From: Acidobacteria bacterium RIFCSPLOWO2_12_FULL_68_19
GTDB lineage: Bacteria; Acidobacteriota; Vicinamibacteria; Vicinamibacterales; UBA2999
Direction of reading: 5' to 3'
Assembly: GCA_001767525.1 (NCBI GenBank)
Contig: MELF01000040.1
Span: 12,919 to 56,111 of the forward strand
Length of the DNA: 43,193 nucleotides
The notes below the pieces were generated by a model. That model was given only the letters and a program-made list of their open reading frames with translations, was not told where the DNA came from and made no database searches. This document shows, piece by piece, positions 1 through 43,193 of the stretch (position 1 is its first letter; every line of letters starts with the position of its first letter). The translations under genes and the position numbers were made by a program.

Positions 1-874
1 CGTAGACCTCCACGGCGCGGAAGGCGCCCGCCACCTCCGGCGTCGAGACCTCGCCGCCCGCCACGTAGATCCTGCCGTTGTAGGTGCCCCATCCGCCGCC
101 GCTCCGCGCCGTCGGCATCTTCGCCTTGAGCCCCGACCACGTGTTGGTCGCCGGGTCGTACTCTTCGACGATCTCGGTGTTGCTGGAGACGGTGATGAAG
201 GCGTGGGCCGTGCGCCCGCCGATCACGTAGATCTTGCCGCCAACGGCGCCGCCGAACGCGTGGTTGCGGCCGAGCGCCATCGGTGCGCGGCTCTGCCACG
301 TGTTCGAAACCGGATCGTAGACATCGTTGGTCGTCAGCACGCGCGCCGGGCCGTTGCCGTTGATCGCCGGCTCCTTCGATCCTTCGACGGTCGTCGCGCC
401 GCCGATCAGGTACATCCTGCCGGCGACCTCGGCCACGATCGCCGACCCGCGCTTCATCGGGAGCGGCGCCAGCGTCTTCCACGAGTCGGCGACCGGATCG
501 TATTCCCAGGCGTTGTCGACCGGCTCCCAGCCGCCGCCGGTCGCCGGCGCCACGAATCCGCCGAACACGTAGATCTTCCCCTGGTAGCCGACCATCGCCT
601 GATGGTGGACCGGCCGCGCCATCGGCTTCTTCTTGGTCCAGCGATCGGCGGCCGGGTCGTACTCGAACACCGCGCCGCGCGCCTTGCCGGCGCCGAAGCC
701 GCCCAGCACGTACAGCTTGCCGTTGACCGAGACGCCGTACAGCTCCTCGTCGGGCTCCGGGAACGGGGCAAGCCTCGTCCACCGAGCCTGCGCGAAGCCG
801 GTTGCAACCAGCAGGACGAGCACGACTGATGCCGTGGCGAGCACGGCGACGGTTCGACGGAGCGTTGCCGACAT
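1..874 (-). CDS. Exported Kelch-repeat beta-propeller protein, C-terminus cut by window edge
   Basis: Reading leftward from the ATG at 874, about 291 codons are visible before the window ends, so the C-terminus is missing. A strong Shine-Dalgarno (AAGGAGGA) lies just upstream of the start. The N-terminus is a signal peptide (a TVAVLATASVVLVLLVATG core ending FAQA), followed by Kelch units of the form YDPaaDRWtkk ... GkiYVFGG repeated about every 50 residues. Such propellers are periplasmic or surface proteins, and their ligands cannot be predicted from the fold. It is a paralogue of the Kelch genes at 5433, 6584 and 15118. It is divergent from the TonB receptor at 1050, with a 175-bp gap that holds two REP-like palindromes. 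I see no catalytic signature and give no substrate. Confidence 0.85.
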   Translation of the reverse strand, partial: MSATLRRTVAVLATASVVLVLLVATGFAQARWTRLAPFPEPDEELYGVSVNGKLYVLGGFGAGKARGAVFEYDPAADRWTKKKPMARPVHHQAMVGYQGKIYVFGGFVAPATGGGWEPVDNAWEYDPVADSWKTLAPLPMKRGSAIVAEVAGRMYLIGGATTVEGSKEPAINGNGPARVLTTNDVYDPVSNTWQSRAPMALGRNHAFGGAVGGKIYVIGGRTAHAFITVSSNTEIVEEYDPATNTWSGLKAKMPTARSGGGWGTYNGRIYVAGGEVSTPEVAGAFRAVEVY

Positions 875-890
875 GCCTTCCTCCTTCGCG

Positions 891-908
891 CGTCGGGGTC
901 TGACCCCG
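891..908. repeat. REP-like palindrome, copy 1
   Basis: The 18-mer CGTCGGGGTCTGACCCCG contains a perfect inverted repeat, CGGGGTC-T-GACCCCG. An identical copy lies 57 bp downstream. It is intergenic, between two divergent genes, which is typical of REP-type elements. Confidence 0.7.
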
Positions 909-947
909 GTGACCACAGATTACACCAACATCTCGAGTCGCCTCGCC

Positions 948-965
948 CGTCGGGGTCTGACCCCG
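948..965. repeat. REP-like palindrome, copy 2
   Basis: Identical to the copy at 891-908 over all 18 bases and in the same orientation. It ends 8 bp before a TATAAT box and may overlap the promoter region of the TonB receptor gene. Confidence 0.7.
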
Positions 966-973
966 ACACGGGA

Positions 974-979
974 TATAAT
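974..979 (+). promoter_or_regulatory. Candidate -10 box for the TonB receptor gene
   Basis: A perfect TATAAT stands in otherwise GC-rich DNA about 70 bp before the ATG at 1050. No recognisable -35 hexamer lies 16-18 bp upstream, because that position falls in the REP-like palindrome. Either the promoter does not depend on a -35 element or this is chance. Confidence 0.35.
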
Positions 980-1049
980 CTGCGTCCGTTTTCCGACTGT
1001 CTGAGTTCAGGTTCCTGTTCGGTACTGTTTCGCTCCGAGGAGGTCCTAC

Positions 1050-3959
1050 ATGCTTCGAGCTGGTTGCCTCGTCCTGGCACGTCGTCTTCGTTCGACAGTG
1101 CTGCTCGTCGGCGCGCTGGCGGCGCTCGCCGTCGCCTCCGCGGCGGCGCAGACGACCAACGGCGTCATCGCAGGAGTGGTCAGCGACGCGCAGAGCGGCG
1201 TGCTGCCCGGCGTGACCGTGACGGGCCGCAACGCGGAGACCGGGTTCACGCGAACCGTTGTCACCGAGAGCGACGGCCGGTATCGACTGGCCGGTCTGGC
1301 GCCGGGGCGCTACGAGCTGCGCCTGGAGCTGCAGGGATTCGGTCCCGTCGCCGTCACCGACATCACCGTGACGACCGGCGGCGACGTGGTGCGCGACGTG
1401 ACGATGCAGGTGCAGGGCGTGCAGGAGTCGGTCTCGGTGAGTGCCGAAGCGCCGGTCGTGGAGACCACGCGCAGCGAGGTGTCGGGCGTGGTCACCCAGC
1501 AGCAGATGCAGATGCTGCCGCTCGAGTCGCGACAGCCTATCGGCCTTGCCCTGCTGCTTCCGGGCACGAGCCAGGACGCGGTCCGTCCCCGGAAGTTCAA
1601 CGCCAACATCGGCGCCGGCGCGTTCACGATGGGGAGCGCCTTGCTGGTCGACGGGGTGTGGAACAAGGAAGGGAACACGGGCGAGCCGCGGCAGGATTTC
1701 CCCCAGTCGGCGATCCGTGAGTTTCGTGTGCTGGTCAGCCAGGCGCCGGCCGAATACGGCTGGACGGCCGGCGGCGCCGTCAGCTTCGCCACCAAGAGCG
1801 GCACGAACCTCTGGACCGGCGAGGTGTTCGAGTTCCTGCGGAACCGCTCGCTGAACACGCGGAACCTCTTCGAGGAGGCGGCCGGCGTCCGGAAGCCGAA
1901 CTTCGAGCGGCACCAGTTCGGCGGCGCGCTCGGCGGGCCGGTCATCCGCGACCGGCTGCACTTCTTCGTCGCGGCCGAACGCACCGACACGACCCCCTAT
2001 GCGACGGTGACCACCGGCCGGCCGGATCTGTACCGCGCCGTCGAGGGGACGTTCGCGATTCCCGAATACAGCAACATGGTGTTCACACGCGGCGACGTGC
2101 AGGTCAACCAGGATCAGACGGCCTTTGCCCGGTATGCCTGGCAGGACTCGGACTTCACCTGCGAAGGGTGCGGCGGCAACCAGGCGTTCTTCTCGGGCAA
2201 CGGCATTCAGCAGAAGCGCTACTCGCTCGTGGCGGGGCATACGTGGGTGATCTCGTCGCGGGTGTTCAACGAGATGCGTGGTCAGGTCACCAACTACCAT
2301 TTCCGGCAGCACCCGCCCGGCGTCCGCCCGCTCGAGGACCTGTTCGACAACTCGCCGGCGCGGACCGCGCCCCTCACGCAGGTGTACACGTTCCCCAGCC
2401 TGACCTGGGGCACCAACACGAACTACTACACCACGCAGTACGCCCGCGAGTTCCGGGACGATCTGTCGATTGCGGCGGGCGCGCACACCTGGAAGTTCGG
2501 CGGCGCGTTCCTGCATCTGACGATCATGGGCGACCTCCGGGAGAACATCGGCACCTGGACGTTCACCAACGATCAACTGTTCGACCCGAACAACGCGACG
2601 ATCGTGCGGAACCTCACCGGCGCGCGGCTCTTCACGGCGGCGCTCGGCGGCTTCCCGCGCTACGTGCCGAACCAGATGTGGAACGGGTACGTCCAGGACG
2701 AATGGCGCGTGCGGCCGAACCTCACGCTGAACCTCGGGCTCCGCTACGACCTGCAGCACAAGGCGTTCAACGAGGAGCTCGACCTCAACGACAAGACGGT
2801 CTTTCCGACCACCGGCACGCCGACGCAGATTCCGTACGTCGACTTCTCCAAGCGCGGCGACAGGGACAACGTCGGACCGCGGGTCGGCCTGGCCTGGGAT
2901 CTGAACGAGGGGCGGTCGGTCGTCCGGGCGGGCTACGGGATCTACTACAACCCGATGAACCTCATCGTGACGACCAACGAGCGGACGAACTTCCGCCAGG
3001 CGAGCATCACGGTCACCAACCCGTCGTACCCGGACCCGTACATGGGGCTGTCGCCGGAGCGTTTCGTCTCCACGGCGCCGCAGAACGTCAACATCCTCGC
3101 CAACGACCTCGAGAACGCCGAGTCGCACGCGGCGAGCGCCGGCTTCTCGCAGGAGTTGACGACGAACCTCGGCGTGCACGTCGATTTCGTCTACAACCAC
3201 ATGATCAACGTGCCGCAGGCGATCGACATCAACCCGCGGGCCCAGGGGACGACCGGGCCGCGGCCGCTCAACCAGTTCGGGCGCATCGAGGAAACGCGCT
3301 CGAACGGCGAGATCGACTACAAGGCGCTGATGTTGAAGCTCGATCGGCGATTCGACGACCGGTTCCTCTACACGGTGTCCTACACGCTGGCCAGTTCGGA
3401 CGGCAACGTCCCGTCGGGCGGCATCAACTCGCGGGTGACGCAGTCGGAGGCGCCGAACCTGGACGAGGGGCCGGCGGTGAGCGATCGCCGGCACGCGCTC
3501 GTCGCCAGCGGCTCCGTGCTGCTGCCCTACGACGTGAGCCTCGGCGCGGTCTGGACCGTGCGCTCGTCGATGCCGTTCAGCGCCACCGCGGGGGTGGACC
3601 TCAACGGCGACGGCGTCAACACCGACTACGTGCCGGGCACGACCCGGAACCTGGGAAATCGTGAGAACGGACGGATGCTCCAGGGGGTGAACACGTGGCG
3701 CGGCTCGCGAGGCCTTGCCGCCATCCCGGAGTCGCAGATTGACGAGAACGACTACACCGCCGTGGACGTGCGGGCCACCAAGGCATTCGCCCTCGGAGGG
3801 ACGCGGAAGCTGGAGCTCATCGGGCAGGTGTTCAATCTGTTCGGCCGCGACAACCTGCAGGGGGCGTGGGTCACCAACGCCCTGTCGAACCAGTTCGGCC
3901 GCATCCGGCAGGCGTTCAACCGCCAGCAGGGCGAGGTGGCCGTTCGCTTCCTCTGGTAG
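1050..3959 (+). CDS. TonB-dependent receptor, Oar-like, with N-terminal carboxypeptidase-regulatory domain
   Basis: 969 residues starting at an ATG with a GAGGAGG Shine-Dalgarno 6-7 bp upstream. Order of parts: a signal peptide to about residue 34 (ending ASAAAQ); a carboxypeptidase regulatory-like beta-sandwich at about 37-125 (GVIAGVVSDAQSGVLPGVTV, then SDGRYRLAGLAPGRYELRL); a plug-like region at about 130-260 (VDG, EFRVLVSQAPAEYGWTAGG); then a long beta-barrel rich in aromatic girdle residues. It ends in ...VAVRFLW, an aromatic C-terminus as in outer-membrane barrels. This architecture is the large Acidobacterial Oar/TonB family, which moves substrates across the outer membrane. The substrate is unknown. 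An MBL fusion gene starts 4 bp after its stop, and two Kelch genes follow, probably in the same transcript. It is a paralogue of the gene at 18488, which has nearly the same length. Confidence 0.92.
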   Translation: MLRAGCLVLARRLRSTVLLVGALAALAVASAAAQTTNGVIAGVVSDAQSGVLPGVTVTGRNAETGFTRTVVTESDGRYRLAGLAPGRYELRLELQGFGPVAVTDITVTTGGDVVRDVTMQVQGVQESVSVSAEAPVVETTRSEVSGVVTQQQMQMLPLESRQPIGLALLLPGTSQDAVRPRKFNANIGAGAFTMGSALLVDGVWNKEGNTGEPRQDFPQSAIREFRVLVSQAPAEYGWTAGGAVSFATKSGTNLWTGEVFEFLRNRSLNTRNLFEEAAGVRKPNFERHQFGGALGGPVIRDRLHFFVAAERTDTTPYATVTTGRPDLYRAVEGTFAIPEYSNMVFTRGDVQVNQDQTAFARYAWQDSDFTCEGCGGNQAFFSGNGIQQKRYSLVAGHTWVISSRVFNEMRGQVTNYHFRQHPPGVRPLEDLFDNSPARTAPLTQVYTFPSLTWGTNTNYYTTQYAREFRDDLSIAAGAHTWKFGGAFLHLTIMGDLRENIGTWTFTNDQLFDPNNATIVRNLTGARLFTAALGGFPRYVPNQMWNGYVQDEWRVRPNLTLNLGLRYDLQHKAFNEELDLNDKTVFPTTGTPTQIPYVDFSKRGDRDNVGPRVGLAWDLNEGRSVVRAGYGIYYNPMNLIVTTNERTNFRQASITVTNPSYPDPYMGLSPERFVSTAPQNVNILANDLENAESHAASAGFSQELTTNLGVHVDFVYNHMINVPQAIDINPRAQGTTGPRPLNQFGRIEETRSNGEIDYKALMLKLDRRFDDRFLYTVSYTLASSDGNVPSGGINSRVTQSEAPNLDEGPAVSDRRHALVASGSVLLPYDVSLGAVWTVRSSMPFSATAGVDLNGDGVNTDYVPGTTRNLGNRENGRMLQGVNTWRGSRGLAAIPESQIDENDYTAVDVRATKAFALGGTRKLELIGQVFNLFGRDNLQGAWVTNALSNQFGRIRQAFNRQQGEVAVRFLW

Positions 3960-3963
3960 CACC

Positions 3964-5406
3964 TTGACGGGCAGGTACGTCGGCATCGTGGCGGCGCTCG
4001 CGCTCGGGGGCGCGAGCGCTACGCTCCAGGACGCCACCTCTGTCCTGAACGATGCCGCGCGCGCGCTCGGCGCCTCCGAGCTCAGGACCGTGCAGTACTC
4101 GGGCACCGGCTTCGTCTACGCGTTCGCCCAGAGCTACCGTCCGGGCGGACCGTACCCGAAGTTCCACGCCACCTATTCCCGGGCGATCGACTTCGAGCGC
4201 GGCCTGTCCCGTGACGAGACGGTGCGCACGCAGTTCGAGGATCCTCCACGGGGCGGCGGAGGCCAGCCGCTCTATCGGGACGCCCGGGCGGCCGGCGTCG
4301 TGACGGAGAACTCGCCGTGGGGCGCGGGCGCGCTGGCGCTGACGCCGCACGGCTTCCTCCAGGCGGCGATGCGGGCCACCCCGACCATCAGCACCCGCCG
4401 CGTCGGCGGAGGGACCGTGACGGTGATTTCCTTCACGGCCAGGGAGCGGTACCGGGTGGACGCGTTCGTCAACGGGCAGCATCTCATCGATCGGATCGAA
4501 ACCCGCGCGGCCAACCCCATCCTCGGCGACATGCTCATCGAAACCACGTTCGCGGAGTATCGCGCGTTCGGCGGCGTGCAGTTCCCCACGCGCATCGCGC
4601 AGCGCCAGGGCGGATTCCCGACCCTCGAGATTGCCGTCACCGACGTGCGGCCGAATGCCGCGGTGGCGCTCGAGGCGCCGGAGGGAGGCGCGCCGCAGCC
4701 GGCGCGCTCGGAGGGACAGCGCATCGCCGAGGGCGTCTGGTACCTGGCCGGAAGGCCGGATCCGAACAGCCAGCTCGTCGAGTTCCGCGACTACACCGTG
4801 CTCATCGAATCCTCGGTGACCGAGGCGCGGGCGCTCCTGAATCTGGCCGAGGCGCGCCGTCTCGTGCCGGGGAAGCCGGTCCGCTATCACGTCAACAGCC
4901 ACCATCACGGCGATCACGCGGCGGGCCTGCGGGCGATGGTCGCCGAGGGCGTCACCCTCATCACGCACGAGACGAACAGGCCCTTCTACGAGCAGACCGT
5001 GCTGCGCAATCCGCACACGCTGGCGCCCGACCTGCTGGCGCGGAACCCGCGGCCCCCCGCCTGGGTGTGGGTGAACGACAAGTACGTGCTGAGCGACCCC
5101 ACGCGGACGCTGGAGCTGTATCACGTGGAGAACGGGCACGCGGCGAACCTGCTGATGGGCTACATCCGGCAGGAAAAGCTGCTCATCATCACCGACATCT
5201 TCAACGACTTCGGCGAGCCGCGCCCCAACGACCCGCCGTCGGGGCTGGTCAGCCCCTACTACGCGGCGCTGGGCGACCGCATCCGGCGGCTCGGGCTCGA
5301 CGTCGAACGGATCGCGCCGTCGCACGGCACGGGGACGGTGCCGGCCGAGAGGTTGTGGAAGGCGCTCGAGGGGAAGGTCCAGGCCCCGCCGGTCGCAGGC
5401 AGGTAG
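3964..5406 (+). CDS. Exported LolA-like / metallo-beta-lactamase-fold hydrolase fusion
   Basis: 480 residues if the TTG at 3964 is the start. This lies 4 bp after the receptor stop and gives a plausible signal peptide (GRYVGIVAALALGGASA). There is no clear Shine-Dalgarno, and a GTG at 3988 is the alternative. Residues about 25-235 resemble the LolA-like outer-membrane-lipoprotein-sorting fold (IETTFAEYRAFGGVQFPTRI). The MBL domain follows, with the zinc motif HHHGDH at 313-318, a downstream ENGHAANLL histidine, a metal-bridging aspartate in LIITDIFND and a late IAPSHGTG histidine. Known MBL-fold enzymes hydrolyse many substrates, so the reaction is open. The gene at 31081 has the same two-part layout. 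Position suggests co-transcription with the receptor and Kelch genes. Confidence 0.85.
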   Translation: MTGRYVGIVAALALGGASATLQDATSVLNDAARALGASELRTVQYSGTGFVYAFAQSYRPGGPYPKFHATYSRAIDFERGLSRDETVRTQFEDPPRGGGGQPLYRDARAAGVVTENSPWGAGALALTPHGFLQAAMRATPTISTRRVGGGTVTVISFTARERYRVDAFVNGQHLIDRIETRAANPILGDMLIETTFAEYRAFGGVQFPTRIAQRQGGFPTLEIAVTDVRPNAAVALEAPEGGAPQPARSEGQRIAEGVWYLAGRPDPNSQLVEFRDYTVLIESSVTEARALLNLAEARRLVPGKPVRYHVNSHHHGDHAAGLRAMVAEGVTLITHETNRPFYEQTVLRNPHTLAPDLLARNPRPPAWVWVNDKYVLSDPTRTLELYHVENGHAANLLMGYIRQEKLLIITDIFNDFGEPRPNDPPSGLVSPYYAALGDRIRRLGLDVERIAPSHGTGTVPAERLWKALEGKVQAPPVAGR

Positions 5407-5432
5407 GCAGCAGGCAGATGGAGAACAGACCC

Positions 5433-6524
5433 ATGTCGTCACGCATGCATCGCACTCTTGCGGCGCTCGTCGCCGCGCCGTTCGCGCTGTGGCTGGCCGG
5501 GCCAATCGCGGGCGCGCAGGCGCCCGAGGGGCGCTGGATCGCTCGCGCCCCGTACCCGCAGCCGACCCAGGAGATCGGCAGCGCGATCGTGAACGGCAGG
5601 CTGTACATCCTCGGCGGGTACGGCGACAACGCGCCGAACGGCCTCGCGGGCTGGTTCAATGAGTACGACCCGGCCACCGACCGGTGGACGAAGAAACCCG
5701 ACATCCCGACGCCGGTCCACCACATGGCGATGGTCGGCTATAGCGGCAAGGTCTACGTGTTCGGCGGCGGCGTCATGCCGACGCCCGGCGGCGGGAACTG
5801 GTTCCCGACCAACCGAGCCTGGGAGTTCACGCCCGAGACCAACGCGTGGCGAGAGATCGCGGCGATGCCGACCCGCCGGGGCGGCGGATTCGCCGCCGAG
5901 CTCGGCGGGAAGATCTACGTGATTGGCGGCGCCGGCTACCACCCCGGCCAGAAGGAGGACGTCTCGATCAGCGCGACGGTGCCGCACCGGTCGCTGGCGA
6001 CGAGCGAGGTCTACGACCCGAAGACGAACACGTGGGAGACCCGCGCGCCGATGAACGTCCCGCGCAATCACCTGGCGGGCGCGGCGGTGAACGGGAAGAT
6101 CTACGCGATCGGCGGCCGCGTCGGCTGGTCGTTCGTCGGATCGAGCGCCGTCGACGCCGTCGAAGAGTACGACCCGGCGACCGACCGGTGGCGGATCCGG
6201 TCGCGCATGCTCTTTCCGCGCAGCGGGATGGCCTACGGCACCGACGGACGGCTGATCTTCACGGCCGGGGGCGAGTACCTGGACACCGAAATGGTCGGCG
6301 TCTTCCGCACCTTCGAGATCTACGACCCGGCGCGCGACCGGTGGTACGCCATGCCCCCGATGCCGACCGCCCGGCACGGCTTTGCGGGCGGCTTCATCGG
6401 CAACCGGTTCCACGCGGTGAGCGGACAGCTCCAGAGCGGCACCGGCGGCGGCGGGCCCGGATCGACGCCGGCCCACGAGGCATTCGAGTTCGAGCGCGCG
6501 CCCGGGGCGACCGCGAGCAGATAG
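5433..6524 (+). CDS. Exported Kelch-repeat beta-propeller protein
   Basis: 363 residues from the ATG at 5433. I prefer this to the in-frame ATG at 5418 because GGAG at 5420-5423 is correctly spaced for 5433. A signal peptide (TLAALVAAPFALWLAG ... GAQA) is followed by about six Kelch units, with recurring YDPatDRW and GKIYviGG strands and the inter-blade phrase MPTARHGFAGG. A glycine-rich turn (SGTGGGGPGS) lies near the C-terminus. It starts 26 bp after the MBL gene and ends 59 bp before the next Kelch gene, so the two propellers are tandem paralogues. No enzyme motif is visible. The role is probably ligand binding in the periplasm or at the surface, inferred from export and fold. Confidence 0.9.
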   Translation: MSSRMHRTLAALVAAPFALWLAGPIAGAQAPEGRWIARAPYPQPTQEIGSAIVNGRLYILGGYGDNAPNGLAGWFNEYDPATDRWTKKPDIPTPVHHMAMVGYSGKVYVFGGGVMPTPGGGNWFPTNRAWEFTPETNAWREIAAMPTRRGGGFAAELGGKIYVIGGAGYHPGQKEDVSISATVPHRSLATSEVYDPKTNTWETRAPMNVPRNHLAGAAVNGKIYAIGGRVGWSFVGSSAVDAVEEYDPATDRWRIRSRMLFPRSGMAYGTDGRLIFTAGGEYLDTEMVGVFRTFEIYDPARDRWYAMPPMPTARHGFAGGFIGNRFHAVSGQLQSGTGGGGPGSTPAHEAFEFERAPGATASR

Positions 6525-6528
6525 CGAT

Positions 6529-6572
6529 CACGGGCCACAGGACCCAGAGATCCAGAGACACAGAACACGGAG
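6529..6572. repeat. Dispersed CACAGAGACAC-type repeat, copy 1
   Basis: Purine-rich stretch running CACGGGCCACAG ... CAGAGACACAGAACACGGAG. It shares CACGGGCCACAG exactly with the copy at 28175. Its GGAG end lies about 10 bp before the next start codon and appears to serve as its Shine-Dalgarno. Confidence 0.6.
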
Positions 6573-6583
6573 ATGTGTGAACC

Positions 6584-7639
6584 ATGGCAGCAGTGACCCG
6601 ATGTGTCGGACTTGTCGTCCTCCTCGCCGTTGTCGTCGCGGATGCGCAGACGCAGGGGCGCTTTGTCCGGCTGGCGCCGCTGCCCGAAGTCAACGAGGAG
6701 TGGGACAGCGCCGTGGCCAACGGGAAGCTGTACCTGTTCGGCGGGAACCCCGTGGCGGAGGGAGGCAAGCAGGGCGCGCCGCCGGGGCTCGTCTTCGAGT
6801 ACGACCCGGCGGCCGACCGCTGGACGAAGAAGAAGAACATGCCGCAGCCGGCGCACCACAACGCGGTCGTCGGGTACAACGGCAAGGTCTATGTGTTCGG
6901 CGGCGCCGTGCAGCGGAAGCCGGGCGGGCCGACCCAGTATCCGATGGACAACTCGTGGGAATACGACCCGGCAGCCGATTCATGGCGGGCGCTTGCGCCG
7001 ATGCCGATTCGGCGTATGGCGGCCGCGGCGGTCGAGTGGGGCGGCAGGATCTACGTCATCGGCGGCGCCGGGCCGTGGCCCGGGCTCGACAACGAGCCGC
7101 TCGGCGGCGAAGCGCCGCACCGGATCGTCGACGCCACCCACATGTACGACCCGGCGACCAACACGTGGCAGCCGCGGCAGACGCTGCCGACGCCGCGCAC
7201 GCACATGTTCGTGGGGGCCGTCAACGGGAAGATCTACGTCATCGGCGGCCGCGTGGGCTCCATGCAGGTGGTGACCGGCAGCACGACCGACCTGGTCGAG
7301 GAGTACGATATCGCGGCCGACCGCTGGGGCGCGGTGAAGCTGCGAATGCCGACGCCGCGCGACGGCGGCACCGCCGGCGTCTACCAGGGCCGGATCTACG
7401 TCGCCGGCGGACAGAGCATCACCGCGATCAGCAACTCGGTGTCGCGCGCCCTCGAGGCATACGATCCGGCGACCAACAGCTGGAGCATCCTGCCGAACGT
7501 GCCGCTGGCGCGGCACGGGCAGGGGGGCGGCGTCATCGGAAACCGGTTCCACATCGTGGGCGGCCACATCACCGCCGCGTTCAGCGGGGGCGCGCCGCTC
7601 AACGTCCCGGTGCACGATGCCTTTGAATTCGCCCGTTGA
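6584..7639 (+). CDS. Exported Kelch-repeat beta-propeller protein
   Basis: 351 residues beginning at an ATG preceded by GGAGA at 6569-6573, supplied by the dispersed repeat. The signal peptide is GLVVLLAVVVADAQ. About six Kelch units follow, for example EYDPAADRWTKKKNMPQP, GKVYVFGG and GRIYVAGG, and the protein ends DAFEFAR. The family-wide C-terminal phrase HDAFEF or HEAFEF is shared with the genes at 5433 and 15118, which shows common descent. It is the last intact gene of the receptor-MBL-Kelch-Kelch run. An NHL-like remnant begins at its stop codon. Ligand unknown. Confidence 0.9.
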   Translation: MAAVTRCVGLVVLLAVVVADAQTQGRFVRLAPLPEVNEEWDSAVANGKLYLFGGNPVAEGGKQGAPPGLVFEYDPAADRWTKKKNMPQPAHHNAVVGYNGKVYVFGGAVQRKPGGPTQYPMDNSWEYDPAADSWRALAPMPIRRMAAAAVEWGGRIYVIGGAGPWPGLDNEPLGGEAPHRIVDATHMYDPATNTWQPRQTLPTPRTHMFVGAVNGKIYVIGGRVGSMQVVTGSTTDLVEEYDIAADRWGAVKLRMPTPRDGGTAGVYQGRIYVAGGQSITAISNSVSRALEAYDPATNSWSILPNVPLARHGQGGGVIGNRFHIVGGHITAAFSGGAPLNVPVHDAFEFAR

Positions 7640-7752
7640 TCCACTGGATCAATTCGATCGCGCAGGATTCGCGGCTGAACATCTACACCGGCGAAGTGGA
7701 GCACGCCAAGCGCATCCAGAAGTTCGTGCCGGTGCCGGCCGGGCGCCGGTAG
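7639..7752 (+). pseudogene. Remnant of an NHL-repeat propeller protein (C-terminal end only)
   Basis: In the frame beginning ATC at 7639, 37 codons run open to a TAG at 7750-7752. They read WINSIAQDSRLNIYTGEV and then HAKRIQKFVPVP. This is the shape of a last NHL blade (hxhxhDsxgNhYxgEV ... RIQKF). There is no start codon or upstream blade, because the preceding bases belong to the Kelch gene. I infer that a neighbouring propeller gene was deleted up to its final blade. An in-frame readthrough extension is excluded because the Kelch stop is in another frame. Confidence 0.5.
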
Positions 7753-7771
7753 ACCCGCGTACACAGAATCT

Positions 7772-7787
7772 GCCGCGCAGTCGCGGC
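7772..7787. terminator. Short hairpin between convergent transcription units
   Basis: GCCGCG-CAGT-CGCGGC, a perfect 6-bp stem with a 4-base loop, sits between the plus-strand Kelch run and the minus-strand RND operon. Neither side has a T-tract, so it is only a weak terminator candidate. Confidence 0.25.
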
Positions 7788-7811
7788 CCGTCGTACGAAG
7801 TTCCTGCTGCC

Positions 7812-9098
7812 CTACGGCAGAACGGCGTGCTGGCGCTCGCGCTCGGCGCGGACGAAGAACACGCCGTCGGTCACCACGTCATCGCCCGCCTGCAGACCCG
7901 CGAGGACGAGCACCCGGTTCCCGCTGGCCTGCCCGACTTCCACCTTCCGCTCGATGAAGCGGCCGCGCTGCGCCGCGTCCGCCAGATAGACCACCGAGTC
8001 GCTGCCGACGATCTGGACCGCCGCCCTTGGCACGAAGACGCCGTGGCGTTCAGCCGCCTCGCCGACCTCGACGTCGACGTACATCCCGAGGCGGAGCTGG
8101 CCGCCGGCGTTCGTCACTTCGACGCGCAGTTTCGCGGTTCGCGTCTCCTGTTGCACCTGGGGATCGATGTAGCCGACGCGCCCGTCGAGCGCCAGCCCCG
8201 GATAGGCGGCGCTGGTGATCGTCGCCGGGCTCCCCACGCGCACGCGCGCGAAGTCGCGCTCGAAGAGGTCCGCGATGATCCACACCGTCGAGAGATCGAC
8301 GACCGTGAAGAGCGGCGTCGACGGATCGATGTTGAGGCCGACATTGGCCGCGCGGCGGGTCACCACGCCGGCCAGCGGGGCGCGAACCGGCATCGTGGTG
8401 ATGACGTCCTGCGGACCGGTGAGCCGCTGGGTCCGCTCTTCGGGGATGCCGAGCAGCGTGAGCCGCGCCCGGGCGATCTCCACCATCGCATCGTGCCGGG
8501 CGCGCTCGGCCTCGATCAGTTCGAGCTCCTCGCGGCTGGCGGCGCCGATCGCGGTCAGCCGCTGCGTGCGCGTCTGCCGCTGCCCGTGCGCCACCTGCTC
8601 CGCCCGGGCCGCCATGAACTCGGTCTGGGCGTCCGCCAGCTCGGGGCTGTAGATCGTGGCGAGCGGGTCCTGGGCGTTGACGCGCTGCCCCAGCTCGGCC
8701 TGCACCTGCGTGACCCGGCCCGAGACGAGCGAGGTCACGACCACCTCACGGTAGGCGTTCGGCTGCACGATGGCGGGAATCCGCAGCCGGGTCGTCGCGG
8801 TGCCCGCGGTCGCCTCCACCGTCCTGACGCCCGCCCGCTCCGTCATTTCCGGCGTGAGCGTCACGACAATCGCCTCTCCGGGATCCGGGCCCGGGGATCC
8901 GGCTCCTGCGTGTGCGGTTCCATGGTCCGGCGCCGGGGGAACCTCTGCGATGGGCGCGTCGGGCCGCTGGCCCCCGGTCGCGGCTCCCGGCCTATCGGCG
9001 CCGCGAACGGAATAGCCAATCGCGATCCCGAGGGCCAGCAGGCACACTGCACCCGCCAGCAGGAGCGGCCACGGCGACCTGGACGGGGAATCGTTCAC
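7812..9098 (-). CDS. cusB: Periplasmic adaptor of heavy-metal RND efflux pump (CusB-like)
   Basis: 428 residues from a GTG at 9098 that overlaps the stop of the TolC-like gene by 4 bp (GTGA), so it is translationally coupled. One N-terminal membrane segment (PLLLAGAVCLLALGIAIGYS) is followed by a histidine- and proline-containing linker. The membrane-fusion core then has the first lipoyl half (SLVSGRVTQVQAELGQRV), an alpha-hairpin at about 160-215 (AARAEQVAHGQRQTRTQRL), the second lipoyl half (VRAPLAGVVTRRAANVG) and the beta-barrel and membrane-proximal domains. It joins the inner-membrane pump to the outer-membrane channel. In Cus-type systems the adaptor also binds the metal, but I see no methionine cluster of the E. 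coli CusB kind at its N-terminus. It is the last gene of the operon. Confidence 0.9.
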   Translation of the reverse strand: MNDSPSRSPWPLLLAGAVCLLALGIAIGYSVRGADRPGAATGGQRPDAPIAEVPPAPDHGTAHAGAGSPGPDPGEAIVVTLTPEMTERAGVRTVEATAGTATTRLRIPAIVQPNAYREVVVTSLVSGRVTQVQAELGQRVNAQDPLATIYSPELADAQTEFMAARAEQVAHGQRQTRTQRLTAIGAASREELELIEAERARHDAMVEIARARLTLLGIPEERTQRLTGPQDVITTMPVRAPLAGVVTRRAANVGLNIDPSTPLFTVVDLSTVWIIADLFERDFARVRVGSPATITSAAYPGLALDGRVGYIDPQVQQETRTAKLRVEVTNAGGQLRLGMYVDVEVGEAAERHGVFVPRAAVQIVGSDSVVYLADAAQRGRFIERKVEVGQASGNRVLVLAGLQAGDDVVTDGVFFVRAERERQHAVLP

Positions 9099-10432
9099 GG
9101 AATCTCTCCGAAGGCGCGAGCGACCGCGGTCCGCGTGTCGTACGCCCGCGTCAGCACGGCCGTGTATGCCGCCTCGACGTCGAGGTAGCGCCGCTGTTCG
9201 GCGAGCACCTCCGCCAGCGGAAAACGGCCGAGGTCGTAGCCTTCGAGCATCACGTCGACGTTCTGGCGCGCCAGGCTCCGGATGCCGGTCGCGTACAGCT
9301 CGACGGCCCGGCGCGCCTCGCGCTCGCGTGCCACCGCCGCCTCGATTTCGGCCCTGGCCGCCCGCTGGCGCGCGGCGAAGAGCGCCTCGGCGCCTGTGCG
9401 TTCCGCCTCGGCGGAGGCCAGCGTCCCCTCGTTGCGGTTCCGGACGGGAAGACTGACGCGTGCTCCCAACGTCACCGTATGAAAGATATCGTGGATCCGG
9501 ACCGGCGTGCCCCGGTGGTCCAGCCCGAGCTGGTCGAAACCGAAGGCCAGGCGCGTGTAGCCGGCCGCCAGCGTCACGTCCGGACGCGCCTGCCGACGGG
9601 CGTCCGCGGCTCGCGCCTCGGCCGCGCTGATCCGCGCCACCGCTTCCCGAAGGTCAGGCCGCGCCTCGAGGGCGGCGGTCGGCGTCAACCGCGGCGAGGC
9701 CGGGGCTCCGGCCAGCGCTTCGAGCGAGTCGCGCAGCACGAGCGGCGCATCCGCGGCGAGACCGGCAACCGCTTTGAGCTCGATCCGCGCCGCCTCCACC
9801 TCGCCTGCGGCGAGGGCCGCCTCCGCCTCCAGGCGCATCGCCTCCACCGACGCGAGGTTCACGTCCAGCTTCGGCGCGCCTCCCTCGGTGACGCGGCGAT
9901 CGAGCAGATCCCGGACGCGCCGGGCCGCGGCGAGCGACTCGTTGAGGACGTCGAGGGTGCGTTCGGCCGCGAGGAGCCGTCCCGCCCACTCGCGCACCGT
10001 CGAGGCGACGACACGTTCGCGCTCGCGGACCGAGAGCGACGTGACGTCCGCGCTGCTCCGCGCGGCGGCGATGCGCGCGTTCCGCCGGAAGAGGTCGAGC
10101 GGCCACTCGACGCCGACGGTCGTCGTCATCATGCCGGCCGAGCCCTGCTCGTGGCTGCTCGCCAGCGTCGGATTCGGGCGCAGCCCGGCCTGCAGCACCT
10201 CGCCGGCGGCGACGCCAATCCCGGCACGCGACGTCTGGAGGTCGGGTGACCGCTCGAGCGCCAGGGCAACGAGTTGCTCGACCGTGACGTCCTGCGCCCG
10301 CGCGTCCGGCGCGAGCGCCAACAGACCACAGAAACAAAGGATCGCAGAGAACGCAGAGATGGCTCCGTGTCTCTGTGCCTCTGTGGCTCCCAGGGGCCAT
10401 ACCGACGTTGCGAGAGGTGTCATCCGTTTCAT
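9095..10432 (-). CDS. TolC-family outer-membrane channel of the RND efflux operon
   Basis: 445 residues. The ATG at 10432 overlaps the cusA stop by 4 bp (ATGA), which fixes the start. The mature part shows the outer-membrane efflux protein pattern: [20 protein letters not shown] near the N-terminus, two repeats of long amphipathic helices ([20 protein letters not shown] in the second half) and a final [20 protein letters not shown] helix. It would form the outer-membrane tunnel for the CusA/CusB pump. The signal peptide is odd. Residues about 16-36 are encoded by a dispersed hairpin repeat (10326-10386), giving an n-region containing GATEAQRHG and a hydrophobic core [15 protein letters not shown] before the DARAQ cleavage site. 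Confidence 0.9.
10326..10386. repeat. Dispersed CACAGAGACAC-type repeat, copy 2, inside the TolC-like gene
   Basis: An imperfect hairpin bounded by CCACAG and CTGTGG. On the minus strand it reads CCACAGAGGCACAGAGACAC in the left arm and a related complementary right arm. Members elsewhere in the window are intergenic, but this one is translated as part of a signal peptide. Confidence 0.65.
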
Positions 10433-13400
10433 CGCACGTGTCCCTCGAAGACGGCCGATCCGCGGCCGGCGGGGCCGTCCCACTCCAGCGTCATCCGCCA
10501 TGTGCCGGTCATGCCGAATTCCGCCGTCACCTCGTACACTCCGGGCTCGGAGGTCGGCGTGATCCTGACCGGGCTCGTCATCACCATTCCGGGCATCGTC
10601 ATCGATCCGCCGAGCTGGACGGCGCCGACGTCGACGAGCTCGTTGGTCGCGGCGGAGCGGAACTCGATGCGGATGCGATTCTCGCGCTGCCGCAGCCCGC
10701 CCTCGGCGCCGGACAGGGTGATCACGAGGTTGCCGCTGCGGACGGTCTCGAGCACCGTGCCGGTGGCCGGCCCCGCCTGGCGGGTCCAGAGCCACCAGCC
10801 GCCGGCAGCGAGCGCCAGCAGCACGAGGAGCGCGAGCACCACTCGTGCACTGCCGGGTCCGCCGTTCCGTTCACGGAGCGGAACCCGGCCTACGAACGCC
10901 GGTGATCTCTCGTCGTAGGTAGGGCGGGTGCCGCGAAGCGGCCCCGCCGGCACGGGCGCCTCGATCGCCGAGGTGCGCAATCGCCGCTCGTGGATCCAGC
11001 AGTAGAGGACCGGCGTCACCACGAGCACGTACAGCAGCGACGACACCATGCCGCCGAGCACCGGCGTCGCCAGCGGCTTCATCACTTCGGCGCCGACGCG
11101 GCCGCTCCACATGATCGGGAGGAGCCCGGCCACCACGGTCGATACCGTCATCACTTTCGGCCGCAGCCGCAGCAGCGCGCCTTCGATCACCGCGTCGCGC
11201 AGCGTCTGCCGGGTGAGGGCGCCGCCCGACTCGGCCTGTTTTCGCCGGACCGCCTCGTCGAGATAGATGACCATCACGACGCCCGTCTGCACGGCCGTGC
11301 CGAAGAGCGCGATGAAGCCGACCCAGACGGCGACCGAGAAGTTGTAGCCGAGCAGCCAGAGCAGGTAGACGCCGCCCGTGAGCGCGAACGGGACGGTCAG
11401 CAGGACGTGCGCCGCCTCGAGCGCCGAGTGATACGTGAAGTACAGCAGCCCGAAGATCACGAGCACGACGATCGGCACGATCACCTGGAGGCGCTGCCGG
11501 GCGAGCTCCTGGTTCTCGTAGCGGCCGCTCCAGCCGACGAAGTAGCCGGCGGGGAGCCCCACGCGGGCGTTCACGGCGCCGCGCGCCTCTTCCACGAAGC
11601 CGCCGACGTCGCGACCCTGCACGTTGAGCAGGACCGTCGCCAGCAGCAGGCCGTTCTCGGAGGTGAGCATGGCGGCGCCGCGCGTCTGCTCGAACCGCGC
11701 GACCTGCGCGAGCGGCACCTGCTCGCCCGACGGCGTCGCCACCAGCACGTTGCCGAGCGTCTGCACCTCGTCGCGGTACTCGGCCGCGTACCGGACGCGC
11801 ACCGGGAAGCGCTGCCGCCCCTCGAGCGTGCGCGTCACGACCCGTTCGCCGATCGCGGTTTCGATCACCTCCTGCACGGCCGCCACGCTGAGGCCGTAGC
11901 GGGCGGCGGCGTCACGGTCGACGCGCACGTTCAAGTACTGCGCCCCGACGAGCGGCTCCGGGTAGACGTTGGCGGCGCCGGGCACCGACCGCAGCACGCC
12001 GGCCACCTCGCGGGCGAGCCGATCGAGCACCCCCGGATCGCCGCCGTAGATCTTCACGCCGACTTCCGACCGGACGCCCGTCGAGAGCATGTCGATCCGG
12101 TTGATGATCGGCATCGTCCAGATGTTGGTGACGCCGGGCAGCTGGGCCGCGGCGCTGAGCTCGGCGCGCAGCGTCTCGAGCGTCAGTCCGGGCCGCCACT
12201 GGTCGCGCGGCCTGAGATGCACGACCGTCTCGGTCATGTTCGGCGGCGACGGGTCGGTCGAGGTGTCGGCCCGGCCGACCTTGGCCACCGCGGACGCCAC
12301 CTCCGGCACCCGCATCAGGGCCGCATTCTGCCGCCGGGCGATTTCGGTGTTCTGCTCGAGCGAGATGCTCGGGTCGGTGATCGGCATGAACAGCAGGTCG
12401 CCTTCGTTGAGCGGCGGCATGAATTCATTGCCGATGCGCGCGCCGACGGCGAGCGCCCCGGCCAGCACCAGCGCGGCGGCGGTCAGCGTGGCCCACCGGT
12501 GGCCGAGCGCCGCCTCGAGCGCCGGCCGGTACAGCCGCTGCAATCCGCGCATCACCGGATTGGCGCGCTCGTCGTGCATCCGTCCGCCGAGCAGCAGCGT
12601 GCACAGCACGGGCACGAGGGTGACCGCCAGCACCGTGGCCGCGAGCACGGCGAACGTCTTGGTGAAGGCGAGCGGCTGGAACAGCTTGCCCGCCTGGCCG
12701 GTCAGGGCGAACACCGGCACGAACGCCAGCAGGATGATGGCCATCGAGAAGAAGACCGGCCGGCCGACCAGCCGCGTCGACTCGAGCACCGCGTTCCAGA
12801 CCGCGCGGCGGTCGCCGACGTCGATGCCGCTCCGCTCCACCTGGCGGAAGGCGTTCTCCGTCACGACGATGCCGGCGTCGACGAGCACGCCGATCGCGAT
12901 GGCAATGCCGGCCAGGCTCATGATGTTGGCCGAGATCCCCGCGTAGTACATGCAGAGGAACGAGATCAGCACCGCGAGCGGGAGCGGCAGCGTGACGACC
13001 AGGATCGAGCGGGCGTGCATCAGGAAGACGATGTGCGCCAGCGTGACGAGTCCGATCTCTTCGAGGAGCGTGAGGCGGAGGGTGTCGACCGCCTGGGAGA
13101 TGAGCGCCGACCGGTCGTAGAAGGGCACGATGCGCACGCCGTCGGGCAGGCCCGGGCTGATCTGCTCGATGCGCGTCTTGACGGCGTCGATGACCTGCTG
13201 GGCGTTGGCGCCGCTGCGCGCCACGACGACCCCGCCGACCGCTTCCCGGTCGCCCTTGACGAGCGAGGCGCTGCGGAACGCGTCGCCGACGCGCACCTCG
13301 CCAATCTGCTGCACGTACACCGGCACGCCCCGGTAGGCGCCGACGACGATCTGCGCGAGGTCGTCGACCGACTCGACGAGCCCCACACCCCGCACGATCG

Positions 13401-14079
13401 ACCACGTGCCGTTGGCCTCCAGCACGTTGCCGCCGACGTTCTGGTTGCTGTTGCGGACCGCCTCGACGACCTCGCCGAGCGAGACGTCGTAGGCGCGCAG
13501 CCGGTTCGGGTCCACGTCGATCTGGTACTGCTGGACGTGGCCGCCGATCGACGCGACCTCGGCGACGCCCGGCACCGCGTTGATCTGGTAGCGGATGAAC
13601 CAGTCCTGCACGGTCCGCAGCTCGCGCAGCGAGTGGCGCCCGCTCTCGACGGTGTACCAGAACACGTGGCCGACGCCGGTGGCGTCGGGACCGAGCGTCG
13701 GCGCGGTCCCCTCGGGCAGCTGCGCGGCGACGAGGCTCAGCCGCTCCAGCACCCGCGTGCGCGCGAAGTACTGATCCACGTCGTCCTCGAAGATCACGTA
13801 GATCATCGAGAAGCCGAACGCCGACTGCGAGCGCACCACACGCACGCCGGGCAGCCCCTGCAGGTTGACGGTCAGCGGATAGCTGACCTGATCTTCGACT
13901 TCCTGCGCGCCGTGGCCGGGCCACTCCGTGAAGACGATGACCTGGTTGTCGGAGAGGTCGGGGATGGCGTCGATCGGCGTCGCCCCTGCCGCCCACCACC
14001 CCCAGGCCCCGAGGCCGGACGCCAGGAGGATGACGAGGACGCGGTTGCGGAGCGAGAGCTCAATGATCCGGTTGAGCAT
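10429..14079 (-). CDS. cusA: CusA-type heavy-metal RND efflux permease with extra C-terminal FixH/YtkA-like domain
   Basis: 1216 residues, about 170 longer than usual for CusA. Residues 1 to about 1045 are a full RND pump. The N-terminal helix is [19 protein letters not shown], then come porter domains ([36 protein letters not shown]), a TM4 region reading [20 protein letters not shown], a second porter half, and TM8-12 ([20 protein letters not shown]). The TM4 region is nearest to the copper/silver subgroup of the heavy-metal RND family, so monovalent Cu or Ag export is my inference. After a linker at about 1045-1075 encoded by REP-like DNA come one more membrane helix ([19 protein letters not shown]) and a FixH/YtkA-like beta domain. 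That domain carries MTMPGMVMT, a methionine-rich patch that could bind copper. It is the first gene of the cusA-tolC-cusB operon. Confidence 0.92.
10915..10950. repeat. REP-like element inside the cusA linker, copy 1
   Basis: Contains TAGGGCGGG, the palindrome GCCGCGAAGCGG and CCCCGCCGG. It matches the intergenic copy at 41262-41299 almost base for base over about 33 bp. Here it is in frame within cusA and encodes part of the linker ([15 protein letters not shown]). Confidence 0.7.
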
Positions 14080-14119
14080 GTGCGGCGCTATTCACGCGAG
14101 AGGCCTCGGCAGACACGAA

Positions 14120-14167
14120 CAACACGAAGAATACTAAGACGCCTCCGTGCTTCTGTGTCTCTGCGGT
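14120..14167. repeat. Dispersed CACAGAGACAC-type repeat, copy 3
   Basis: On the minus strand it reads CCGCAGAGACACAGAAGCAC and continues to CGTGTTGTTCGTG. It fills most of the gap between the VOC gene and cusA, where the efflux-operon promoter should lie. I see no convincing -35/-10 pair there. Confidence 0.55.
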
Positions 14168-14186
14168 CCGCGATCGCGACAATGCA

Positions 14187-15098
14187 CTAGTGTCCTCCGG
14201 CTTCCAGGTGCTGCAGCAGCTCGATCCGCACGCCGGCGGGTCCTTCCAGGTGGACGCTGCGGTGGGCGAGCTGGTCGGGCTGGGCACAGTAGAGCCGGCG
14301 AACCCCGCGGCCGTCCTCGCCGTCGCCGGTGACGAACCGGCACGCGGGGTTGATGCGCGGATTGGGATTGGACAGGAACATGGTTCCCTCCGCCTCGAGC
14401 GCCTTGATGACCTTGTCGAGCTCGATGGGCCCGAAGCCGATGTGATCGATTGCGTGGCCGGGACTGGGCGCGGCGCGGTCGTCCTTGACGGCGAACAGAT
14501 AGAAGACGCCGAGCTCGCGATAGCGCACCGCGTCGAGCGCGCCGCGGTACTTCGTCCGGTCGCCGCCGAACGCGCGCACGTACCACCGGAGCACCGCATC
14601 CGGATCGGGCACGCGCAGCTCGACGTGGTGGAGGCCGGGCGCATCCGGATCCTCCAGCAGCACCAGTGTCGTCCCCCACGGGTCTTCGACGACCGCGCGC
14701 CGGCCGAGCCCAGGCGCCTCGGCCACCGGACTCACGATCTTCACGCCCGCCGTGCGCAGCGCCTCCACCTTCGCGTCGAGATCGGGGAACGAGAAGCCGA
14801 TGTGGTCGATGGCGCTGCCGGCGCTCGGCCGCGCATCGGCCGACAGCGTGAAGAGGAGCTGGTAGGGCAGCGGATGATCGCCAGGCCACTTTCCCCACGC
14901 GACGGTCTCGGGCGTCTCGCCGGCGTTCCCCCCCATGTGCTGGATGTACCAGTCGTGGGCGCGCTCCACGTCGGGCACGGCGAGGTGCACGTGGTCGAAC
15001 GGCTCGGTCAGCTGCGCCCGGACCGGAGCGGCGGCGACGAGCAGGAAGAACGCGCACGCGATCGAAGGTCGGAACGGCATCCGCGTAGAGTATCGCAT
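14187..15098 (-). CDS. Exported two-domain VOC (glyoxalase-fold) protein
   Basis: 303 residues from the ATG at 15098, which lies 20 bp after the upstream Kelch stop. An in-frame ATG at 15080 is equally possible (297 residues), and neither has a clear Shine-Dalgarno. The signal peptide is SIACAFFLLVAAAPVRAQ. Two vicinal-oxygen-chelate modules follow, each starting with a metal-type histidine strand: FDHVHLAVPDVERAHDWYI, then HHVELRVPDPDAVLRWYVRA. Each contains a second DHIGF strand (AIDHIGFSFPDL and AIDHIGFGPIEL). VOC enzymes are metal-dependent lyases, dioxygenases or isomerases. Export is less usual for this family, and the reaction cannot be assigned. It lies in the same orientation as the Kelch gene before it and the RND operon after it. 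Confidence 0.85.
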   Translation of the reverse strand: MRYSTRMPFRPSIACAFFLLVAAAPVRAQLTEPFDHVHLAVPDVERAHDWYIQHMGGNAGETPETVAWGKWPGDHPLPYQLLFTLSADARPSAGSAIDHIGFSFPDLDAKVEALRTAGVKIVSPVAEAPGLGRRAVVEDPWGTTLVLLEDPDAPGLHHVELRVPDPDAVLRWYVRAFGGDRTKYRGALDAVRYRELGVFYLFAVKDDRAAPSPGHAIDHIGFGPIELDKVIKALEAEGTMFLSNPNPRINPACRFVTGDGEDGRGVRRLYCAQPDQLAHRSVHLEGPAGVRIELLQHLEAGGH

Positions 15099-15117
15099 CG
15101 CCGCCGCCGGAGGGCGC

Positions 15118-16122
15118 TTACCGCGCCGTGAACTCGAAGACCTCGTGCGCCGGCGTGTGAAGCTCCCGTTCGCCGGTGGCGGCAAAGGCGATGTGGCCGC
15201 CGATGGCGTGCAGCCGGTTGCCGAACCCCGCGAGATTGACGCCGTGCCGCGCCGTGGGCATCGGCGGCAGCCGGTACCAGTCGTTGGTCGCCGGGTCGAA
15301 GACCTCGACGTCGCGGAAGATCGCGTCCATGTGGCTGTCGCGCACTTCGCCGCCGGCCACGTAGATCCGGCCCTGGAAGGTCGTGTAGCCGTGCCCGCTG
15401 CGGGGCGTCGGCATCTTGTTCACGGCCCGCCACGTGTTGGTCGAGGGGTCGTACTCCTCGACAACGTCGGTGTTGCTCGACACGAAGCCGCCGATGTTCG
15501 GGGCGGCGAGCCGGCCGCCGATCACGTAGATCTTCCCGCCGGCGGCGCCTGCGGCCGGATGGTTGCGCGGCGTCGGCATCGGCGTGCGGCTCTCCCACCG
15601 GTTGGCGGAGGGGTCGAACGCGTCGTTGGCGCCCACGGTGAGACCGTTCGCGGTGTTGCCGCCCACGACATAGATGCGCCCGCCTGCTTCGACCGCCGCC
15701 GCGGCGGTGCGCCCGGTCGGCATCGGCAGAAGCGGCCGCCAGGTGTCGGCCGCCGGGTCGTACTCCCACGTCGAGCTGAGCGGCTTGTTGACGCCCCCTT
15801 CGGCCTGACCGCCGAAGACGTAGATCTTCCCGCCGAATGCGGCGGCAGCCATGTGATCGCCCGGGAACGGCACGGGCTTCTTCGTGGTCCACCGATCGGA
15901 CGCGAGGTCGTACTCCAGCACGTGCCGGGGCCACTCCTTGCGTCCGCCGCGGTTGCCCCCAAGCAGATAGAGCCGGTCGCCGGCGACGACGGCGGTGTAC
16001 TCCTCCTCGGGCTGCGGCAGCGGCGCGTACCTGTTGGTGATCCAGCGTCCAGGCGACTGCGCCAGAACCGTGAGCGTGGCGAGGACGAGGGCGAGGGCGA
16101 GTGCGGCGGACGCGCGAAGCAT
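15118..16122 (-). CDS. Exported Kelch-repeat beta-propeller protein
   Basis: 334 residues from the ATG at 16122. The Shine-Dalgarno is poor, and a GTG 18 bp upstream in frame is an alternative start. The signal peptide is SAALALALVLATLTVLAQ. Kelch units repeat as GGKIYVFGGQAEGG, WEYDPAADTWRPL, GRIYVVGGN and VEEYDPSTNTWRAV, and the protein closes with the family phrase HEVFEF. It is divergent from the cytochrome c gene at 16207 and 20 bp upstream of the VOC gene. A likely shared transcript with VOC is inferred from spacing. No catalytic residues are recognised. Confidence 0.9.
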   Translation of the reverse strand: MLRASAALALALVLATLTVLAQSPGRWITNRYAPLPQPEEEYTAVVAGDRLYLLGGNRGGRKEWPRHVLEYDLASDRWTTKKPVPFPGDHMAAAAFGGKIYVFGGQAEGGVNKPLSSTWEYDPAADTWRPLLPMPTGRTAAAAVEAGGRIYVVGGNTANGLTVGANDAFDPSANRWESRTPMPTPRNHPAAGAAGGKIYVIGGRLAAPNIGGFVSSNTDVVEEYDPSTNTWRAVNKMPTPRSGHGYTTFQGRIYVAGGEVRDSHMDAIFRDVEVFDPATNDWYRLPPMPTARHGVNLAGFGNRLHAIGGHIAFAATGERELHTPAHEVFEFTAR

Positions 16123-16206
16123 GGGCGCGCATCGTATCACGCCGTATTGACGTTGCGGCGCGTTTCTGAGAACCTTCACACCGCCACGAGTCTGGAGGGG
16201 AGATCT

Positions 16207-16581
16207 ATGGGTAGTCGGCTGGTCGTCCGGCTTCTGCTGTTCTCGGTCCTCGCCTTCCCGCCGATCGGCGTGACGGCCCAGCAAGGCGGTGGAACGTCGG
16301 CGCTTGGCGTCACCGTCGGCAAGCTGCAGACCGACGAGCAGAAGCGCGGCGACGCCATCTTCCACAAGAACTGTCACCTGTGCCACATCGCCACGGCGCA
16401 GAAGCGCGAGCTCAAGATCAACGCCGACGAGCTCGTCGGGTTGTTCAAACGGCCGAACACCAGCGAGCCGGCGGTGCGACAGCTGATTCAGGAGGGCATC
16501 CCGAAGCGCATGCCGTCCTTCCGGTACAACTTCACCGCCGTCGAGGTGGACGATCTGATCGCGTACCTGAAGGTCCGTTAG
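16207..16581 (+). CDS. Small exported monohaem cytochrome c
   Basis: 124 residues starting at an ATG with a GGAGGGGAG Shine-Dalgarno. The signal peptide is LLLFSVLAFPPIGVTAQ. One haem-attachment motif, CHLCH, is at residues 56-60. The distal methionine is most likely the Met of KRMPSF about 45 residues later, followed by the usual final helix VEVDDLIAYLKV. It is a class I periplasmic electron carrier. It stands 45 bp before a larger cytochrome-propeller gene, and the same arrangement recurs at 40905/41319. I infer that it is the electron partner of that larger protein. Confidence 0.9.
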   Translation: MGSRLVVRLLLFSVLAFPPIGVTAQQGGGTSALGVTVGKLQTDEQKRGDAIFHKNCHLCHIATAQKRELKINADELVGLFKRPNTSEPAVRQLIQEGIPKRMPSFRYNFTAVEVDDLIAYLKVR

Positions 16582-16626
16582 CGACCCGCCCACATTACGT
16601 CCGCACTTCCGCGAAGGAGGAGAGCG

Positions 16627-18480
16627 ATGTCCCGATCCCGTGTGATGGTCCTGGTCGTCGGTCTCGCGGCGGTTGCACTCGCCACGACGCTGCCTGCCGT
16701 GTCCGACAGCGCCGCACCCGGCATCGAACTGACCGGAACGATCAAAGGCGCGGACGGCAAGCCGATGGAAGGCGTTGCGGTGTCCGCCAAGGCCGAGGGG
16801 TCGCCGGTGACCACGTCGGTCTGGACGAACCAGAACGGCGCCTACGCCTTCCCGGCGCTCGAGGCGGGCCGCTACAGGGTGTGGGCGCAGGCGATCGGTT
16901 TCAGTCGCCCGGTCGCCGAGGCGGCCGTCACCCCGGGCCGCGGCGTGCAGCAGAACTTCACGCTCGAGCCGACCGCGATCATCCCGAGGTCGCTCTCGAC
17001 CGCGGAATGGATGCAGAGCCTGCCCGCCGAGACGAGCCTCGATCGGCGCATGAAGATCGTGGTGCTCAACAACTGCAGCAACTGCCACCTGCCGGCGAAC
17101 TGGCTCGAGAAACGTTTCGATACGGCGAGCTGGGAGACGCTCCTCGACTACATGGAGAAGATCGCGCCGCACGGCGACGTGCCGGAGAACTCCGCGGGCG
17201 ATCCGCCGGGGCGGCGCCCCGGCGGCGCCGAATTCCCCGCCGGGGAGCTCGACGCCAACGGCGATCCCGTCAGCATCCACACCAAGCTGATGCGGTTCTA
17301 CCGCAAGGATCTGATCGAGTACCTGACGCGCGTCGCCGGGCCGAAGGGCCTGGCGCTCCAGGCGAAACCGTTCCCGCGCCCGACCGGCGTCGCCACCGAG
17401 ATCGTCGTCACCGAGTACGACCTGCCGTTCGAGCGCCCCGGCGGCGTCGGCAAGCTCGATCCACGCACGGGCAAGGTGTCGTTCCTCACGGTCCGCGACG
17501 GCAAGACGATGGTGCAGGAGGTTCCGGTGGTCGGCCGCAACGAGTACCGGAGCGGCTCGGACTGGAGCTGGGGCACGCGGGACGAACACCTCGAGCGCGG
17601 CACGCACGACATCGCGATCGGCGTCAACGGCAACGTCTATTTCGGCATGAATGCGATGAGCGCCGATCCCGCCCGGGGCTACGTCTGGTATTCCAACGGC
17701 CGGCAGATCACGAGCGTCGATACCCGAACCGACACCATCACGTCGCATCCGGGGCTGCGCTACCCGCTGTCGCACGGCACGCAGGTCGATAGCCGGGGGA
17801 ACGTCTGGGGTTCGTTCGGGCTCGGTTTCGTGCGGCTCGACGTCGCAACCGGCACGATCAAGGAGTTCAACACAATCACGCCGTTCAGCCGGCCCTACGA
17901 CCTCGGCGTGGACCGGTTCGACAACGCCTGGGTGTCGCAGCTCGCGCTCGACAGGCTCTCGGTCGTCGACGGCCGGACCGGTGAGGTGAAGGAGGTCGCG
18001 CTGCCGCCGTTCACCTCCCCCGATCTCCGCCCGGAGGATCTCGAGATCCTGCGCACGGTGGGGTCCTGGGATCACAACGCGGCGCCGGGGCAGCAGGGGC
18101 CGCGGCGCATGAGCGCCGACGCCCGGGGCGACTACGTGTGGGCCGGGCTGTACTGGGCCGGGGGCATCGCGCAGATCGACGCCCGCACGAAGACGTTCGT
18201 CAAGATCCATTCGGTGCCGGAGCTCCGATGGGCGCAGCCCTACAAGCCGATCGCGGACAGAAACCACATGGTCTGGTTCAGCAATTCCGCGGCGGACATT
18301 CTGGGGCAGCTCAATCCGACCACCGGGAAGATCACGCTCTATCCGCTGCCGACGCGCGGCACCAACTCGCGGCACCTGGCGGTGGACGACACGACCGGCA
18401 TCCCGACCGTCTGGGTGCCGTACACCGGCGCCGGCAAGATGGCGCGCGTGCAGTTCCGGTTCGACACGTCGAAGAACTGA
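16627..18480 (+). CDS. Exported carboxypeptidase-regulatory / cytochrome c / streptogramin-lyase-like propeller protein
   Basis: 617 residues with a GAAGGAGGAGAG Shine-Dalgarno. Order: a signal peptide to about residue 30; a carboxypeptidase-regulatory beta-sandwich at about 35-115 (GTIKGADGKPMEGVAVSAKA, GRYRVWAQAIGF); a haem site CSNCH at 150-154; then a propeller at about 250-610 of Vgb (virginiamycin B lyase) type, with blades such as DSRGNVWGSFGLGFVRLD and VDRFDNAWVSQLALDRLSVV. Vgb linearises streptogramins, but the haem and the neighbours argue for a different job here, perhaps an oxidoreductase or electron-linked binding protein. I did not identify the Vgb catalytic histidines. It is 64-66 percent of a module with the upstream cytochrome, and it is followed 8 bp later by a TonB receptor. 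Confidence 0.87.
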   Translation: MSRSRVMVLVVGLAAVALATTLPAVSDSAAPGIELTGTIKGADGKPMEGVAVSAKAEGSPVTTSVWTNQNGAYAFPALEAGRYRVWAQAIGFSRPVAEAAVTPGRGVQQNFTLEPTAIIPRSLSTAEWMQSLPAETSLDRRMKIVVLNNCSNCHLPANWLEKRFDTASWETLLDYMEKIAPHGDVPENSAGDPPGRRPGGAEFPAGELDANGDPVSIHTKLMRFYRKDLIEYLTRVAGPKGLALQAKPFPRPTGVATEIVVTEYDLPFERPGGVGKLDPRTGKVSFLTVRDGKTMVQEVPVVGRNEYRSGSDWSWGTRDEHLERGTHDIAIGVNGNVYFGMNAMSADPARGYVWYSNGRQITSVDTRTDTITSHPGLRYPLSHGTQVDSRGNVWGSFGLGFVRLDVATGTIKEFNTITPFSRPYDLGVDRFDNAWVSQLALDRLSVVDGRTGEVKEVALPPFTSPDLRPEDLEILRTVGSWDHNAAPGQQGPRRMSADARGDYVWAGLYWAGGIAQIDARTKTFVKIHSVPELRWAQPYKPIADRNHMVWFSNSAADILGQLNPTTGKITLYPLPTRGTNSRHLAVDDTTGIPTVWVPYTGAGKMARVQFRFDTSKN

Positions 18481-18487
18481 GGGAGCC

Positions 18488-21391
18488 ATGACAGGCAGGA
18501 CACGCGTCGTCGCGCTCGTCGTGTCGTGCGCCTTCCTGGCGCTGCCCGCCATCAGTGCGGCGCAGGCGGGAAGCGCGATTACCGGCGTCGTACGCGACGC
18601 CTCCGGAGGCGTGCTGCCGGGCGTCACGGTCGAAGCCGGCAGCCCCGCCTTGATCGAAGGGACCCGCAGCGCCGTCACCGACGGGCAGGGGGTCTACCGC
18701 ATCGTGGACCTCCGGCCCGGCGCCTATCGCGTGACCTTCACGCTGCAGGGTTTCCGGTCGCTGGTGCGCGACGGCGTCGTCCTGACGTCGGCGTTCACCG
18801 CCACGGTCAACGGCACCCTCGAAGTCGGCGCCGTCGAGGAGACCGTGACCGTCACCGGCGAGGCGCCGGTCGTGGATACCCAGAACGTCTCGGCGCGCGA
18901 GGTCTTCACGCGCGACACCGTCGAAGCGCTGCCGATCGCCAAGACGACCGGCGTCTGGGCCTCGCTCGTTCCCGCCATCAGACAGCCGATTGCCACCGAC
19001 GCCGGCGCGACCGGCGGCATGGACGTGGGCGCCACGCAGAGCGAGCGGTCGCAGGCGGAGATCACCGTCCATGGCGGGTCGGCGGACATCAGGGTCGTGC
19101 GCGAAGGCATGGAAGCGATGCGCGGCGTCTACAGCATGAACCGGGTGGACACGCAGGAAATCACCGTGCAGATGGGCGGCAACCCGGCCGAGGCCGAGAC
19201 CGGCGGCGTTCGCATCAACATCATCCCGAGGGAGGGCGCCAACACGCTGTTCGGAACTTTCGAGCTGGACGGCACGACCGAGGCGTTCCAGGGGAGCAAC
19301 ATCGACAACGAGCTGCGCGCCCGGGGGCTGGCGGGAACGCCGTACGTCAAGCAGGCGTACAACGCCGGCGGCTCAGTGGGCGGCCCCATCCGCCAGGACA
19401 AGCTGTGGTTCTTCGGGTCGTATCGACGGTGGGGCTCGGAGCTGTGGCTGCCTGGCAAGTATTTCAACAAGACGCAGGGGACGCACCTCTACACGCCGGA
19501 CCTGAGCCGGCCGGCGTTCTCGAGCGACTACTACGGGAGCGCCACGAGTCGCGTCACCTGGGCGGCGACGGGGAAGCAGAAGTTCAATTTCACCTTCGAA
19601 TACGCGAACAACTGCAACTGCGTGATCCGGCTGATTGCGCTCAACCGGGCGCCGGAGGCAACCGGGGACCATCTGTACCATCACCGCGTGCCCCAGGCGT
19701 CGTGGCAGTACGCCAGGAGCAACCGGCTGCTGTTCGAGGGCGGCTTCTCGTGGTACCGCGGGCTCGGCGACAGCGAGGCGGTGGAAGGGGTCTCCGCCGA
19801 CCACATCGCCATTCGTGAGCTGACCACCGATTTCCGCTGGAACGCGCGGGCCGACAACATCGCCGGCACCGGCGCCTACGCGCGCCGGTCGATGCAGAAC
19901 AACCTGAGCGAGCGGTTCAACGTGTCGTACGTCACCGGGTCGCACAACCTCAAGACCGGCATCTGGGTCCAGCAGTGGCCGAATTTCGCCGAGTACTTCG
20001 TCAACGGCGGGATGCTCGAGAACTTCCGGAACGGCGTGCCCACCTCCGTCGTGCTCTACGCCTCGCCGCAGTATCAGGAGACAATGGCGCACAACATCGG
20101 CGTGTACGCCCAGGATCAGTGGACCCTGCGGCGGCTGACCCTCAACCTGGGCCTGCGCTACGACAGCTATCGCGGGTACGCCCGGGAGGTGAACGCGCCG
20201 GCCGGTCCATTCGTCCCTGCGCGCCATTTCGACGAGACGGACGACCTGACGAACCTGAAGGACATCAACCCGCGGTTGGGAGCCGCCTACGATCTGTTCG
20301 GCAACGGCCGCACGGCCGTGAAAGGCTTCGTGGGGCGGTTCATCGTCGGCCAGGCCGGCGATGTCCCGTCGCAGCCCGCCCTGGCGGTCGTCACCAGCGC
20401 CACGCGGACGTGGACCGACCGGAACGGCGATTTCGTTCCCCAGGAGAGCGAGTTGGGGCCGCTCTCCAACAGCCGGTTCGGCAGCCCGAGGCCCGAAGCG
20501 CTGACCGTGGACAAGGATGTGCGATTCGGGTGGGGGAATCGCGCGTACACGTGGCAGGGAATTGTCTCGGTCGACCACGAGCTGCTGCCGGGCTTCGGCG
20601 TGCAGCTCGCGTACTACCGGACGTGGTGGGGGAACCAGAGCTTCACCGAGAACCTGCTGGTGTCTCCGTCGGATTTCGACGAGTACTGCATCACGGCGCC
20701 GGTCGATCCGCGGCTGCCGGCGAGCGGCCAGCGGGTCTGCGGGCTGTACGACGTGAAGCCGTCGAGATTCGGGCAGGTCGACAGCTTCCAGAGCCTGGCG
20801 GGCGACCGCATGAAGCGCATCTTCGACGGCATCGACCTCAACGTGAGCGGACGTTTCGGCGACGGCGCCACCGTCGGCGGCGGCATCGCGTTCGGCAACA
20901 CGGTGACCGACAACTGCGGGATTGCCGTCGATTCGCCGCAGGATCGGCGCTACTGCCGCACCGTCTACGGCTGGTCCGACGACGTGCAGTTCAAGATCAA
21001 CGGCACGTATCCGCTGCCGTGGGACCTCAGGGTCAGCTACGTGTTCCAGAGCGTCGCGGGGTTCCCCGTCCTGGGCAGCTACGTGGTCACCAGCGCGCTG
21101 GCGGCCCCCTCGCTCGGCCGGAACTTCTCGGCGGGCGCGCAAGGCACGTCCGACGTCGCGCTGGTCGAGCCGTATACGATGTTCGACGACCGCACGAACA
21201 TGCTCGATCTGCGTTTCTCGAAGCGAGTCCGGGTACGACGGACGAGCATCACGGGCAACGTCGATTTGTCGAACGTGTTCAACGCGAACACGCCGCAGTA
21301 TCTCAACACGCAGTACGGACCCCAGTGGCTGAATGTGACCAATGCCCTGTCGGCCCGGGTGGTGCGGCTGGGGGTGCAGGTCGGATTCTGA
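18488..21391 (+). CDS. TonB-dependent receptor, Oar-like, with N-terminal carboxypeptidase-regulatory domain
   Basis: 967 residues. The ATG follows the previous stop by 7 bp, with GAGGGAG straddling that stop as the Shine-Dalgarno. The signal peptide ends ISAAQA. The carboxypeptidase-regulatory domain is at about 32-118 (ITGVVRDASGGVLPGVTVEA, GVYRIVDLRPGAYRVTFTLQ). A plug-like region carries MNRVDTQEITVQMGGNPAEA and GGVRINIIPREGANTLFG, and the rest is barrel. It ends VRLGVQVGF, with the C-terminal phenylalanine expected for barrel assembly. It lies downstream of the cytochrome c/propeller pair and upstream of the carboxymuconolactone-decarboxylase-like genes, so the group looks like an uptake-plus-modification unit. 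Substrate unknown. Confidence 0.92.
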   Translation: MTGRTRVVALVVSCAFLALPAISAAQAGSAITGVVRDASGGVLPGVTVEAGSPALIEGTRSAVTDGQGVYRIVDLRPGAYRVTFTLQGFRSLVRDGVVLTSAFTATVNGTLEVGAVEETVTVTGEAPVVDTQNVSAREVFTRDTVEALPIAKTTGVWASLVPAIRQPIATDAGATGGMDVGATQSERSQAEITVHGGSADIRVVREGMEAMRGVYSMNRVDTQEITVQMGGNPAEAETGGVRINIIPREGANTLFGTFELDGTTEAFQGSNIDNELRARGLAGTPYVKQAYNAGGSVGGPIRQDKLWFFGSYRRWGSELWLPGKYFNKTQGTHLYTPDLSRPAFSSDYYGSATSRVTWAATGKQKFNFTFEYANNCNCVIRLIALNRAPEATGDHLYHHRVPQASWQYARSNRLLFEGGFSWYRGLGDSEAVEGVSADHIAIRELTTDFRWNARADNIAGTGAYARRSMQNNLSERFNVSYVTGSHNLKTGIWVQQWPNFAEYFVNGGMLENFRNGVPTSVVLYASPQYQETMAHNIGVYAQDQWTLRRLTLNLGLRYDSYRGYAREVNAPAGPFVPARHFDETDDLTNLKDINPRLGAAYDLFGNGRTAVKGFVGRFIVGQAGDVPSQPALAVVTSATRTWTDRNGDFVPQESELGPLSNSRFGSPRPEALTVDKDVRFGWGNRAYTWQGIVSVDHELLPGFGVQLAYYRTWWGNQSFTENLLVSPSDFDEYCITAPVDPRLPASGQRVCGLYDVKPSRFGQVDSFQSLAGDRMKRIFDGIDLNVSGRFGDGATVGGGIAFGNTVTDNCGIAVDSPQDRRYCRTVYGWSDDVQFKINGTYPLPWDLRVSYVFQSVAGFPVLGSYVVTSALAAPSLGRNFSAGAQGTSDVALVEPYTMFDDRTNMLDLRFSKRVRVRRTSITGNVDLSNVFNANTPQYLNTQYGPQWLNVTNALSARVVRLGVQVGF

Positions 21392-21423
21392 GGAGCGGCC
21401 GCTCCGGAATCTGAACGCAAGGC

Positions 21424-21452
21424 CCCCACCGCGCCAATCTTGCGCGGTGGGG
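21424..21452 (+). terminator. Perfect 11-bp hairpin between receptor and CMD-like gene
   Basis: CCCCACCGCGC - 7-base loop - GCGCGGTGGGG, with no mismatch. No T-tract follows and the next start is 16 bp away. It may therefore act as an attenuator, an mRNA-stability element or a translation-control hairpin rather than a plain terminator. Confidence 0.5.
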
Positions 21453-21468
21453 TGCAATGGGAGGCGCC

Positions 21469-22146
21469 ATGTCGAGAGTCGTGTGCTGGATCGCGGTGCC
21501 GATGGCCCTGGTCCTGCTGGCGGGACACGCCCGGGCGCAGGAGAGGTCGCCCGATCCGAGGGTGCGTCTGCGCGAGGGCGTCAAGCGCGACGATCTCGAC
21601 GCCGAGGCGAGGCGAACCTACGACGCCGTCGTCAACGCGACGACCCCGTACGGCCGCGGTCTGTCGACGCCGATCGGGATGTGGATGCACAGCCCGAACA
21701 TGGCGGAGCACGTCCTGCCGCTTTACCTGTACCTCCGGTTCGGCGGCGACTCCGGCGACGCGATGTACTTTTCGGTACGTCTGACGGAGCTGGCGATCCT
21801 GGTGGCGGCGCGGGAGATCAACAGCCAGTATCAATGGACGTCGCACGAACCGACCGCACGCAGGGTCGGCCTCGAGCCGGACATCATCGACGCGGTCAAG
21901 TACCGCCGCAGCGTCGACGCCCTGGGCGAGAAGGAAGCGACGATCGTCCGCTTCGGCCGCGAGTTGTTCGGCAGCAGGCGCGTCAGCGCGGCGACATTCG
22001 CGCGGGCGCAGCAGTTGTTCGGCACCGCAGGGGTGACCGACCTGGCCGGCCTGATGGCGTTCTACGAGTTCCTGTTCCTCAGCTCGAACGCGGCGTTCGA
22101 CATCCAGCTGCCGCCGGGTACGACGCCGCTCCTGCCCATCCCGTGA
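21469..22146 (+). CDS. Exported carboxymuconolactone-decarboxylase-like protein, single domain
   Basis: 225 residues from the ATG at 21469, which has GGGAGG 4 bp upstream. An in-frame ATG at 21457 would add four residues. The signal peptide is WIAVPMALVLLAGHARAQ. The CMD-like helical domain carries TELAILVAAREINSQYQWTS followed by HEPTARRVGLEP, then DLAGLMAFYEFLFLSSNAAF near the C-terminus. The AhpD-type CxxC peroxidase pair is absent at this place (YQWTSH), so disulfide peroxidase activity is unlikely. The layout matches gamma-CMD-like proteins. Export is unusual for the family. It is one of three tandem copies of this domain, the other two being fused in the next gene. Confidence 0.85.
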   Translation: MSRVVCWIAVPMALVLLAGHARAQERSPDPRVRLREGVKRDDLDAEARRTYDAVVNATTPYGRGLSTPIGMWMHSPNMAEHVLPLYLYLRFGGDSGDAMYFSVRLTELAILVAAREINSQYQWTSHEPTARRVGLEPDIIDAVKYRRSVDALGEKEATIVRFGRELFGSRRVSAATFARAQQLFGTAGVTDLAGLMAFYEFLFLSSNAAFDIQLPPGTTPLLPIP

Positions 22147-22155
22147 GAGGACATC

Positions 22156-23442
22156 ATGCCGAGAGTGAGTTGCAGGGCGCTGGTGCTGGTCGCGGTCGTG
22201 CTGGTCGCGGGGAAGGTGTGGGCGCAGGGGACGGCCGCCGATCCGCGGGTCCGCCTTCGCGAGGGGGTCAAGCGGGAGGATCTGGACGCCGAGGCACAGA
22301 AGACCTACGACTTCGTCGTCAACTCGACCAGCCCGCACCGCACCGGCTTGCCGGCGCCGATCGGGATGTGGATGTGGAGCCCCCGGATGGCGGATCACAT
22401 CCTGCCCACCTATATGTACCTGCGGTTCGGCACTCAACTGGACATCCGCACGAAGGAACTGGCAATCCTGATGGCCGCCCGGTACGACGGCAGCAGGGTC
22501 CAGTGGGGCACGCACGGCGAAAACGCACGGGATGTCGGCGTGGAGCAGCGCGTCATCGACATCATGGCGAACGGCTCGCCGCTCGACGGTCTTGCCGACA
22601 AGGACGCGCTCGTCATTCGTTTCGGCCGCGAGCTCTTCGGCGACAAGCGCGTCGGGTCGGAGACGTTCGCCCGTGCGATCACGCTGTTCGGACGCAAGGG
22701 CGTGACCGACCTGGCCGGCCTCATGGCGTTCTACGAATTCCTCTATCTGAGCTCGAACGTGACGTTCGATCTCGAATCCAGCACGAAATGGCCGGCGCTG
22801 GCGCCGCTGCCGGTGGCGTCTCCGCCTCGGCGGCGGGCGTTGTCATCGGTGCCGGCGGACATCAATCCCGAGTCGCGGGCGCGGCTCCCGCGCGTCAGGC
22901 GCGAGGACCTGGACGCGGACGGCCGGAAGACATACGACGCCATCGTCAATCCGAAGACGCCCTATCGCGACGGGCTGCCGTCGCCCATCGGCATGTGGAT
23001 GCACAGCCCGGAGATGGCGCAGCACGTGCTTCCGGCCTACATGTACCTGCGGTTCGGCAACCAGCTCGGGACGCGCTTGACGGAGCTGGCCATCCTGGTG
23101 ACGGCCCGGGAGCTCGACATCCAGTATCAATGGACGTCGCACGAGCCGGTGGCCCTGAAGGCCGGCCTGGAGCCGGCCATCATCGACATCGTCAAGAACC
23201 GGAAGAGCCCGGCGGGGCTCGGCGAGAAGGACGCCCTCGTGATCCGCTTCGGACACGAGCTCGTCGGCGATCGGCGCGTCAGCGCCGGGACGTTCACCCA
23301 GGCGCTCGACGTCTTCGGAACCCGAAACGTGACCGACCTGGCGGGGCTGATGGCCTTCTATGAGTTTCTCTATCTGAGCTCGAACGCGACCTTCGACATC
23401 CAGATGCCGCCCGGGCAGAAGCCGCTGCTCCCGCTGCCCTGA
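22156..23442 (+). CDS. Exported tandem carboxymuconolactone-decarboxylase-like protein, two fused domains
   Basis: 428 residues with a GAGAGGA Shine-Dalgarno. The signal peptide is ALVLVAVVLVAGKVWAQ. Domain 1 (about 28-205) and domain 2 (about 240-428) are each complete CMD-like units, joined by a proline- and arginine-rich linker (ALAPLPVASPPRRRA). Both contain IGMWMxSPxMAxH and DLAGLMAFYEFLYLSSN. Domain 2 keeps the YQWTSHEP segment of the single-domain neighbour. Domain 1 differs there (VQWGTHGENA). No CxxC pair is present in either. It starts 9 bp after the previous gene, so it is co-transcribed. It arose by tandem duplication and fusion. Substrate unknown. Confidence 0.85.
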   Translation: MPRVSCRALVLVAVVLVAGKVWAQGTAADPRVRLREGVKREDLDAEAQKTYDFVVNSTSPHRTGLPAPIGMWMWSPRMADHILPTYMYLRFGTQLDIRTKELAILMAARYDGSRVQWGTHGENARDVGVEQRVIDIMANGSPLDGLADKDALVIRFGRELFGDKRVGSETFARAITLFGRKGVTDLAGLMAFYEFLYLSSNVTFDLESSTKWPALAPLPVASPPRRRALSSVPADINPESRARLPRVRREDLDADGRKTYDAIVNPKTPYRDGLPSPIGMWMHSPEMAQHVLPAYMYLRFGNQLGTRLTELAILVTARELDIQYQWTSHEPVALKAGLEPAIIDIVKNRKSPAGLGEKDALVIRFGHELVGDRRVSAGTFTQALDVFGTRNVTDLAGLMAFYEFLYLSSNATFDIQMPPGQKPLLPLP

Positions 23443-23462
23443 GCCCCGGGATGGTCGTCAGG

Positions 23463-23856
23463 AGAAAGTACAAGCGCGGCTATCAGCCAGGTCGCGCCGC
23501 GCATGGCACCCAGGAGGGCCGCCGTCTCCGGCACGCTCAGGGACGACGGGCAGATGCGGCCCTCGCTTGGCCCTGGCGGTGACTGTGAGACCTTCGACGT
23601 CCAAGCCAAGCACCTCGCGGCAGAGGAAGAAGACGGCGCAGAGCGCCTGATTCTGGGTACTGGCGGGCACCTGCTGTCGCTGGCCGACGTAGGCGAGGAA
23701 GCGGAGGACCTGGTCCGCGAGGGGCTCGGGTGAGGCCGGGCGGTTCAGGAAGCCGCGAACCCAGCGGACGCAGTAGCGAGCCGTCTTCTCCCTGACCAGG
23801 CGGGCTTTCACGAGGAACTCGGCATATTCCTGTACCGATGCCTCCAGTTCGAGCAT
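23463..23856 (-). pseudogene. Integron-type tyrosine recombinase, frameshifted and truncated
   Basis: From the ATG at 23856, with a good Shine-Dalgarno (CGGAGGTG), the reading frame gives the N-terminal SAM-like DNA-binding domain of an integron-type integrase: YAEFLVKARLVREKTARYCV, VPASTQNQALCAVFFLCREV, then RAKRGPHLPVV. At about 23541 one extra C throws it out of frame. Reading the -1 frame from 23540 restores LSVPETAALLGAMRG and WLIAALVLS, the start of the catalytic domain. Homology then stops near 23463. The catalytic R..H.R..Y residues are therefore all missing and the gene cannot be active. It ends about 20 bp from the end of the CMD gene on the other strand. Confidence 0.75.
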
Positions 23857-24264
23857 AGCGCACCTCCGGGCGGGGCCGTGGCAATGAGGGTGCCGTTCCG
23901 AGGCCGTCGCTGGGAGTGACACTGGCGCCACTGGTTGCCGGCGGTTGCCCGGAGGCAACAGCCTGTTGAAGGTCAACGAGCGACAACCGACGGTGACGCC
24001 CAACCGCCGGACCGGCAATTGGCGCCGTCCGGAACAGCCGGGGATTTCCTGGTTATGGCGCGAGCGCCACCTTACGCCGAGAGCCGTGTCGGCCTGCTCC
24101 AACCTGCTGCGCGACTGACACTTGAGTTGCGGTCGTCAGCGCGCAGGAATGCCGGCACCGGCGACGGCATTTCCGTGGAGGTCGACAACGGTTCCGACCT
24201 GGCAACCGGAATGGACGCCCTCCACTGAAAGAACGTTGGACCGACGAAACAAGCGGACGGAAAA
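23857..24264. other. 408 bp without a recognisable gene
   Basis: Between the broken integrase and the toxin gene. Open frames exist on both strands, but none has a ribosome-binding site together with a recognisable product. I looked for integron attI/attC cores: a GCCCAAC at 23998 and a GTTGGAC at 24233 fit the consensus but are about 240 bp apart with no supporting symmetry, so I do not call a site. Confidence 0.4.
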
Positions 24265-24600
24265 TCAGCCGAGGATTTCGTTGAGCCCTTCGACGATACG
24301 AACGAGGTCCTCGTCGGAGGCCCGGGCAACCCGTCGGCCGACGCGTTGGGTGCTGAGAGTGCGGATCTGGCCGATCTTGACCCAAGAGCGTTTCGGCAGC
24401 CCGGCCGCGCGAATCTCCGTGGTGAGCGGGAATCCCGCCCGTGGCTCTTGGCTGGTCAGCGCCACGACAATGACGGTGCCGGAACGTTCATTGAACACAT
24501 TGTGACTGAGCACAAGCACCGGACGCTCGCCGGCTTGCTCATGGCCACGCACGGGGTTGAGGTCAGCCCAACGAATCTCGCCCCTCAGTATTCGGGCCAT
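24265..24600 (-). CDS. mazF: MazF/PemK-type endoribonuclease toxin
   Basis: 111 residues from the ATG at 24600, with GGGAG about 9 bp upstream. The MazF fold signature is clear: RGEIRWADLNPVRGHEQAG, ERPVLVLSHNVFNERSGTVI, VVALTSQ, and a C-terminal ARASDEDLVRIVEGLNEIL helix. RGEI.W.dl.p..G.E....RP.lvls is the conserved entry into the mRNA-cleaving site, and the family's catalytic arginine and serine/threonine are plausible here (R in ERPV, T in ALTSQ). It is free of breaks and of normal length. It overlaps the antitoxin gene by 16 bp, the usual order antitoxin then toxin. Confidence 0.88.
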   Translation of the reverse strand: MARILRGEIRWADLNPVRGHEQAGERPVLVLSHNVFNERSGTVIVVALTSQEPRAGFPLTTEIRAAGLPKRSWVKIGQIRTLSTQRVGRRVARASDEDLVRIVEGLNEILG

Positions 24601-24827
24601 GTGTCGCGACTCCCGGCAAAGCCTTCTTCGGCCAATGCTTGTTCCTCGCGCGGGTCCACTTTGGCGCACTCCCGGGCCAGGCGCGTCCGAGCCAGACGGG
24701 CCACCGTGTCGGCGAGCGCGCGTTCGACGGCCTGGCTCCGGTTGGCGAAGCGCCGGGCGGCAACCAGTGCATCCACGCGGTCGAGCAGCTCCGCGTCCAC
24801 GGTGACGGCCACTTTTGTCTTGGGCAT
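24585..24827 (-). CDS. Ribbon-helix-helix antitoxin partner of MazF
   Basis: 80 residues from the ATG at 24827, which has GAGGA 5 bp upstream. A start at 24857 is excluded because it would fall inside the promoter -10 box. The N-terminus is a ribbon-helix-helix DNA-binding domain (TKVAVTVDAELLDRVDALVA, FANRSQAVERAL). The acidic C-terminus (DPREEQALAEEGFAGSRDTW) would bind and block the toxin. RHH antitoxins repress their own operon, and a perfect palindrome over the -10 box fits that. Confidence 0.85.
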   Translation of the reverse strand: MPKTKVAVTVDAELLDRVDALVAARRFANRSQAVERALADTVARLARTRLARECAKVDPREEQALAEEGFAGSRDTWPEY

Positions 24828-24840
24828 AGCGTCCTCGGCA

Positions 24841-24879
24841 GTATGATACATCATCATACCAGACGGTCCAACGAATCAA
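24841..24879 (-). promoter_or_regulatory. Toxin-antitoxin promoter with overlapping operator palindrome
   Basis: A perfect inverted repeat, GTATGAT-N5-ATCATAC, occupies 24841-24859. On the minus strand it contains TATGAT preceded by TGG, an extended -10. A TTGATT -35-like hexamer (24874-24879) lies 15 bp upstream. The predicted transcript start is about 20 bp before the antitoxin ATG. Overlap of palindrome and -10 is the classic autorepression layout. Confidence 0.65.
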
Positions 24880-25297
24880 GGGTTCTTGTCGCGCGCAGCC
24901 GCGACAGAATCCTGGGTTGGACTGAATCCGGGCACGGGCGCCGCTATTGGAGTTCGAACGATTCGGCGGCGAGCGGTGCAACGGTCGGGCGGTGCCGACG
25001 GGTCGCCACCGGAGTCACGGTGCCCGCACCGACGGCGCGGGGACGCATCATCGACGGTGATGCAGGTCGCCGCAGTCCCTTCCCCATGGCCGGATCCGGG
25101 GCCTGACACACGCGTCTCCTGACACGTGCGGCGCGCACGTCGCGGACCAACGTCGTCGCGCGCGTCGTCGTGAGCGGCTGGACCGTCGAGACCGGGGTCC
25201 GTTCCGCCGTCAGAAGAGTACGCGCGTGATCGAGATCCGCGCGCCGCGTCGCGCTCCACTCAATCGGAGTAGGATGGATGGCGCAGGAGGCTGCGAC
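24880..25297. other. 418 bp without a recognisable gene
   Basis: Between the toxin-antitoxin promoter and a truncated gene. It holds a 7-bp inverted repeat (TGTCGCG / CGCGACA, near 24887-24906) and several short open frames of arginine-rich composition with no ribosome-binding site or recognisable homology. It probably derives from decayed sequence. Confidence 0.4.
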
Positions 25298-25459
25298 ATG
25301 CGCCTGGGGTCGGTCATCGCGTTCACGCTCATCGTGTTCGTATCCGCGCCTGTCTCGGTCCAGGAGTGGACCGAGTTCCTCAGCCGGGAGGACCGCTTCA
25401 CGTGCAACTTCCCGGACCTCTACCACCACGCGTTTCCGTTCCCGCCGCGGGGCCGCTGA
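25298..25459 (+). pseudogene. Truncated paralogue of the secreted protein gene at 33110
   Basis: Has an AGGAGG Shine-Dalgarno, an ATG and a signal peptide (VIAFTLIVFVSAPVSVQ). The next residues, QEWTEFLSREDRFTCNFPD, line up with QEWIEYASRQDFFSVNFPG at the start of the mature protein encoded at 33110. Similarity then ends and a stop comes after 53 codons, against 213 residues for the full-length relative. The next gene starts 12 bp later, so the rest was lost by deletion. Confidence 0.6.
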
Positions 25460-25471
25460 TCGAGGACGACC

Positions 25472-27004
25472 ATGGCGACCAGTGTCGAGCGCAAGCCCTC
25501 GTCTCCGGCCCTGGCCGCGGTGCCGCTGTGGATCGACGGCGCCCCGGCGGCGTCCCAGACGACGCGGTTCGGTGACGTGATGAACCCCTCGACGGGAGAA
25601 GTGGCGCGCCTCGTGCCGTTCGCCGCGGGCGCCGACGTGGATCGGGCGGTCGCGGCGGCGGCGGCGGCGCTTCCGGCCTGGCGCGGCACGGCGGCGGTCC
25701 GCCGGGCGCGCGTCCTGACGCGCTTCCGCGAACTGGTCGAGCGCGACCAGAAGAAGCTCGCCGCCGTGATCAGCCAGGAGCACGGCAAGGTGTTTCTCGA
25801 CGCGATGGGAGAGGTTCAACGCGGGATCGAGGTGGTCGAGTTCGCCTGCGGCGCGCCGCATCTGGTCAAGGGCGCGTACTCGGACACGGTCGGCCGGGGG
25901 GTCGACGCGTACTCGCGGCTGGAGCCGGTCGGGGTCTGCGCCGGCATCACGCCGTTCAACTTTCCGGCGATGGTGCCGATGTGGATGTTTCCGGTGGCGC
26001 TCGCGTGCGGCAATACGTTCGTCCTGAAGCCGTCGGAAAAGGATCCGTCCGCAAGCGTCGTCCTCGCGGAACTGCTCGAGGAAGCGGGGGTGCCCGACGG
26101 CGTCTTCAACGTGGTGCACGGCGACAGCGAGGCGGTGGACGCCATCCTCCGGCACCCGGGCGTTCAGGCGGTCTCGTTCGTCGGCTCGACGCCGGTCGCC
26201 AAGCACGTGTACGCGACCGCCGCCGCGGCCGGCAAGCGCGTGCAGGCGCTTGGCGGCGCCAAGAACCACGCCGTCGTGCTGCCCGACGCGGACCTGGCGT
26301 TCACCGCCGAGGCGCTGGTCGGCGCCGCGTACGGGTCGGCGGGGGAGCGCTGCATGGCGATCTCCGCCGTCGTCGCCGTCGGTCCCTCGGCCGATCCGCT
26401 CGTCGCGACGCTGGCCGCGCTGGCCAGGGCGCTGAAGGTGGGCCCAAGCGATGCCGAAGGAATGGACATGGGTCCGCTCGTCACGCAGGCGCACCGCGAC
26501 CGCGTGGCCGCGTACATCGACGCCGGGGTCGCCGAAGGCGCCGATCTCGTCGTCGACGGGCGCGGCCTGACGGTTCCGCGGTTCGAGCGGGGGTTCTTCC
26601 TCGGTCCCGCGCTGTTCGACCGCGTCTCTCCCGACATGGCGATCTATCAGGACGAGATCTTCGGTCCGGTGCTCGTGGTGCTGCGCGTCGACACGCTGGA
26701 CCAGGCGATCGATCTGGTGAATCGAAATCCGTACGGCAACGGCGCGGCGATCTTCACCGGCTCGGGCGGCGCGGCGCGCCGCTTCGAAGAGCAGGTCGAG
26801 GCCGGGATGGTCGGCATCAACGTGCCGATTCCGGTGCCGGTGGCGTTCTACTCGTTCGGCGGCTGGAAACAGTCGCTGTTCGGCGACCTCCACGTGTACG
26901 GCCCGGAGGGGATTGCCTTCTACACGCGCACGAAAGCGGTCACGAGTCGCTGGCCGAAAGACGACGCCGGCTCGTCCGGGTTCGTGATGCCGACGCTCGG
27001 ATAG
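25472..27004 (+). CDS. mmsA: CoA-acylating methylmalonate-semialdehyde dehydrogenase
   Basis: 510 residues with GAGGA upstream of the ATG. It matches the MmsA/IolA branch of the aldehyde dehydrogenases. ITPFNFPAMVPMWMFPVALA and VLKPSEKDP form the NAD-binding region. LGGAKNHAVV replaces the usual general-base segment as in this family, the catalytic cysteine is C294 in GSAGERCMAIS, and the C-terminal part carries IPVPVAFYSFGGWKQSLFGD. It converts malonate or methylmalonate semialdehyde with NAD+ and CoA to acetyl- or propionyl-CoA in the cytoplasm, in valine, inositol or beta-alanine breakdown. Here it heads an operon with a tartrate-dehydratase-type enolase and an Ldh-family gene, so its true semialdehyde may come from a hydroxy-acid route. 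Confidence 0.9.
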   Translation: MATSVERKPSSPALAAVPLWIDGAPAASQTTRFGDVMNPSTGEVARLVPFAAGADVDRAVAAAAAALPAWRGTAAVRRARVLTRFRELVERDQKKLAAVISQEHGKVFLDAMGEVQRGIEVVEFACGAPHLVKGAYSDTVGRGVDAYSRLEPVGVCAGITPFNFPAMVPMWMFPVALACGNTFVLKPSEKDPSASVVLAELLEEAGVPDGVFNVVHGDSEAVDAILRHPGVQAVSFVGSTPVAKHVYATAAAAGKRVQALGGAKNHAVVLPDADLAFTAEALVGAAYGSAGERCMAISAVVAVGPSADPLVATLAALARALKVGPSDAEGMDMGPLVTQAHRDRVAAYIDAGVAEGADLVVDGRGLTVPRFERGFFLGPALFDRVSPDMAIYQDEIFGPVLVVLRVDTLDQAIDLVNRNPYGNGAAIFTGSGGAARRFEEQVEAGMVGINVPIPVPVAFYSFGGWKQSLFGDLHVYGPEGIAFYTRTKAVTSRWPKDDAGSSGFVMPTLG

Positions 27005-27005
27005 C

Positions 27006-28169
27006 GTGCGCATCGTCGAGATTCGGGAAGCGACCAAGCCGATCGCGTCCTCCATCCGCAACGCCTACATCGACTTCACGAGGATGACCACCAGCCTCGT
27101 GGCCGTCGTCACCGACGTGGTGCGCGACGGCCGGCGCGTGGTCGGCTACGGCTTCAACTCGAACGGCCGCTACGGCCAGGGCGGGCTCATCCGCGAGCGC
27201 TTCGCGCCGCGCCTGCTCGAGGCCGGCGCGAAGACGCTCGTCGACGACGCCGGGGACAACCTGGATCCCGATCGCGTGTGGCGGACGATGATGGCGAACG
27301 AGAAGCCCGGGGGACACGGCGAGCGCTCGGTCGCCGTCGGGACGATCGACATGGCGGTCTGGGACGCGGTGGCGAAGATCGCCGGCAAGCCCCTGTTCCG
27401 CCTGCTGGCCGAGCGGCACGGCGTCGAGCCCGACCCGCGGGTGTTCGTCTACGCCGCCGGCGGCTACTACTATCCGGACAAGGACGTCGCCGCGCTGCGC
27501 CGCGAGATGCGCAGCTACGTCGATCGCGGCTACACCGTCGTCAAGATGAAGATCGGCGGCGCGCCGATCGACGACGATCGGGAGCGCGTCGAGGCGGTGC
27601 TGGAGGAAATCGGGGGCGAGGCCGAGCTCGCCGTCGACGCCAACGGCCGATTCGATCTGGACGCCGCGACGAGGTACGCGACGATGCTCCGGGAGTACCC
27701 GCTGTTCTGGTACGAGGAGGCCGGCGATCCGCTCGACTACGCGCTCCAGGCGGCGCTCGCCGAGTACTATCCCGGTCCGATGGCGACCGGCGAGAACCTG
27801 TTCAGTCACCAGGACGCGCGCAACCTGCTGCGCTACGGCGGCCTGCGGTCCGATCGCGACTGGCTGCAGTTTGACTGCGCCCTGTCGTACGGCCTGTGCG
27901 AGTACCAGCGCACCCTCGACGTGATGAGGGCCGCCGGCTGGTCGCCGCGCCGCTCTATCCCGCACGGCGGCCACCAGATGTCGCTCAACATCGCCGCGGG
28001 CCTCGGCCTCGGCGGCAACGAGAGCTATCCGGATCTCTTCCAGCCCTACGGCGGGTTTCCAGATTCCGTTCGCGTCGAGGACGGCCACGTCCGGATGCCC
28101 GACCTGCCGGGGATCGGATTCGAGGGGAAGTCGGATCTCATTCGCGTGATGCGGGACCTCGCCGAGTGA
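27006..28169 (+). CDS. tarD: D(-)-tartrate dehydratase, enolase superfamily
   Basis: 387 residues from a GTG one base after the mmsA stop, so it is translationally coupled. The sequence closely resembles the Bradyrhizobium D-tartrate dehydratase as I remember it: NAYIDFTRMTTSLVAVVTDV, GYGFNSNGRYGQGGL, FVYAAGGYYYP, DYALQAALAEYYPGPMATGE. Enolase-superfamily residues are in place: a KMK pair (K180 and K182), metal ligands D211 in VDANGR, E in WYEEAGDP and E in ATGENLF, and the catalytic histidine in IPHGGHQM (H320). It removes water from D-tartrate to give oxaloacetate with Mg2+. A related sugar-acid substrate is possible. Confidence 0.87.
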   Translation: MRIVEIREATKPIASSIRNAYIDFTRMTTSLVAVVTDVVRDGRRVVGYGFNSNGRYGQGGLIRERFAPRLLEAGAKTLVDDAGDNLDPDRVWRTMMANEKPGGHGERSVAVGTIDMAVWDAVAKIAGKPLFRLLAERHGVEPDPRVFVYAAGGYYYPDKDVAALRREMRSYVDRGYTVVKMKIGGAPIDDDRERVEAVLEEIGGEAELAVDANGRFDLDAATRYATMLREYPLFWYEEAGDPLDYALQAALAEYYPGPMATGENLFSHQDARNLLRYGGLRSDRDWLQFDCALSYGLCEYQRTLDVMRAAGWSPRRSIPHGGHQMSLNIAAGLGLGGNESYPDLFQPYGGFPDSVRVEDGHVRMPDLPGIGFEGKSDLIRVMRDLAE

Positions 28170-28174
28170 TCTGT

Positions 28175-28205
28175 CACGGGCCACAGAGACACGAAGACAC
28201 GGAGG
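28175..28205. repeat. Dispersed CACAGAGACAC-type repeat, copy 4
   Basis: CACGGGCCACAGAGACACGA then AGACACGGAGG. It opens with the same 12-mer as the copy at 6529. Its terminal GGAGG (28201-28205) is 7 bp before the TTG start of the next gene and is the only Shine-Dalgarno there. Confidence 0.65.
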
Positions 28206-28212
28206 CGGCTTC

Positions 28213-29285
28213 TTGACACACGAGACGACGACCGACCTGCCCCAGGGTGCATACGATGCCGCGGAGATCCGCCGCTTTGCGGCGGATCTCTTCCGGAGCG
28301 CGGGTCTGGACGGCGACAAGCCCGAGGTCGCCGCGGACGTGCTCGTCGAGGCCGATCTGATGGGCCACACGACGCACGGCCTGGCGCTCGCGCCGCGCTA
28401 CCTGCAGGAGATTGAGAGCGGCTCGATGGCGAAGACGGGCGAACCCGAGGTGATCTCCGACCGAGGCGCTTGTGTGTGCTGGAACGGCCGGCGGCTGCCG
28501 GGGGTCTGGCTCGTCTCGAAGGCCGTCGATCTCGCGCTCGATCGCGTGGCGCAGTACGGCACGGTCACGTCGGCCATCGGCAACAGTCATCACATCGGCT
28601 GCCTGGCGGCGTACCTGCCGCGCGCCGCCGAGAAGGGTTTCCTGATCGTCGTCTCGAGCTCGGACCCGTCGCAGCGGACGGTGGCGCCGTTCGGCGGACG
28701 CGAGGCGCTCTTCACGCCGAATCCGATTGCCGTCGGCATCCCACCGGCGGGGACCCGGTGCTCGTCGATATCAGCGCGTCGATCACCACCAACAACATGG
28801 GGGCACGGCTGGTTCGCCAGGGGCGTCGCTTTCCCGGCCAGTGGGCGCTCGACGCCGCGGGGCACCCGACCGACGACCCGGCGGTGCTCGCCGCGGGCGG
28901 GTCGATTCTTCCGGCGGGCGGCCTGGACCACGGGCACAAAGGCTACGGGTGGGCGCTCGTCGCCGAGGCGCTCACACAGGGTCTGGCGGGCTTCGGGCGG
29001 GCCGACGCGCCGAACGGCTGGGGCGCCTGCGCGTTCGTCCAAGTCGTCGATCCGGCGGCATTTGGGGGGCGCGAGGCGTTCGGGCGCCAGACCGGCTGGC
29101 TGGCCGAGGCGTGCCGCCGGGCCGCGCCGCGCCCGGGCGTGGAGCGGGTGCGCCTTCCCGGGGAGCAGGCGCTCGCGCGCAGACGCGACGCGCTGGCGCG
29201 CGGGGTCGTCATGTATCCGGGTATCATGGACGCCCTCCGGCCATTCGCGGAGCGGTTCGGGATTGAGATGCCGGGTGTTCTCTGA
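28213..29285 (+). pseudogene. Ldh-family (malate/L-lactate-type) dehydrogenase with a single-base frameshift
   Basis: From a TTG at 28213 the frame encodes the N-terminal half: AADVLVEADLMGHTTHGLAL, GNSHHIGCLAAYLPR and FTPNPIAVGIP. From about 28743 the protein continues one frame over, with GDPVLVDISASITTNNMG, RFPGQWALDAAG, GGLDHGHKGYGWALVAEALT and a stop at 29283-29285. Adding one base between 28742 and 28743 would restore IPTGGDPVLV, the family wording, and a normal protein of about 357 residues. Proteins of this family are NAD(P)-dependent 2-hydroxyacid or ketogulonate dehydrogenases. The rest is undamaged, so this is either a very recent mutation or a sequencing/assembly error. It is third in the mmsA-tarD operon. 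Confidence 0.8.
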
Positions 29286-29303
29286 AGGTGTGAGGAGACG
29301 GAC

Positions 29304-30977
29304 ATGCGAATCGCACGAACGGTGGTGCTGTCGCTGTCGATCGTGGTGCTGTGGGCGTCGGTCGGGCCGCAGGCCGCCGACGCGGTGATCCGCGGGACGG
29401 TCGCCGACACGGCGGGCAAGCCGATCGCCGGCGCCCTGGTGAAGGCAACGCTCGGGAGCAAGAGCGTGTCGCGGTACACCGGCGCCGACGGCCGCTACGA
29501 GCTGACGGTCCAGCCCGGCACCTACGCCCTGGCCGCCGAGGCGTTCGGGTTCGCCACCGAGCGGCGATCGAAGGACGCCTCCGAGGCCGGGGCGACCAAC
29601 TTCGCGCTGGCGCCGAGCTGGAGCGTCACCCAGTTCACCGGCGCCGACATCGATCGGCTGATCCCGGACGATCACGCGCCGGCGCAGCTCCTCAAGTCGA
29701 CGTGCATCAATTGCCACGCCCTCGACGTGATGCTGCGCCGCCGCGGCGGGACCGCCGCCGAGTGGCGGGCCTACGTCGAGAAGCAGATGCCCCTGCGCTA
29801 CGGCCGCCCCTACGGCGCGAGCGAGGCCGAGTGGAAGGTGATCACGAGCGAGCTCGAACGTTGGTTCGGCCCGAAGGGCCGGTATTTCGGACCGGGCGCC
29901 GAGCCGCCGAAGCCCGAGCAGGTCCGCCGCCCGAGCATGGCGCCCGAGGTGGCTCGGGCGACCTTCTACGAGTACACGATGCCGAATCCGCGCACCATGC
30001 CGCACAGCCTGGCCGTCGATCGGGCCGGGCGCGTGTGGGTGGCTGGCTGGGACGCGGCGACCAACGCGGTCGTCCGGTTCGACATCGCCTCCGAGCAGTT
30101 CCGCACCTACCCGGTGCCCACGCCCAACGCCGTTCCGCACACGCCCTGCATCAGCCGGGACGGTCGCGTCTGGATGGCGCTCAACGCGCGCGGCACCGCG
30201 AAGGTGGCGATGGTTGACCCGGCGACCGACCAGTTGGCCGAGATCGCATGGGACGAAAAGCAGCCCGGCACGCACAACTGTCAGGAGGACCGCGACGGCA
30301 ACCTGTGGTTCTCCTCGCTCGGTGAGTCCGACGAGGGGTTCTACGTGTACACTCCTGCCACGCGGCGGTTCCGCAGCTACAAGTACCCGCTGCCCGCGGC
30401 GTATCCGGCGGGATCGAAGGCGCTGCGCGACACCGCAGAGGGTGATCCGACGCCGGCCGTTCGCGCCGGGCTGTACGACGCGAAGGTCGATTCGACCGGC
30501 ACCGGATGGGGCGTGACGTATTCGATGGGAATGATTGTCAGCGTGAACCCCAGGACCGGCGAGACGAAGGCGTACTTTCCGCCCGATACGCCGCAGATTC
30601 GCGGCGTGATGGTCGATTCCCAGGACAACGTCTGGTTCGCCGCCTTCGACAACCACAAGGTCGGGAAGCTCGATCCGAGGAGCGGCGCATTCACGTTCTA
30701 CCAGCCGCCGACGACGAAGGCGTCGCCCTACAGCTTCGTCGAAGACACGAGACGGGGCGTCATCTGGTTCGGCGACTTGAACGGCAACAACCTGACGCGG
30801 TTCGATCCGCGCACCGAGACGTTCGTCGAGTACCCGTTCCCGAGCCGCAACGTGAATCCGAGGCTCGGCATCGGGATCGATCCGCAGGGCCGGATCTGGT
30901 TTACCCAGTTCCTGAACGGGCGCATCGGTGCGCTCGACCCGGGGGACATGCCGCCGACGACGACGAGTTCGCGATGA
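29304..30977 (+). CDS. Exported carboxypeptidase-regulatory / cytochrome c / streptogramin-lyase-like propeller protein
   Basis: 557 residues, with a GAGGAG Shine-Dalgarno 18 bp after the Ldh stop. A signal peptide (VVLSLSIVVLWASVGPQAADA) is followed by a regulatory beta-sandwich at about 28-105 (IRGTVADTAGKPIAGALVKA, ADGRYELTVQPGTYALAAEA), haem site CINCH at 134-138, and propeller blades from about residue 230 (HSLAVDRAGRVWVAGWDAA, DRDGNLWFSSLGE, VDSQDNVWFAAFDNHKVGKL, IDPQGRIWFTQFLNGRIGAL). It belongs to the same family as the genes at 16627, 36331 and 41319 but has no small cytochrome gene beside it. The propeller resembles virginiamycin B lyase in fold only, as far as I can tell. Periplasmic redox role inferred. 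Confidence 0.86.
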   Translation: MRIARTVVLSLSIVVLWASVGPQAADAVIRGTVADTAGKPIAGALVKATLGSKSVSRYTGADGRYELTVQPGTYALAAEAFGFATERRSKDASEAGATNFALAPSWSVTQFTGADIDRLIPDDHAPAQLLKSTCINCHALDVMLRRRGGTAAEWRAYVEKQMPLRYGRPYGASEAEWKVITSELERWFGPKGRYFGPGAEPPKPEQVRRPSMAPEVARATFYEYTMPNPRTMPHSLAVDRAGRVWVAGWDAATNAVVRFDIASEQFRTYPVPTPNAVPHTPCISRDGRVWMALNARGTAKVAMVDPATDQLAEIAWDEKQPGTHNCQEDRDGNLWFSSLGESDEGFYVYTPATRRFRSYKYPLPAAYPAGSKALRDTAEGDPTPAVRAGLYDAKVDSTGTGWGVTYSMGMIVSVNPRTGETKAYFPPDTPQIRGVMVDSQDNVWFAAFDNHKVGKLDPRSGAFTFYQPPTTKASPYSFVEDTRRGVIWFGDLNGNNLTRFDPRTETFVEYPFPSRNVNPRLGIGIDPQGRIWFTQFLNGRIGALDPGDMPPTTTSSR

Positions 30978-31080
30978 TCACAGGATGGATCTTTCTCGTT
31001 GAGGACGTAGTCTTCCGTTACGTACGCAGCATCCGGCGCCCCGAGCACGTCGAAGGGCAGCCGGACCGTAGGAGCTCGAT

Positions 31081-32541
31081 ATGATGCACACACGATTTCT
31101 CGCGCTGCTCGCGACCGTCCTGCTCGCCTCCTGCACGCAGGCCCCGCCGGAGCAGCAGATCGTCAACGATGCGGCGGCGGCGCTCGGGGGCGCCGAACGC
31201 ATCTTCGCCGTGAGGACGCTCGTCATCGAAGGGGACGGCACGCAGTACAACCTGGGGCAGGACGTGACGCCCGAGGCGCACGGTCAGACATTCGCGATCA
31301 CCGACCTGAAACAGGCGATCGACGTGGCCGGAAGCCGCATGCGCGTCGAGATGACGCGTCGCCCGAATTTCGCGTACTTCCAGGGGCCGCAGCCGCAGCG
31401 GCAGGTGAACGGCATCGACGGGCAGGTCGGCTACAACGTGGCGCCGAACGGCGCCGCCACGCGCGTGCCGGACGGGGTCGCCACCGAGCGGCGCATCGGT
31501 ATCCTGCACCATCCCATCACGGCCGTGGGTGCCGCCCGCAACGCGATGGCCCAACTCGCCAACCTGCGCACCGAGGCGAATGAATCGCTCGTCGACGTGA
31601 CGACGGCGAACGGCGTCGCCTTCACGCTCGCCATCGACGTCGTGACGAAGCTGCCGACGCGGGTGATCTCGCGCGTGGACAACACGAATCTCGGCGACGT
31701 CGCGCTGGAGACCAGCTTCGCCGACTACCAGGACGCCGGCGGGCTGCAGTCGCCGACGCGGCTCACCGTGAAGGTGGACGACTTCACGACGGCCGAGTAC
31801 CGCGTGGCGAAGCAGACGATCGACGGCGACACCGGCGACCTGGCGGCGCCCTCCGACGCCGTCAAGGCGTCCTCGCCGCCCCCGCCGACCGTGGCGGTCG
31901 AGGAGATCGCCCGCGGCATCTGGTACCTGGCGGGCGGCTCGCACCACAGCGTGCTCGTCGAGTTCGGGGATCACCTGACGCTCATCGAGGCGCCGCAGAA
32001 CGACGCGCGCGCGCTGGCGGTCGTCGCCAGGGCCCGCGAACTGCGCCCCGGCAAGCCGCTGACCGAGCTCGTCAACTCGCACCATCACTTCGACCACTCG
32101 GGTGGCATCCGCGCCGCCGTCGCCGAGGGGTTGACGGTCATCACGCACCAGGGGAACGTGGCGCTCTTCGAGAGCATGGCGAAGCGGCCGCACACGGTCG
32201 TCCCCGACGCGCTCGCGAAGGGCCCGAAGCCGGCCATGATCAAGGGGATCGGCCAGGACACCACGCTGAGCGACAGCGCGATGACGATGCAGCTGCTGCC
32301 GTACTCGGGGCCGCATTCCGAGACGATGCTCATCGCGTACTTCCCGCGGGAGCGGCTGCTCGTCGAGGCGGACGTCTACAACCCGGGCGGGCAGGTGTTC
32401 ATGTTCGCCGGGCCGTTCCTGGAGGAGGTGAAGAAGCGCAACCTCCGGATCGACCGCGTCGTCCCGCTGCACGCGAAGGTGGCGCCGTACGCGCAGTTCG
32501 TGAAGGACGCGTCGCTGCCGGTGCCGACGGCCACCAATTAG
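31081..32541 (+). CDS. LolA-like / metallo-beta-lactamase-fold fusion lipoprotein
   Basis: 486 residues. TAGGAG precedes the ATG at 31081, and the next codon is also ATG. The N-terminus has a lipobox (LLASC at about residues 15-19), so it should be a membrane-anchored lipoprotein. Residues about 25-270 form a LolA-like part (LETSFADYQDAGGLQSPTRL). The MBL domain follows, with HHHFDH at 334-339, a YSGPHSETM histidine, a metal-type aspartate in LLVEADVYNP and a late VPLHAKVAPY histidine. It has the same two-part architecture as the gene at 3964 but is anchored differently. It could hydrolyse an ester, thioester or lactone at the membrane. Substrate unknown. A 200-bp palindrome follows it. Confidence 0.86.
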   Translation: MMHTRFLALLATVLLASCTQAPPEQQIVNDAAAALGGAERIFAVRTLVIEGDGTQYNLGQDVTPEAHGQTFAITDLKQAIDVAGSRMRVEMTRRPNFAYFQGPQPQRQVNGIDGQVGYNVAPNGAATRVPDGVATERRIGILHHPITAVGAARNAMAQLANLRTEANESLVDVTTANGVAFTLAIDVVTKLPTRVISRVDNTNLGDVALETSFADYQDAGGLQSPTRLTVKVDDFTTAEYRVAKQTIDGDTGDLAAPSDAVKASSPPPPTVAVEEIARGIWYLAGGSHHSVLVEFGDHLTLIEAPQNDARALAVVARARELRPGKPLTELVNSHHHFDHSGGIRAAVAEGLTVITHQGNVALFESMAKRPHTVVPDALAKGPKPAMIKGIGQDTTLSDSAMTMQLLPYSGPHSETMLIAYFPRERLLVEADVYNPGGQVFMFAGPFLEEVKKRNLRIDRVVPLHAKVAPYAQFVKDASLPVPTATN

Positions 32542-32578
32542 ATCGCGTTCTTGCGCGAGCGAGAGGACGTAGGACTGT

Positions 32579-32782
32579 CGTTCACACTTCTACGTTCTCT
32601 CTTCTTGGTTCGTGTTCTGGTTCGGTTCCCTCTTCTGACTTCGGCGTTCGAGGTTCGTACGTGGCGTTCGGCCCCAGCCGGACCAGCGGAGCCCCGAACG
32701 AGAATCCCCGAACGAGGAATTCCGAACGCTGAACCGAACCTCGAACACGAACCGAGAAGGAAGAAGCAAGAAGCGTGAACGA
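32579..32782. repeat. Large imperfect palindrome rich in TTC / GAA triplets
   Basis: The left arm opens CGTTCACACTTCTACGTTCT and the right arm closes AGAAGCAAGAAGCGTGAACG, which is its near reverse complement. The best-matched 50 bases include GGTTCGTGTTC / GAACACGAACC and GGTTCGGTTC / GAACCGAACC. Inner parts pair more loosely around a GC-rich centre near 32680. It contains no credible gene and lies just after a gene end, so it could form a very long hairpin in RNA. Confidence 0.75.
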
Positions 32783-32811
32783 CACGTGCTCCTCAACGGG
32801 GGAGGTGCAGG

Positions 32812-33062
32812 ATGCCGCGTCCACGGCCAGCCCTGCTGGCTGCCTTCGTGCTGGCGTCCCTCTCGGGAGCCGGTGAAGCCGCAACCACCTGGTACGTGAA
32901 GGCGGACGCCAAGCCGCTTGCGGCCGTGACGTGGACGCATCGAACAACTACTGGGGCGGCGGAGCGCCGGAGGTGGCGCAGGCGCCACCCGCCGATGTGG
33001 CCGTGAGCGGCAACGTGAAGTTCAGCGCGCCGGCTCATCTGACCGCCGATCCGGCGAGGTGA
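32812..33062 (+). pseudogene. Collapsed secreted beta-helix-type gene (N-terminus joined to C-terminus)
   Basis: A GGGGGAGG Shine-Dalgarno and ATG at 32812 open a signal peptide (ALLAAFVLASLSGAGEAA) and TTWYVKADAKP, a beginning common in right-handed beta-helix proteins. The frame then fails. From 32931, in another frame, codons read VDASNNYWGGGAPEV and later VSGNVKFSAPAHLTADPAR before a TGA at 33060. NNYWG ... P ... DP is typical of the end of beta-helix repeat proteins. The middle is missing, consistent with an internal deletion that left both ends out of frame. Confidence 0.6.
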
Positions 33063-33069
33063 CCGGGCG

Positions 33070-33075
33070 TATAAT
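33070..33075 (+). promoter_or_regulatory. Candidate -10 box for the gene at 33110
   Basis: A perfect TATAAT (in GCGTATAATCGG) lies 35 bp before the ATG. No -35 match is visible at normal spacing. Similar in style to the box at 974. Confidence 0.35.
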
Positions 33076-33109
33076 CGGCCGCGTTGTCCGTGCGCGACGG
33101 GAGGACGTC

Positions 33110-33751
33110 ATGCGTCTGAATGTAATGCGTCCGGCCGCGTTGGTCCTGATGGTCGCGGCGCCGTCGTTCGCTCAGGAATGGATCGAGTACGCCAGCCGCC
33201 AGGATTTCTTCAGCGTCAATTTCCCGGGTCAGCCCGCCATTGGTGCCCTCACGTACGAGACGGAGTACGGCCTCAAGCTGCCCGGGCGGGCCTACCGCGT
33301 CGAGAACGCCGCGGGACGCTACTCCGCGACCGTCGTCGATTACACGAACGCGGAGACGATGCATGCCGAGCGGGCCGCGGCCTGCAAGGCGGCCGGCGCC
33401 TACCCGGACATCTGCAACAATGCGGGGCGCGCCGACCTGCGCGGCGCGGCCGTCCATGCGTCGTTTGGGTTGATCAGGCGCGGGTCCGAGGTGACCTACC
33501 TGGCCAGCTACAACGCCGATCTCGTCGAAGGGATCCGGCTGCAACTGCTGAACAAGGACGGCTCCAGCACCTTCGCCGTCATCCACATGCACGAATACCG
33601 GCTCTACATCCTGGAGGGGACCGTGCCGGCAGGCATGCCGCCGCCGGCGCTCTTCCAGCAGTCGCTCGTGTTCCTCGACAAGGAAGGCCAGCGGATCCGG
33701 TACGAGACGCCGTATTCACACGGATATCCGGTACCCCGCCGCACGAGGTGA
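33110..33751 (+). CDS. Secreted protein of unknown function
   Basis: 213 residues with a GGGAGG Shine-Dalgarno 6 bp upstream. The signal peptide is AALVLMVAAPSFAQ. The mature start EWIEYASRQDFFSVNFPGQP is followed by a mixed alpha/beta sequence with ALTYETEYGLKLPGRAYRVE, VVDYTNAETMHAERAAACKA (two cysteines at AACKA and DICNN that could pair) and FAVIHMHEYRLYILEGTVPA. I do not recognise a named domain. The opening resembles proteins that start with a lipid- or membrane-facing FPG.P strand pair. A truncated relative lies at 25298, so the family has been duplicated and lost locally. It is transcribed toward the minus-strand gene at 33880. Confidence 0.75.
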   Translation: MRLNVMRPAALVLMVAAPSFAQEWIEYASRQDFFSVNFPGQPAIGALTYETEYGLKLPGRAYRVENAAGRYSATVVDYTNAETMHAERAAACKAAGAYPDICNNAGRADLRGAAVHASFGLIRRGSEVTYLASYNADLVEGIRLQLLNKDGSSTFAVIHMHEYRLYILEGTVPAGMPPPALFQQSLVFLDKEGQRIRYETPYSHGYPVPRRTR

Positions 33752-33818
33752 CCCGTCGTTTCACGCCAGATGGGCGGAAGACAGGGAACGGTTCTCAGGG
33801 ATACCTGCCCGGGTTCGT

Positions 33819-33845
33819 CACGCCGATGCACGGCGACACGGCGTG
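33819..33845. terminator. Hairpin between convergent genes
   Basis: CACGCCG and CGGCGTG form a perfect 7-bp stem around a 13-base loop, in the 128-bp gap between the gene ending at 33751 and the one ending at 33880. There is no T-tract. Weak bidirectional terminator candidate. Confidence 0.25.
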
Positions 33846-33879
33846 CTGCCACGTTGTCGAGCGGGAGTGGGATCGATCG

Positions 33880-34512
33880 TTACATCCAGACGCGCCCCTC
33901 GTCCGGATCGGTCTCGGGCGCACACGTGACTTCGACGGCGACGACCAGATCCGTCGCGACCTCCACGGACCTCGGTGCCGTTTCGTACCCCAGCTTCCAG
34001 GCGTCGAGGGCGTAGACGCCGCGGGGGACCGCCAGGTGGGCCACTCCTCCGGCATCGGTCGATGCCCGATACGGGCCCATTCGTACGTCGACGTCCTCGA
34101 GTGGCTTCTTCGTCTCCTTGTCCGTCACCGAGATGGTCACCCGATGGTCCGGCCGCGGCGCGACTCGGAAGGTGAAAGTGGCGGAGGCGTCCGCGTGCGG
34201 CACCCCTGATTCCGGCGCCCGACATACCGCGGACCACGAGCGAACTCCTTCGATCGCCGGCGCCGTCAACGTCACCTCCGCGACGTAGAGCGCGGCGGTC
34301 CCGGGCCACGGCGTCTCGCCGAGCCGGCCCTGGCCGATTCTGGCGCCGGCCTCGTCGCGCACCTCGACGAGTTGCCCTGCCAGGGGACAGGCGACCTCGC
34401 ACGCGATGCCGACCTTCGCCGTGAACGAGGCGCCGGCGACCACCGGAGACGGCAGGTCCCAGACCGCGACGCTGGTCGCGTGGGGCCTGGCGGCGGGAGC
34501 GTCAGTGGACAT
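33880..34512 (-). CDS. Ig-like / carboxypeptidase-regulatory-like protein of unknown function
   Basis: 210 residues from the ATG at 34512, 26 bp after the flavoprotein stop. No Shine-Dalgarno lies close to the ATG and there is no signal peptide, so the start or the location is uncertain. Two beta-sandwich parts can be seen. About residues 15-110 is Ig-like, with a close cysteine pair (IACEVACPL) and LVEVRDEAGARIGQGRLGET. About 118-200 is a carboxypeptidase-regulatory type (VTISVTDKETKKPLEDVDVR, VPRGVYALDAWKLGYE). No enzymatic motif. It is the last gene of the minus-strand unit that starts at 40760 and probably binds a partner protein rather than acting as an enzyme (inference). Confidence 0.7.
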   Translation of the reverse strand: MSTDAPAARPHATSVAVWDLPSPVVAGASFTAKVGIACEVACPLAGQLVEVRDEAGARIGQGRLGETPWPGTAALYVAEVTLTAPAIEGVRSWSAVCRAPESGVPHADASATFTFRVAPRPDHRVTISVTDKETKKPLEDVDVRMGPYRASTDAGGVAHLAVPRGVYALDAWKLGYETAPRSVEVATDLVVAVEVTCAPETDPDEGRVWM

Positions 34513-34538
34513 GCGAATCGAACCGAGCGCGAATCACC

Positions 34539-36203
34539 TCAGGTCCTTGCGCCGTTCAGTGCCGCCTCCCGCCCGGCGATCCGGCCGAAGACGGTGGCCC
34601 TGCCCAGGCCGTGCTGCGCGAAACCGCCCTGCGACTCGCCGGCGCAGTAGAGGCCGGGGATGACCTCGCCGCGAACGTCGATCACCTGCGCCTTCGCGTT
34701 GGTCCGGAGGCCGGTGAGGGTGTCGTGGATGATGGGCGTCGACCAGGCCGCGTAGAAGGGCGGCGTCTGGATCTTGTAGCGCGGCGTGGGCTTGTTGAAG
34801 TCGGCGTCGGCGCCGCTGTCGACGAACGAGTTGTACCGGGCGACGGTCTCCTGCAGGACGCCCGCCGGCATCGGCCGCGTCTGGTATGGATTCGCGATGC
34901 GCCGGGCGAGTTCCGCGACGGTGTCGGCGCTGAAGAAGTACTCGGGATCGACGTGCGGCGGACGCGGGTCCCATTCCTGCCGCACCACCGCGTCGTGGTC
35001 GAAGACGGCCCAGATCGGCCCGCCGCCGTTCACCTTCGTCGAGTTGCCGCTGTAGGCCATCGCCGCGGCGAAGAACGCGTGGCTGTCGTCCATCTCGTTC
35101 CAGAACCGCTTGCCTGCCTGGTTGACGAGGATCGCGTTCTGCCAGTTCACCCGCGTCAGGCCCGAGGCGCGCACGCGGTCGAAGATCGGGCTGTCCGGCT
35201 GCCAGTGGAGGCTGCTGTAACCCCACCGGCATCCGATGTGCGCCGTCTTGTCCATGTGCATACCGGCTTCGATCGTCTGATTCGCCGTGCCCCACAGCGA
35301 GGCGCCGACCGCCATCGCGGCAATCTCGCCGTCGCCGGTCTGCCGCGAGTACGGCTCGCCCGCCACCTGATACTCCTCGGTGCGGCGCGGGTCGAAGATG
35401 CGGCGGAAGGTGACGTTGCTCGAATGTCCGCCCGTCGCGACGAGGACGCCTTTGGTGCCCCGGATGCTCACCGTCTTGCCTTCGTAGGTGGCGAGAATGC
35501 CGAGCACGCGTCCCGACGAGGGCGTTTCGCGGACGATGCTCGTCATCTTGTGGCGCAGCAGGATCCGCGCGCCTTTCGCCCTCGCCGTCTTCTCGAGCGC
35601 CCGCACCAGCCCGGACCCCCGCCGGCTGGGCACCGACGTGATGAGCTCGCTCTTGATCGGCCACTGCACGGTGGCGCCCTGGCGGGCCACCGTCGAGGCC
35701 GCTTCGGGGCCCCGTGATTCGTCGAGGAACTGGACGCCGTTCCTGATCAGGAACTCGAAGGTGGCGACATTCTCGTCGGCGAACGCGCGCACGAGCTCCC
35801 GGTCGCTGTACCGGCTCTCGAGGTGGTCGTGGCGCACCCAGTCGAGAAACACCTGGTCGGCCGAGTCCTCGACCCCGTGCTTCTTCTGCCGGCTCGTGCC
35901 GCCGCCGAGGTGCACGATGCCGCCGCTGACCATTCCGTGCCCGCCGATGTCGAAGTTCTCGTCGACCATGACGACCGTCGCGCCGTGCTCGAGCGCCGAG
36001 ACGGCCGCGGCGAGTCCGGACACGCCGGCGCCGATGGTGACGAAGTCGGCCGTCACGTCCCACCGGCGCGGCGCCGCCGACTGCGCGGCGGCCTCCTCGA
36101 CACCGAGCATGGCGAGCGCCCCCGCGCCCAGTCCTGCCGTGGCGCCTGTCTTGAGGAAATCGCGTCGATTGACCTCGGGGTCGACCGGCTTCTTCGTGTC
36201 CAT
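34539..36203 (-). CDS. Tat-exported FAD-dependent oxidoreductase (fumarate-reductase flavoprotein type)
   Basis: 554 residues from the ATG at 36203, which has GGAGGAT 7 bp upstream. A longer in-frame start at 36254 would begin inside a repeat and is rejected. The twin-arginine signal is NRRDFLKTGATAGLGAGALA. The FAD dinucleotide fold has GAGVSG at 58-63 and an acidic end to strand 2 (VVMVDEN). The FAD_binding_2 body follows (GGHGMVSGGIVHLGGG, GVLVATGGHSSN), and the C-terminus has the flavoprotein closing motif (GEVIPGLYCAGESQGG, GRIAGREAAL). Relatives reduce or oxidise C-C bonds such as in fumarate or ketosteroids. Export through Tat implies flavin loading in the cytoplasm and action in the periplasm. 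The neighbouring cytochrome gene at 36331 is a plausible electron partner. Confidence 0.88.
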   Translation of the reverse strand: MDTKKPVDPEVNRRDFLKTGATAGLGAGALAMLGVEEAAAQSAAPRRWDVTADFVTIGAGVSGLAAAVSALEHGATVVMVDENFDIGGHGMVSGGIVHLGGGTSRQKKHGVEDSADQVFLDWVRHDHLESRYSDRELVRAFADENVATFEFLIRNGVQFLDESRGPEAASTVARQGATVQWPIKSELITSVPSRRGSGLVRALEKTARAKGARILLRHKMTSIVRETPSSGRVLGILATYEGKTVSIRGTKGVLVATGGHSSNVTFRRIFDPRRTEEYQVAGEPYSRQTGDGEIAAMAVGASLWGTANQTIEAGMHMDKTAHIGCRWGYSSLHWQPDSPIFDRVRASGLTRVNWQNAILVNQAGKRFWNEMDDSHAFFAAAMAYSGNSTKVNGGGPIWAVFDHDAVVRQEWDPRPPHVDPEYFFSADTVAELARRIANPYQTRPMPAGVLQETVARYNSFVDSGADADFNKPTPRYKIQTPPFYAAWSTPIIHDTLTGLRTNAKAQVIDVRGEVIPGLYCAGESQGGFAQHGLGRATVFGRIAGREAALNGART

Positions 36204-36237
36204 GCTCGCATCCTCCGCATTCCGCCCCGACGTACCA

Positions 36238-36289
36238 CCGAGGCGCTGAGACACCGAGGAATATATTCCAATTTGTCTCGGCGCCTCGG
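36238..36289. repeat. Long hairpin of the dispersed repeat family, copy 5
   Basis: CCGAGGCGCTGAGACA and TGTCTCGGCGCCTCGG pair 15 of 16 around a 20-base AT-rich loop that itself contains the palindrome GGAATATATTCC. Further CCTCGGTG units extend to about 36306. It stands 35 bp before the flavoprotein start. Confidence 0.7.
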
Positions 36290-36330
36290 TGCCTCGGTGT
36301 TCCGTGGAGGCGAACCTCGGTGAACTCGGT

Positions 36331-38502
36331 CTATTTCGCCAGCGAATTGGGGCGCAGCTGGAACTTGAGCACCTGGCTCGGCGTCCCCTTGCCCCCTTCG
36401 GTGTGGAACGGCGCGCGGCTGGCGTTGGTCGACCAGAGCGCCCGACCCTTCCATCCCGCGTTCGGATCGTCGATGCGCCCGTCCATCGACTTCGAGTAGA
36501 ACCCCATCGGGTACGGCACGCGCACCACCATGTAGCGGCCGTTCACGAACGGCAGCAGCGAATCCGATCCGCCGCCAGTGGCGATCGGGATGTTCGCCCC
36601 GAGCCCGAACACGTTGTGCTGGTCGACCCACGGGTAGTAGCTCGTGTCGGCGCTGCCGGGATCCTGGGCGCCCTGGAACTGCGGGCCGGGATACGCGTGG
36701 AACGACCAGCCTTCCGGGCAGTGCTGCCCGGTCGCTTTCGGGCCGTTGAGCGGCCCCGTGCACTTGCGGCGATCGAAGCTCGCCATGTGGCCGCTCGAGA
36801 GCACCGCCCAGATCACGCCGGTGCGATCGGCATCGACGCCCCGGATGCTGACCAGATGCGGTCCCTCCGACGGCAGCTCGTAGTACTCGGAGAGCGAGGT
36901 GGCCGGCGATGCGCTCGCGCCCGGCGCCACGCGGAGGAGGCCGCCGGGGAACCGGTTCACGCCGCCCCAGACCGAGCCGTCGGCCGGGTTCGGGATCACG
37001 CTGTAGAGCGGGAAGCCGATCCGGGTGTCCCTGGCCGGATCCGGCTTGTCGCCAGGTTCGACGTAGGCGTCGCGCCGGCCGTTGCCGCTCGTGTCGAGGA
37101 TGAACGGCGTCCATCCCTGCGAGCGCGCCGGGTCCTTCGTCTCGTCCCACATGCGGGTGTTCACCCAGCCGAGCACGCCGTGCTGGTCGGAGCCGCTGCC
37201 GTCCACGTACAGCGTGTTGTCCACGTCCTCCGCGAAGTGGAGGTGATGCGTGCCGAAGCAGGTGTCGATGTCGCTCCATGTCCTGGTCCGCGGGTCGTAC
37301 ATCTTCAACTGGCGGCCGCTCCGATCGATGGGGAACGCCTGCGCCGACCGGTGGCTCGAGCCCTGCCGGCAGTAGGCCGGCGTCTCGTTCCCGCGCACCC
37401 GCGCGGCGTACCAGGTGCGCGCGCGCTGGTCCATCATCGGCGTGTGATTGACCGCCTTGCTCTGCCAGAGCACTTCCTCGCCCCAGTACGCCGACGCGAG
37501 CATCGGGCCGCCGCCTTCGCCGCCGCCGGCCGGCAGGTTGTCGACCGGAATCTCCAGCCGGCTCGTCGCGTGGCGTACCGGGTCGAGCACCGGCACGTAG
37601 TCGGCGGCCGCCTCGAGCGCGCCGTAGATGGGGCCGTTCGCGTTGACAGTTGGATTGCGTTTGTCCGAGGTGACCTCGTCGTGCAGGTACGCCTTCGGGT
37701 CCGCCCAGTCCCAGGCTGTGATGACGACGTCGCGCTCGCGCCCCTGGGGGCGCGGCGGCGCCTCGGCCGGGTACTCACCCTTGGCAATCCGGTCGGTCCA
37801 GTCGGCGAAGAGCTCGAAGGACCGCGGGCCCATCTGGCTGTTGAGCGTCGCGTACATGCCGCCGCCCGCCTGGCCCGACTGGACGCGGCGGCGCCACGCA
37901 TCGACCGACGACGTCCCCTTGAACATGTCGGGGACCTGGCGCGTCGCCCTGTTGCCCATCTGGTGGCACCCTTCGCAGCTCCCCATTCGCAGCCGGCCCA
38001 TCCACTCCGCCTGGCTCCGCACCGTCTCGACGATGCCGTTCACCTTGGCGCCCTTGCCGGGGAACTCGCTCCGGTCCGGCACGCGCAGCAGGGAGTACCA
38101 GTAGTTGGCCGGATAGTAGTCGGCGGCGGCGCGCGCGGTGGGCGCGACGACGGCGGTGAGATTGAGCGCGCTGCCGGGCGTCGACCGCACTCTCGGAGAG
38201 TCGACGAGCCCGTAGCCGCGCACCCAGACGGTGTAGTTCGCCTTCGGCAGGTCGGGGAGCACGTAGCGCCCCTGGTCGTCGGTGACGACCATCCTGGCGA
38301 ACCGTGTCGGCAGGTCGCGCGTCTCGGCGACGACCCAGACGCCCGCCTCAGCTCCTTTCGTGCTGGTGACGACCCCGCCGATGTCATCGTTGTCGATGGC
38401 GACGGGGGACTGCTGCGCGCTCACGCCTGTGAGCGAGGCGAGGGCGAGCCCCGCGATGCCGACGCCGATGAGTGCTGGAAGCAGGAGTCTTCTCGCTGTC
38501 AT
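36331..38502 (-). CDS. Large exported carboxypeptidase-regulatory / cytochrome c / propeller protein
   Basis: 723 residues with an AAGGAAGGA Shine-Dalgarno. A signal peptide (LIGVGIAGLALASLTGVSAQ) is followed by a regulatory beta-sandwich at about 38-118 (GGVVTSTKGAEAGVWVVAET, YVLPDLPKANYTVWVRGYG), haem site CEGCH at 176-180, then a long propeller region. That region has more aromatic and histidine content than its relatives, including DTCFGTHHLHFAEDVDNTLY and YCRQGSSHRSAQAF. Extra cysteines there might bind metal or form disulfides. It is 12 bp after one GxPDLxGIW gene and 127 bp before the flavoprotein. The context points to a periplasmic redox complex. The substrate is not readable. Confidence 0.85.
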   Translation of the reverse strand: MTARRLLLPALIGVGIAGLALASLTGVSAQQSPVAIDNDDIGGVVTSTKGAEAGVWVVAETRDLPTRFARMVVTDDQGRYVLPDLPKANYTVWVRGYGLVDSPRVRSTPGSALNLTAVVAPTARAAADYYPANYWYSLLRVPDRSEFPGKGAKVNGIVETVRSQAEWMGRLRMGSCEGCHQMGNRATRQVPDMFKGTSSVDAWRRRVQSGQAGGGMYATLNSQMGPRSFELFADWTDRIAKGEYPAEAPPRPQGRERDVVITAWDWADPKAYLHDEVTSDKRNPTVNANGPIYGALEAAADYVPVLDPVRHATSRLEIPVDNLPAGGGEGGGPMLASAYWGEEVLWQSKAVNHTPMMDQRARTWYAARVRGNETPAYCRQGSSHRSAQAFPIDRSGRQLKMYDPRTRTWSDIDTCFGTHHLHFAEDVDNTLYVDGSGSDQHGVLGWVNTRMWDETKDPARSQGWTPFILDTSGNGRRDAYVEPGDKPDPARDTRIGFPLYSVIPNPADGSVWGGVNRFPGGLLRVAPGASASPATSLSEYYELPSEGPHLVSIRGVDADRTGVIWAVLSSGHMASFDRRKCTGPLNGPKATGQHCPEGWSFHAYPGPQFQGAQDPGSADTSYYPWVDQHNVFGLGANIPIATGGGSDSLLPFVNGRYMVVRVPYPMGFYSKSMDGRIDDPNAGWKGRALWSTNASRAPFHTEGGKGTPSQVLKFQLRPNSLAK

Positions 38503-38514
38503 AATGTCCTTCCT

Positions 38515-39480
38515 TCACCGTCGATACCATTCGTAGAGCTTGTCTCCCGGCGGCACCTTCCGCGTGATGTCGACGATCATCGTCTCGCCTTCCCACCGCC
38601 TGACCAGTTGCTCCTTCCGCAGATGCCCGAAGAGGAATTCCTCGACGAACTCGACGCAGCGGTACTCGAGCAGTTCCATGTTCGGCTCCAGGCGCCGGTA
38701 GAGCGGCATCGCGATCGTCCACGGCCGCGTGAAGACCTTCGGATCCTCGATTGTGACTTCGTACCAGAGCGCGTCGCGGGTCATGGGCGTGAAGCGCTCG
38801 ACCAGGCGCAGCGCCTCGCTGTGGAAGTTGCCGGCGCGATCGAACCAGTTCTTGCCGTTGAAGTGCGTCACCTCGACGACCAGCGTGTCGCCCTCCCAGC
38901 GGCCGAGGGAATGCCCCATGTAGGTGTCGTCGGGCGGCGGCTCCACCGCGTCGAGATGGATCGTGCGCGCCGCGTTCGTGAAGGTGAACGCCATCTGGAT
39001 CTTGCTGGTCCCCTGCACGACGTGGAACGGGTACGGCATGTACATCGCGCGTGGAACGCCCGGCAGGTAGCACTTCAACTCAGGGTCGCGATCGATCCAG
39101 TTTTCGCCGTTCGCCTGCCGGATCCTGGCGGCTTCGGGCGTGTACGGGATCCGGCCGTCGCCCCCGACGACCCCGATCGACGGCGGGACCCCGCCGGCGG
39201 CGCCGAGCGCGAGCACCGGCGCCGCGGGCACGCGGGCGTAGTCGTACGGATAGACACCCTGCTGGGTGACGGCCCCGGGACGCGCGGCGTGCGCCTCGAG
39301 ATCCCAGTGCGCCTCGGTGTTGGCCTGCCAGATGCCGCTCAGGTCGGGCCTGCCGTCGGGCTGCCGTGCAATGTCGGCCGAGGTCGCCGCGGGGTTGCGC
39401 GCCCCCAGCGCGGCCGACGCGCCAAGCGCTGCCGCCGCGAGCGCCACGAGTATCACCGCGCCGGTGGACCAGCGTTGCAT
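38515..39480 (-). CDS. Exported GxPDLxGIW-motif protein of unknown function
   Basis: 321 residues from the ATG at 39480, with AAGGGAG upstream. The signal peptide is AVILVALAAAALGASAALGA. The mature part starts with GRPDLSGIWQANTEAHWDLE, the hallmark of a large uncharacterised secreted family common in Acidobacteria and some Proteobacteria. A conserved core, SLGRWEGDTLVVEVTHFNGK, and a later TRPWTIAMPLYRR are shared with the next gene upstream, so the two are paralogues despite different lengths. No cofactor or catalytic motif is visible. It is in one transcription unit with cytochrome and flavoprotein genes. Confidence 0.8.
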   Translation of the reverse strand: MQRWSTGAVILVALAAAALGASAALGARNPAATSADIARQPDGRPDLSGIWQANTEAHWDLEAHAARPGAVTQQGVYPYDYARVPAAPVLALGAAGGVPPSIGVVGGDGRIPYTPEAARIRQANGENWIDRDPELKCYLPGVPRAMYMPYPFHVVQGTSKIQMAFTFTNAARTIHLDAVEPPPDDTYMGHSLGRWEGDTLVVEVTHFNGKNWFDRAGNFHSEALRLVERFTPMTRDALWYEVTIEDPKVFTRPWTIAMPLYRRLEPNMELLEYRCVEFVEEFLFGHLRKEQLVRRWEGETMIVDITRKVPPGDKLYEWYRR

Positions 39481-39521
39481 AGGCGATCTCCCTTGGGTGT
39501 GTCCGCGTTGACGGGGGCCGT

Positions 39522-40760
39522 TCATCGCGTGAGCGGATTGCTCTCGTCGCCGGTGTCGGCGAAGCCGAAGGCGAATCCGCCGCATCCCGCGTTGCACTTG
39601 GTGGCCGGGTCGGGGCCGCGTCCCGCCGCGAACGCGCGCTCCTCGGTGCGCGCCCCGGCCAGCAGCGCCGCCATGCCGTAGTTGCCTTCGTGGCAGCGGG
39701 GCTCCTTGTAGATCCGGTTCTGGAAGTCGTCCTGTTTCCGGTAGTCCTGCTTGACCGTCCAGGGGCGCGTCCACACCGCCTGGTCCTCGATCGTCACGGC
39801 GTACTCGATCGTGGCCGCATCGAGGCGCGTCCACCGCTCCCTCAGATGCAGGTTCTCGTACGAGCCGAGGAAGTACGTCTTCGGCGTGAAATTGGTGACG
39901 TCGACGACGAGCGTGTCGCCCTCCCAGCGCCCCCGCGAGTTGCCCCACCACTGGCGCAGGTGAGCGGGCGCATGCGCGCCGTCCCGTATCGGGATGACGC
40001 GCTGCCATCCCTGCCCCTGCGCCGTGTCGTAGAAAATCGCCACCGAATCCGGCGACTGCACGATCTGCAGCATGAAGCCGGTATTGCCGCCGAAGTCGGG
40101 GAGCATGGCGCCCATGCAGCGCTCGCCGAGGTTGCGGTCCTCGGGGCCGTTCGCGCGGTTGACCACGCCGCCGCCGCCGCCCGGTCCGCCCGCGCCGACC
40201 ACCGTCAGGTAGTGGGGAGGCGCGTCCGCGCGCCGCGGGGAGGGCGGTCCGTACTTGCCCCCCGCGCACCCGGGCAGGTTGTTTCGGCAGACGTCGGTGG
40301 CCTGCAGCAGCGCGACCTGGAAGGCGCGGATCTCGGCACGCTTCGCCTGCGCCTCCGGGGTGAGCGGTGGGATCTGGCCGTCCGGCGGGTCGACGATGAG
40401 CGAGGTCCGCCGGCCGATCGGGCGGTGCGTCGTGAAGATCGCCGCGTTGTAGGCGCCGCCGACGTCCTGTTCGGTGCCGCGCTCGTAGCGGCGATCGCTG
40501 ACCTCGGCGCCCCTGGTCAGGATCTCCGCCCGTTCCTTGTCGATGGCGGCCCGTTCCTCGTCGGTGAGAAATTCCCGGTTGCCGAAGCGGGCGAGTCGCT
40601 GGAGGGGAATTTCCTCTTCGTAGGTCCAGAGGCCCTGCAGGTCCGGCTCGCCCCAGGGTGTCCGGGCCTCCTCCGGGTTGGTCGACGTGGGCCGGAGCAG
40701 CATGACCGCCGCCAGGATGGCTGCCACTCCGCCAATCACCGCGAGAAGTCGTTTGACCAT
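39522..40760 (-). CDS. Exported or membrane-anchored GxPDLxGIW-motif protein of unknown function
   Basis: 412 residues from the ATG at 40760, with GGGAGG 7 bp upstream. The N-terminus is one hydrophobic helix (LLAVIGGVAAILAAVMLL) without a clear cleavage site, so it may stay anchored. The family start is TPWGEPDLQGLWTYEEEIPL. The shared core reads SRGRWEGDTLVVDVTNFTPK, with RPWTVKQDY later. A glycine-rich loop (GAGGPGGGGG) and a C-terminal cysteine pair (CNAGCGGFAFG) are specific to this copy. It is first in the five-gene minus-strand unit and is served by the promoter at 40808-40836. Function unknown. Confidence 0.8.
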   Translation of the reverse strand: MVKRLLAVIGGVAAILAAVMLLRPTSTNPEEARTPWGEPDLQGLWTYEEEIPLQRLARFGNREFLTDEERAAIDKERAEILTRGAEVSDRRYERGTEQDVGGAYNAAIFTTHRPIGRRTSLIVDPPDGQIPPLTPEAQAKRAEIRAFQVALLQATDVCRNNLPGCAGGKYGPPSPRRADAPPHYLTVVGAGGPGGGGGVVNRANGPEDRNLGERCMGAMLPDFGGNTGFMLQIVQSPDSVAIFYDTAQGQGWQRVIPIRDGAHAPAHLRQWWGNSRGRWEGDTLVVDVTNFTPKTYFLGSYENLHLRERWTRLDAATIEYAVTIEDQAVWTRPWTVKQDYRKQDDFQNRIYKEPRCHEGNYGMAALLAGARTEERAFAAGRGPDPATKCNAGCGGFAFGFADTGDESNPLTR

Positions 40761-40807
40761 GTGTAGACCTCCCGACTGTAGGCGCGCGTTTCCCGTGTCG
40801 CAGCAGC

Positions 40808-40836
40808 GTTGTAACGCCGGGGCCTCGTCCTGTCAA
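40808..40836 (-). promoter_or_regulatory. Sigma70-type promoter of the minus-strand flavoprotein/cytochrome unit
   Basis: On the minus strand a perfect -35 TTGACA (40831-40836) is separated by exactly 17 bp from TACAAC (40808-40813). The expected start of transcription is about 40 bp before the ATG at 40760. This is the best housekeeping-type promoter in the window. Confidence 0.65.
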
Positions 40837-40904
40837 CGGTCCATCAAGTCGCTGGAGAAACGGACCGAAAAGGCGCAGAATGTGGGGTCCAGGAGGGAAG
40901 CTCA

Positions 40905-41258
40905 ATGAGGCGTCATTCCCTGGTGCTCCTGTTCCTGCTGGCCGCCGGCGCGCCGCAGGCGTACGGCCAGCAGGCGGCCGACGGTCTCACCGAGCAGCAG
41001 CGTCTGGGCCGTCAGGTCGTGGCGCAGGCGTGCGGGGTGTGCCACCTGCCGCCCGCCCGCGGCGCGGGGACCTATGGTCCTGCGTTGAGCAAGGCGAGCG
41101 GCGGCGGCAAAGACGATCTGATGCGGAAGATCATTCAGGAAGGCACTCCACGCATGCCGGCGTTCCGGTATTTTCTTCAGCCAGCCGAGATCGACGCGGT
41201 GATCGCGTACGCCCGGACCCTCCCGCCGCCCGCCCCGGCGCCGGCGGTGGCTCGCTGA
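40905..41258 (+). CDS. Small exported monohaem cytochrome c
   Basis: 117 residues with a CAGGAGGG Shine-Dalgarno. The signal peptide is LVLLFLLAAGAPQAYGQ. The haem motif is CGVCH at 43-47. The distal methionine is probably in TPRMPAFRYF, followed by the final helix AEIDAVIAYARTL and a proline/alanine tail. It is a paralogue of the cytochrome at 16207 in length, motif spacing and the R-M-P-x-F-R-Y segment. It lies immediately upstream of a large cytochrome-propeller gene, repeating the 16207/16627 arrangement. It is divergent from the minus-strand unit. Confidence 0.9.
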   Translation: MRRHSLVLLFLLAAGAPQAYGQQAADGLTEQQRLGRQVVAQACGVCHLPPARGAGTYGPALSKASGGGKDDLMRKIIQEGTPRMPAFRYFLQPAEIDAVIAYARTLPPPAPAPAVAR

Positions 41259-41261
41259 CCT

Positions 41262-41299
41262 GTAGGGTGTAGGGCGGGGGCCGCGAAGCGGACCCGCCG
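41262..41299. repeat. REP-like element, copy 2, intergenic
   Basis: GTAGGGTGTAGGGCGGGG followed by the palindrome GCCGCGAAGCGG and ACCCGCCG. It matches the cusA-linker copy at 10915-10950 and fills the gap between the small cytochrome and the propeller gene. Confidence 0.7.
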
Positions 41300-41318
41300 A
41301 ATGAAGAGGAGAAGCGTT

Positions 41319-43154
41319 ATGACGAAGCTGCGAACCCTGCTCCTGGTGGGAGCGGCCAGTCTGCTGGTTGCGACCGGGGCCCGAGCCGCCGACCACGCGC
41401 TCGCCGGCGCCATCGCCTCTCCGTCTGGAGAGAAGCTGGGGGGAGTGACGGTCTACGCGAAGATGGAAGGCTCGACCGTCACGACCACCGTCTACACCGA
41501 CGAGAGCGGTTCCTACTACTTCCCGCCGCTTCCGGCCGGCAAGTACCGGGTCTGGGCCCAGGCGCTCGGCTTCGAGCCCGCCAGGAGCACGGTGGATCTC
41601 TCCGCGCGCCGTCGTCAGGATCTCGTGCTGCGGCCGATGACCGATCCGGAGCGCCGCATCCGGCAGATGCCGAGCGAGATGCTGGCGGCCGCGCTGCCCG
41701 AGGCGACTCCCGACGACGCCCGGATCAAGAAGATCTTCTTGAACAACTGCACCGCGTGTCATCCGCCCGGCTATATCCTGCAGTTCCGATTCGACGAAGC
41801 CGGCTGGAACAAGGTGGTCAACCTGATGAAGGTGATCCCGGGCACCGGCGTCTATCCCGGCCCCAATGCCCGGGTCAATCAGATCATGGACCGCAACCAG
41901 AAGGAGCTGGTCGCCTATCTGACGCGCGCGCGGGGGCCCGGCGAGACGTCGATGAAGTTTCCGCCGCGTGCGCGGCCGGCGGGCGAGGCGGCGCGGGTCG
42001 CCTGGAAGATCTATGACCTGCCGCTCAACCCCGAGGCGGGCATCGGGACCAAGTACAACGACAACGACGGATCGACCGACTGGGCGCTCGGACAGCCCTC
42101 CAAGCTCGGCGAGCTGCCGCACGACGGCGGCATGGGGCTCGATGGGAATCTGTACTACACCGTGAACAATCCCAACCGAGGCGTCACGATCGGCAAAGTC
42201 GACGGCAGGACCGGCGAGGTCACCTACCTCAAGGTCGACGGCCGCAACGGCGAGGCGGCGACCGCGCACGGGCTGACGCGCGACGGGCAGGGGAACTTCT
42301 GGTTCGACGTCAATCCCGGCCGACGCGCTCTCGGCAAGCTCGAGACGAAGACCGGCAGGATCACCGTGTACCAGACGCCTGCCCAGATGACGCCGCTCGG
42401 CGGCGCGGTGACGCTCGATGTGGACGGCAAGGGGAAGATCTGGGCGTCGGCGCCGGAAGGCGCGGTGCGCTTCGACCCCGCCACCGAGACGTTCACCGCG
42501 TACACGTCGATCACGTCCAAGAGCGCGAAGGGGGCCGTCGCCACCTACGGCGCCGCGGGCGACCGGGACGGCAACGGCTGGTGGGCGCAGATGGCGCTCG
42601 ACACCATCGGCACGGCCAACGGCCAGACCGGCCAGGTGTCGGAGATCAAGCTCTCGCCGGTGAACGCCGAGATGGAGAAGGTGAAGCCGGAGGACCGGGA
42701 GTTCTACTTCAACTTCAACGAGCTGAGCTTCAACACGCCGGTCCCCTGGTCGCAGGGGCCGCGGCGCATGGGCACCGACAAGAACGCCGACGTCCTCTGG
42801 GTGGGGAACTCGTGGGGCGCGTCGCTGACGCGGATCGACACGAAGACGCGCGAGACGACCTACATCCCGCTGCCCAGTTCCGCGCTGCAGCCGTATCACA
42901 TCGCGGTGGACAGCCGGCACAACGCGTGGGGCGATCTCTGGACGGCGGATCAGCTCTTCAAGTACGACCCGGCGGCGAACCGATTCACCCTCTTCGACCT
43001 GCCGGTGCACGGCACCGAGATTCGCCACATCTCGCTCCTCGAGCGCGACGGGCGGCTCCAGGTGATCGTGCCGATCTACCGGGCGAGCCAGATGGGCGTG
43101 ATGACGGTCCGCACCGACGCGGAGCTGTCGGCTCTCCGGGCGCAGGCGCGGTAG
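41319..43154 (+). CDS. Exported carboxypeptidase-regulatory / cytochrome c / streptogramin-lyase-like propeller protein
   Basis: 611 residues from the ATG at 41319. I choose it over 41301 because AGAGGAGA (41305-41312) is correctly spaced for it. The signal peptide is TLLLVGAASLLVATGARAA. Order: a regulatory beta-sandwich at about 26-110 (GAIASPSGEKLGGVTVYAKM, GKYRVWAQALGFEPARS), haem site CTACH at 144-148, then a propeller from about 225 (GMGLDGNLYYTVNNPNRG, LDVDGKGKIWASAPEGAVRF, IAVDSRHNAWGDLWTADQLF). It closely follows the layout of the protein at 16627, including the shared AARSS-free linker and the pairing with a small cytochrome. The stop is 39 bp from the window end, so any downstream receptor is out of view. 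Confidence 0.87.
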   Translation: MTKLRTLLLVGAASLLVATGARAADHALAGAIASPSGEKLGGVTVYAKMEGSTVTTTVYTDESGSYYFPPLPAGKYRVWAQALGFEPARSTVDLSARRRQDLVLRPMTDPERRIRQMPSEMLAAALPEATPDDARIKKIFLNNCTACHPPGYILQFRFDEAGWNKVVNLMKVIPGTGVYPGPNARVNQIMDRNQKELVAYLTRARGPGETSMKFPPRARPAGEAARVAWKIYDLPLNPEAGIGTKYNDNDGSTDWALGQPSKLGELPHDGGMGLDGNLYYTVNNPNRGVTIGKVDGRTGEVTYLKVDGRNGEAATAHGLTRDGQGNFWFDVNPGRRALGKLETKTGRITVYQTPAQMTPLGGAVTLDVDGKGKIWASAPEGAVRFDPATETFTAYTSITSKSAKGAVATYGAAGDRDGNGWWAQMALDTIGTANGQTGQVSEIKLSPVNAEMEKVKPEDREFYFNFNELSFNTPVPWSQGPRRMGTDKNADVLWVGNSWGASLTRIDTKTRETTYIPLPSSALQPYHIAVDSRHNAWGDLWTADQLFKYDPAANRFTLFDLPVHGTEIRHISLLERDGRLQVIVPIYRASQMGVMTVRTDAELSALRAQAR

Positions 43155-43193
43155 CCTTCTTTTACGGGCGCGCCGCTGCTATGCATAGCCGCG

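Follow-up and report, generated by a model that had tools for sequence, protein, structure and literature searches.

The window, by which we mean the whole stretch of 43,193 nucleotides analyzed here, raises a question about two adjoining genes. The first encodes a small cytochrome c, and the second encodes a protein in which a haem motif is joined to a propeller resembling that of virginiamycin B lyase (Vgb). We asked whether such a protein is a lyase, a part of an uptake system, or one half of a redox pair.

The gene pair in the window

The window comes from a genome of 4.2 Mb (52 contigs) and contains the following features.

16207..16581, + strand: dedicated partner, a small monohaem cytochrome c of class I with 124 aa, predicted to be exported (CHLCH, residues 56-60) (ORF, Pfam, Shine-Dalgarno, partner HMM)
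16627..18480, + strand: predicted exported protein of 617 aa with signal peptide, CarboxypepD_reg, CSNCH haem domain, and Vgb-type seven-bladed propeller (ORF, Pfam, predicted structure)
16729..16968, + strand: carboxypeptidase-regulatory beta-sandwich of that protein, residues 35-114 (PF13620, 6.6e-17)
16981..17370, + strand: its haem domain, residues 119-248, with CSNCH at 150-154 and invariant W169 and M176 (alignment, profile searches)
17383..18459, + strand: its predicted seven-bladed propeller, residues 253-611, with near-invariant H327, D328, Y424, R493, R494, Y539, and R582 (predicted structure, alignment)
18488..21391, + strand: outer-membrane barrel with CarboxypepD_reg (PF25183), a co-directional neighbour and no general part of the module (Pfam, neighbour counts)
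29304..30977, + strand: distant relative of 557 aa with CarboxypepD_reg, CINCH, and Vgb propeller, outside the pair (Pfam, homology)
40905..41258, + strand: second copy, small cytochrome c, 117 aa, CGVCH (ORF, Pfam, partner HMM)
41319..43154, + strand: second copy, haem-propeller protein, 611 aa, CTACH, with an alternative ORF start at 41301 (ORF, Pfam, partner HMM)

The initial annotation had placed a monohaem CHLCH cytochrome and a 617-aa protein side by side, and the ORFs, each preceded by a strong Shine-Dalgarno sequence, together with the Pfam match, bear this out. The two genes are separated by 45 bases, and both proteins start with an apparent signal peptide, as judged by eye. The cytochrome scored 38.2 bits against Pfam Cytochrome_CBB3 (PF13442, cut-off 27) and 22.4 bits against PF00034 (cut-off 21.3). 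With its CxxCH inside a cytochrome c domain that scores above cut-off, the small partner is, as judged from sequence, a class I cytochrome c. Three matches to PF01578 indicated cytochrome c assembly proteins in the source genome. The large protein also has the composition first described for it, with a carboxypeptidase-regulatory domain, CSNCH, and a Vgb-like propeller (the top PDB matches being Vgb).

The barrel does lie right behind the pair, but its start is 7 bases past the stop codon of the 617-aa protein gene rather than 8; 3' of it are two carboxymuconolactone-decarboxylase-like genes, the first of which is below its Pfam cut-off. The designation "first copy" was right in that the second copy (40905-41258 and 41301/41319-43154) is real but understated the matter, as the source genome has five diverged pairs, in which the other large proteins share 30-39% identity with that of the first copy. 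Downstream of the second pair, beyond the window and on the same strand, are CMD-like, glyoxalase-like, PQQ dehydrogenase, and amidohydrolase genes; the PQQ dehydrogenase, three genes past the pair, scored 623 bits. No small cytochrome adjoins the relative at 29304..30977. The window belongs to an acidobacterium: the closest scan matches to its locus came from groundwater Acidobacteria MAGs (L043, 90% identical, and L084, 87%).

Pairing and distribution

We scanned one genome per species with two peptide patterns and named 56 loci, which are not a census because both patterns come from the beta-sandwich only. Five loci (L048, L050, L090, L097, and L098) were incomplete, had a broken frame, or matched through the beta-sandwich alone, and were dropped before partners and barrels were counted; the 51 scan loci that were kept and the 5 genes of the source genome itself made up a partner test set of 56 family genes. 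A separate alignment of 51 members combined 46 scan loci with the same 5 genes, without L057, L089, and L091 (<540 aa) and without L092 and L096. L057 and L096 are frame-broken, and the fused gene of L096 is absent from the tree.

Using an HMM built from 37 small cytochromes, we found that 52 of the 56 family genes have a partner of this one family, either fused (4) or on the same strand at a distance of at most 500 bp (upstream in 44, downstream in 4). Three of the misses (L056, L083, and L087) start right at a contig end. In the fourth, L096, the ORF that had been picked (5129-6862) is a paralogue, and the matched gene (7001-8678), whose frame is broken near the start, carries the cytochrome as a C-terminal fusion. 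Across 707,642 bp, matches to the cytochrome family numbered 54 near picked genes and 1 more than 1 kb away, the latter being the fused one of L096. These results indicate that the paired module put forward in the initial annotation is real and that the cytochrome comes close to being an obligate partner, since truncated contigs and one mispicked ORF account for the four missing cases.

Cytochromes were fused N-terminally in L062, L068, L076, L103, and L131 and C-terminally in L072 and L096. Varied gene order together with fusions at either end is a classical sign of functional partnership. A model of a natural fusion had most of its cytochrome half at pLDDT <50 and gave no support for docking.

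Since the scan loci had helped to build the HMM, we examined a second set of family genes from outside those loci, de-duplicated by hand (one further high-scoring gene, in G228, lies outside the set). The cytochrome was present for 15 of these 17 genes (L100, L101, L103, L104/L109, L108, L131, L133, L136, L137, L143, L145, L151, L153, L154, and L159), with the distance taken from the second piece for L104/L109 and L159, which are broken genes. The exceptions were L130, which comes second in a tandem after L136, a copy that does have the cytochrome, and L132, which is cut off by the end of its contig. Among 19 haem-propeller relatives with lower scores (188-311 bits, versus at least 447 for family genes), one (L106) had the partner within flanks of about 0.5 to 1.4 kb. 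The pairs at L060 and L070 each have such a relative immediately 5', so that adjacency is shared there.

The trees of the cytochromes and of the large proteins agreed closely (Mantel r, 0.928; none of 2000 permutations reached this value, maximum 0.249), and nearest neighbours were concordant between both trees in 34 of 52 cases and in 12 of 19 cases in multi-copy genomes. Co-inheritance explains part of this agreement. Co-divergence is possible from joint inheritance, a point that, together with concordant nearest neighbours in only 34 of 52 cases, counts against reading the two proteins as a redox pair.

Pairs were found in Acidobacteria, Alpha- and Betaproteobacteria, and Rokubacteria, and scan loci were also found in two MAGs with doubtful labels (Bordetella and Chitinophaga). 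Few candidates were scored per genome, so the following tallies are lower bounds. The phylum sample had at least 8 of 199 genomes with a match at E <= 1e-30 (6 candidates per genome), of which G107 and G131 hold lower-scoring relatives (L105 and L106), leaving six; the family of the source genome had at least 10 of 43 at 1e-60 (30 candidates). The family of Novosphingobium rosa had at least 1 of 249 (5 candidates) and the order of L075 at least 1 of 297 (4 candidates), in both cases the starting genome only, and the order of L060 had at least 3 of 300 (4 candidates). The family is rare and patchy. It is also multi-copy in some carriers, with four high-scoring copies in G237 beside the five pairs of the source genome, a distribution that would fit horizontal spread and expansion. 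A search with the Novosphingobium protein found no plasmid carriage, and no viral contigs carrying the family were found.

Haem domain and propeller

The haem motif residues C150, C153, and H154 are invariant in all 51 aligned members, forming CxxCH in 49 and CxxxCH in 2 (L032 and L069); W169 and M176 are invariant as well (51/51). Such conservation shows that the motif is no chance occurrence, and homologues lacking the motif, which the initial annotation had named as evidence against itself, did not turn up among the aligned members. The pair of haem-propeller protein and cytochrome, and the haem sites of both, are well supported.

The haem domain is helical, and M176 is a candidate distal ligand. 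Among the 51 full-length members, a set that includes four cytochrome fusions, Pfam matched Cytochrome_CBB3 in 6 and Cytochrom_C in 4; the haem domain alone matched Cytochrome_CBB3 in 22 of 32 segments at E <= 1. A PDB search with a profile built from 32 of the 51 haem-domain segments ranked the quinohaemoprotein amine dehydrogenase alpha subunit first (1jju, E 0.002; 0.01), with class I cytochromes c (0.03) and SorB (0.18) next in order. Weak NCBIfam matches at E <= 1 were to TIGR03908 (19/32) and SorB (15/32), and PF09098 matched 8 of 32 at the same threshold. That amine dehydrogenase is the best match speaks for a redox pair; that the likeness is weak, little better than that to ordinary cytochromes c, speaks against one.

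Two haem sites that are kept together, at times in one chain, could also belong to a peroxidase-like or redox-sensing pair in which peroxide, NO, or O2 would react at the internal haem. We consider this improbable, because the invariant M176 would occupy the distal site, should it be a ligand, and because the dihaem peroxidase model matched no more than 3 of the 32 haem domains (E 0.016 or worse).

The 617-aa protein was modelled with AlphaFold2 on 51 homologues (mean pLDDT, 87.4; pTM, 0.89). A fold search with this model returned propellers among its top matches. The best PDB matches were the two solved Vgb enzymes (Z 27.4; best non-Vgb chain, 24.1), with the propeller superposing on 2qc5 (residues 253-611, 265 residues) and 2z2n (residues 258-611, 260 residues) at an rmsd of 2.0 A, and Foldseek agreed on Vgb as the propeller match (E 3e-16). 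Pfam Vgb_lyase was matched at E <= 0.01 by 49 of 51 members (best, 9.9e-29), although the 617-aa protein, at 37.5 bits, was under the curated cut-off of 50 and the second copy scored 50.1; the NCBIfam models VgbA and VgbB gave 17.5 and 16.3 of 600. CarboxypepD_reg was found in all 51 members. On the predicted structure, then, "Vgb-like" is correct at the level of the fold, and the seven-bladed propeller of Vgb (PDB 2z2n, 2z2p, and 2qc5) is the best structural match.

The catalytic residues of Vgb fared differently. His228 and Glu268, whose numbering was counted on an alignment, have roles in the catalytic site. His270 is called catalytic in the title of PDB entry 2z2p, and the active site is attributed to polar residues of blades 6 and 7 in the CylK paper (PMC8916777). 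In a profile alignment to 2qc5, His228 corresponds to Y539 (Tyr in 51/51 members), His270 to R582 (Arg in 49/51), and Glu268 to position 580 (Glu in 38/51, Asn in the 617-aa protein). A one-residue shift would place H583 (His in 36/51) at position 270, so the assignment of Arg to His270 depends on the alignment. Because the two histidines align with Tyr and Arg, while the haem motif is kept, the name virginiamycin B lyase would mislead, as the initial annotation had warned. That annotation would have been weakened by an active Vgb site without a partner elsewhere; what we found was a partner in other genomes and a Vgb site that is not conserved. Compared with Vgb, the pair protein thus has both histidines replaced in the alignment, an added haem domain and beta-sandwich, and a cytochrome partner.

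Could the propeller nevertheless carry out non-redox chemistry, as a lyase, lactonase, or hydrolase in which the haem is structural or regulatory? The Z scores and Pfam matches that single out Vgb favour this idea, as does the Vgb-like CylK, which shows the same fold supporting other chemistry (PMC8916777). The chances seem slim to us, given the Tyr and Arg at His228 and His270, even allowing for the shift that brings in H583, and given a co-inherited cytochrome that would be left with no evident role.

Several propeller residues are near-invariant, namely, H327 (50/51), Y424 (51/51), R493 (51/51), and R494 (50/51), in addition to Y539 and R582; with D328, they are located at blade starts according to sequence and secondary structure. 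Their conservation suggests a different pocket, cationic and tyrosine-lined, in which the His, Tyr, and Arg residues may bind an anionic, carboxylate-bearing or phenolic small molecule. H327 is the only near-invariant histidine of the propeller. No redox cofactor besides the haem was recognizable in the propeller, which counts against a redox pair.

Neighbours, related systems, and proposed function

The initial annotation had also linked the pair to uptake. As a general feature this does not hold: a barrel of the window type was present within six genes at 9 of 56 loci, all in Acidobacteria and all on the same strand, and was absent from the 20 loci whose labels give other phyla, within reach of the flanking DNA. 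Looser clustering gave 10 loci by adding L068, whose barrel is on the opposite strand. A TonB uptake module was rejected as the general reading, with a receptor adjoining the pair in a minority of loci, 9 (or 10) of 56. It is true that the barrel follows the window pair by 7 bases, that three of the five source-genome pairs have one within six genes, and that the 11 nearby barrel ORFs are all on the same strand as their pairs. This barrel family is common in the source genome, however (55 PF25183 matches, several per gene), and we regard membership in a TonB-dependent uptake system as very improbable.

Clustering of the neighbours of >=100 aa at the 56 loci found no gene besides the cytochrome in most loci. 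The commonest other neighbours were an exported family that Pfam does not recognize (14 loci), TctC-type solute receptors (11 loci), and unpaired haem-propeller relatives (11 loci). Pfam, covering 101 of 125 co-directional neighbours and 25 of 107 families, matched CarboxypepD_reg in 12, barrels in 8, PQQ dehydrogenases in 6, and TctC receptors, Vgb-like relatives, and metallo-beta-lactamase folds in 4 each. A shared pathway was rejected, as no enzyme family among the clusters and the Pfam families covered occurred in most loci. PQQ dehydrogenases were close to L052, L053, L055, L060, and L093; the N. rosa locus had a tannase and a multicopper oxidase nearby, and L066 had a multicopper oxidase as a neighbour. 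L034, an unpaired haem-propeller relative of the source genome, is beside a molybdopterin enzyme and a cytochrome. The neighbours suggest catabolic surroundings but no pathway.

Such varied oxidoreductases, near the five loci just named and the second pair (PQQ dehydrogenases), L066, and L034, are what would be expected if the pair were only a conduit, that is, if the propeller were a platform for docking or binding separate PQQ dehydrogenases, multicopper oxidases, and molybdenum enzymes that the pair wires to respiration with no chemistry of its own. No single enzyme family is found in most loci, however, and the invariant residues at the blade starts point to a specific small ligand, so we judge this alternative unlikely, though it deserves serious weight.

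Known enzymes offer comparisons. PQQ dehydrogenases are propeller redox enzymes that work with cytochrome cL or a fused cytochrome c. They resemble the pair in having a propeller with a dedicated or fused cytochrome and differ in propeller family, as Pfam found no PQQ domain in the large protein. Quinohaemoprotein amine dehydrogenase combines haem c with a beta-sandwich and a seven-bladed propeller; its alpha subunit has two CxxCH haem sites, and a separate gene encodes a small quinone-bearing gamma subunit. The haem-domain profile matched this enzyme weakly (PDB 1jju and 1jmx; E 0.002), whereas the pair has a single large chain, one haem motif when unfused (at the loci listed), and a separate cytochrome. 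No recurring third gene was found among neighbours of >=100 aa, and no quinone-bearing subunit was seen there.

In thiocyanate dehydrogenase, several conserved histidines are located in the central tunnel. This enzyme is described as a periplasmic seven-bladed propeller with a center of three copper ions and the single-haem cytochrome c552 as its putative electron acceptor (PMC9456337). The likeness lies in a propeller with a single-haem cytochrome partner; the pair differs in that its propeller has one near-invariant histidine and its propeller chain carries a haem motif. A copper cluster in the propeller seems unlikely, H327 being the only near-invariant histidine. SorAB sulfite dehydrogenase (SorB, 2blf) shares the weak haem-domain match (15/32 at E <= 1), but no molybdenum subunit family recurs beside the pair. 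A parallel with hydrazine synthase was rejected because haem and propeller are in a different order (PMC12758564). In plan, the pair appears comparable to thiocyanate dehydrogenase with c552, PQQ dehydrogenase with cL, and quinohaemoprotein amine dehydrogenase; homology of the whole systems is not established.

Our preferred reading, to which we give roughly even chances, is a periplasmic redox pair in which electrons pass from a propeller-bound ligand or a docked oxidoreductase through the built-in haem to the dedicated cytochrome. Periplasmic oxidoreductases among the neighbours (PQQ dehydrogenases and a multicopper oxidase) and the assembly genes were counted in its favour. Both proteins would be exported to the periplasm, as their putative signal peptides suggest, and the large one would hold a c-type haem, presumably attached between beta-sandwich and propeller. 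The propeller, without the lyase residues, may bind an anionic carboxylate-bearing or phenolic ligand in its predicted pocket. Electrons from this ligand, or from a docked oxidoreductase, would reach the built-in haem at or near the pore, and this haem would hand them to the monohaem cytochrome and so to the respiratory chain. We infer the substrate and the catalysis, and the biochemical function of the pair is a reasoned proposal. A more specific version is a new class of periplasmic oxidoreductase with a Vgb-type propeller pocket, a built-in haem c, and a co-inherited cytochrome, patchy and multi-copy, that oxidizes organic acids or phenolics in mostly uncultured soil and groundwater bacteria; we put this forward tentatively, with somewhat less than even confidence.

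In the openly licensed literature, where absence is weak evidence, we found no description of a Vgb-type propeller combined with a cytochrome and no link of such a propeller to redox chemistry. The haem-propeller protein and its cytochrome are probably an undescribed electron-transfer pair rather than the lyase, an enzyme that destroys antibiotics, which the larger protein resembles. The warning against lyase mis-annotation is well supported: such genes could be annotated as virginiamycin B lyase, and soil resistome counts could therefore mistake redox proteins for antibiotic resistance. Novosphingobium rosa NBRC 15208, a carrier held in a strain collection, makes the pair directly testable. 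If the pair is an oxidoreductase, it would add a propeller family to periplasmic respiration and would point to a new electron donor in Acidobacteria and Proteobacteria.

Genes around the pair

Close to the pair formed by the small cytochrome c and haem-propeller genes, 14 loci, among them the window, L052, L053 and L069, together encode 30 exported proteins of a "PDLQGxW" family. Of the family members in the window, the longer had no match in Pfam. Kelch-propeller proteins form a cluster of four in the window, and in the close relative L084 kelch genes likewise lie upstream of the pair.

38515-39480, minus strand, "PDLQGxW" family member
39522-40760, minus strand, "PDLQGxW" family member
2-874, minus strand, kelch-propeller protein
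5445-6524, kelch-propeller protein
6584-7639, kelch-propeller protein
15118-16122, minus strand, kelch-propeller protein

On the 3' side of the second pair, just past the window on the same contig (L041:2458-7198), CMD-like, glyoxalase-like, PQQ dehydrogenase (full-length) and amidohydrolase genes occupy a single strand; the order in L079 (CMD-like, glyoxalase-like, amidohydrolase-sized) resembles it. The window also encodes an AcrB-type RND efflux pump (10429-14079, minus strand) that carries a YtkA-like domain at its C terminus (PF13115, 3.8e-10) and is adjoined by an outer-membrane efflux protein.

Haem-propeller relatives and haem motifs

Besides the pairs, the window holds two more beta-sandwich/propeller relatives with CxxCH; our alignment of such proteins comprised 11 from the genome, 5 of them of the paired type.

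36331-38502, minus strand, CxxCH beta-sandwich/propeller relative
29304-30977, plus strand, CxxCH beta-sandwich/propeller relative

CxxxCH replaces CxxCH in L032:4082-6028 (CFGGCH) and L069:532-2412 (CSTQCH), and is found too in L106, L137 and L155.

Surroundings of unpaired relatives

Two Betaproteobacteria (L060:3676-4881 and L070:3626-4834) share one gene order ahead of the pair, made up of an unpaired haem-propeller relative together with genes for a small protein and for two likely membrane proteins. On another contig of the window's own genome (C48, L034:4047-7767), an unpaired relative sits beside genes for a molybdopterin oxidoreductase (PF00174, PF03404) and for a cytochrome c, possibly a second redox arrangement within the wider haem-propeller family.
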